This document shows positions 1 to 40,027 of a stretch of DNA of 40,027 nucleotides, one piece after another. Source of the stretch: Ignavibacteria bacterium (GTDB taxonomy: Bacteria; Bacteroidota; Ignavibacteria; Ignavibacteriales; SURF-24). The DNA lies in contig JAAXKQ010000014.1 in NCBI GenBank assembly GCA_025612245.1, positions 1 to 40,027 on the forward strand, written 5' to 3'. Numbering within the stretch: the first letter of the stretch is position 1; every line of letters starts with the position of its first letter. The notes beneath the pieces are model-generated. The model was given only the letters and a program-made list of their open reading frames with translations, was not told the origin of the DNA and made no database searches. Both the position numbers and the translations under genes were made by a program.

Positions 1-109
1 AGAACCACCTCCCGCTAAACAGATAGGTCAGATAGTCTTTCTTCGTCATAAGTTTAACAAACCCCGCGACAAGAAGGACATTTACTACAAGATATACGGC
101 CATGGTCAT
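1..109 (-). CDS. N-terminus of an unidentified membrane protein, cut by the left edge
   Basis: Reading the minus strand from an ATG at 109 gives an open frame of 36 codons to the window edge without a stop. It begins MTMAVYLVVNVLLVAGFVKL, which is a hydrophobic stretch like a first membrane helix, followed by a basic turn and then YLTYLFSGRWF. An AGGT lies about 10 bases upstream of the ATG as a weak ribosome site. A second ATG two codons in (103) is possible. The family cannot be named from this fragment. It is too short to be certain that it is a gene, but the hydrophobic pattern and the open frame support it. Confidence 0.45.
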   Translation of the reverse strand, partial: MTMAVYLVVNVLLVAGFVKLMTKKDYLTYLFSGRWF

Positions 110-444
110 AAAAGTGTACCTGAAATAACTTATTTATGGAATGAACTAACCGGGTAAATCTATTTTACTTAAAGCCAAATAAATGCCAGAGATCATTACT
201 CCTTTATTATCTGTTTTAGCACCAAAATCCGGCTTTAGCTGATGCAGTTTTTGTAAATGGTTTTCAAAATGGAAATGGATATTTTCAAAATGGAAAATCA
301 CTTAGGCCAGAACCCGCGCAGGTAATTATATATCCCTTGTAATTTTTCCGATTTATTTAAAAATTGGCTGTGCAACCGGTTTTAACATTTAGCCGGTTTA
401 TTACCAATAGATTCCAATAATTTCCTTTTGAAAGGAGGATTAGC
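110..444. other. intergenic stretch between the left-edge gene and the SnoaL-like gene
   Basis: No gene is seen here. It is AT-rich and must hold the promoters of both flanking genes, which diverge. The only clear structure is a pair of 15-bp direct repeats at 261-275 and 282-296, listed separately. A strong ribosome site (AAAGGAGG) at 430-437 leads into the next gene. Confidence 0.6.
261..296. repeat. two 15-bp direct repeats, 21-bp pitch
   Basis: TTTTCAAAATGGAAA occurs at 261-275 and again, identically, at 282-296. The 21-bp pitch is two turns of the helix, so both copies face the same side of the DNA. The repeats lie about 150-180 bases before the SnoaL-like gene and could be an operator, but no matching regulator is known. 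Confidence 0.6.
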
Positions 445-897
445 ATGAAAGCAGGTAAAGTTGTAGAGGAATTTTTAACCGCAATAGAAAACAATAACTT
501 TACGAAAGCTGATAATTTTCTCTCGAAGGATTTCAAAGCAGTTGGCCTCGGCCCCGATCCGCTCAATAGTGATGAATTCCTTGGAGCACACCTGGCTTTG
601 AATAAGGGACTGCCGGACTTCCGCTTTAATTTTAAGATTACCGAGGACAGGGCTGATCGCGTATACCTGAAGGTAAAGATTACAGGGACTCATAAAAATA
701 CCATCCCTTCTCCTGCACCCGGAATTAAAGCCATTCCGGCAACAAATAAGTCGGTAGTAATGCCCGAGGAGCCGGTTGAAATTACGGTAAAAGACAACAA
801 GATTACTAAACTGAAACTGGTTCATGTAGATGGCGGCGGTTTAATGGGCTTAATGAAACAACTGGGTGTAGAACTGCCCGCAGAGGTGACACATTAA
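445..897 (+). CDS. SnoaL/NTF2-like domain protein
   Basis: A 150-residue cytoplasmic protein with no signal peptide. It has the size and pattern of the SnoaL-like (polyketide cyclase/ester cyclase) branch of the NTF2-like cone-fold family: an opening helix (VVEEFLTAIENNNFTKADNF), then GPDPLNSDEFLG, a PDFRFNF strand and a C-terminal sheet. Family members range from cyclases and isomerases to plain ligand-binding proteins, so no reaction can be assigned. The ATG at 445 follows a near-perfect AAAGGAGG ribosome site, which suggests strong translation. It stands alone, with a hairpin terminator downstream at 951-999. The fold is fairly sure; the function is unknown. Confidence 0.75.
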   Translation: MKAGKVVEEFLTAIENNNFTKADNFLSKDFKAVGLGPDPLNSDEFLGAHLALNKGLPDFRFNFKITEDRADRVYLKVKITGTHKNTIPSPAPGIKAIPATNKSVVMPEEPVEITVKDNKITKLKLVHVDGGGLMGLMKQLGVELPAEVTH

Positions 898-950
898 ATA
901 TTAAAAACAGACCTTAATAAATCATACTGATCAAAAACAATTCGACATTC

Positions 951-999
951 AACTCCCTGCCTATGCCTTTCCGGTATCTTTTCTGGCAGGGAGTTTTTT
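951..999 (+). terminator. Rho-independent terminator after the SnoaL-like gene
   Basis: AACTCCCTGCC (951-961) pairs perfectly with GGCAGGGAGTT (985-995) around a 23-base loop and runs straight into six T residues. It ends the SnoaL-like gene about 55 bases after its stop. Confidence 0.85.
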
Positions 1000-1039
1000 C
1001 TTTCCGGGAATCTACATGTTTCACTTTCAGGCAATGGAA

Positions 1040-1073
1040 TTAACAATTACTTAACACATACTTTCCGCATAAT
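1040..1073 (+). promoter_or_regulatory. PHO-box-like promoter of phoU
   Basis: TTAACA occurs at 1040-1045 and again at 1051-1056, exactly 11 bp apart. A -10-like CATAAT follows at 1068-1073, 11 bases after the last repeat. The same layout recurs at four other promoters of this phosphate island. TTAACA-type repeats on an 11-bp step are the known binding pattern of PhoP/PhoB-family regulators, such as Bacillus PhoP. A leader of roughly 180 bases, in which I see nothing further, separates this site from the phoU start. Confidence 0.65.
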
Positions 1074-1259
1074 TTATTATTTTTTATTGGTAGTAAAAAC
1101 TATTTTAAGCCTGAACTGCAGTACCGTGCTTATAGATTAAATATGGAATTTTATTTACCTTTGTATCAACAGCCCGCTTCTTAGCCATTGTTTCAGGCAA
1201 ATTTCTAATAGCTGTTTACCGACAATTAATTTTTATAAATATTATTCGAGAGAAGGATC

Positions 1260-1943
1260 ATGCAGGAAAACTTCGTAAAAGAAACCGAGAGCTTAAAGGA
1301 AAACCTCATTAAAATGGCCTCACTCGTTGATGAACAGGTAGGCAGGGCAACAAAGGCTCTTGAAACCGGAGACATTGAGCTTTGTAAAGGCATGAAAGCC
1401 AAGGATAACGAAATAGATGCCTACGATAACCTGATAAATACACAGTGCGAAAATATACTGGCACTTTTTCAGCCGGTTGCAACCGACCTAAGGTTCATCA
1501 TGTCGGCCCTTATGATCAATAACCAGCTGGAGCGCTGTGGCGACATAGCAGTTAATATTGCCCAGCGAGTAAAGAAGACAAAGGGCTTTCACGACCTGCT
1601 GAAAGAATCTAAAATTGTGGAAATGGGCACTCAGGCAAGAATGATGGTGCGCGACGCAATTGATTCGTTCATAAACAGGAGTACTGAACGCGCAAGAAAA
1701 GTACTGGATTCCGATGACACCGTCGACAAGCTCAACAAGGAAACATTCAAATTCCTCGTTTCAAAAATGCAGGCCGATTCCTCGCTTATTGAACCGGCAA
1801 GCCACCTGATAGTTCTTTCAAGGCACATCGAGCGCCTTGCCGACCATGCCACAAATATTGCCGAGGACCTGGTATTCTATATCGATGCCGAGTTTATTAC
1901 ACATAAAAAGAAGCTGGATAAAGGCGGCGAAGCGGTAGAGTAA
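1260..1943 (+). CDS. phoU: phosphate-signalling regulator PhoU
   Basis: A 227-residue helical cytoplasmic protein with the two three-helix PhoU repeats. Each carries the metal-binding type motif: KAKDNEIDAYDN near residues 45-56, and the second-half SRHIERLADHATNIAEDLVFY near 185-207. PhoU links the Pst transporter to the PHO sensor kinase and restrains both phosphate uptake and kinase activity when phosphate is plentiful. The ATG at 1260 has a GAAGGA ribosome site seven bases upstream. It is transcribed towards the pst operon on the other strand, so unlike the E. coli pstSCAB-phoU operon it is a separate unit. It has its own PHO-box-like promoter and terminator. Confidence 0.95.
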   Translation: MQENFVKETESLKENLIKMASLVDEQVGRATKALETGDIELCKGMKAKDNEIDAYDNLINTQCENILALFQPVATDLRFIMSALMINNQLERCGDIAVNIAQRVKKTKGFHDLLKESKIVEMGTQARMMVRDAIDSFINRSTERARKVLDSDDTVDKLNKETFKFLVSKMQADSSLIEPASHLIVLSRHIERLADHATNIAEDLVFYIDAEFITHKKKLDKGGEAVE

Positions 1944-1971
1944 GCTGCCCGAAAGAGGGAAGTTTTTAGTC

Positions 1972-2010
1972 AGCCGGATACAAAAAATGTCTTTTTGTAC
2001 CCGGCTTTTT
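1972..2010 (+). terminator. Rho-independent terminator after phoU
   Basis: A hairpin pairs AGCCGG.TACAAAAA (1972-1986) with TTTTTGTACCCGGCT (1992-2006) with one mismatch and a five-base loop. It is followed by a T run to 2011 on the plus strand. Read on the minus strand it lacks a good T run, so it mainly serves phoU, though it may also slow transcripts leaving the convergent pst operon. Confidence 0.8.
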
Positions 2011-2041
2011 TGGTCAGATGGATCTGATCACTAATACTTTT

Positions 2042-2818
2042 TCAGCCATACTTTCCCGAAATGTATTCCTCGGTCAGTTTTTCTTTCGGCTTCGTAAAAA
2101 TCACTCTTGTATCGTTAAATTCTATCATTTTTCCCAGGAGCATATACCCTGTATAATCCGAAACACGCGAAGCCTGCTGCATGTTGTGCGTTACAATTAC
2201 AATTGTATAGTTCTTTGCGAGCTCAAGCATCAGTTCTTCAACCTTCATCGTTGCAATCGGATCCAGCGCCGAACAGGGCTCATCCATTAAAATCACCTCC
2301 GGCTCAATTGCAAGAAGCCTTGCAATACAAAGCCTCTGCTGCTGATCCAGCGGCAGCTCCAGCGCGGACTGATCGAGCTTGTCCTTTACATAGTCCCACA
2401 TCCAGGCGCCTTTAAGGCTTCTTTCAGCAACCTCATCCATCATCTTCCTGTTACGGAAGCCGGCAACCTTTAATCCGTAGACAACGTTTTCATATATCGA
2501 AAGCGGGAAAGGGTTCGGCCTTTGAAAGACCATGCCGACACGCTTCCTGAGGTCGGTTACTTCCATGGCCTGGCCGTATATATCCTGGTCATCCAGCATC
2601 ACCTGACCGGTTACCTTTGTTCCCGGTATCAGGTCATTCATTCGGTTAAGACACCTGAGAAGTGTGGACTTTCCGCAGCCTGAAGGCCCTATAAGTGCAG
2701 TAATCTTATTTTCCTGGACAGGCATTGAAACCGAAGTCAATGCATGAAATTTCCCGTAATAAAGGTCCAGGCCTTCGACCCTCATTTTATTTTTTATTTC
2801 AGCCATTGTATTTGCCAT
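2042..2818 (-). CDS. pstB: PstB-type phosphate ABC ATPase with a degenerate signature motif
   Basis: A 258-residue ATP-binding subunit of the phosphate transporter, last gene of the pstS-C-A-B-B operon. Walker A (GPSGCGKST, residues 44-52), Q-loop Gln99, Walker B with catalytic Glu (VILMDEP), D-loop (SALDP) and H-loop His211 are all present. The ABC signature is broken: where PstB proteins have LSGGQ this one has LPLDQ (155-159, bases 2342-2356), although the flanking QQQRLCIAR is perfect. The signature serves the ATP bound to the partner subunit, so this protein could bind ATP well but not complete a partner's site. Its ATG overlaps the stop of the upstream pstB by one base (TGATG), so translation is coupled. 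It probably forms a heterodimer with that neighbour. Confidence 0.9.
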
Positions 2819-3573
2819 CAGCCGAATCTTCCTGTAATGTAATCATGAGTTTCCTTTTTTGCAGGAGCCGTGAATATCTGCCTGGTTAATCCCACTTCTA
2901 TCATCTCTCCCATAAGGAAAAAAGCTGTTTTGTCGGCTACACGGGCTGCCTGTTTGGTGTTGTTTGTTACAAGTATTATTGTGTACTCTTTTTTCAGCAC
3001 CGTAAGTGCGTCTTCAATCTTTGCCGTGGAAATCGGATCCAATCCCGAACACGGCTCGTCAAGAAGAATGACTTCGGGCTTCATCGCCAGAACTCTTGCA
3101 AGGCAAAGCCTCTGCTGCTGCCCGCCGGAAAGCCTCAGTCCTGAGAGCTTAAGACGGTCCCTGACCTCATCCCAGATGAATGCCTCCTTGAGGCTTTTTT
3201 CCACCAGTTCGTCGAGCCGCGACTTGCTGCTGATGCCTGAGAGCCTGGGACCGTAGACCACGTTCTCATAGATGCTCATTGGCAGGGGAACAGGCATGGC
3301 AAAAACCATCCCCACCCTTTTCCTTAAGCCCGCTACGTCAACTTCAGGATCGTATATGTTCTGCCCATCCATCAGGATTTCTCCTTCAGTCCTGATCCCT
3401 GCCTCAAGCTCATTCATCCTGTTTAATGAACGAAGGAATGTTGTCTTTCCGGAGCCAGCCGGACCAATGACGCCAAGTATTTCATTTGACGTCACATCCA
3501 GGTTGAGGTCCTTTAGAACGGGAGAACCATTAAAGTAAAAGTTAAAATTGTGTATGTTGAATTTTGTGCTCAT
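2818..3573 (-). CDS. pstB: PstB-type phosphate ABC ATPase with degenerate Q- and H-loops
   Basis: A 251-residue PstB paralogue just before the previous one in the operon. It has an intact Walker A (GPAGSGKTT), an intact signature (LSGGQ, residues 148-152) and Walker B with catalytic Glu (VILLDEP). Two switch residues are replaced: the Q-loop glutamine is Ala92 (VGMVFAMP instead of VGMVFQKP, bases 3298-3300), and the H-loop histidine is Asn204 (VTNN instead of VTHN, bases 2962-2964). Its own nucleotide site should be catalytically poor, but it can supply a good signature to a partner. These losses complement those of the neighbouring PstB. It starts 22 bases after the pstA stop. The family is certain; the mechanistic reading is inference. 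Confidence 0.9.
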
Positions 3574-3595
3574 TCAGATTTTACTCTCTTCCTAA

Positions 3596-4432
3596 CTATC
3601 CTCTCCTGGCGATGAAACGGTTCATTAGCCAGTAAGCTGTAAGGTTAATAATCAAGACCGCGATGATTAAGGTTGCCGCAGTGCCGTATGCGTTTTCCTG
3701 CGAAATGCCTTCACGCGCAAGAATGTAAAAATGTACTGCCATTGTGCGCACAGAGTCGAATGCCGTAGTCGGAATTCTTAAGGATGATCCCGCGGTAAAA
3801 ATTACAGCCGCGGTCTCACCTATTGAGCGCCCTATTGAAAGCATGACTCCTGTAACAATGCCCGGAAGGGCATTTGGCAGAATTACTTTTTTTACGGTCT
3901 GCCAGCCCGATGCCCCGAGCGAGAAACTGACTTCCCTGTAAACCTTTGGCACCGCGCGGATTGCTTCTTCTGAAGTGCGTATAATTGTCGGAAGCACCAT
4001 CACGGCAAGCGTCAGGCTTCCGGCAAGAATTGACCATCCCATCTGAAGCGTGATAACGAAAAATATGTAGCCGAAAAGCCCGAATATAATTGAAGGTATC
4101 CCGGCAAGGCAGTCGGTGCCGAACCTGATAACCTTTGTCAGTGTTGTCTCCTTTGTATATTCGCTTAGGTATACAGAAGTAAAAACACCCAGGGGAGTTG
4201 CAATAAGAAGCGCCACAACGGGAAGAATAATTGTTCCTATAATTGTGGGGAATATACCGCCCGCACGCCCCAGGTCCCGTGGCTTGCTGCTGAGGAACTG
4301 CAGGTTAACTACGGGCAGGCCTTTTTCAAGTATGAATATTATTATGAATGCCAGTATGAGCAGTACTAAGATAGTAGCTCCGCCAAGAATTATTACCGCG
4401 CCTTTCTGTGTGTGCCTTGGATTTATTCTCAT
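3596..4432 (-). CDS. pstA: phosphate ABC transporter permease PstA (system 1)
   Basis: A 278-residue inner-membrane permease with about six helices. It carries the ATPase-coupling EAA loop typical of PstA (YREVSFSLGASGWQTVKKVILP, near residues 165-186) followed by the family's GRSIGETAAV. It pairs with PstC to form the phosphate channel. Its ATG overlaps the pstC stop by four bases (4429-4432), the usual sign of translational coupling. Length and motifs are normal. A separate second PstA lies at 12464-13309. Confidence 0.95.
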   Translation of the reverse strand: MRINPRHTQKGAVIILGGATILVLLILAFIIIFILEKGLPVVNLQFLSSKPRDLGRAGGIFPTIIGTIILPVVALLIATPLGVFTSVYLSEYTKETTLTKVIRFGTDCLAGIPSIIFGLFGYIFFVITLQMGWSILAGSLTLAVMVLPTIIRTSEEAIRAVPKVYREVSFSLGASGWQTVKKVILPNALPGIVTGVMLSIGRSIGETAAVIFTAGSSLRIPTTAFDSVRTMAVHFYILAREGISQENAYGTAATLIIAVLIINLTAYWLMNRFIARRG

Positions 4433-5286
4433 CTTTTCGACGTCCTTTTCCTGAGTGCAACGCTTGCTATTGAGTTAAGTATTATAATGCCAACAAAAAG
4501 AACCACACCGGTTGCAAAGAGTGCCTGCCGGTGCATTCCCGTAGCATAACTCATTTCGAGAGCAATGTTAGCCGTAAGTGTCCTTACGGAGTCAAGCGCC
4601 GAATGAGGAATGTTTACCGAGTTTCCTGCAACCATTATTACAGCCATCGTTTCTCCTACGGCACGCCCAAGCCCAAGTATTATGCTTGCAATTATGCCCG
4701 ACTTTGAAGCCTTAATGGTTATCATGTGTATTGTCTGCCACGTAGTGGCACCGAGTGCAAGTGAGCCTTCGCGGTAGCTCCTGGGTACAGCCATAATGGA
4801 ATCGATGCTGATACTGATCACCGTAGGCAGGATCATGATTCCGAGAATTATGGAACCCGCAAGGAGTGAAAGGCCGGGACCTCCGAAGTAACTCCTTATA
4901 AAAGGAGCCAGAACCATTACTCCAATAAATCCGTAAACAACGGAAGGAATTGCAGCAAGGAGTTCTATTGTGGGCTTTACTACCTTCATCATGGGACGTG
5001 GAGCATACTCGCTTAAGAAAATGGCCACCGCAACGCCAAGCGGTGCACCTGTTATCATTGCACCGAATGTTACCCAGAGTGATGCGGTTATCATCGGGAA
5101 TATGCCGAACTTGCCTGCTGCCGGGTTCCAGTCGGATGATAAAAGAAAATCCTTTAAGCCATACCGGAATATAAACGGAAGGCCTTCGTTTATTATAAAA
5201 AGTGTGATCAACAAGAGTGCTGAAATAGCGGAAAAAGCTACCGTCATTAAAATTCGCCTGACACCTTTTTCACCAACAAGTTTCAT
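4429..5286 (-). CDS. pstC: phosphate ABC transporter permease PstC (system 1)
   Basis: A 285-residue inner-membrane permease of the PstC family, with an N-terminal helix and five more in the binding-protein-dependent transport domain. The EAA loop (YREGSLALGATTWQTIH) and the conserved GRAVGETMAVIMVAGN are intact. The start at 5286 has an AGGAAA ribosome site. It lies 81 bases after pstS and overlaps pstA. Together they form an asymmetric PstC-PstA channel, which fits the asymmetric ATPase pair encoded downstream. Confidence 0.95.
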   Translation of the reverse strand: MKLVGEKGVRRILMTVAFSAISALLLITLFIINEGLPFIFRYGLKDFLLSSDWNPAAGKFGIFPMITASLWVTFGAMITGAPLGVAVAIFLSEYAPRPMMKVVKPTIELLAAIPSVVYGFIGVMVLAPFIRSYFGGPGLSLLAGSIILGIMILPTVISISIDSIMAVPRSYREGSLALGATTWQTIHMITIKASKSGIIASIILGLGRAVGETMAVIMVAGNSVNIPHSALDSVRTLTANIALEMSYATGMHRQALFATGVVLFVGIIILNSIASVALRKRTSKR

Positions 5287-5367
5287 TAAATTTCCTGAAA
5301 TGTATTAAGCATAATATAAATTCTTCTCTACCCTATCCTTTCACCAGCTTGTGAAACTTTTCTGATA

Positions 5368-6165
5368 TTACGACTTGGCAGGCAATAGCCCGTTGTCTTT
5401 TATTGTCTTCTGGCCTTCGGGAGAAAGTACATAATCGATAAAGTTTTTTATTTCGCCCTGAATGTTTCCTTTGACAAGGAGAAATATCGGCCTAGAGAGT
5501 TTATACGTTCCGTTTACAATGTTTTCCACGGAGCTTTGTATTCCGTCGAGTGTAAGCGGCTTTACCTTTTCATTGATCATTCCGTGCGAAAGGTAGCTCA
5601 CTGCGTTTGGATCGTTGGAAACAGTTTCTCGTATTGTGCCGTTGGAATCCTGAATGAGGGCGTCTTTCTTCAGCTGTATGCTGCCGATAATCTTCTCAAA
5701 AGATGACCTTGTTCCTGAACCGGCTTCCCTTGAGACGACGGTAATCGGGGCGTCGTTTCCGCCAAGCTGTTTCCAGTTGGTTATCTTGCCGTTAAATATG
5801 TCCCGCACCTGTTCGGTTGTAAGGTTTGTTATAGGGTTCTTCGGGTTAACAACTATCGCAACACCATCCCTTGCTACAATTACAGGGGTCAATCCTTTAG
5901 CCTCATCCGGCAGCTGGACCATGTCGGCCATCCCGATCTGTGCTGCTCCAGAGTTAGCGGACTGGATCCCAACGGCTGACCCCCCGCCCTGTACTGTTAT
6001 GTTTACGCCGTTATGCGACTCCATATACTGTTCTGCAAGCCTTTCAGCAAAAGGCTGAAACGCTGTCGACCCGGCAAGTGTAACTGAAGTAGCCGACTTA
6101 CCGCACCCAAAAGCTGCAATGGATGCCACGAACACAATAGAAGCAATGACTGCTTTTTTTAACAT
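5368..6165 (-). CDS. pstS: phosphate-binding lipoprotein PstS (system 1)
   Basis: A 265-residue periplasmic substrate-binding protein. A hydrophobic signal ends in a lipobox-like AAFGC, with the cysteine at residue 21, so it is probably a membrane-anchored lipoprotein. Phosphate-pocket motifs of the short PstS type are clear: AGSTAFQPFAE, GGGSAVGIQ and SREAGSGTRSSFE. A GGAG ribosome site precedes the ATG at 6165. It heads the pstS-C-A-B-B operon and sits downstream of a PHO-box-like promoter (6326-6370). It differs in length and type from the second PstS at 10408, so the two systems may differ in affinity or use. Confidence 0.95.
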   Translation of the reverse strand: MLKKAVIASIVFVASIAAFGCGKSATSVTLAGSTAFQPFAERLAEQYMESHNGVNITVQGGGSAVGIQSANSGAAQIGMADMVQLPDEAKGLTPVIVARDGVAIVVNPKNPITNLTTEQVRDIFNGKITNWKQLGGNDAPITVVSREAGSGTRSSFEKIIGSIQLKKDALIQDSNGTIRETVSNDPNAVSYLSHGMINEKVKPLTLDGIQSSVENIVNGTYKLSRPIFLLVKGNIQGEIKNFIDYVLSPEGQKTIKDNGLLPAKS

Positions 6166-6325
6166 TTATTTCTCCAATAAGATTGACGAGTATTTTAACT
6201 TCATGAGCGCTTTATGCTTTTTCCATGTACCCGATTTTTTTATTTCATCGGGAATAAACTCCGGATGGCAGACTTAACATTCACGTAATTTACATTAATA
6301 AAATTAAGCAAATGGAAATTCGTTT

Positions 6326-6370
6326 AATATAGGGGAAACAAAACTTAACAATTTGTTAACATTGACTTAA
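6326..6370 (-). promoter_or_regulatory. PHO-box-like promoter of pstS operon 1
   Basis: On the minus strand TTAAGT (6370-6365), TTAACA (6359-6354) and TTAAGT (6348-6343) follow each other at 11-bp steps. A -10-like TATATT (6331-6326) follows 11 bases after the last unit. The central GTTAAC is palindromic, so a plus-strand reading (TTAACA at 6345 and 6356, TTAAAA at 6367) is equally periodic; the -10 position favours the minus direction. A further isolated TTAACA at 6274-6279 lies in the leader. Confidence 0.65.
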
Positions 6371-6376
6371 AAAGGG

Positions 6377-6419
6377 CAAAAAGTGCCTTTATGGCCGGTT
6401 TTGTGGGCCATAGTGCACT
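6377..6419 (-). terminator. Rho-independent terminator after the response regulator
   Basis: Read on the minus strand, AGTGC (6419-6415) and GGCC-containing arms fold on ATGGCC and GCACT (6386-6382) with a small internal loop, then reach five T residues (6381-6377). On the plus strand the perfect inner stem is TATGGCC 6390-6396 with GGCCATA 6406-6412. It separates the phosphoesterase-regulator unit from the pst operon promoter immediately beyond. Confidence 0.7.
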
Positions 6420-6469
6420 CTTAGAAGGGAAGACTTTTGAAGTATTCTTCTCTGGCCGGCTCATGCATT

Positions 6470-7186
6470 TTAACTGTGTACTCCCGGGGCATTCTCAGTA
6501 TCTCTTATACGGTAGCCAACACCTTTAATCGTCTCTATCAAATCCGAGTGTTTCCCAAGTTTCTCTCGTATTTTTCTAATATGCACGTCAATGGCCCTTT
6601 CGGTTATATAGGAATCCTCACCCCAGATTTCATTTAATATTGACTCACGGTTCATTACTCTGCCCGGCTTCAATGCAATATAGGTTAATATTTCAAATTC
6701 TTTTTTCAAAAAATGTATATTCACCCCGTCAACCTTAGCCTCAAATTTCTCCCTGTCAATTTCCAGGGGGCCCAGTATTATTGTGGTTTTGCCCTTATTT
6801 TCATCATCCTGCGCGTTGTCCTTGCGCCTGAGATTTGCCCTGATACGTGCAATTAGTTTCTTTGGCGAGATCGGTTTGGTAATGAAATCGTCTGCCCCTA
6901 GTTCAAGTCCTTTAACCTCATCTGACTCGGCAGACTTTGCGGTAAGCAATATTACTGGAATATGAAGCGTGAGCTTGCTCTGGCGAATCTTCCTACATAC
7001 CTCGTAGCCATCCATAACCGGCATCATTACGTCCAGTATTATCAGGTCCGGCATCTCCAGGATCTTCTCCATCGCCTCCAGGCCGTTATTGGCACTGATA
7101 ACTTCATAGCCTACCTGTTCAATATTATACTGCAGTAATTCAATGATATCTTTTTCATCATCCACAAGCAATATCTTACTTTTCAT
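6470..7186 (-). CDS. OmpR/PhoB-family response regulator
   Basis: A 238-residue two-component regulator. The receiver domain (about 1-120) has the acidic pair Asp9-Asp10, phosphoacceptor Asp52 (LIILDVMMP) and the conserved lysine in DDFITKP. The C-terminal winged helix (about 135-232) has the PhoB/PhoP-like recognition stretch TERAIDVHIRKIREKLG and ends GYRI. The location between two Pst systems and the repeated TTAACA boxes make it the likely PhoB/PhoP of this organism. No histidine kinase is encoded next to it or anywhere in the window, which is unusual for phoB. It is co-transcribed with the phosphoesterase upstream (38-base gap). OmpR family is certain; the PhoB role is inferred. Confidence 0.9.
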   Translation of the reverse strand: MKSKILLVDDEKDIIELLQYNIEQVGYEVISANNGLEAMEKILEMPDLIILDVMMPVMDGYEVCRKIRQSKLTLHIPVILLTAKSAESDEVKGLELGADDFITKPISPKKLIARIRANLRRKDNAQDDENKGKTTIILGPLEIDREKFEAKVDGVNIHFLKKEFEILTYIALKPGRVMNRESILNEIWGEDSYITERAIDVHIRKIREKLGKHSDLIETIKGVGYRIRDTENAPGVHS

Positions 7187-7224
7187 TCTTCATGCCTTTC
7201 TTCTTTTATTTCATGATGTTCGCG

Positions 7225-8181
7225 TTAAAATCCTGCGGCCTCATGAAAATCATTTCTTCTGGAATTTGTTGCTAAAATTTCAGAAAAACCATACGGAGAC
7301 TTCAAGGTTTTTCTATCGGGCAGTTTTATGTTCTTCGTGATGATTGAATTTGCACGTTCAATTCTTACTTCATTATAGCTTATTTTTCCTGGACGGCTTG
7401 TGCTGAAAGTCTCGCCTGCATTCATACACATAATCCCCTTCTTAAGGTAACCTGCTGATTCATGAACGTGCCCGTGAAGTATGAGCTTTACATCGTATCT
7501 TGACAGGAAATTCAGGAGCCTTTTTCTTCCGCGCAGTTTCATTGCCTCATTCTCAATCTTTGCCCATAGCCTGCTTTCGCCTGAAAGAGCATAGAACGGA
7601 GTTTTGTAGAGGTGATGATGTATGAGAACGACTGCTGGTTTTTCGGAATATTTACCGGAATTGAAAATCCTGAACAGGCCGGAGGCTTGCTCTTCTGAAA
7701 TTCTCCCCTTTGAGGCAAAGAAGTTCTTCAGCCTGGAATATTCGCTGATTGAGTTGATTCCGATTAGAACAACCTCCCCAAGGTCTTTTGCATAAGGGAA
7801 AAGATCCGGACCGGGCGAGTAAACGCCATCAAAGGTCTCGCGGAAATATTCCCCAAACTCCATCACCTTTCTCTTGTAATTAGTTTTGATGCACTTTCCC
7901 GGAAAACCCGCTATATCCTCCACAAATTGTATCCCGCCATAAACATCATGGTTGCCTATTACTACGGAGAGTTTATCCGGTCTTAACAGGTCAAATTCTT
8001 CCAGAAGGTTCCTTATTAGCATGAACTCCTTTTCCAATCCGTTCTCGGTTATATCGCCTGTAATTACAACGTGATCGAAGTTGTTTTCTGATATATGCTT
8101 TAGTAGCCTGCGCATCTTTTTTATATTCCTGAAGTTACGCCTTGTACAGATATGGAGATCCGATATATGAGCTATTTTCAT
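7225..8181 (-). CDS. cytoplasmic calcineurin-like metallophosphoesterase
   Basis: A 318-residue protein with the whole metallophosphoesterase metal-site series: D8-x-H10 (MKIAHISDLH), GDITENG, GNHD, HHH and GHVH. It resembles the class III cyclic-nucleotide/CpdA-like branch. The substrate is unknown, and there is no signal peptide, so it acts inside the cell. The open frame extends to 8223, but the ATG at 8181 begins the usual MKIAHISDLH and has AGGAA six bases upstream. The longer version would run into the promoter repeats. It is the first gene of a two-gene unit with the response regulator, behind its own PHO-box-like promoter, which suggests a role in phosphate scavenging or a nucleotide signal. 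Confidence 0.9.
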   Translation of the reverse strand: MKIAHISDLHICTRRNFRNIKKMRRLLKHISENNFDHVVITGDITENGLEKEFMLIRNLLEEFDLLRPDKLSVVIGNHDVYGGIQFVEDIAGFPGKCIKTNYKRKVMEFGEYFRETFDGVYSPGPDLFPYAKDLGEVVLIGINSISEYSRLKNFFASKGRISEEQASGLFRIFNSGKYSEKPAVVLIHHHLYKTPFYALSGESRLWAKIENEAMKLRGRKRLLNFLSRYDVKLILHGHVHESAGYLKKGIMCMNAGETFSTSRPGKISYNEVRIERANSIITKNIKLPDRKTLKSPYGFSEILATNSRRNDFHEAAGF

Positions 8182-8208
8182 TGATTCCTGTTTTATTTGT
8201 TTTTTAGT

Positions 8209-8262
8209 AAAATAGAAATCCAATGTTAAGTTATTGTGAATTTAATGTTACCTCTGTGTTAA
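8209..8262 (-). promoter_or_regulatory. PHO-box-like promoter of the phosphoesterase-regulator unit
   Basis: Four hexamers at exact 11-bp steps read on the minus strand as TTAACA (8262-8257), GTAACA (8251-8246), TTCACA (8240-8235) and TTAACA (8229-8224). A -10-like TATTTT (8214-8209) lies nine bases beyond the last one. The gene starts 28 bases further on. If the downstream regulator binds here, its own expression is autoregulated. Confidence 0.7.
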
Positions 8263-8270
8263 ATCTTAAC

Positions 8271-9035
8271 TCAGCCGAACCTGCCCGTAATGTATTCCTC
8301 GGTTTTCTTTATTGACGGCTTTGTAAACATTTTTTTTGTTTCTCCGTATTCAATTAGCTCGCCCATGTAAAAGAACGCCGTATAGTCGCTTACGCGCGAA
8401 GCCTGCTGCATGTTGTGTGTAACTATTACAATTGTGTAGTTATGCTTCAGTTCACTGAGGAGCTCTTCAATCTTTGCCGTTGAAATTGGGTCCAGTGCGC
8501 TAGCCGGTTCATCCAGCAAGATTATCTCCGGCTCCACGGCAAGAGCCCTTGCAATACAGAGCCTCTGCTGCTGTCCTCCAGAAAGGCTGAGTGCATTTTC
8601 ATTTAGCCTGTCCTTTACTTCGTCCCATATTGCAGCCTGCCTTAACGTTCTTTCAACAATTTCGTTTAACGACTTCCTGTCCCTTATGCCGTTCAGCTTT
8701 GGGCCGAAGACAAGGTTATCGAATATTGATTTCGGGAAAAGGTTCGACTTCTGGAAAACCATTCCGACTTTTCTTCTGAGTTCAACAACATCCACGTTCC
8801 GAGCGTAAATATTAGTGCCGTTAATTATTACTTCCCCATGAATGGTTACGTTTCCTATCAGGTCGTTCATCCTGTTGAGCGTCCTAAGAAATGTTGATTT
8901 CCCGCACCCGGAGGGACCTATAAATGCAGTAATATGGTTTGAATATATATCAAGCGATATATTCTTAAGCGCCTGCTTCTGCCCGTAGAACAGATCCAGA
9001 CTGCTGGTTTGGACCTCAATTTTTTTTTCTTTCAT
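8271..9035 (-). CDS. pstB: phosphate ABC transporter ATPase PstB (canonical)
   Basis: A 254-residue PstB with every catalytic motif intact: Walker [10 protein letters not shown] (40-48), Q-loop MVFQKSN, signature [13 protein letters not shown], Walker B IILLDEP, D-loop SALDP and H-loop VTHN. It can therefore work as a homodimer, unlike the pair at 2042-3573. It is divergent from the porin-pstS-pstC-pstA unit, which has no ATPase of its own. The simplest reading is that it drives that second system. Its own promoter carries two PHO-box-like repeats (9111-9127). It could also support the first Pst system. Confidence 0.95.
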
Positions 9036-9094
9036 AAAGTTCTTATCATCCCGGAATTTTATTTTGGTATTATTGCTCCTATTAAATTAAGATA

Positions 9095-9127
9095 ATTTTA
9101 GTTCTCCGTGTGTTAAGTTATTGTTAA
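9095..9127 (-). promoter_or_regulatory. PHO-box-like promoter of pstB3
   Basis: On the minus strand TTAACA appears at 9127-9122 and 9116-9111, 11 bp apart. A -10-like TAAAAT (9100-9095) lies ten bases beyond. The leader to the ATG at 9035 is about 55 bases. Confidence 0.6.
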
Positions 9128-9190
9128 TTAGACAAATCCCAACGTTCATTTCACCCCCGTAAATAAAGGTCATTTATATTTATCCCTCAT

Positions 9191-9244
9191 TTAACAATTT
9201 CTTAACACTAAGTTAATATACCCTTAACACGTCTTTTCTAGTAT
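9191..9244 (+). promoter_or_regulatory. PHO-box-like promoter of porin-pstS2-pstC2-pstA2
   Basis: TTAACA (9191-9196), TTAACA (9202-9207), TTAATA (9213-9218) and TTAACA (9224-9229) follow at exact 11-bp steps. A -10-like TAGTAT (9239-9244) lies nine bases after the last. This is the cleanest of the five boxes. The rest of the divergent region (9036-9330) holds the opposing pstB3 promoter and nothing else that I recognise. Confidence 0.75.
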
Positions 9245-9330
9245 TACTATATCTTGAATGCGTCAATAATTTTTGACTGTCAAAGGCTTAGGTGCCTTTA
9301 ACACATTCTAAAACTTAAAATGGGATAATC

Positions 9331-10374
9331 ATGAAAAAAATATTTCTGTTTGCAATACTCGTTCTTGCTATAATGGACCCTGCATTCGCACAGGAAAAAA
9401 GCGCTCCCAGATTGAGCGGACTTATGTTCGGCGATTACTTTTATAATATTGACCAGAAAGATTCTTCAAAGAAGGACCTTAACGGCTTTCAGTTCAGGAG
9501 GATCTATATAACTACGGATTACACTGTTTCGGAATCCTTCGATGCAAGGTTCCGCCTTGAGGCCGACCAGTCGGCCTCTTCACTTACCTCCGGCGGCAAA
9601 CTCGGAGTGATGGTTAAGGATGCATATCTGAAATGGAAAAACATTTTCAGCGGAAGTGACCTTTATTTTGGCATTTCACCCAACCCCGAAATCGAAACAT
9701 CTGAATCCTTCTGGGGCTACAGGGCGCTTGAAAAAACCATTACAGACTTAAACGGAGCCGTCTCTTCAAGAGACTTTGGCGTGGATCTAAGAGGAAAATT
9801 TGATGAGGCGGGAGTAGTAAGATACTGGGTTAAGATAGGTAATAATTCCGGTAATGCCCCCGAAGCAAATAAATACAAGCGCTTCTACGGCTTTCTGCAG
9901 TTTGTGCCCTTAAGCTTCTTCCAGTTCTCAGTCTATGGCGACTACGCTTCATACGCTCCTAAAACTGACGCTTTAAGTAAAGAGCTGAAGAAAAACAATG
10001 CCCTTACCGCAGCCCTTATGATGAACTTCTTCCAAAAGGATGTATATTCAACCGGAATTGAAGCTTTTTATAAAACTCAGCAAAACAATTTTGCTCCCAC
10101 AGTATCAAGTCCGCTTGAATCACAAAATGGCTACGGTATTTCCGCATACGCTTGGATGAAGCTTGCCGGGAAGATCCGCCTTGTAGCACGGTACGACAGG
10201 TACGTCCCCAATAAGGATCTGGACAGAAGCGACAGGACGGACCTTATACTTGGCGCCATTGACTTCCAGGTCGACAAAAATGTCAGCCTGATGCCTAACA
10301 TGGAATCTGTTTCTTACTCTGGCCTTAAAGCAAAAGATCTTGTCGGAAGAGTGACGTTCTCTTACCAGTTCTAA
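9331..10374 (+). CDS. outer-membrane beta-barrel porin, probably for phosphate
   Basis: A 347-residue protein with a Sec signal (cleavage after AFA, about residue 20), alternating beta-strand segments with aromatic girdles, and a C-terminal phenylalanine (VTFSYQF) as expected for BAM-assembled barrels. The region after the signal (LSGLMFGDYFYNI, FQFRRIYITTDYTVSESFDARFRLE) resembles the phosphate-selective OprP/OprO-type porins. The specificity is inferred mainly from the operon: pstS2 begins 33 bases later, and a four-unit PHO-box-like promoter precedes it. It would let phosphate or phosphorylated compounds through the outer membrane under starvation. Confidence 0.8.
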   Translation: MKKIFLFAILVLAIMDPAFAQEKSAPRLSGLMFGDYFYNIDQKDSSKKDLNGFQFRRIYITTDYTVSESFDARFRLEADQSASSLTSGGKLGVMVKDAYLKWKNIFSGSDLYFGISPNPEIETSESFWGYRALEKTITDLNGAVSSRDFGVDLRGKFDEAGVVRYWVKIGNNSGNAPEANKYKRFYGFLQFVPLSFFQFSVYGDYASYAPKTDALSKELKKNNALTAALMMNFFQKDVYSTGIEAFYKTQQNNFAPTVSSPLESQNGYGISAYAWMKLAGKIRLVARYDRYVPNKDLDRSDRTDLILGAIDFQVDKNVSLMPNMESVSYSGLKAKDLVGRVTFSYQF

Positions 10375-10407
10375 TTCACTTAAGTACAATTAAAAAAGGA
10401 AAACACA

Positions 10408-11433
10408 ATGAAATTTAAATTTTTCGTAATACTAGGCATAATAATGGTCTCATCTGTTCTCAATGCCCAGATGAAGCTCAATGGCGCAGGGGCTACATTC
10501 CCCTACGTGATATATTCCAAATGGTTCGACGTTTATCATCAGAAAACGGGCATTCAGTTCAACTATCAGTCAATTGGAAGCGGCGGCGGAATAAAGCAGG
10601 TGATTGAAGGCACCGTAGATTTCGGAGCCTCCGACGCACCGATGACCGACCAACAGCTAAAGGAAGCCCAGTCTAAACGCGGCACCGAAATCCTTCACAT
10701 TCCTACCGTAATGGGCGCTGTTGTAGTTACCTATAACCTGCCGCAGACAGGCAAGGGATTAAAACTTACGCCTGAGGTGCTGACTGACATCTTCCTTGGG
10801 AAAGTCAAAAAGTGGAACGACCCCAGGATCACCTCACTTAACAAGGGGAAAAACCTCCCGGATAAAGCCATCTTCGTCGCCCACCGCTCAGACGGCAGCG
10901 GAACTACCAACATCTTTACCGGTTACCTTTCAAAAGTAAGTAATGAATGGAAAAACAAGGTAGGTCAGGGTACTTCTGTCAACTGGCCCGTAGGCCTTGG
11001 CGGCAAGGGGAATGAGGGAGTTGCGGGACTTGTAAAGCAGACCCAGGGTGCAATCGGTTACGTGGAGCTGGCCTATGCCGTACAAAACGGGCTCCCGTAT
11101 GCTGCACTTAAAAATAAGGCTGGAAACTTCGTGGAGCCTACTTTTGCCTCCGTTTCACAGGCTGCTGCAGGTTTTATTAAAAATATGCCGGCAGACCTTA
11201 GAGTTGAAATTACAAACGCCGGCGGAAAGGATTCCTACCCTATCTCGGCATTTACATGGCTCCTGGTTTATAAAAATATGAAAGATAAAGGTAAAGCAAA
11301 GGCAATTTCAGACTTCCTCAGGTGGGCTGTTACAGAGGGACAGAAGTTTGCTCCCGGCCTTTATTACGCACCACTTCCAAAGGAAGTTGTAAAGCTTGAT
11401 GAAAAGAAAATTTCAAACATTACGGTAAAGTAA
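10408..11433 (+). CDS. pstS: phosphate-binding protein PstS (system 2)
   Basis: A 341-residue periplasmic phosphate-binding protein of the E. coli PstS type, longer than system 1's. It has a Sec signal ending near VLNAQ (about residue 20) with no lipobox, then LNGAGATFPYVIYSKWF, the pocket SIGSGGGIKQ, DFGASDAPM and HRSDGSGTTNIFT. It is therefore probably soluble in the periplasm. The start has an AAGGA ribosome site. Only two bases separate it from pstC2. It is the second of four genes behind the 9191-9244 promoter. Confidence 0.95.
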   Translation: MKFKFFVILGIIMVSSVLNAQMKLNGAGATFPYVIYSKWFDVYHQKTGIQFNYQSIGSGGGIKQVIEGTVDFGASDAPMTDQQLKEAQSKRGTEILHIPTVMGAVVVTYNLPQTGKGLKLTPEVLTDIFLGKVKKWNDPRITSLNKGKNLPDKAIFVAHRSDGSGTTNIFTGYLSKVSNEWKNKVGQGTSVNWPVGLGGKGNEGVAGLVKQTQGAIGYVELAYAVQNGLPYAALKNKAGNFVEPTFASVSQAAAGFIKNMPADLRVEITNAGGKDSYPISAFTWLLVYKNMKDKGKAKAISDFLRWAVTEGQKFAPGLYYAPLPKEVVKLDEKKISNITVK

Positions 11434-11435
11434 AT

Positions 11436-12461
11436 ATGGACATAAAAAACAGGGACCGGGATTTGGCCTTAGGGCAAAGCAGGACCAGTCTCTTTTCCAT
11501 TAAAAGTATGTACAATACCCTGAGGCGAATGGCAGGCAGCTTTTTCTCGGGCAAAAACTTTGGTGACCTGGTCTTTGAGAATTTGACCAGGTCTTTTGCC
11601 TTCTTTCTGCTTGTGCTTGTCGTAATAATGGGCTACCAGATGCTCACGCAGTCAATGCCCTCGATTGAAAGGTTCGGCTGGGGATTCATTACTTCCGATA
11701 CTTGGGACCCCGTGCAGGAAAAGTTCGGGGCCCTGCCTTTCATATTCGGAACACTTTTCTCCTCGTTACTTGCCCTCTTAATCTCCGTTACGTTGAGTAT
11801 CGGCACTGCAATTTTCCTCTCTGAGTTTGCTCCGCCATGGCTGGAGAAAATCATATCTATGATGGTCGAACTCCTTGCAGCCATTCCAAGCATCGTCTAT
11901 GGCCTTTTCGGAATTTTTGTCCTGGCCCCATTCCTGAGAGATTCCGCTGAACCCTGGCTCTCCGGGCATTTTGCATTCATTCCTATTTTTGACGGTGCCC
12001 CTTACGGTTTTGGAATGATTGCGGCAGTACTGATTCTTACAATAATGATACTCCCCATCATAACTTCCATTTCCAGAGATATCATGAAATCGATTCCACA
12101 GGCTCAAAGAGAAGCCGCCTTTGCACTCGGGGCTACAAAGTGGGAGGTCGTAACAATTGTCCTTTCGGGAGAAAGGTCCGGCATTCTTGGTGCCGCGCTT
12201 TTGGGACTCGGGCGAGCCGTGGGGGAAACAATGGCAGTAACAATGGTAATTGGAAACCGCCCCGAAATTTCCTTCGCACTCTTCGACCCGGGTTACACAA
12301 TGGCCAGCGTGCTGGCAAACGAGTTCAGCGAGGCCACCTCGCAGCTTTATACAAGTGCCCTTATTGAAATTGCCCTGCTGTTATTCATAATGACATTTCT
12401 TCTGAATGCAGTTGCACGGCTTGTAGTCTGGAGCGTAACAAGAAAATACTCAAAGGTATAG
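11436..12461 (+). CDS. pstC: phosphate ABC transporter permease PstC (system 2)
   Basis: A 341-residue permease, longer than system 1's PstC because of about 45 extra N-terminal residues and an inserted periplasmic loop (APFLRDSAEPWLSGHFAF...). The EAA loop (QREAAFALGATKWEVVTIVL) and GRAVGETMAVTMVIGN are intact. Two-base gaps on each side place it in one unit with pstS2 and pstA2. Start chosen at the ATG at 11436, right after the pstS2 stop. Confidence 0.95.
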   Translation: MDIKNRDRDLALGQSRTSLFSIKSMYNTLRRMAGSFFSGKNFGDLVFENLTRSFAFFLLVLVVIMGYQMLTQSMPSIERFGWGFITSDTWDPVQEKFGALPFIFGTLFSSLLALLISVTLSIGTAIFLSEFAPPWLEKIISMMVELLAAIPSIVYGLFGIFVLAPFLRDSAEPWLSGHFAFIPIFDGAPYGFGMIAAVLILTIMILPIITSISRDIMKSIPQAQREAAFALGATKWEVVTIVLSGERSGILGAALLGLGRAVGETMAVTMVIGNRPEISFALFDPGYTMASVLANEFSEATSQLYTSALIEIALLLFIMTFLLNAVARLVVWSVTRKYSKV

Positions 12462-12463
12462 AC

Positions 12464-13309
12464 ATGACTGGAAAACTTAACTCAAACCTACGGAAGTTCA
12501 AAAGCTTAATTATGACTTTATTCAGCATTGTATGCGCCCTGGTGGTCATAGTTCCGCTTTTTATAATTCTCTTTTATACCTTAAAACAGGGCGTAAGTTC
12601 TATCAGCTGGTCCTTTTTTACAGAAATGCCGAAGCCTGCCGGTGAGCTGGGAGGCGGCATGGCAAATGCTCTCATGGGGACGGCCATTTTAATCGGACTT
12701 GGGAGCCTCATCGGAATTCCTGTCGGCTTATTCTCAGGCATTTATCTTTCGGAAGGGAATTCCTCATTATTTGCAAGAAGTGTCAGGTTTTTAACCGAGG
12801 TCCTAAACGGAATTCCATCCATCGTAATTGGTGTTGTGGCATACATTTTAATTGTAATTCCTATGAGGAGGTTTTCAGCCCTGGCCGGTGGCTTCGCATT
12901 GGGCATTCTGATGATTCCTCTTATTACAAGAACTACAGAGGAGATGCTGAGGCTTGTGCCTGAAAGTTACCGCGAAGGTGCCCTGGCGCTCGGTGCCCCG
13001 CGCTGGAAGGCTACACTTTTTGTCGTTTTACCCGCCGCATTTAAGGGCATATTTACGGGTATACTGCTCTCAATTGCAAGAGCCGCCGGAGAAACGGCTC
13101 CATTACTCTTCACGGCCCTCGGCAATAGATTCTGGTCGACAAGGCTTGATGAACCGATTGCCTCGCTTACGGTTTTTATTTACGACTACTCCAGGGCTCC
13201 CTTTGAGGACTGGAACCGCCAGGCCTGGGCGGCTGCCCTGGTTCTGATACTCCTTGTCACACTGATTAATGTAACCTTTAGAATCTTCACCAGGGAAAAG
13301 ACCCCGTAG
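12464..13309 (+). CDS. pstA: phosphate ABC transporter permease PstA (system 2)
   Basis: A 281-residue permease of the PstA family with six likely helices. It has the EAA loop YREGALALGAPRWKATLFVVLP and the conserved ARAAGETAPLLFTALG. It is the last gene of the porin-pstS-pstC-pstA unit. No pstB follows it; the terminator at 13371-13406 closes the unit. The divergent canonical pstB3 at 8271 is the likely partner. Confidence 0.95.
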   Translation: MTGKLNSNLRKFKSLIMTLFSIVCALVVIVPLFIILFYTLKQGVSSISWSFFTEMPKPAGELGGGMANALMGTAILIGLGSLIGIPVGLFSGIYLSEGNSSLFARSVRFLTEVLNGIPSIVIGVVAYILIVIPMRRFSALAGGFALGILMIPLITRTTEEMLRLVPESYREGALALGAPRWKATLFVVLPAAFKGIFTGILLSIARAAGETAPLLFTALGNRFWSTRLDEPIASLTVFIYDYSRAPFEDWNRQAWAAALVLILLVTLINVTFRIFTREKTP

Positions 13310-13370
13310 GTGCAGGACTTGATTCCACTCAATCAATGGCTCCATGGCGTCTTTTCCGTGTTGGCGCAAA

Positions 13371-13406
13371 AAAAAAGCCGTGATCATTTCCAATCACGGC
13401 TTTTTT
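13371..13406. terminator. bidirectional Rho-independent terminator between pstA2 and the foldase gene
   Basis: AAAAAAGCCGTGAT (13371-13384) pairs perfectly with ATCACGGCTTTTTT (13393-13406) around an eight-base loop. T runs lie on both sides, so it serves pstA2 on the plus strand and the foldase gene on the minus strand. Confidence 0.9.
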
Positions 13407-13429
13407 ATGTCAACTCATTTCAAGATAAA

Positions 13430-15517
13430 TCATCTTGCGTAGAACTGCCTTCTGTTATCAACTATCTTGGCATTCTTCTTTAACTGGCTGATCCACTGGC
13501 TGAAGAAATATGCTTTCTTCTGCTGAAGGATGTTATCCCTGAAAGAATTCCTCTGCATTGCATAGGTGGACTTTTCAAACGGAGTCCTGCTTGTAACCTG
13601 AATCAGGTAAACACCTCTGTGGCCTCTTACTGGAGCAGTAATGCTGTTGATATTTGCATTCTCTGCCTTCAGTATAAATCCAAACTCACGACCCAAACCG
13701 GGGATTGCCTGTGCTGGCGTGAAAGTACCCGTCGTATCGAATCTTGCCTGGGAGAAATTACTTGCGGCCATCTGTAAAGAAGAACCGGAAGCCTGTTTCC
13801 TGATCTGTTCAGCAATCTGAGTTGCCTTCTGGAGCTTTTTCTCGCGAACGACCATCGGCCTTATTGAATTCCTGACTTCTTCAAATTTCTTTACACCTGC
13901 CTTAATTTCCTCTGAAACCTGGACAACGACGTATCCGTTCTGTGCTTTGTAAACTTCACTCAAATCACCCTTGTCGCTGTCGAATGCCCAGTCTACCATT
14001 GCCTTGTTGGCTCCGATACCCGGTACATAGCTTGCATCCTGGTTGAACAACGGGGTTGAGATTATCTTGTAGTTCATTGTTTTAGCTTCCTGGTCGAAGT
14101 TGCTCTTCTTTACAAGATAAACAAAATCGTTGGCTGCCTGATATGCATTGTCTGATGTTGAAGCAGAAGCCTTTATCTTATTGACTATTCTTTCAACAAC
14201 GTACCTGCTTGAAGTCTTTCCTGTAACCTTTATTATATGGTATCCGAAAGATGACTTGATCGGCTTCTGGACGACACCAATAGGACCGTTGAAGCTTGCA
14301 TCTTCAAACTCTTTTACCATCTGCCCTTTTCCGAACCATCCCAGGTCGCCGCCCCTTCTTGCGCTGGCTACGTCATCAGATTTCTCTTTTGCCACCTTTG
14401 AAAAATCGGCACCTGCTTTAAGCTGGTTGTATATGTTCATTGCTTCCTGCTGAGCCTTTGCCTCATCTCCCTTGAAAGGAATGAGTATGTGTGAGGCTCT
14501 TACATAACTGTCGCTGGAAGGAACTTTTGAGAGAATCTTATAAGCCACATAACCTTCGTATGTGGTATATGGACCAACGATGCTTCCCGGGGCAGCGTTG
14601 GCAAATACGTCAACAGCATCGGGGGCAAGCATGTTCGGACTTAAAGTATCCTTTGTTGCGGGAGCTTCTGAATAGATCTGAGCATAACTCTTGAAGTCGG
14701 CTGTGTCATTCTTTGCTTTGTTGATAAGAGAAATCAGATTGTTTTTAATTGAAGCAGAATCCTCTCTCGAGGCAGCCTTTGAGAACACTACGTATCTCAG
14801 TTTTCTCTGGGCCTCAACCTTAAACCTGTCCTGATTTTCATTGTAGAATTTCTTCAGGTCTTCTTCATTTACAGAAATAGAGTTGTCGGGTATGTTATTT
14901 ATGTCAACGAGCACATAATTAGCATTGATCTTTGTTGTCTGGTCAATATACCTGCGCTTAATCTCACCTTCGCTGACAGGAAGAGTTGCAAAAAGATAAT
15001 TCTGAAGTTTTTCCTGCAGCCTCATCTGTCTTATACTCTCTTCGATGTTAAGGAGGACTTCCTTTTTCTGAGCGCGCAGCGTCGATTCATACAGTTGCCT
15101 GTTGAATCTGCCAGTCGAATCTGTGAACTGTCTTCTGAGCGCTTCGGGAGGGTTGGGCCCGAGCAAAATGTCCTTTACTTCCTGGTCAGAAACTTTAATA
15201 CCCAGCTTGTCGTACTGTTCTTTTACCAGTTCCTGAGTAACCATAGCGTCCCAGACCTGGTCATTGAAGGCATCCATCTGATCTTCGTCAATGTCCTTGC
15301 CTGTCTGTTCTTTTTGCCTTTGTCTGGCCTGATCTAAAAATGCAGAAAACTGCTGATAAGAAATATCCTGACCGTTGACTGACCCCACGTTATTCTTTCG
15401 CTGACCGAAGATTTCGATCACTCTGGAATCTGAAAGGACCATAAAAAGGACAAATATTCCACCAATCGTAATAATAAATGCCGGAGCAAGACTCCTCATT
15501 TTGGCCATCATAGCCAT
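13430..15517 (-). CDS. membrane-anchored peptidyl-prolyl isomerase/foldase (PpiD/SurA type)
   Basis: A 695-residue periplasmic chaperone anchored by one N-terminal helix (about residues 10-28, LAPAFIITIGGIFVLFMVLS). A SurA-like N-terminal chaperone domain follows (GSVNGQDISYQQFSAFLDQ to about 200). Then comes a parvulin domain at about 341-437 (YVRASHILIPF ... GGDLGWFGKGQMVKEFEDA ... SSFGYHIIKV), and a C-terminal region resembling a second, degenerate parvulin fold. The arrangement matches PpiD, which helps newly exported outer-membrane proteins fold. Length is somewhat above the 620-residue E. coli protein, as usual in Bacteroidota-type organisms. A GGGAGG ribosome site precedes the ATG at 15517. 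Confidence 0.9.
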   Translation of the reverse strand: MAMMAKMRSLAPAFIITIGGIFVLFMVLSDSRVIEIFGQRKNNVGSVNGQDISYQQFSAFLDQARQRQKEQTGKDIDEDQMDAFNDQVWDAMVTQELVKEQYDKLGIKVSDQEVKDILLGPNPPEALRRQFTDSTGRFNRQLYESTLRAQKKEVLLNIEESIRQMRLQEKLQNYLFATLPVSEGEIKRRYIDQTTKINANYVLVDINNIPDNSISVNEEDLKKFYNENQDRFKVEAQRKLRYVVFSKAASREDSASIKNNLISLINKAKNDTADFKSYAQIYSEAPATKDTLSPNMLAPDAVDVFANAAPGSIVGPYTTYEGYVAYKILSKVPSSDSYVRASHILIPFKGDEAKAQQEAMNIYNQLKAGADFSKVAKEKSDDVASARRGGDLGWFGKGQMVKEFEDASFNGPIGVVQKPIKSSFGYHIIKVTGKTSSRYVVERIVNKIKASASTSDNAYQAANDFVYLVKKSNFDQEAKTMNYKIISTPLFNQDASYVPGIGANKAMVDWAFDSDKGDLSEVYKAQNGYVVVQVSEEIKAGVKKFEEVRNSIRPMVVREKKLQKATQIAEQIRKQASGSSLQMAASNFSQARFDTTGTFTPAQAIPGLGREFGFILKAENANINSITAPVRGHRGVYLIQVTSRTPFEKSTYAMQRNSFRDNILQQKKAYFFSQWISQLKKNAKIVDNRRQFYAR

Positions 15518-15658
15518 ATTTTACACTGCCTCCCGTAAAAAATTTGGATTTTTACACTAAGAAATGCAAATTTACCCACACTTACTATCAAAAGCAATTA
15601 CTTTTATTTTGGGATTTGTGTATTTTTCTTTCCACATTTCCCTTGAGAATGGTGCTAA

Positions 15659-16267
15659 ATGAAAAATAACCAAAAAAAATTTAACATTGTCAAGGCCGCG
15701 CAAAAAAGATTTGCAAGGCACGGCCTGGCAAAGACCACAATTGAGGAAATCGCACGCGACCTCAGGATCGGTAAAGCCTCTATTTATCACTACTATGCCT
15801 CAAAAGAGGACATCTATTATGACGTGATAAGCTTTGAAATCGACCGCTTCATTTCGGAAATTGGAGAAATTCTCTCCAATTCCCAGCTTAATGAGCCTGA
15901 GAAAAAACTTTCAGCTTACCTGGATTTCAAGTCAAAAACCCCGGGGAAATATTCTTTAATATTCGACCTGGTAAAACTGGCCTTCAGGGAGTTCCCTCTA
16001 GAACGCGACACGGAAAACCTCAAGAACCTCCTGAAAAACGAGGAATCGATCATAATGGAATTTCTGAAGGATACAATGGGGAAAAAGAAACCTGCTCCCG
16101 CACTGGCGGGAATGATTGTAAGACAGACCTGGACGTTTGTACTTTCGGAATCCTTCAATAGGACGATCACCAATGAGGAATTATTGACCGGTGGACTTCC
16201 CCCTTTGCCCACTACAGAAGAGGAAGCCATGTTCTGGGAAACCTATTTCAGACAGCTAATTCTCTAA
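15659..16267 (+). CDS. TetR/AcrR-family transcriptional regulator
   Basis: A 202-residue repressor-type protein. Residues 1-60 form the TetR helix-turn-helix (IVKAAQKRFARHGLAKTTIEEIARDLRIGKASIYHYYASKEDI with the usual spacing); the rest is the helical ligand and dimer domain. It is divergent from the foldase gene (141-base gap) and convergent with the Phn-like permease (12-base gap). Its targets are unknown. I did not find a clear palindromic operator in the 15518-15658 gap. The ligand cannot be predicted. Confidence 0.9.
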   Translation: MKNNQKKFNIVKAAQKRFARHGLAKTTIEEIARDLRIGKASIYHYYASKEDIYYDVISFEIDRFISEIGEILSNSQLNEPEKKLSAYLDFKSKTPGKYSLIFDLVKLAFREFPLERDTENLKNLLKNEESIIMEFLKDTMGKKKPAPALAGMIVRQTWTFVLSESFNRTITNEELLTGGLPPLPTTEEEAMFWETYFRQLIL

Positions 16268-16279
16268 AGCTCCTTAAGC

Positions 16280-17356
16280 CTAGTAAATCGCCTCCCTTAC
16301 CCTGGCACTTATATAGTCCATCACCCAGACTACAAAGGCAATCATTAGGACAATTAGGCCCACCTCATTCCACCTGGCAAGCCCCTGATACTGCATTAGC
16401 ATCGTGCCTATACCGCCGCCGCCAACAAGGCCAATGACCGTTGCCATCCTTACGTTTATATCCCACCTGTATATTGTAAAGGAAAGAAACGGTAGCACAA
16501 TCTGCGGCACAACTGCATACCAGACAACCTGTATCCTGTTCGCACCCGTTGCAACCATGGCCTCGACAGGCCCTTCCTCAATTCCTTCTATTGCCTCGGA
16601 ATAAAGCTTTGCGTTTGACGCTACCGAGTGCACAAGAAGGGCTATCATGCCCGCATAAGGACCAATACCCACCCAGACCGAGAAGATGATAGCCCAGATC
16701 AATGGCTCTATTGAACGCACAAAATTAAATACAATTCTTAATATATAGTAAATGGCAAAGGTAATCTTATTCTCCCTCATCAGGTTACGCGCTGTAAAAA
16801 AGCTTACCAGGAACGTAGGAGGAATGGATAGAAGCGTCGCAATTAAGGCCAGATAAATTGTTTCAATTATTGCAGAAAGTGCGTCATCAAAAATCCCCAT
16901 ATTCGGATGAAACATGGCGCTGAAGATCCTGTTAGCCCCGTGGATACCCTCGGCACTGAAAAGATCTACAATTGATATCTTTGTCACCACCCAGCCGGCA
17001 ATAAATGTCAGGTCAAAAAGAAGCCACGCAAAAATCTCCACGTTCCACTTTGTAATGTTATTATCCCTGTGGAGCTTAAAAAGCCTTGTCGCCAGAGAAG
17101 TCCTTGTAAATGCCCAGGAGGCTCCCAGCACTACACTTACAATAAAAACCGCACCAAGCTGAGGCCAGCCGAAGGGCACCTCACGCAGGTCAAGTATGAG
17201 TTTATAATAAATAACCCTCTGCAGCAGTATCAGCGCATAGAAGACCAGGAATACATCCAGAAGGACTGCCTTTACAAAATTATTCCTGTTTTGCCATTCC
17301 TTTCCTCTCATAAATAGTTCCCTGGGCTCAATATTTTCAGCTTCAGTTGTCTTCAT
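16280..17356 (-). CDS. phnE: PhnE-like ABC transporter permease
   Basis: A 358-residue inner-membrane permease of the phosphonate/phosphite (PhnE/PtxC) family. The transport domain is from about residue 155 on, with the EAA loop EAMVATGANRIQVVWYAVVP and the family's GLVGGGGIGTML. It is about 80-100 residues longer than most PhnE because of an N-terminal region with three extra hydrophobic segments (about 28-50, 68-86 and 108-127). It is the last gene in line after the PhnD-like and PhnC-like genes, with an 82-base gap. The substrate is not proven; no C-P lyase, phosphonatase or phosphite dehydrogenase genes are in the window. Confidence 0.9.
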   Translation of the reverse strand: MKTTEAENIEPRELFMRGKEWQNRNNFVKAVLLDVFLVFYALILLQRVIYYKLILDLREVPFGWPQLGAVFIVSVVLGASWAFTRTSLATRLFKLHRDNNITKWNVEIFAWLLFDLTFIAGWVVTKISIVDLFSAEGIHGANRIFSAMFHPNMGIFDDALSAIIETIYLALIATLLSIPPTFLVSFFTARNLMRENKITFAIYYILRIVFNFVRSIEPLIWAIIFSVWVGIGPYAGMIALLVHSVASNAKLYSEAIEGIEEGPVEAMVATGANRIQVVWYAVVPQIVLPFLSFTIYRWDINVRMATVIGLVGGGGIGTMLMQYQGLARWNEVGLIVLMIAFVVWVMDYISARVREAIY

Positions 17357-17438
17357 TTAATTTCCGGCATCCTATTTCCCTTTTTGGGGCTTCTAGATTT
17401 ACTGACTTTTTAGATGTTTTCATGGGGCTTATCTTTGC

Positions 17439-18128
17439 TTACCTGATTTCCACTTCCTCGGCCTCTTCGCCATAAATGGTCTTAAACCATTCCTTATTTA
17501 TATCCTTCGGATCGCCCTGATAGATAATGCCGCCCTGCCTTAAGGCAATGACACGCGTGGCATATCGTCTTACAAGGCTCAGGAAATGAAGGCTGCAGAT
17601 TATGGTTGTTCCAAGTTCATTGTTTATCTTCTCAAAATACTGCATAAGACTGCGTGCAATTGCAACCCTCTGCTGCTGCCCACCACTTAAGGCATCAGCC
17701 CTTTCTTTTGCTTTCTCTTCAATGCCAACGGTCCTGAGCGCCTGAAAGGCTTCCTCATATACCTCAGGAGAAAACCTTTCCAGAACCGAATCTACAGTGC
17801 TTAAAGATGCCAGTCGGCCCGTTATTACGTTTGTCAAAACAGATCTTCTTTTTACAAGATTAAAGTTCTGGAATACCATGGCTATCTGCTGGTGCACATG
17901 CCTGAGCTCCTCGCCCTTGACGTGAGTAATATCCTGCCCCATAAATTCAATTGTACCGGATGTAGGCTCAAGAAGACGGTTAATGCACCTTAGAAGCGTG
18001 CTCTTGCCTGAACCGCTGAGACCTATTACAACCAGGAACTCCCCTTCCCGTACTTCAAAACTGACCCCCTTTAACGCGTGAGTGCCCGACTTATAAACTT
18101 TATGTAAATTCTGGAGCTTCAATAGCAT
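17439..18128 (-). CDS. phnC: PhnC-like ABC ATPase lacking Walker B and the D-loop
   Basis: A 229-residue ATPase of the PhnC family. Walker A (GLSGSGKST, 36-44), Q-loop (MVFQNFN), signature ([13 protein letters not shown], 147-159) and H-loop His181 are present. The segment that should lie between the signature helix and the next helix is absent: the protein goes directly from SLMQ (163) to YFEKIN (164), at bases 17639/17640. Compared with E. coli PhnC about 24 residues are missing, including the ILADEP Walker B, the catalytic glutamate and the SLDP D-loop. The frame continues cleanly. As written it should not hydrolyse ATP. It may be a dying gene, a sequence error, or a subunit that relies on another ATPase. 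A GAGG ribosome site precedes the ATG. Confidence 0.85.
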   Translation of the reverse strand: MLLKLQNLHKVYKSGTHALKGVSFEVREGEFLVVIGLSGSGKSTLLRCINRLLEPTSGTIEFMGQDITHVKGEELRHVHQQIAMVFQNFNLVKRRSVLTNVITGRLASLSTVDSVLERFSPEVYEEAFQALRTVGIEEKAKERADALSGGQQQRVAIARSLMQYFEKINNELGTTIICSLHFLSLVRRYATRVIALRQGGIIYQGDPKDINKEWFKTIYGEEAEEVEIR

Positions 18129-18231
18129 TTATTAAACCTCTTTTCCTTCCGCTTTATGCGGCACAGGAAGCATATATACTGCTTTCCTGGCATATCATTC
18201 TTCAATAAGCTCAACATTGGCCAAATCAAAA

Positions 18232-19158
18232 TTATTTTATCACCCCGCTTAATGAAATATTCTCTTCCTTCAGCATTTTTCTGAGTCCGTCATAATCACT
18301 GTCGCTGGTCTTCATCAGACCTGTAATGTCTGCAATTTCAAACATGGCCTTCCGCCCCTTTTCTGTAGATACAAATTTCAGGAATGCATTTACAATTTTC
18401 CTTTTCATCTCCTCGGGCATATCCTTCCTGAAGACATACGGATCGTTCGGAATTGCTTCTGTAAAACCAATGATCTTAACCTTCTTGACTACATCCGGGA
18501 ATTGCTGAAGAACCCTCATCCTGGCATCCATTACAAGTCCGGTCTTCGGGTTTGGAGCAGAATAGTACGTCGCCCCGGCATCCACCTGCTTCTGATAGAT
18601 CATTGTTACAACGTTATCATGCTTCATTGCAAAAACTTCCTCTGAAGGCTTTATCCCACGGCGAGAAAGCATTGCCTTGGGAAGAATGTAGCCTGAGGTT
18701 GATGATGGGTCGACATAAGCAATGCTTCTTCCATTTAAGTCGGCAAGGCTGTCGATTCCGGAATCGACGCGCGTGAGGAAGCACCCTTTGTAGGTGGTAT
18801 CACCTCCTTCACGCACTATCCTTAGCCTGGCCTCGGCGCCATACTTTTCGTGTGCCATCAGGTAAGAAAAAGTGTTGATTCCCGCAATATCGGCTTTCTT
18901 TGTGCCGAAAGCTTCCACAACAGCTATATAGCTCGTAGGAACTGCAGTTTCAAAGTAATAACCCGTTTCTTTTTCAAGAAACTCGACCAGCTCCTTTGCA
19001 CTGGAGGTAATCCTGTTGGCATCAAGGGCCGGGGTAAAATACAGCTTGACGGGGTTATTCTTAGTCCCAAGATCCCTCTTGTGGAGGTCATGATAGGATG
19101 AAATTGCCATAAAAACCAGGATCGGGGAAATATAAATTATATATTTAAATAGCTTCAT
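18232..19158 (-). CDS. phnD: PhnD-like phosphonate/phosphite-type substrate-binding protein
   Basis: A 308-residue binding protein with an N-terminal hydrophobic signal or anchor (about 5-20, no lipobox cysteine). The PhnD/PtxB family pattern follows: LYFTPALDANRI, YIAVVEAFGTKKADIAGINTFSY, LADLNGRSIAYVDPSSTSGY and NDPYVF. It delivers substrate to the PhnE-like permease. The family includes binders of phosphonates, phosphite, methylphosphonate and some phosphorylated or amine compounds, so the ligand is open. No good ribosome site is seen before the ATG at 19158. It lies 92 bases after the YjbQ-family gene on the same strand. No TTAACA repeats are found upstream, in contrast to the pst genes. 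Confidence 0.88.
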   Translation of the reverse strand: MKLFKYIIYISPILVFMAISSYHDLHKRDLGTKNNPVKLYFTPALDANRITSSAKELVEFLEKETGYYFETAVPTSYIAVVEAFGTKKADIAGINTFSYLMAHEKYGAEARLRIVREGGDTTYKGCFLTRVDSGIDSLADLNGRSIAYVDPSSTSGYILPKAMLSRRGIKPSEEVFAMKHDNVVTMIYQKQVDAGATYYSAPNPKTGLVMDARMRVLQQFPDVVKKVKIIGFTEAIPNDPYVFRKDMPEEMKRKIVNAFLKFVSTEKGRKAMFEIADITGLMKTSDSDYDGLRKMLKEENISLSGVIK

Positions 19159-19250
19159 TTTATCATAAATTTATCAGTCCAAGATACTAAACTTCCGGCT
19201 TTAAGCGCCAGGCTTTCCTGCAGTTTTCCCCAGGACCACACCGGTTTTGC

Positions 19251-19685
19251 TCATTTGTGGGTTCTTTCACCCATTATTGTTGCAACAAGATGCCTTCTGC
19301 CCCCGCGATTCCTGTGCTCGCAAAGGTAAATTCCCTGCCACGTACCCAGATTAAGCCTCCCGTTTGTAACAGGGATCGAAATGCTGCTGCCCAGAAGGGA
19401 GCTTTTTATGTGAGACGGCATGTCGTCGCTCCCTTCGGTCATGTGCTCAAAATAAGGAGCGTTCTCAGGAACGCTCCTGTTAAAGTACGATTCCATGTCG
19501 TGCCTTACGTCAGGATCGGCATTTTCATTTATTGAAAGTGAAGCCGATGTGTGCTGGATAAACAGAAAAAAAATGCCGGCCGAAAAATTCCTTAATTCGG
19601 GAATCTGACGTAAGACTTCCTCTGTTACCAGATGAAACCCGCGCGTCTTCTCTGAGATAACAATTTCTTTCTGAAAACAATTCAT
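19251..19685 (-). CDS. YjbQ/UPF0047-family protein (secondary thiamine-phosphate synthase type)
   Basis: A 144-residue single-domain protein with the family hallmarks LFIQHTSASLSINENADPDVRHDME and the GTWQGIYLCEHRNRGGRR ending that carries the metal-binding histidine. E. coli YjbQ has weak thiamine-phosphate synthase activity, which gave the family its name; the physiological role is unsettled. It starts 16 bases after the MTH1187-family gene, and the two are almost certainly co-transcribed. The pairing of two thiamine-linked families supports a thiamine or pyrimidine-phosphate context. Confidence 0.9.
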   Translation of the reverse strand: MNCFQKEIVISEKTRGFHLVTEEVLRQIPELRNFSAGIFFLFIQHTSASLSINENADPDVRHDMESYFNRSVPENAPYFEHMTEGSDDMPSHIKSSLLGSSISIPVTNGRLNLGTWQGIYLCEHRNRGGRRHLVATIMGERTHK

Positions 19686-19701
19686 TTTGAGCTCTTTTAA
19701 T

Positions 19702-20010
19702 TTAAGTTGAAAGCTTCTTATCCAGTATTTTTTCTACCTTCTGAATTTTGCTTTCCAGACGGCTTTCCTCTCCGGCACGGTAATCCACCTTTAAGTTTAC
19801 GCTTATCCTCCTTGAATCCTGCTGCATCAGCTTAAAGCAGCCCGTTACAACGTTAATTACCTTATCCCACTCCCCTTCTAGTATTGTACCCATTGGAGTG
19901 AGCCTGTACGTAACGCCGCTTTCATCTATATAGTCCAGAATCTTTGCCACATAACTGCTGAGGCTTTCACCCTTGTCTGTCGGGCTCATGCTGAATTCCA
20001 GTAAAACCAT
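19702..20010 (-). CDS. MTH1187/YkoF-family (DUF77) thiamine-binding-like protein
   Basis: A 102-residue ferredoxin-like-fold protein with the family pattern (MVLLEFSMSPTDKGESLSSYV, TYRLTPMGTILEGEWDKV). Members of the MTH1187/YkoF group bind thiamine or related small molecules and are often found near thiamine genes. The open frame reaches 20049, but the ATG at 20010 is preceded by a perfect AGGAGG (20015-20020) and begins the conserved sequence, so it is the real start. It is the first gene of a same-strand run that continues through YjbQ to the PhnD-C-E-like genes. Confidence 0.88.
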   Translation of the reverse strand: MVLLEFSMSPTDKGESLSSYVAKILDYIDESGVTYRLTPMGTILEGEWDKVINVVTGCFKLMQQDSRRISVNLKVDYRAGEESRLESKIQKVEKILDKKLST

Positions 20011-20234
20011 AATACCTCCTAAAGTCAAAAACAAAATAAATTCACACACAATAAAAAATAAAATTTTGCGGGTAATTTTCCGAAAAAAATATTATCTATA
20101 ATATAACTTCGTTCTGCCCAGAGTGAGCCGGGGACGGGAAAAATAAGAGAAATTTATGAGGGAAAGAATAAATCCTGAATCCATTTTTAGCCTATTGCAT
20201 CTAATTTTATAAAAAATAAGGAAGAAGGGAAATT

Positions 20235-20606
20235 ATGTTAGAACATTTGACCAAAGAGACCTTTCTTAAGAAGGTCTTCGATTACGAAAACAACAGGGAG
20301 TGGAACTATTTGGGCGAACTCCCCTGCCTGATTGATTTTTATGCCGACTGGTGCGGTCCCTGTAAGATGGTTGCCCCGATACTGGAGGAACTGGCAAAGG
20401 AATACGACGGAAAGATAAACATTTACAAGATAGATACGGAAGCCGAGCAGGAACTGGCAGCGGTTTTTGGAATCAGGAGCATTCCCTCGCTGCTTTTCTG
20501 CCCTAAAGGCGAGAAGCCACAGATGGCTCAGGGGGCGCTTCCCAAGGATGTGTTAAAGGATGCTATTGAAAAGATCCTTCTGGCCTCCCCGGTAGATAAA
20601 CAGTAA
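20235..20606 (+). CDS. trxA: thioredoxin
   Basis: A 123-residue thioredoxin with the active site WCGPC (Cys40 and Cys43), the following KMVAPILEELAKEY helix and the cis-proline loop RSIPSLLF. No signal peptide, so cytoplasmic. It has about 15 residues more at the N-terminus than E. coli TrxA. A GAAGGG ribosome site precedes the ATG. It is a single-gene unit with a terminator at 20632-20685. It reduces protein disulfides with electrons from thioredoxin reductase, which is not in the window. Confidence 0.93.
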   Translation: MLEHLTKETFLKKVFDYENNREWNYLGELPCLIDFYADWCGPCKMVAPILEELAKEYDGKINIYKIDTEAEQELAAVFGIRSIPSLLFCPKGEKPQMAQGALPKDVLKDAIEKILLASPVDKQ

Positions 20607-20631
20607 TGCCTTAGTTTAGCAACATTTAGTT

Positions 20632-20685
20632 AAGCAGACAGAATTTACCCGAAATTCCTTCGTTTTCTGTCTGCTTATTTGTTTT
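20632..20685 (+). terminator. Rho-independent terminator after thioredoxin
   Basis: AAGCAGACAGAA (20632-20643) pairs perfectly with TTCTGTCTGCTT (20665-20676), followed by a T-rich tract. The rest of 20607-20889 is AT-rich and must hold the promoter of the kinase gene; I recognise no operator in it. Confidence 0.8.
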
Positions 20686-20889
20686 TCTTTTCAAAACCAG
20701 GCTTTATTTCTCTCACGCTACGTTAATTTTGCTTTCACAGAGCCACCGAAAGCTTTAAGAACCTGCCCGGATAACCCGTAATAATTTAACTACTTACCAA
20801 TATTTACTTTTATTCTGTCTCCTTTTTTTTATATTTTAGCATACTTTTATCCAATTAACAATTTTGCTGTATTTTATTTCGGGATTTTA

Positions 20890-21813
20890 ATGAAATATTT
20901 AGTAGGAATGGATGGCGGCGGAACAAAAACTGCCTGCGTCGTTACAGATACGGAAGGCAACAAGCTCTATGAATGCACCGGTGGGCCTTCAAACTTTTTA
21001 ATTATAGGAACCGATAAGGTCGCTGAAACACTCTTCAGCCTCATTGCTGAAAGTAAAGACAAGCTTAAAGCCGATTACTCGGATTTTATCTCCATCGTGC
21101 TCGGCACCACGGGAGCAGGAAGACGCCCCGACGCAGAGAAAATGGAGCAGGCTTTCTGCCAGTACGCCGGCGAAAAAGGAGTGAAATTTAATTCTTTTTA
21201 TGTGGACAGTGATGCACGCATAGCCCTGGAAGGTGCTTTTTCAGGTAAACCCGGGAGCATACTCATCGCAGGAACAGGATCAATCATGTTCGGCAAGGAT
21301 GCACAAGGAACAATCCACCGCGTAGGCGGCTTCGGAAGGTTCATTGGCGATCAGGGCAGCGGATTCGTCATTGGCCGCAGAGGTCTTACTCTGGTCGGAA
21401 AGGCTTTTGACGGAAGAGGCGAAAAAACACTTCTCACCTCCCTGGTTGCAGAAAGCTTCGGCATCAGTACGCCTGAGATGCTCATTAGCGAGGTTTATAA
21501 GAATAATTTTGATATTGCAAGGGTTGCCCCGCTAGTAATAAAGGCCGCTGAACAGGGAGATGAAGCCTGCCAGAACATTGTTGAAGAAGAAAGCTATGAG
21601 CTCGTGCTGCATATACATGCCATGCTGAAAAAAATGGACCAGGAGAAACTCGATTTGAGCCTTATTGGCGGCGTTGCAAGTTCGGATAATTACCTATCCA
21701 AACGTTTCCGCAGCCAGGTTGCACAGAAATTCCCCGGGGTTAATATAAAAGCTCCCGATTTCCCGCCCGCAATGGGCGCGGTAATTATGGCCCGTGAGAA
21801 AGCCGGAATTTAA
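20890..21813 (+). CDS. BadF/BadG-type sugar kinase, probable N-acetylglucosamine (or MurNAc) kinase
   Basis: A 307-residue ASKHA-fold kinase. Phosphate-1 motif MDGGGTKTACVVTD lies at residues 6-19, phosphate-2 IAGTGSIMFG at about 127-136, and GGFGRFIGDQGSGF follows; GGVASSDNYL is the adenosine motif. The family phosphorylates amino sugars or activates other enzymes. Here the next two genes are an AmpG-like muropeptide permease and a NagZ-type hexosaminidase, so salvage of cell-wall GlcNAc or MurNAc is the most likely job. 88 bases separate it from the permease. The exact sugar cannot be told from sequence. Confidence 0.85.
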   Translation: MKYLVGMDGGGTKTACVVTDTEGNKLYECTGGPSNFLIIGTDKVAETLFSLIAESKDKLKADYSDFISIVLGTTGAGRRPDAEKMEQAFCQYAGEKGVKFNSFYVDSDARIALEGAFSGKPGSILIAGTGSIMFGKDAQGTIHRVGGFGRFIGDQGSGFVIGRRGLTLVGKAFDGRGEKTLLTSLVAESFGISTPEMLISEVYKNNFDIARVAPLVIKAAEQGDEACQNIVEEESYELVLHIHAMLKKMDQEKLDLSLIGGVASSDNYLSKRFRSQVAQKFPGVNIKAPDFPPAMGAVIMAREKAGI

Positions 21814-21901
21814 TGACCCGTGCGCAGAAAAAGCAGAGGCTTATGCCCTGAAAAGTTTTATACAATAGTGCTGAAGTAAATTTTTATTACAGGAGATTTT
21901 A

Positions 21902-23245
21902 ATGTCACAAGAAAAAACAGATATGGTGGTTGAAAAAGGAGTCCCCGGGGCTCAATCAGCTGCTGCCCCGAAAGGAAAACCCGGCTTCAGAAATCCGTGG
22001 TCATGGGTGCCTTCTCTTTATTTCGCCGAAGGTATCCCTTATGCCATGGTAATGATAGTTTCCGTCCTTATGTATAAGGACATGGGTATTTCCAATACAG
22101 ACATAACTTTTTTCACAGCATGGCTGAACCTGCCCTGGGTAATTAAACCGCTCTGGAGCCCGTTCCTTGATATGTTCAGAAAAAAAAGGTCATGGATTAT
22201 TTCCATGCAGTTCTTAATAGGAGTAGGCCTTTCAGGAATTGCTCTTACCATTCCTGCAAACTCATTTTTCCAGTACACCTTAATGTTCTTTTTCCTCCTT
22301 GCATTCAGCTCGGCCACACATGACATTGCAGCCGACGGATTCTACATGCTGGGACTCGATAAGCACAATCAGGCTCTCTATACAGGTATAAGAAGCACTT
22401 TCTACAGAATCGCTATGATTACTGCACAGGGACTACTGGTCATGTTAGCCGGCGCACTGACTAAAAGCATGGGTCTTGTAGGTGCATGGACAATGGTATT
22501 TTACATAATAACCGGACTTTTCCTTGCTTTTGCAATTTACCATTACTTCATTCTGCCCTATCCTGCCAGTGATAAGCCTGCAGTTGCTGATGCCTCCGGA
22601 AGTGTCATGAAAAACTTCAGAAGAACATTTGTCCTTTTCTTTAAGAAGAAACATATTGTTATCATTATGGCTTTCCTCCTTGTCTACAGACTAGGCGAAG
22701 CACAGCTCATAAGCCTTGTTGGCCTGTTCTTTAAGGATGCACGCGAAGTCGGAGGCCTAGCTCTTTCTAACAGTCAGGTCGGCTTTATTTCCGGAACCGT
22801 GGGCGTTATAGGACTCCTTGTTGGCGGAATTATGGGCGGCATTTTTGCTGCACGTGTGGGACTTGGAAAAGCACTCTGGTGGATGTTTGCCGCAATTAAC
22901 CTTCCTGCCTGGGTTTACGCATTTCTGGCCTTTACACAGCCCGAAAATATCTTTGTTATCAGCGCTGCGGTCTGCTTTGAGCAGTTCTGCTACGGCTTCG
23001 GTTTTACGGCCTACATGCTCTTTATGATGTATGTCTGCGATGGCGAGCTCAAAACGTCGCACTATTCAATTGCAACCGGCTTTATGGCATTGAGCATGAT
23101 GATACCAAGAATGTATTCAGGCTGGCTGGAAGACATGGTAGGTTACCATACATTCTTCATCATTGTGGCTCTCTCTATTATTCCGGCATTCCTGATTACC
23201 AGAATGCTGCCCTTTGATCCTGAATTCGGGAAAAAATCCGAATAA
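21902..23245 (+). CDS. AmpG-like muropeptide permease (MFS)
   Basis: A 447-residue inner-membrane transporter with 12 probable helices and the AmpG/SLC33-like opening (WVPSLYFAEGIPYAMVMIVS, WVIKPLWSPFLD, and ATHDIAADGFY in helix 4). AmpG imports GlcNAc-anhydroMurNAc peptides released from peptidoglycan. The first 30 residues are a polar cytoplasmic tail. An AGGAG ribosome site precedes the ATG. It lies between the sugar kinase and the NagZ-type fusion, forming a recycling set. A member of the AmpG family that moves another ligand cannot be excluded. Confidence 0.85.
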   Translation: MSQEKTDMVVEKGVPGAQSAAAPKGKPGFRNPWSWVPSLYFAEGIPYAMVMIVSVLMYKDMGISNTDITFFTAWLNLPWVIKPLWSPFLDMFRKKRSWIISMQFLIGVGLSGIALTIPANSFFQYTLMFFFLLAFSSATHDIAADGFYMLGLDKHNQALYTGIRSTFYRIAMITAQGLLVMLAGALTKSMGLVGAWTMVFYIITGLFLAFAIYHYFILPYPASDKPAVADASGSVMKNFRRTFVLFFKKKHIVIIMAFLLVYRLGEAQLISLVGLFFKDAREVGGLALSNSQVGFISGTVGVIGLLVGGIMGGIFAARVGLGKALWWMFAAINLPAWVYAFLAFTQPENIFVISAAVCFEQFCYGFGFTAYMLFMMYVCDGELKTSHYSIATGFMALSMMIPRMYSGWLEDMVGYHTFFIIVALSIIPAFLITRMLPFDPEFGKKSE

Positions 23246-23255
23246 TGAATTTATA

Positions 23256-23275
23256 CAGGCCTTCTTGAAGGCCTG
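23256..23275. terminator. short hairpin just after the AmpG-like gene
   Basis: CAGGCCTTC (23256-23264) and GAAGGCCTG (23267-23275) form a perfect nine-pair stem with a two-base loop, ten bases past the permease stop. The T run is poor, so it is more likely a pause or 3'-end stabiliser than a full terminator. Confidence 0.55.
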
Positions 23276-23361
23276 ACTTTAAGTAGATCAGACCACCTTT
23301 TTTCAGGGGAACGCAGAGTTCTGATTTATTTGTTCCTTAATTTGTTTCGATGATTGTGGGG

Positions 23362-23414
23362 GCCTTTTATGTTCCTCTCCTTTTCAGGAGTGGGAACATA
23401 AGAGGCTTTTTTTT
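23362..23414 (+). terminator. long hairpin with T run before the NagZ-type gene
   Basis: Bases 23362-23375 pair with 23393-23406 over 14 positions (one G-T), with a small inner CTCC/GGAG stem, and lead into eight T residues (23407-23414). It is a strong intrinsic terminator. It sits about 115 bases after the permease stop and only about 70 before the next gene. It could end the kinase-permease unit or attenuate read-through into the hydrolase gene. Confidence 0.8.
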
Positions 23415-23485
23415 AGTTGTTAATGTAAATAGCTTGTTTAAATGTGAGTACGTTGTTGTAATTATGAGTCATAAGAGAGGACCAA

Positions 23486-26398
23486 TTGAAGAAAGTAACT
23501 TTGCTTTTGTTAATTTCAGGACTGATTCTGTCTTCATCCGTTAAAACAATATCTTCTGAAAATTCCGCTAAATATTTTTTTCATAAAACTGAATCCGGAC
23601 TGATGAAAAAAACTTCAGAAGCTTTAAGTCCTTATTCCGCATTCGACCTGAATAATGCAGACGTTCGCTGGGTCGAAAATACGCTTAACCATATGACACT
23701 TTATGAAAAATGCGCTCAAATGGTTATGCCCTGGGTCGAGGCGGAATTCATGAACGAGGACGACCCGAAATATAAAAGACTTGTCCACCTGGTAAGGGAC
23801 CTGAAGGTAGGGGGACTCATATTTTTTGAAGGCGACGTGATAAACCAGGTAATGCTGACAAATAAACTTCAGCGCCTTTCAGGGCTGCCGCTGCTTATAT
23901 CAGCCGATTATGAACGCGGCGTAGGAATGCGCCTTAAAGACGCGGTTGAGTTTCCCTATAACATGGCCGTAGCAGCTGCCGACGATACGGCGCTTACCTA
24001 TATGATGGGTAAGATCATCGGCCAGGAAACTCGCGCCATTGGTGTCCAGCAGAACTACGCCCCTATGGTAGACATAAATAACCACGCCCGTAACCCTATC
24101 ATTAATATCAGGTCTTATTCCGAGGATAAGGACATAATTGACCGCCACATGCTGGCATTTATGAAGGGCATGGAGGAAGAAAACGTCCTTACAACTGCTA
24201 AACACTTCCCGGGACACGGGGCAACAGACCTGGATTCGCACAGGGATCTGCCCCTTTTAAGCCAGAGCAGAAAATCGTTTGAAACCAACGACCTCGTGCC
24301 TTTTGAAAAAGCCATTTCTGCCGGAGTTAAATCCGTCATGGTCGGCCACCTGGAGGTCCCGGCTTATGAACCCAAACGCGGACTCCCGGCCACACTATCC
24401 AGGAATATTATCACAAAACTCCTCAAGGATCAGCTCGGTTTCAACGGACTCATTGTAACAGACGCCATGAATATGCACGGCCTGACAAAACACTTTAAGA
24501 GCGGGCCTGCCGCACTTAAGGCTGTACAGGCGGGAAACGACATCATACTCTTCCCTCCCGACGAATCCAAGGCAATTTCAGCCATCTATAACGCCGTTGA
24601 ATCCGGAAAGCTCAAAGAAAGCAGGATCGACTATAGCGTAAGAAAAATTCTGGCGGCAAAGAAATGGCTTCACCTCGATAACAACAGGTACGTCGATATA
24701 GACAGCGTCAGCCGCTCCTTAAACAGTAAGTCGCACATCCGCCTTGCACAGGATATTGCCGATAAATCCATTACATTGGTTAAGAACACGGCTTCACTGG
24801 TACCCGTTAACCCGGCAAATTATTCAAGCGTAGCCTGCATTACATTAAGCGACCTGAGCGCTCCGGCACCTTACTACTTTGAAAAGCTTGTAAAAGAAAG
24901 GTTCAATAACGTACGGCATGTCTCACTTGGAAAGACAAGCACCGGAAGGGAATTTAATGAGGCCATGGAAGCCGTCCGAAGTAGTGACCTGGTACTGGTT
25001 CCGATATTTGTAAAGGTTAAGGCTTTTACGGGCTCAATCGGCATGCCTGAAGAGGAAATTAAACTGGTAAAGGCTCTTTCGGAACTGAAAAAGCCGGTAA
25101 TTTTCATGAGCATGGGAAACCCTTACATTTTATCCAATTTCCCCGAAGCACCAAATTATCTCTGCAGCTATGGCGACCCGAAGGTCTCCCAGATTGCAAT
25201 GATGAAAGCTATTACCGGTGAAGTTGACATTACAGGCAAGCTCCCGATCTCAATACCCGATACCCCTTACAAAGTAGGCGACGGAATTCGTATGGAAAGT
25301 CAGACTCTTAAAGATATTCAGGCCGAAAGCGACTCGTCGTTTGACTTTTCAAAGGTGGATGAGGTAATGAACTCCGGACTATCGGATTCTGTATTCCCGG
25401 GCGCTGTTGCATATGTGGGCTATAAAGGAAAAGTAATCTATAAAAAAGCATTCGGCCATTATACCTACGGCCCGGGAGTACAGCCGATGGAAACGGATGC
25501 AATGTTCGACCTGGCATCTGTTTCGAAGGTAATAGGCACCACAACTGCAGCAATGCTCCTTTATGACGAGGGGAAACTTATACTCGATAAAAAAGTCTCA
25601 GACTATCTGCCAGACTTTGCAAACCACGGCAAGGAAAATATTACCATCAGGAACCTCCTCCTCCATAATGCCGGATTCCCGGCCGACAAGCCTTTTTACA
25701 AAATGTACAAGAATCACGACCAGGTTGCACAGGATATCATGAATACCAGCCTGGAATATCCGACGGGAACGAAATTTCTTTATAGCGACCTCAGCATGAT
25801 AACGCTACAGCTTGTAATTGAAAAGATTGCGGGAATGCCTCTGGACCGGTTCCTGAAGAAACGTGTCTTTGAACCACTTGGCATGTCGCACACTATGTAT
25901 AATCCACCAAAGAGCCTTTGGAATAAATGTGTTCCTACGGAGGTTGACAACTATTGGAGGATGGATACCGTCAGAGGCACCGTCCACGACGAGAATGCCG
26001 CAGCCATGGGAGGCGTTGCCGGACATGCAGGGCTGTTTTCTACGGCGGGCGACCTTTCGACATTTATGCAAATGATGCTTAACAAGGGGCGCTACGATGG
26101 AAAACAGCTAATCAAGCCTTCAACCGTGGAACTCTTTACCTCCAAAGTCTCTGAACAGAGCTCACGTGGACTCGGCTGGGATACTAAGGCTCCTACGGGC
26201 TCTTCAGCAGGAAGTCTTTTCAGCACAGAATCATTCGGACACACGGGCTTTACAGGCACGTCAGTCTGGGCAGATAAAACAAGGAATCTTTTTGTTGTAC
26301 TCCTTACAAACAGGGTTTTCCCAACGAGAAAAAACAATAAGATAATTAAGTTCCGCCCCCTTTTTCACGATGCAGTAATAAGGGCAATTTCCTATTAA
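23486..26398 (+). CDS. periplasmic NagZ-type GH3 glycosidase fused to a serine beta-lactamase-like hydrolase
   Basis: A 970-residue two-enzyme protein. Residues 1-20 form a Sec signal. The GH3 domain (about 50-400) has the NagZ motif KHFPGHGATDLDSH (239-252) and nucleophile Asp326 in VTDAMNM; a GH3 C-terminal-like domain follows to about 590. Residues about 615-965 are a class C beta-lactamase/DD-peptidase-like domain with S678-V-S-K681, YSD in place of the usual Y-x-N, and H919-T-G. NagZ cuts GlcNAc from anhydro-muropeptides; the second domain could act on the peptide or ester side. The start is TTG at 23486 with AGAGAGG five bases upstream. Such fusions are known in Bacteroidota. It completes the salvage cluster with the kinase and permease. 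Confidence 0.9.
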   Translation: MKKVTLLLLISGLILSSSVKTISSENSAKYFFHKTESGLMKKTSEALSPYSAFDLNNADVRWVENTLNHMTLYEKCAQMVMPWVEAEFMNEDDPKYKRLVHLVRDLKVGGLIFFEGDVINQVMLTNKLQRLSGLPLLISADYERGVGMRLKDAVEFPYNMAVAAADDTALTYMMGKIIGQETRAIGVQQNYAPMVDINNHARNPIINIRSYSEDKDIIDRHMLAFMKGMEEENVLTTAKHFPGHGATDLDSHRDLPLLSQSRKSFETNDLVPFEKAISAGVKSVMVGHLEVPAYEPKRGLPATLSRNIITKLLKDQLGFNGLIVTDAMNMHGLTKHFKSGPAALKAVQAGNDIILFPPDESKAISAIYNAVESGKLKESRIDYSVRKILAAKKWLHLDNNRYVDIDSVSRSLNSKSHIRLAQDIADKSITLVKNTASLVPVNPANYSSVACITLSDLSAPAPYYFEKLVKERFNNVRHVSLGKTSTGREFNEAMEAVRSSDLVLVPIFVKVKAFTGSIGMPEEEIKLVKALSELKKPVIFMSMGNPYILSNFPEAPNYLCSYGDPKVSQIAMMKAITGEVDITGKLPISIPDTPYKVGDGIRMESQTLKDIQAESDSSFDFSKVDEVMNSGLSDSVFPGAVAYVGYKGKVIYKKAFGHYTYGPGVQPMETDAMFDLASVSKVIGTTTAAMLLYDEGKLILDKKVSDYLPDFANHGKENITIRNLLLHNAGFPADKPFYKMYKNHDQVAQDIMNTSLEYPTGTKFLYSDLSMITLQLVIEKIAGMPLDRFLKKRVFEPLGMSHTMYNPPKSLWNKCVPTEVDNYWRMDTVRGTVHDENAAAMGGVAGHAGLFSTAGDLSTFMQMMLNKGRYDGKQLIKPSTVELFTSKVSEQSSRGLGWDTKAPTGSSAGSLFSTESFGHTGFTGTSVWADKTRNLFVVLLTNRVFPTRKNNKIIKFRPLFHDAVIRAISY

Positions 26399-26679
26399 TA
26401 AATTTAATTAAATATGGGCGGCTCAGGAGCCTTATCCGGAACCGCCTTTTCACCACCCCATACACCTCCCGGAACTTTAGTCACAGATGCGCATGCCCAG
26501 AATGCTAAAACCCACATTGCATCACTTTTCAGTCGCCCCCCAAAAAAAGCGAACTTTCCCCTGCCCCGGGGAGTCTAAACAGGTAGCTGCGATTTAATTT
26601 CCGTAATGGTTCAATTAAATCAGAAAATTATTAACTTAGTTTAAATTTTTATCTTTCTTTCAAAGATGCGGAGTAATGC
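26399..26679. other. intergenic stretch with a weak hairpin
   Basis: GGCGG (26417-26421) can pair with CCGCC (26442-26446) ahead of four T residues, a weak candidate terminator for the hydrolase gene. The remainder carries no gene or repeat that I recognise and presumably holds the promoter of the ABC-2 operon. Confidence 0.45.
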
Positions 26680-27600
26680 TTGAATTCTGAACAGGTTATA
26701 GAAGTAAAGGGCCTTACAAAACAGTTTAAGGATGTTAAAGCCGTAAACAATCTCGACCTTAATGTCTTTAAAGGCGACGTTTTCGGCTTTTTGGGCCCAA
26801 ACGGAGCGGGCAAGAGCACCACTATCAGGATGCTACTTTCACTCATTAAACCCACTTCCGGCTCAATTAAAATTTTCGGGATGCCGCTCGAAAAAAAACG
26901 CAGGGATATACTCAGGAAGATCGGTGCAATTGTAGAAAAACCCGACTTTTACCTGTACCTTTCGGCTTATAAAAACCTTGAACTGCTGGGGAAAATTTCC
27001 GAAACCGACACCTCAAGGAACAGAATTATGGAAATGCTGGAGCTGGTTGGACTTGAAAAAAGGTACAACAGCAAGGTTAAGACTTTCTCTCACGGCATGA
27101 AGCAGCGGCTTGGCCTTGCACAGGCTCTCCTGCACGACCCGGACCTTATTATTCTGGATGAGCCTACAACGGGGCTGGATCCACAAGGGATGAAGGAAAT
27201 ACGCGACCTCATACTTCACCTCAGCCGTGAAAAAGGAAAGACCGTGTTTCTCTCTTCACATATTCTTTCCGAAGTTGAAATTATTGCTACAAGAATGATC
27301 ATTATCAACAAGGGAACAGCCAGGGTGGAAGGAACGGTCAATGGGCTCCTGAATTCAGGTATACTTAAGGTTACAGTAAGGGTAGAAGACCCGGCCCGGA
27401 CCTTAAGCCTGCTAAATGCCTCCCGGTGGGCAGATAGCCTTGAAAGCCATGCCAACAGCGACCTGTTCTTTAACCTCAAAAAAGAAGAAATACCTGCGCT
27501 GAACAAATTCCTTGTTGAAAGCAACGTTCCTGTAAATGCGTTAATACCTATGCGCTCACTTGAAGACTATTTTCTGGCTATTACGGAGGGAAAAGAATAA
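26680..27600 (+). CDS. ABC-2 type transporter ATPase (BcrA/NatA-like)
   Basis: A 306-residue ATPase with Walker A GPNGAGKST (about 43-51), Q-loop EKPDFY, signature FSHGMKQRLGLAQ, Walker B LIILDEP and H-loop SSHIL, all functional in form. A C-terminal extension of about 90 residues is typical of bacitracin- and lantibiotic-resistance-like and Na+ exporters. The start is TTG at 26680 with GCGGAG upstream; the nearby ATG at 26676 is out of frame and stops after four codons. Its stop overlaps the ATG of the permease by one base. The cargo is unknown. Confidence 0.9.
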   Translation: MNSEQVIEVKGLTKQFKDVKAVNNLDLNVFKGDVFGFLGPNGAGKSTTIRMLLSLIKPTSGSIKIFGMPLEKKRRDILRKIGAIVEKPDFYLYLSAYKNLELLGKISETDTSRNRIMEMLELVGLEKRYNSKVKTFSHGMKQRLGLAQALLHDPDLIILDEPTTGLDPQGMKEIRDLILHLSREKGKTVFLSSHILSEVEIIATRMIIINKGTARVEGTVNGLLNSGILKVTVRVEDPARTLSLLNASRWADSLESHANSDLFFNLKKEEIPALNKFLVESNVPVNALIPMRSLEDYFLAITEGKE

Positions 27601-28436
27601 TGCTGAGTCTGATATCAATAGAATTGTACAAAATATTCAAGAAATGGAGAACCTATATCGGGTTTATCGCAATCGGATTGCTGGCTCCCCTGATACACCT
27701 GTCGTTTTATCTTGCCGGCGAACGGAGTGCAACCTTTGCATTCAGGAATCTGTCAGATTCATTTATATTTGCGGGCAACCTCCTAAACGGCTACTTCATC
27801 TCTAACCTTATACTCCAGAGCCTTTTTGTGCATATTCCTTTCCTCGTGGTTCTTGTTGGCGGGGACCTCCTGGCAGGTGAGGCTACAGGAGGAACATACC
27901 GAATGCTGGTAACAAGACCGGTCTCACGCTTCGAGATCATTACAGCTAAGTTCATTGCAGCAGTAATCTATACCGCACTGCTCATTTTGTGGCTTGCAAT
28001 CATGAGCCTCGGCCTGGGTCTGCTCATCTTTGGCTCAGGGCCCCTTGTCGCCTTTAAGACCAAAATTATAATATTTGCGGCTAATGACGTCTTGTGGCGC
28101 TTTATGGCAGCTTACGCCTTTGCAATTCTCAGCATGACGGTTGTAATTACACTGGCATTTCTTTTTTCCTCACTTGTTGAGAATGCCATTGGACCTATTG
28201 TCTCGACAATGGCGGTTATAATCATATTCTTCATTATTTCCGTAATTGACATAGACTTCTTCAATACCATCAGACCTTACCTTTTTACAAATCATATCGC
28301 GGGCTGGTCGTACTTTTTTGAAGACCCCGTGGATTATAGTAAAGTACTGAAAGATGCAGGCGTCCTGGCCATTCATATCGCGGTCTTTTATGGCGCGGCA
28401 TTATACATTTTTTCAAAGAAAGACATTTTAAGTTAG
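27600..28436 (+). CDS. ABC-2 type transporter permease
   Basis: A 278-residue membrane protein with about six hydrophobic segments and the usual ABC-2 layout. A cytoplasmic amphipathic start (LISIELYKIFKKWRTYIGF) precedes helix 1, and GGDLLAGEATGGTYRMLVTRPVSR follows helix 2. It is the channel half for the ATPase immediately upstream (TAATG overlap). The LolA-like gene follows nine bases later, so all three are one unit. The cargo is unknown. Confidence 0.88.
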   Translation: MLSLISIELYKIFKKWRTYIGFIAIGLLAPLIHLSFYLAGERSATFAFRNLSDSFIFAGNLLNGYFISNLILQSLFVHIPFLVVLVGGDLLAGEATGGTYRMLVTRPVSRFEIITAKFIAAVIYTALLILWLAIMSLGLGLLIFGSGPLVAFKTKIIIFAANDVLWRFMAAYAFAILSMTVVITLAFLFSSLVENAIGPIVSTMAVIIIFFIISVIDIDFFNTIRPYLFTNHIAGWSYFFEDPVDYSKVLKDAGVLAIHIAVFYGAALYIFSKKDILS

Positions 28437-28445
28437 GGATACAAC

Positions 28446-29117
28446 ATGAAAAAGATTATTCTTCTGATTTTTATTCTTGCATCTGCCCTTTTTGCACAGA
28501 AGCAGGATCCGAATAAACTGCTCGACCGTGTAAAACAAAAATTTTCCAGCGTTAACGACTACGAGGTAAACGCCCACATTAAAGTGGATGTAAGCTTCCT
28601 TAAGGCTCCGGAAATGGAGGCTAAAGTTTATTTCAAGAAACCGGACAAAATGAAGATGGACAGCGAAGGCTTCGCAATGCTGCCCAAGCAGGCCTTTAAC
28701 TTTTCTCCCGAACGCCTCTTTAAGGGTAACTACAATGCAATTTATGTAAAGGAAGATAAAATTGACGGCAGCCCGGTTCACGTAATTAAAATAATACCGA
28801 ACGATGAAAACAGCGAGATAGTCTTATCCACTCTGTGGATAGATGCCAGTAAGGACTTGATAAGGAAAGTCGAATCCACGGCTAGGAAAGGCGGCTCCTT
28901 TGAGATCAACTTCACTTATAACGGCAAAATGAGCTACCCTTTGCCATCCTCAATTCAGTTCTATTTTGACTTGCCTAACATGGGACGGGGGATGAATGGC
29001 TCTAATCAGCCAAAAGCAAAAGACCCACAGCGCGGGAGCGTAAGCATTACGTATTCAAACTACAAAGTAAATAAGGGCCTTCCGGACAGCATATTTGCAG
29101 AGAAGAAAAAGAAGTAG
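28446..29117 (+). CDS. LolA-like outer-membrane lipoprotein carrier protein
   Basis: A 223-residue periplasmic protein with a signal peptide (cleavage after LFA, about residue 17). It then has the half-barrel pattern of the LolA/LolB-like 'outer membrane lipoprotein-sorting' group: LLDRVKQKFSSVNDYEVNAHIKV, AKVYFKKPDKMKM, STLWIDASKDLIRKVE and ITYSNYKVNKGLPDSIF. Members carry lipoproteins or other acyl chains across the periplasm. Its place behind an ABC-2 pair suggests that the three-gene unit exports a lipid or lipidated molecule and hands it to this carrier. It ends in a lysine-rich tail. Confidence 0.82.
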   Translation: MKKIILLIFILASALFAQKQDPNKLLDRVKQKFSSVNDYEVNAHIKVDVSFLKAPEMEAKVYFKKPDKMKMDSEGFAMLPKQAFNFSPERLFKGNYNAIYVKEDKIDGSPVHVIKIIPNDENSEIVLSTLWIDASKDLIRKVESTARKGGSFEINFTYNGKMSYPLPSSIQFYFDLPNMGRGMNGSNQPKAKDPQRGSVSITYSNYKVNKGLPDSIFAEKKKK

Positions 29118-29126
29118 TTTTTCCAA

Positions 29127-29168
29127 TGTGAGAGATAAAAGCGTTCAAAAACGCCTCTATCTCTCACA
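29127..29168. repeat. long two-part hairpin between convergent genes
   Basis: TGTGAGAGAT (29127-29136) pairs perfectly with ATCTCTCACA (29159-29168), and within it GCGTT (29141-29145) pairs with AACGC (29150-29154). It lies between the stops of the LolA-like and SdrD-like genes. Neither side has a good T run, so it may be a Rho-type end or RNA-stability element rather than an intrinsic terminator. Confidence 0.65.
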
Positions 29169-29223
29169 CTCTTACAAGATATTCATTATTCTTTCCTGCC
29201 CTGAGCAATTCTGGAGAACCATA

Positions 29224-30525
29224 TTACAAGAAGGAAAACGGACAGGGCGTAGACTGAACGAAACTCTTGTTGTTGTTTGCATTATCCAGTGCATTTTTCA
29301 ATGATTCCTGGTAAGTGCGGTATGGGCTGCCTGAGAGCGTCAAGCCGTGCAAACCCAATTCGGTATTTGCTTCAGTCATTAAATCGCCGATTGATGCAAA
29401 TCCAAGGCTGCTTGCGCTGTTTGTTCCCGGGGCATAGACTATAGCGTTACTGCTTACAAAACCGTTAAAAACATTTAATTCCATTGCCGTAAGCTGAGCA
29501 GAGAGCATGTATGCCATGTTTGTTGAATTTGCACTCAGCAGCCAGCTGCGGAAGTCACTGTAACCAGCGGGGTCAAATGGTGTCCCGTCTGCCTTGCGCA
29601 GATTTAAGGCAACCAGCATAGCAAGATCAGTGCTTCCAATCAAAGCCTGGCCGTTCCTGTTGGACCAGAAGCCCAGCGTCAGGCCTCCTCCAGCACCAAG
29701 GCAAACATTTCCGAATTCCACTGTCTTATTGTCCCCTGCTGCCAGCGATACGCTTTGAGTAACAGGTGTAGTATGAATCCAGTTGGTTTCCACCGGGTCA
29801 AACTCAAAGACCGTATAATCATCAGGCGCCAGGATGATGTCAATCGGAGTATAGCGGATAAGGTCGACATTATCATAAATCCTGAATTTCCAGCCGCTGA
29901 TAAGCTGCCCGTCATCATTTAAGCCGTTAACATTTGCGTCATAGAACTTTAGCACATTCAGCCGGGCTGTAGTTGGCGGGGTAGTTCCCCCGGTTACCTT
30001 GAAATTATCAGTTTTGCTGAGGCTTTCCTCAAAGCTGCTGGATGTGCTTACCCATACTTTATACTCTCCTCCCAGGTTTGGAGTGTCATCATAACCCGTT
30101 GAACCGTCACTTGCTTTTTGCAGAATATTCCAAAGCTGATAGCAGTTATCGAATTCCCCGTTTGTCACGTGTATCGGTGTTGGATTCGCCAAGCCGACGC
30201 TGGTGCCAAGTAGTGTGTTTCCGCTTGGGTCTGTAATCTTGCAATAGTAATTTCCATCGGGTAAACCCGCTGCTCCCGGGTGGTCCGGACCTCCATCAAG
30301 ATATACATCGGTCTTATTCTGGTAAATGTTGAGGTTTACTCCTGTGCAGTTTCCATCCGTAGTAAATATTGCCCCATAGACAGGGGTTACTGAAAGCGCG
30401 AGCTTTTGGGAAGTGTTTTTTTGAGGTGTCTGCTCGACCGGTTGAGGTTCTTTGCAGGAATACTGGAAAAGAACCGTCAGCAAAAGAAGTATCCCAACCG
30501 TAAGTTTACGTGTCAAGAGTCTCAT
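29224..30525 (-). CDS. secreted SdrD-like lipoprotein of unknown function
   Basis: A 433-residue exported protein. The signal ends near cysteine 24 (LFQYSC), a loose lipobox. The middle (about 185-290) has the SdrD-B-like pattern of a Ca2+-type surface-protein repeat (DANVNGLNDDGQLISGWKFRIYD ... VSLAAGDNKTVEFGNVCLG). The C-terminal third begins LTLGFWSNRNG, a short motif seen in many secreted proteins, and is otherwise unrecognised. The open frame reaches 30552, but the ATG at 30525 has AGGAGGAAA directly upstream and gives the clean signal peptide. Probably displayed on the cell surface; the role is unknown. Confidence 0.8.
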   Translation of the reverse strand: MRLLTRKLTVGILLLLTVLFQYSCKEPQPVEQTPQKNTSQKLALSVTPVYGAIFTTDGNCTGVNLNIYQNKTDVYLDGGPDHPGAAGLPDGNYYCKITDPSGNTLLGTSVGLANPTPIHVTNGEFDNCYQLWNILQKASDGSTGYDDTPNLGGEYKVWVSTSSSFEESLSKTDNFKVTGGTTPPTTARLNVLKFYDANVNGLNDDGQLISGWKFRIYDNVDLIRYTPIDIILAPDDYTVFEFDPVETNWIHTTPVTQSVSLAAGDNKTVEFGNVCLGAGGGLTLGFWSNRNGQALIGSTDLAMLVALNLRKADGTPFDPAGYSDFRSWLLSANSTNMAYMLSAQLTAMELNVFNGFVSSNAIVYAPGTNSASSLGFASIGDLMTEANTELGLHGLTLSGSPYRTYQESLKNALDNANNNKSFVQSTPCPFSFL

Positions 30526-30552
30526 AGTTTCCTCCTTCTGATTTTTAGACAT

Positions 30553-30939
30553 ATGTTACTTATGCCAAACTAAATAGCCTTCCTGTTCATGTAGTCATAA
30601 AGTAGAATAGATAGAAATAAGAAGGCTTTTACTTAAAAAAGAAATTATTTTTTCTATGAGATTTAATGTTGTACCACAACCATGAGAGCCTAAAGTAGTT
30701 TTATGATTCCTCTGTGGATCATGTGTTACGGAAAATATCTTTCCGCAACCGATAGCATGATAGAATATATAGAAAAACAGTGGGCTTACTACAAGCCCCA
30801 AAAATATTGCATGCGAAAAGACTTCATTGAAGGAACTTTTTTCTTGGCTACTTTCGGGATATTTTTTTAGAAAGGTAGTGCCACTTTTACGAAGGGATGA
30901 AATGTCGATAGATTTGTGAGAGATCTCGGTAGTATACTG
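30553..30939. other. AT-rich intergenic region
   Basis: This stretch separates the lipoprotein gene from the rlmB terminator. I see no convincing gene: the one longish minus-strand frame (30595-30801) lacks a ribosome site and family character. It should contain the lipoprotein promoter, but no clear hexamer pair stands out. Confidence 0.5.
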
Positions 30940-30968
30940 AAAAAAAAAAACGCCTCCATGGGAGGCGT
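30940..30968 (-). terminator. Rho-independent terminator after rlmB
   Basis: On the minus strand ACGCCTCC (30968-30961) pairs perfectly with GGAGGCGT (30957-30950) around a three-base loop and leads into a run of about ten T residues (30950-30940), 14 bases after the rlmB stop. Confidence 0.9.
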
Positions 30969-30981
30969 CGGAATAAAAACG

Positions 30982-31710
30982 TTATTTACTTCTCTGCCTC
31001 AGGACCTCAAAAAGAAGCACACCCGTTGCAACGGAAACATTCAAAGACTGTATGTGCCCCTTCATGGGGATCTTGATCAGGAAGTCGCAGCTCTCAGCCG
31101 TAAGGCGCCTCAGCCCTTTTTCTTCGTTGCCTACCACAAGTGCAAGCGGAAGTTTGTAATCAGTCTCCGAATAATCCTTTGCGCCTTCGAGGTAAGAGCC
31201 CATAATCCAGAAGCCTTCCTCTTTCAGGGTCTTCAGCGCCTGGCTCAGGTTATTAACCTTGCACAGTTTTACGTGCTCTGTTGCACCGGCAGAGGTTTTA
31301 ACGACTGTTTCAGTAACCGTGGCGCTATTGTGCTTTGTAATTATAATTCCGTCAACGCCGGCGCATTCGGCCGAACGTATAATTGCACCAAGGTTGTGAG
31401 GGTCCTGTATGGAATCCAGGACAAGGAGAAACGGCAGAGCTGATTTTTTCGCCTCGCCAATCAGTTCATCCAGCTCATAATATTTTTGTGTGCTTTTTAC
31501 TGCAATGACGCCTTGAGTGTGAGGGTCCTGTGAAATGGCGCTGAACTTGCCCTGTGGCAGTTCAGTCAGCTTTATTCCCTTCTGGCGCGCCAGTTTCTGA
31601 ATGTCGTAAATGGCTGGACTCTTCTGTCCAAACAGGACATATATCTGCTCAATTGCCTCCCCTGAAGAAAGGGCTTCGAGGACGGGTTTTCTTCCTATAA
31701 TTAAATTCAT
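30982..31710 (-). CDS. rlmB: 23S rRNA (guanosine-2'-O-)-methyltransferase RlmB/TrmH family
   Basis: A 242-residue SPOUT methyltransferase. The N-terminal substrate-binding domain (about 1-75, IIGRKPVLEALSSG) is followed by the knotted catalytic domain with all three motifs: DPHNLGAIIRSAECAG, LALVVGNEEKGL and IPMKGHIQSLNVSVATGVLLFE. RlmB methylates G2251 of 23S rRNA in E. coli; related TrmH-family members act on other sites. It is the last of the same-strand run hisS-unknown-lgt-rlmB, 43 bases after lgt. Confidence 0.93.
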   Translation of the reverse strand: MNLIIGRKPVLEALSSGEAIEQIYVLFGQKSPAIYDIQKLARQKGIKLTELPQGKFSAISQDPHTQGVIAVKSTQKYYELDELIGEAKKSALPFLLVLDSIQDPHNLGAIIRSAECAGVDGIIITKHNSATVTETVVKTSAGATEHVKLCKVNNLSQALKTLKEEGFWIMGSYLEGAKDYSETDYKLPLALVVGNEEKGLRRLTAESCDFLIKIPMKGHIQSLNVSVATGVLLFEVLRQRSK

Positions 31711-31753
31711 TTTATTCTGGTATTGGAGCTTCTGTTGAAAAATTTTCCACTTC

Positions 31754-32626
31754 TTATTTTACGCTGCTTTTCTTCAGCTTCGGTTCAGCTTCCTTCTGAG
31801 GTGGCACCCATTTTTTCAAAGCCGGATGTTTATAGAAGAAAACGAGGCCGGAAATGCCGCCTAAAACAAGGGCAATTGCAATCAGCTGTGCTTCGGTAAG
31901 TCCGAAGAGAAGCCTGGGGTTGAGCCTGATGAATTCCACGGCAAGGCGTGCCGTACCGGTAAATATGAGGTAGAACATAAAAAGTTTGCCGTCGGGCCAG
32001 TTGGATTTTTTTCTAAGCTGCCAGAGTATGCTGAAAATTACCATGGCCATCAAAAACTCATATATCGGTGCAGGGTGCAGCGGGGTGTTATCAGGCACAA
32101 TTCCGCCCGGGAAGTGCTTTTCAATTTCAGTTCCCCTGAATGCATAGGAAGGAGGCACTGTGCCGTGTTCATAATTTGTACCCCAGGGCAGGCTTGTAGG
32201 CACGCCGTAATCTCCATCGCCTGCCAGATGGCATCCTATCCTTCCTATTCCATAGGCAAGCGAAAGCGAGGGCGCGGTGGCATCAGCTATTACCAAGAAA
32301 GGGATTTTCTTCCGCCTGATTGTAATAAATATTGCAGTCAGGGCCAGGAGGAACCCCCCATAGAACGTCAGGCCCCCGGGCGAGAAAAACTCACCCAGCG
32401 GGTTTGCCACAAAGGCATCCCAGTTTTCCAATACATAAAATAACTTACTTCCGATGAGCCCGAAAATTATTGCGTAAAGTGTAACTTCCGTGGCAATGTT
32501 CGGATCCATCTTTCTTCTTTCAAGTTCCTTTGTAAGAACATAGCTGGCAATAATAAAAGCGATACCCAGCATTAAACCATAACTATAAACTGTAAAGGGA
32601 CCTATCTGGAAAAGTCTTGGCATCAT
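31754..32626 (-). CDS. lgt: prolipoprotein diacylglyceryl transferase Lgt
   Basis: A 290-residue inner-membrane enzyme with about seven helices, which moves a diacylglyceryl group onto the lipobox cysteine of prolipoproteins. The Lgt signature appears as GRIGCHLAGDGDYGVPTSLPWG, with the essential arginine, and HPAPIYEF matches the conserved HPxQxYE. It starts MMPRLFQIGPFTVYSYG as usual. A charged C-terminal tail (QKEAEPKLKKSSVK) extends past the family core. The lipoproteins PstS1 and the SdrD-like protein in this window are expected clients. Confidence 0.95.
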   Translation of the reverse strand: MMPRLFQIGPFTVYSYGLMLGIAFIIASYVLTKELERRKMDPNIATEVTLYAIIFGLIGSKLFYVLENWDAFVANPLGEFFSPGGLTFYGGFLLALTAIFITIRRKKIPFLVIADATAPSLSLAYGIGRIGCHLAGDGDYGVPTSLPWGTNYEHGTVPPSYAFRGTEIEKHFPGGIVPDNTPLHPAPIYEFLMAMVIFSILWQLRKKSNWPDGKLFMFYLIFTGTARLAVEFIRLNPRLLFGLTEAQLIAIALVLGGISGLVFFYKHPALKKWVPPQKEAEPKLKKSSVK

Positions 32627-32635
32627 AAAAAAAAG

Positions 32636-33157
32636 TCACTCCTGCGGGAAAGAAAATTCACTTTCATCCACCTCAAAATCACAGAAGAGCCTGTTATTCT
32701 TCTTTGGAGGCATGAATTTCTCCACCAGTTTAATCTCTTTCTTGTAAATATTAAAATTGAAAACCGCACTGTTAATGGCGCCGTCCTGCTTAATTACATG
32801 CACGGTATATTCGCCTATGAGGTCCTCAAAAAGGCAGTCAGCCTTTGCGCGCGCGATATTCGGCAGATAACTCATATTTGTCTGAAGGCCGAGAATTGTA
32901 ATTTCAATTTCCCTTTCCTTCCTGTCAATATGGGAATCCACACTAATTTCATATGCAAAGCTTGTAAACTCTGCAATTGTTTCGAGCCTTACCAGGTAGA
33001 ACAGCTTTCTTAAGGTCTCGTCGTACTTAAAAGCCGGTTTGCAAACGTACTCAATTTTATCTTCTTTTTTCTGCGGAATTGCTGCCTTTGCAGCTTCCGG
33101 TCTTTTCTTTCTTGTCTTAGGAATCTTCGGAATATCTTCAGGTTTTTTAAGAGGCAT
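32636..33157 (-). CDS. conserved-looking hypothetical protein between hisS and lgt
   Basis: A 173-residue soluble protein that I do not recognise. The first 35 residues are rich in lysine, proline and alanine and look disordered. The rest (about 36-170) alternates beta-strand-like stretches (KIEYVCKPAFKYDETLRKLFYLVRLET, EIEITILGLQTN, EYTVHVIKQDGAINSAVFNFNIY), suggesting a compact beta-sandwich-like domain. It begins three bases after the hisS stop and ends nine bases before lgt, so it is clearly part of that operon. No signal, membrane helix or catalytic motif is visible. Its gene-like codon pattern and tight packing make it real. Confidence 0.75.
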   Translation of the reverse strand: MPLKKPEDIPKIPKTRKKRPEAAKAAIPQKKEDKIEYVCKPAFKYDETLRKLFYLVRLETIAEFTSFAYEISVDSHIDRKEREIEITILGLQTNMSYLPNIARAKADCLFEDLIGEYTVHVIKQDGAINSAVFNFNIYKKEIKLVEKFMPPKKNNRLFCDFEVDESEFSFPQE

Positions 33158-33160
33158 TCT

Positions 33161-34420
33161 TTACCCCGCAAATTTATTGGCAATATACTCCATATTATCC
33201 AATGAAACATTTTCCTGTGTACCATCAAGCATATTCTTCAGTACGAGCTCGCCTTTCTGGTATTCCTCACCGCCGAGTATGATAACGTAGCGGGCGTTTA
33301 ATTTGTTTGCTTCCCTCATCTGTGCCTTAACGCTGCGCTCCAGGTAATCGAACTCTGAGGTAATACCCTTGCGCCTGAAATGAAGGCCCAGGTCAAAAAC
33401 ATTCGGCTGGAGGCCGTTATCAAGCCGGACAATATATAAATCTATACTTTCTACGGGAATATTCAAACTGTTTTCATTTTCGCAGGCAAGAAGAATTCTT
33501 TCAATTCCCGCAGCAAAGCCCACGCCCGGAGTCGGTTTTCCCCCAAGCTGTTCTACCAAAAGGTCGTATCTTCCGCCACCGCAAAGAGCGCTCTGAGAGC
33601 CTACGGAACCTGAAACGATCTCAAAGGTGGTTTTAGTATAATAATCCAGTCCTCTAACCAGTTTAGGATCAATTTCAAAAGGCACACCGGCCTGTTTTAA
33701 TAAAGCCTTTACGCTTTCAAAGTGCTTCAAGCTTTCCTCATCAAGGTAATCAATCAAAAGAGGAGCATCCTGCATGATCTTCTGGTCGCATTCCTCTTTG
33801 CTGTCAAAAATCCTGAGTATGTTTGTCTCAAACCTCTTGCGGCTGTCTTCAGAAAGACCTGCAACCTTGCCCTGAAGGTATTCTCTCAGCTTTGCCTTGT
33901 AGTTTTCCCTCGATTCGGGAACACCCAGTGAATTTATCTTTACCAGAATATTCTTCAGTCCGAACGACTTTAAGATGTCGTAGGCCATTATAATTATTTC
34001 GGAGTCAAGAGCGGGCGAAGTGCTTCCGATTGCTTCGGCCCCGAACTGGTGAAACTGCCTGAGCCTTCCTGCCTGCGGACGTTCCTGGCGGAACATGGGT
34101 GCAATGTAGTAAAGCTTGTTGAGATTTTGTTTTGCTGCAAGTGAGTGCTCAATAAAGGCCCTTACAACCGAAGCCGTCATTTCAGGCCTCAGCGTCAGGC
34201 TCGTTCCCCCTTTGTCCAGAAAGGTATACATTTCCTTACTTACTATGTCAGTAGCCTCTCCAATTCCCCTGCTGAAAAGGGCTGTCTCCTCAAATACTGG
34301 AGTCCTTACCTCCTTATAGTTGAAGCCCTGCATCGTCTTGTCGATTATGCTTTCTACAAATTTCCACTTTGAAATGTCCGAGGGGAGGATGTCTTTTGTA
34401 CCGGTAATTGCTTTAATCAT
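33161..34420 (-). CDS. hisS: histidyl-tRNA synthetase
   Basis: A 419-residue class II synthetase that charges tRNA-His. Motif 1 region (GFNYKEVRTPVFEETALFSRGIGE), motif 2 (MFRQERPQAGRLRQFHQFGAEAIG), the histidine-specific LVRGLDYYTKTTFEI, and motif 3 (GVGFAAGIERILLA) are all present. The C-terminal anticodon domain ends near EYIANKF. It starts MIKAITGTKDILP, the typical opening. Length is normal. First gene of the hisS-unknown-lgt-rlmB run. Confidence 0.97.
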   Translation of the reverse strand: MIKAITGTKDILPSDISKWKFVESIIDKTMQGFNYKEVRTPVFEETALFSRGIGEATDIVSKEMYTFLDKGGTSLTLRPEMTASVVRAFIEHSLAAKQNLNKLYYIAPMFRQERPQAGRLRQFHQFGAEAIGSTSPALDSEIIIMAYDILKSFGLKNILVKINSLGVPESRENYKAKLREYLQGKVAGLSEDSRKRFETNILRIFDSKEECDQKIMQDAPLLIDYLDEESLKHFESVKALLKQAGVPFEIDPKLVRGLDYYTKTTFEIVSGSVGSQSALCGGGRYDLLVEQLGGKPTPGVGFAAGIERILLACENENSLNIPVESIDLYIVRLDNGLQPNVFDLGLHFRRKGITSEFDYLERSVKAQMREANKLNARYVIILGGEEYQKGELVLKNMLDGTQENVSLDNMEYIANKFAG

Positions 34421-34545
34421 ATGTGAGTTGTCATTCCTTCATATAAAAAAAGTTAAATCCTCACAGGCAAGATTGCAATAGCTGTCTTCCACGAGAATTT
34501 AACGATGTAAACGTGCTTTTTGTTCAAAAATATTTTTCAGAAAGT

Positions 34546-35019
34546 TCAGGAAATCTCGAAATACTTTGTTTCCTCTTCCTGGAAAATCGAATAAATTTCA
34601 TCTGCGTTCTTAGCATTCATAAGGCTTTCCCTGAATTCATCCTTATTCATCATTCTTGATATGCGGCTAAGAAGCTTGATGTGAGGCCCTACCAGGTTAT
34701 CTTTTCCAACCAGAAGGAAAACAAGATGCACGGGCTGTTCGTCAAGAGCGGCAAAATCTATAGGTTTCTTGGACTTTCCGAATGCGGCAATAATTTCTGT
34801 GATTGAATCAGTCTTTGCGTGCGGTATGGCAAAACCTTTTCCCACACCGGTAGACATTATCTTCTCTCTTTCGAGAACTGCGGTGCGGACCTTCTCCAAA
34901 TTACTTACACGAGGATCATCTTTGAAAAGATCTATCAGTTCATTTATAACGTCTTCCTTGGAGCCACCTTTTAACTCTGCAACTATTTTATCTGGTTTAA
35001 TGATATCACAAATTTTCAT
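34546..35019 (-). CDS. PTS EIIA-type (PtsN/fructose-like) phosphocarrier protein
   Basis: A 157-residue EIIA domain of the mannitol/fructose/Ntr class with active-site histidine in GKGFAIPHAKTD (about residue 66) and the following FLLVGKDNLVGPHIKLLSRISRM. Alone, without EIIB or EIIC neighbours, this points to a regulatory PtsN (EIIA-Ntr)-like role rather than sugar uptake. The ribosome site before the ATG at 35019 is weak. The 35020-35292 gap on its upstream side shows nothing I can name. Confidence 0.88.
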   Translation of the reverse strand: MKICDIIKPDKIVAELKGGSKEDVINELIDLFKDDPRVSNLEKVRTAVLEREKIMSTGVGKGFAIPHAKTDSITEIIAAFGKSKKPIDFAALDEQPVHLVFLLVGKDNLVGPHIKLLSRISRMMNKDEFRESLMNAKNADEIYSIFQEEETKYFEIS

Positions 35020-35292
35020 ATTTTTTAAGAATAACCTTATTTTTTTATAAATTATACACCTAATTTAATAAAGAAGTAATTGTTTATCAATTTCCTTGTC
35101 ATTTTTCCTGCCCGCCTGGGCAATACCTCTCTTTGCACCTCTAAGCCTCTGGTAAAAGCATATTATTTCCGGAGACTTCAATTCTGTAGGTTTTGTCCGT
35201 TTTTTGCCCCCTCCTAATTTGCTTGCCAAATGATGTAATAAACAGTAACTTTAATGCATAATTCTTCATCAATTAAGTAAAATGAGGATTTT

Positions 35293-36993
35293 ATGGACAT
35301 TCAGAACAAAACCGTGCTCGTCCTTGGAGCATGGGGATTGGTTGGTAATGCTGTTACCCGAAAGTTAGTTCCGCAAAAGCCCCGCCAGATAATTCTTACT
35401 TCACTCAAACAGTCCGAGGCAGAAGATGAAGTTAATAAGCTGCGAGAGGAGTTCCCAGGCCTTCCACAGGATTACTTTGTACCATGGTGGGGAAATATCT
35501 TTGTCAGGAATGAATTTAAGGACGCCGACAGGTATGCACTGCTTTCCGAACAGGATAAGCGCAGGATTCTCATGAGAGATGTCATGGAAGAGTTGGATGA
35601 AGAGATCTTGAAGAGTTCTTCCATTTACCAGCTGGTCTGCAGCTATAAGCCTGATGTCATAATCGACTGCATTAACTCGGCTACGGGAATAGCTTACCAG
35701 GACGTTTATACAACATACAGGAATATCAAGAAGACCATTGCCGGAAAACCTACGGTTGAAGAACTGGCCGGGGAAACCGAAAAGCTCCTCTGTACGCTTT
35801 ATGTCCCTCAGCTCATCCGCCACGTACAGATCCTCTACGCCTCAATGCGTGAGGCCGACACAAAAATTTACATAAAAATCGGTACCAGCGGCACCGGAGG
35901 CATGGGTCTGAATATCCCCTATACACACAGCGAAGAAAAGCCTTCACGTGTTCTTTTGAGTAAATCCTCGGTTGCAGGTGCACACACGCTTCTGCTTTTT
36001 CTGATGGGAAGAACGCCCGAGGGCCCAATTACAAAGGAAATTAAACCTACGGCTGCAATAGCATGGAAAAAGATCGTCTTCGACGAAGTTAAAAAACGCG
36101 GTCAACCCATAGACATTCTGGATGTCCCCCTCAGCGCAGCACAGAAACTAAACGGCACTCTGAAGCTGAAACTCGATAAGCCCTTTAATAAAACGGGCGA
36201 AACGCTTAAATCCGTTTTCATCGATACCGGCGAAAACGGCACCTTCTCAAGAGGCGAATTCGAAGCCATTACTGCACAGGGACAGATGGAGTACGTTACG
36301 CCTGAAGAAATTGCCGAGGACGTAATCTATGAAATCAGAGGCGGTAACACAGGGCACGATATCATAAATGCGCTCGACAATGCAACACTGGCTCCGACCT
36401 ATAGGGCCGGCTTCCTGCAGCACGCGGCAGTTGACAAACTTGCCGAACTGGAAGAGGAAAATAACGTAAGCAGCGTGGCTTTTGAGCTTTTAGGGCCCCC
36501 CAGACTTTCCAAACTCCTTTATGAAATCCATCTTTTGCGCCAGGTCTCCGGCGCAATGAAAAATATCATCATGGAAACTCCGGAGGCACTTTCGTCAAAG
36601 TGCTGCGAACTGATCTCGGACAATGCAAAGCTCAGAAATGAAATCCTTTCAATCGGAATTGCAATTCTTATGCCCGACGGCAGCTCGCTTTTGCGCGGAA
36701 ATGAAATGAAAATTCCGACTTACAAGGGAGAAGACGAACTGAAGATAGATGAAAATTCCATTAACATATGGGCAAAGGACGGCTGGGTGGACCTCAGGGT
36801 AGCGAACATGGCCGTTTGGCAGTCGAGACTTAAGGCCATAGTTGCCGAGGCAGAAAGTATTCCATCCTACGACACGAGTTCGATGAACGTAAGGACAAAG
36901 GCTTACTGGAATAATTTCGGGAAAATTGACATCGGGAAAGTAGTAAGCTGGATCTTCATTTATGAAGAAAAAGGCATGAGAATGAAAGACTAG
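35293..36993 (+). CDS. large NAD(P)-binding Rossmann protein (SDR/epimerase-like), function unknown
   Basis: A 566-residue protein whose start is a clear dinucleotide-binding fold (KTVLVLGAWGLVGNAVTRKLV, residues 6-26, with G-x-x-G-x-x-G). CSYKPDVIIDCINSATGI follows near 115-132, and TKIYIKIGTSGTGGMGLNIPYTHSEEKPSR near 190-220, reminiscent of extended short-chain dehydrogenases. The second half (about 300-566) has no recognisable domain and is long for an epimerase. No signal peptide or membrane helix. It is a single gene with a hairpin shared with the convergent LOG gene. No substrate can be proposed. Confidence 0.75.
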   Translation: MDIQNKTVLVLGAWGLVGNAVTRKLVPQKPRQIILTSLKQSEAEDEVNKLREEFPGLPQDYFVPWWGNIFVRNEFKDADRYALLSEQDKRRILMRDVMEELDEEILKSSSIYQLVCSYKPDVIIDCINSATGIAYQDVYTTYRNIKKTIAGKPTVEELAGETEKLLCTLYVPQLIRHVQILYASMREADTKIYIKIGTSGTGGMGLNIPYTHSEEKPSRVLLSKSSVAGAHTLLLFLMGRTPEGPITKEIKPTAAIAWKKIVFDEVKKRGQPIDILDVPLSAAQKLNGTLKLKLDKPFNKTGETLKSVFIDTGENGTFSRGEFEAITAQGQMEYVTPEEIAEDVIYEIRGGNTGHDIINALDNATLAPTYRAGFLQHAAVDKLAELEEENNVSSVAFELLGPPRLSKLLYEIHLLRQVSGAMKNIIMETPEALSSKCCELISDNAKLRNEILSIGIAILMPDGSSLLRGNEMKIPTYKGEDELKIDENSINIWAKDGWVDLRVANMAVWQSRLKAIVAEAESIPSYDTSSMNVRTKAYWNNFGKIDIGKVVSWIFIYEEKGMRMKD

Positions 36994-37004
36994 GTGCTTT
37001 GTAA

Positions 37005-37026
37005 AAGGCGGGTGAAAGCCCGCCTT
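37005..37026. terminator. hairpin between convergent Rossmann and LOG genes
   Basis: AAGGCGGG (37005-37012) pairs perfectly with CCCGCCTT (37019-37026) around a six-base loop. It sits between two convergent stops and probably ends both transcripts, though the T run is short on either strand. Confidence 0.65.
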
Positions 37027-37032
37027 CTTGAT

Positions 37033-37734
37033 CTAAAAATTAGGCGTAAACCTTTTGCCTTTGTGGAAATCCGTGATCGTTTCGGCGGCCTCTTCTGGAT
37101 CGTCTGTTACTGTAAACAGATTCATGTCCTTCTCAGCAATGAGCTGTTTCTTAAGAATTGTACCCGTAATCCACTCCAGCCCCGGTTTCCAGAACTCCTT
37201 TCCCATAAATACCACAGGAACGCGCTGTGTCTTACCAGTCTGAATTAGCGTAAGCACCTCAAAGGATTCATCCAGTGTACCGAACCCGCCAGGCATCATA
37301 ATATATCCCTGCGAATACTTGAAGAACATCAGCTTTCTGATAAAAAAGTAACGGAAAGTAAGAAGCTTGTCGCGGTCTATATAAGGATTCGCACTCTGTT
37401 CAAATGGAAGTTCAATATTAACTCCCGTGGAACTGCCGCCTGCTTCCTTGGCCCCCCTGTTGGCGGCTTCCATTATACCGGGTCCCCCGCCGGTAATAAC
37501 TCCCATTCCTTTTTCAACCAGCTTGCGGGAAACTTCCCTGGCCATCTGGTAATAACAGTCATCTTCCTTAATTCTTGCCGAGCCGAATATGGTCACACTC
37601 GGCTTAATTGATGCCATTTTTTCAAAGCCTTCAACGAACTCAGCCATTATTCTGAACAGACGCCAGAGGTCCTCCTGCGAGTTAATTAACCGTGCTTCAA
37701 CCATACTGGCGGGATCAATATCCTGAAAATGCAT
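37033..37734 (-). CDS. LOG-family (TIGR00730-type) nucleotide phosphoribohydrolase-like protein
   Basis: A 233-residue Rossmann-like protein with the family motifs GSARIKEDD, GGGPGIMEAANRGAKEAGG and the catalytic PGGFGTLDESFEVLTLIQTGK. Characterised LOG proteins remove ribose 5-phosphate from nucleoside monophosphates (cytokinin activation in plants); older annotations call them lysine decarboxylases, wrongly for most. The frame opens with a TTG at 37755, but the ATG at 37734 has AGGAAA about ten bases upstream and is preferred. Stand-alone gene on the minus strand. Confidence 0.88.
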   Translation of the reverse strand: MHFQDIDPASMVEARLINSQEDLWRLFRIMAEFVEGFEKMASIKPSVTIFGSARIKEDDCYYQMAREVSRKLVEKGMGVITGGGPGIMEAANRGAKEAGGSSTGVNIELPFEQSANPYIDRDKLLTFRYFFIRKLMFFKYSQGYIMMPGGFGTLDESFEVLTLIQTGKTQRVPVVFMGKEFWKPGLEWITGTILKKQLIAEKDMNLFTVTDDPEEAAETITDFHKGKRFTPNF

Positions 37735-37900
37735 AATCTTAATTTCCTGAATCAATATTTACTGAAATTTTTGCTCTTAAGGGGACAAATATACGCCTCC
37801 CCGAAATAACATGCATAATAATTATCGGCCGGAGAAAATTAAATTTGAGGGGAAAAGAAGTGTAAAACAACGTGCACTTTCAATTTTAAGCGGGCATATG

Positions 37901-37944
37901 CAAAAAAAAACGGCCTCAGGAATAAATTCCTGAAGCCGGTTTTA
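37901..37944. terminator. bidirectional terminator after the TPR gene
   Basis: CGGCCTCAGGAAT (37911-37923) pairs with ATTCCTGAAGCCG (37926-37938) with one mismatch. Nine A residues precede it and a T-rich tract follows, so on the minus strand it is a good intrinsic terminator about 35 bases after the TPR gene stop. It may also work on the plus strand. Confidence 0.8.
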
Positions 37945-37974
37945 ATTTTCCGGAGAAAATATCATTTAACCATT

Positions 37975-38463
37975 CTAATTGAGCAGGGTTGTCACCCTGA
38001 TGATAGCCTTTTTAGCCGGGTCAAAATCGGGATTAAGGTTTGCAGCATCTTTATAATAACTTAGAGCCTTAAACCATTCCCCCTTCTTTTCATAGATTCT
38101 GCCCAGGTTGTAATAAGGGAAATGCCTCAATGAATAGCGCGGGGCATTTATGGCCTTTTCCAGCCAAATTATAGCCTCTTCGTACCTCTTCAGGTTGATG
38201 AGATATTCGCCTATGTCGTTATACGGATTTCCGTAGTTCTCATCGATCTCAATGGCAATATAGCACTCGTCAATAGCATCCTCATATTTGCCCTTAACGC
38301 TATAAGCCCAGCCCAGGAACGTGTGAGCCTCGGCCGTTGGGAACAGATCTATTGAGATTTTATAATAATCTATTGCCTCATCAAGCCTGCCTTCCATCTG
38401 GGACTTATAAGCCTTATTAAAGTATTCCTGGGCAATATCCAGTCTGTTGCTATTATTAATCAT
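37975..38463 (-). CDS. tetratricopeptide-repeat protein
   Basis: A 162-residue all-helical protein made of about four TPR units: AQEYFNKAYKSQMEGRLDEAIDYY, AHTFLGWAYSVKGKYEDAIDECY, PYNDIGEYLINLKRYEEAIIWLEKAI and PYYNLGRIYEKKGEWFKALSYYKDA. There is no signal peptide, so it is a cytoplasmic protein-protein adaptor of unknown partner. GAAGG lies directly in front of the ATG and GAGG a little further up. Confidence 0.9.
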   Translation of the reverse strand: MINNSNRLDIAQEYFNKAYKSQMEGRLDEAIDYYKISIDLFPTAEAHTFLGWAYSVKGKYEDAIDECYIAIEIDENYGNPYNDIGEYLINLKRYEEAIIWLEKAINAPRYSLRHFPYYNLGRIYEKKGEWFKALSYYKDAANLNPDFDPAKKAIIRVTTLLN

Positions 38464-38591
38464 CCTTCTGCCTCTTTCTCAAAATGAAAGGATAAAAGTC
38501 AAATATTTATAATTCAAACATCCTTTCCGAAGAATAAATACTTATTTTCCGCCAAAAAGTCAATGGATGATTGGGTATAGTATTTCTCCCG

Positions 38592-38628
38592 TGCCTGCCT
38601 CCGGAGGGAAAGCTCCCCAAGGCAGGCA
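38592..38628. repeat. REP-like palindrome downstream of the aldo/keto reductase
   Basis: TGCCTGCCT (38592-38600) pairs with AGGCAGGCA (38620-38628), with CCGGAGGG and CTCCCC arms inside that can extend the fold. No T run on the minus strand. The GCCTGCC/GGCAGGC composition resembles dispersed extragenic palindromes found in related genomes; only one copy is in this window. Confidence 0.55.
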
Positions 38629-38649
38629 ATTTTCTGAATTCAGGAAGGA

Positions 38650-39666
38650 TTATCGCCTGTCTGCACTCTGGCGCTCCAGCATCCAGCCCGGATATTCCGG
38701 AGCAGGGCGGCTTATTTCATTGAGACTCCTGAGCTCATCTTCTGAAAGCTTTACATTAACCGAGTTCAGGTTGTCCGTAAGCTGATCCTGCTTCTTAGCT
38801 CCTATAATTACAGAGGTTACGGCATTCTGGTGCAATAGCCACGAAAGTGCAATCTGGGATACGGATACCTTTTTATCTTTCCCGATTTTCTGCATCAGAT
38901 CAATTATATCGAATGCCTTTTCCTTATTTACCGGCGGAAAATCGAAACTGGCACGCCTGCCTTCGCCTTTTTCCACGTTGTTGCGCGTGTACTTGCCGCT
39001 AAGTAAGCCACCTGCAAGCGGGCTCCAGACCATGAGCCCCATCCCCTGGTCGAGAAGCATCGGGACAATTTCCCGCTCCAGGTCGCGCCCGACAATTGTA
39101 TAGTATGCCTGCAGGGAAATGAACCTGCTTAAGTGCTCGCGCTCTGAAATTCCCAAAGCTTTCATGACCTGCCAGGCGGCCAGGTTACTGCACCCGATGT
39201 AGCGCACCTTGCCGCTTTTGACCAGTAAGTCCAATGCCTCCAGCGTTTCCTCAAACGGAGTCAGAGGGTCGAAGCCATGTATCTGGTAGAGATCTATATA
39301 ATCCATATTAAGTCGCGTCAGGCTTTCATCGGCCTGCTGAAGAATGTGCTTGCGGCTTAAGCCCGAATTATTCGGCCCCTCGCCCATTTTCGCCCTGACT
39401 TTTGTGGCAATTACAAGGTCGTCACGCTTTAAGCCGAGGTCACGTATTGCCTGCCCGGTCATCTTTTCACTCAAACCCTCACTGTAAACGTTTGCCGTAT
39501 CGATAAAGTTGATTCCTGCATCAACTGACTCTTTTACAAGATCGTTCACCTCGTCCTGCGGAAGCGCCCCGATTGCGGTCCAGGTTCCGCGTCCCCCGAA
39601 GGTCATTGTCCCCAGGCAAAGTTCTGAAACCTTTAAGCCTGTTTTACCCAACAATTTGTATTTCAT
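38650..39666 (-). CDS. aldo/keto reductase
   Basis: A 338-residue NADPH-dependent oxidoreductase of the AKR superfamily (YajO/IolS/Tas-like). The catalytic tetrad is visible: Asp and Tyr in INFIDTANVYSEG, Lys in LVIATKV, and His in YIDLYQIHGFD. The cofactor loop SVIIGAKKQDQL is near 288-299. It starts MKYKLLGKTGLKVSELCLGTMTFGG with AGGGGA just before the ATG at 39666. It probably reduces an aldehyde or ketone; the substrate is unknown. Confidence 0.93.
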   Translation of the reverse strand: MKYKLLGKTGLKVSELCLGTMTFGGRGTWTAIGALPQDEVNDLVKESVDAGINFIDTANVYSEGLSEKMTGQAIRDLGLKRDDLVIATKVRAKMGEGPNNSGLSRKHILQQADESLTRLNMDYIDLYQIHGFDPLTPFEETLEALDLLVKSGKVRYIGCSNLAAWQVMKALGISEREHLSRFISLQAYYTIVGRDLEREIVPMLLDQGMGLMVWSPLAGGLLSGKYTRNNVEKGEGRRASFDFPPVNKEKAFDIIDLMQKIGKDKKVSVSQIALSWLLHQNAVTSVIIGAKKQDQLTDNLNSVNVKLSEDELRSLNEISRPAPEYPGWMLERQSADRR

Positions 39667-39755
39667 AAGTCCCCTGTTTATTGGTTTTAACTGCTTCCGT
39701 TCTTTCCTGAAAATATTTCAAGATATTAATTATTCGTGTAAATTAAAACACTCCC

Positions 39756-40027
39756 TTACTTTCTTTCCTTAAGGAGTATGTAAAGAATCACCAGGCTGAA
39801 GGTGAGCATCTGTATGGTCACACCGGTCCACGCACCGTGTTGCCAGCTTATAACTCCGGCCAGGGTCCCAATGGCGCCCCCGGCAAACACTGAAGTCATA
39901 AATACAGTATTTATCCTGCTATGGGACTTTTCATCAAGCGTATAAATGAGAGCAACGTTTGTAACCTGCATGGCCTGCACGCCCATGTCTAGAAGCAGCA
40001 CCCCGGCAACGAGAGCAATAACGGAGG
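39756..40027 (-). CDS. C-terminal end of an MFS transporter, cut by the right edge
   Basis: The frame is open from the window edge to a stop at 39756, giving about 90 residues with three hydrophobic segments (SVIALVAGVLLLDMGVQAM, FMTSVFAGGAIGTLAGVISW, TIQMLTFSLVILYILL). The pattern LDMGVQ ... NTVFMTSVFAGGAIGTL matches the last helices of DHA1-type major facilitator proteins. A GTG at 40001 could look like a start, but the sequence continues upstream in frame, so this is a fragment of a larger gene. The cargo is unknown. Confidence 0.75.
   Translation of the reverse strand, partial: SVIALVAGVLLLDMGVQAMQVTNVALIYTLDEKSHSRINTVFMTSVFAGGAIGTLAGVISWQHGAWTGVTIQMLTFSLVILYILLKERK

Follow-up and report, generated by a model that had tools for sequence, protein, structure and literature searches.

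A phnC gene without Walker B and D-loop in an Ignavibacteria bacterium: a probable recent deletion between short direct repeats

In the 40,027-nt stretch of Ignavibacteria DNA analysed here (the window), a phnC gene lying between phnD and phnE encodes an ATPase shorter than its relatives. This raises the question whether the gene has really lost a part, by what event, and whether the PhnDCE importer could still work. The features considered are as follows.

16280..17356, minus strand: phnE permease, full length (family model and comparison with relatives)
17439..18128, minus strand: phnC with a 72-bp in-frame deletion, 229 aa (253 aa in the related genome G001), from the open reading frame, family model and orthologue alignment
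17586..17588, minus strand: H-loop His181, intact (translation and alignment)
17640..17647, minus strand: TTATGCAG, single copy remaining at the junction (two copies, 72 bp apart, in G001)
17676..17690, minus strand: ABC signature LSGGQ, residues 147-151, intact (translation and alignment)
17868..17870, minus strand: Q-loop Gln87, intact (translation and alignment)
18000..18023, minus strand: Walker A, residues 36-43 (GLSGSGKS), intact (translation and alignment)
18232..19158, minus strand: phnD-like substrate-binding protein, full length (family models and comparison with relatives)

The phnC frame is open throughout, with an ATG start and zero internal stops. The first-pass annotation had described an in-frame jump from SLMQ to YFEKIN with Walker B and the D-loop gone, and this was confirmed by the orthologue alignment; its estimate of about 24 missing residues became exactly 24 (72 bp). 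In the alignment with 35 homologues the gap follows SL(161) and precedes YFEKIN. The missing segment, which reads NPKLLLADEPVASLDPATSNSVMQ in many relatives, contains in orthologues LLLADEP (Walker B with the catalytic Glu) and SLDP (D-loop), and all three elements are absent from the window PhnC. Residues D171, E172, P173 and D178, in the numbering of L032, an intact relative used also as structural reference, are invariant across 35 aligned sequences. The window protein shares partners, sequence, Walker A, Q-loop, signature and H-loop with the PhnC of PhnCDE phosphonate/phosphite/phosphate importers (TIGR02315), and these four motifs had been correctly reported as preserved; it differs from that family in the deleted Walker B, catalytic Glu and D-loop. 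Its match to TIGR02315 is split in two (profile positions 1-162 and 184-243) and totals 267.3 bits, approximately 1 bit above the cut-off of 266.1. As the shortened protein exceeds the curated PhnC cut-off, family-model annotation could call it a normal PhnC.

Both flanking genes are full length, in agreement with the first-pass annotation. PhnE scored 250.2 bits, above its own family cut-off (216.7). The phnD-like neighbour scored 215.6 against TIGR01098, the phosphate/phosphite/phosphonate binding-protein subfamily (cut-off 112.05), and 147.6 against the PhnD model TIGR03431, which is under the cut-off of 261.1. A scan for promoters and terminators gave 7 and 5 sites vs. 8.1 and 5.3 expected and is thus uninformative.

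Among the genes compared with those of relatives, only that of the window has the short form. G001, the sole other same-genus genome among those compared, matches the window in gene order at this locus and encodes a 253-aa PhnC with 82% identity to the window protein over residues 1-164. A search of the order matched 39 of 164 genomes at E <= 1e-28, from which the genome itself and two distant ABC ATPases (G003, 43% identical; G099, 41% identical) were left out. In all 36 orthologues thus retained the first match ends at residue 163-166 within an open frame no shorter than 253 aa, and a separate match of the second half was found for each (for G004 in a separate search). A class sample gave matches in 75 of 391 genomes at E <= 1e-45; besides the genome itself, in each of the 74 others the first match stops at residue 163-167 and the frame is 253 aa or longer, and exclusion of the 20 already counted in the order left 54. 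Together these make 90 distinct orthologues, collected at thresholds which would miss those too diverged or too broken, while the unmatched genomes (125 of 164 in the order, 316 of 391 in the class) carry no information on the deletion. By DNA, Walker B (DEP) and the D-loop (LDP) are present in 90 of 90, with no gap in the segment and an aligned stretch without stop in every case. A deletion as a character of the clade was therefore rejected, as it was seen in none of the 90 other orthologues. The first-pass annotation held that relatives with the missing bases would make the gap an assembly or consensus error; such relatives were found, but their long form is not by itself proof of error, as it shows a lineage-specific deletion for which an 8-bp repeat supplies an ordinary mutational mechanism.

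In G001 the missing 72 bp sit between two 8-bp direct repeats, TTATGCAG, of which the window retains one, and this is the only direct repeat pair of at least 8 bp at 30-200 bp spacing in G001 phnC. The junction lies inside codons L161-Q163 (17640-17648), where both copies merge. By rough arithmetic there are about 10^5 combinations of start and length within this spacing, making it unlikely that a deletion fell on the repeat by chance; the flanking of the 72 bp by the gene's only such pair is the mark of a slipped-strand deletion. One copy left behind is the standard pattern after slipped mispairing or annealing between short direct repeats. The two copies encode conserved LMQ and VMQ, 24 residues apart and in the same codon register, so that the product would be in frame without any selection.

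The number of base pairs shared at the exact boundary varied among 36 distinct intact orthologues (from 55 loci after removal of duplicates; a set overlapping with, and not identical to, the 90): 8 bp in 7, 6 bp in 11, 5 bp in 1, 2 bp in 1, and 0 bp in 16. Among the 11 zero-bp cases with DNA inspected, the final repeat base differs (CAA/CAG) in eight, and other changes are responsible in three. The full 8-bp repeat in the window's own ancestor is presumed from G001, the shared stretch being below 8 bp in 29 of the 36 intact orthologues.

Taken together, we consider that the short gene is probably a genuine, very recent, repeat-mediated in-frame 72-bp deletion, that is, a loss-of-function allele of phnC. 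A replicating strand would have slipped, or annealed, between the two copies of TTATGCAG, removing one copy together with the intervening DNA, in which Walker B, the catalytic glutamate and the D-loop are encoded. Pseudogenes formed by deletion between short direct repeats likewise keep one copy and lose the intervening DNA, with both copies kept in a sister species, as in G001. Unlike these, the phnC event is in frame, and would consequently escape screening for stops or frameshifts.

As for the age of the lesion, over 132 phnC columns in which six outgroups show no variation we counted 6 changes in the window vs. 8 in G001; five positions were altered in both, leaving 1 vs. 3 unique changes, and with G004 as the outgroup the unique changes were 11 vs. 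13. Values of dN and dS against G001 were 0.121 and 1.873 for phnC (pairwise dN/dS approximately 0.06), 0.073 and 1.361 for phnD, and 0.099 and 1.372 for phnE. A rough Poisson bound leaves at most about 4% of the phnC branch without constraint, although with dS near saturation this bound is only indicative. The change counts and dN/dS fit a phnC under constraint until very recently, and an old pseudogene under relaxed selection is not supported by the counts. The absence of excess phnC changes relative to G001 means that the lesion is either very recent or absent from the organism's DNA. Recency would explain both the kept frame and the lack of further decay; selection or an artefact would do so too. 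For phnD the changes were even (8 vs. 7). For phnE they were 10 vs. 6 in invariant columns (unique 6 vs. 2) and 20 vs. 11 with the G004 outgroup, a small nominal excess; the neighbouring tetR tilts similarly toward the window lineage (11 vs. 5).

The main rival explanation is an artefact of assembly, amplification or consensus, or a minority strain variant taken into the consensus of a population carrying mainly the long gene. We regard it as unlikely, though it is the alternative that deserves most weight. The long form in all 90 orthologues counts for it, as does the undecayed rest of phnC, which is expected were the organism's real gene intact; template switching between short repeats is also possible during library amplification. 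On the other hand, an 8-bp repeat is shorter than assembler k-mers, and a collapse of the assembly graph would not be expected. The surrounding sequence also speaks against this reading: 36 of 38 window ORFs were matched in the corresponding 40 kb of G001, and the best matches of the 35 other than phnC each have at most 4 gap positions, vs. 24 in phnC. A region-wide loss of quality is thus not supported.

The two window frames without a match in the syntenic G001 stretch are 29224-30552 (442 aa), which gave no Pfam match at E <= 1e-4, and 38650-39666 (338 aa). At 23486-26398 a single 970-aa frame matches glycoside hydrolase family 3 domains and, after them, a beta-lactamase-type domain; it has a full-length match in G001.

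Nor was a second copy or a fragment of the missing part found in the genome, which also argues against an artefact. Searches of the 97%-complete genome with the window protein, the PhnC model and the G001 protein found no second PhnC, and only one locus passes the PhnC family cut-off. A 40-residue G001 query around the missing segment recovered no orphan copy of that segment from the genome, its best match being 50% identical and located in another ABC ATPase. An unlinked PhnC as the power source of the importer, as first suggested, hence finds no support in this genome.

Results of modelling were in line with the loss of function implied by the missing residues. AlphaFold2 gave a pLDDT of 82.4 and pTM of 0.68 for the short PhnC (36-sequence alignment) vs. 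91.8 and 0.89 for the intact relative L032 (35 sequences). Two core strands of the L032 model, E82-86 before the Q-loop and E167-171 with Walker B, have no counterpart in the short protein. As AlphaFold2 tests deletions poorly, the model does no more than support an expectation already set by the lost catalytic residues: ATP hydrolysis is not to be expected of a homodimeric ATPase that has neither Walker B nor the catalytic Glu. With a core beta strand and the residues for ATP hydrolysis missing, the 229-aa PhnC, and hence PhnDCE transport, should be dead, judging from the sequence and the predicted fold.

It could be asked whether, with the short PhnC dead, PhnDE is still driven by a different ATPase, for instance a PstB. 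Exactly three PstB pass the family cut-off, as many as first reported, all of them on this contig; phnD and phnE are full length, and some sugar importers are known to share ATPases. Yet intact phnD and phnE are explained equally well by recency, and no full-length match to another ABC ATPase encoded in the genome exceeds 40% identity with PhnC. We find such sharing very improbable, and its specific form, an active PhnDE driven by a neighbouring PstB or by a PstB/short-PhnC heterodimer, a shade more so; if true, the latter would be a case of phosphorus importers sharing an ATPase. Least probable of all is a short PhnC selected for a non-hydrolytic role (an ATP-binding stub or a regulator, for instance). 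Although reading frame, Walker A and signature persist, the short form occurs in 0 of 90 other orthologues, the predicted fold is disturbed, and the same-register repeat junction gives an in-frame event without selection.

The three PstB belong to a phosphate island at 1260-13309, a few kilobases from phnDCE and conserved in order in G001. It encodes PhoU, two Pst systems (three PstB, two PstA, two PstC and two PstS-type proteins), a PhoB-like regulator and a weak match to a phosphate porin.

A search for PhnJ found it in none of 59 genomes, the organism's own included, the control giving a signal in E. coli only; thus there is no sign of a C-P lyase that this PhnDCE could supply. A C-P lyase fed by the transporter was accordingly rejected as far as the PhnJ search reaches, i.e., for the own genome and all 59. 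PhnDCE-type importers such as that at 16280-19158 occur in genomes of this order in which no PhnJ was found (0 of 59).

In picocyanobacteria, PhnDCE without C-P lyase has been hypothesised to be a phosphate transporter (PMC10284923). That system resembles the one in the window in standing beside Pst in genomes without C-P lyase (here, PhnJ in 0 of 59), and differs from it in belonging to another phylum. If the picocyanobacterial role as phosphate transporter is shared, Pst could compensate for a lost PhnDCE. For the deletion considered probable here, the two nearby Pst systems, together with PhnJ not being found, may make the loss of PhnDCE cheap and tolerable.

The feature is real in the assembled sequence, and its explanation is an ordinary one, not a new kind of transporter. 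A literature search on ABC ATPases without Walker B as pseudogenes found no paper, and none of the titles listed by further searches dealt with this case. The locus provides a small, well-resolved example of the way in which short repeats can disable a gene in frame while the family-model cut-off is still passed. For metabolic predictions from this genome, PhnDCE uptake should not be counted as present without recourse to the reads.
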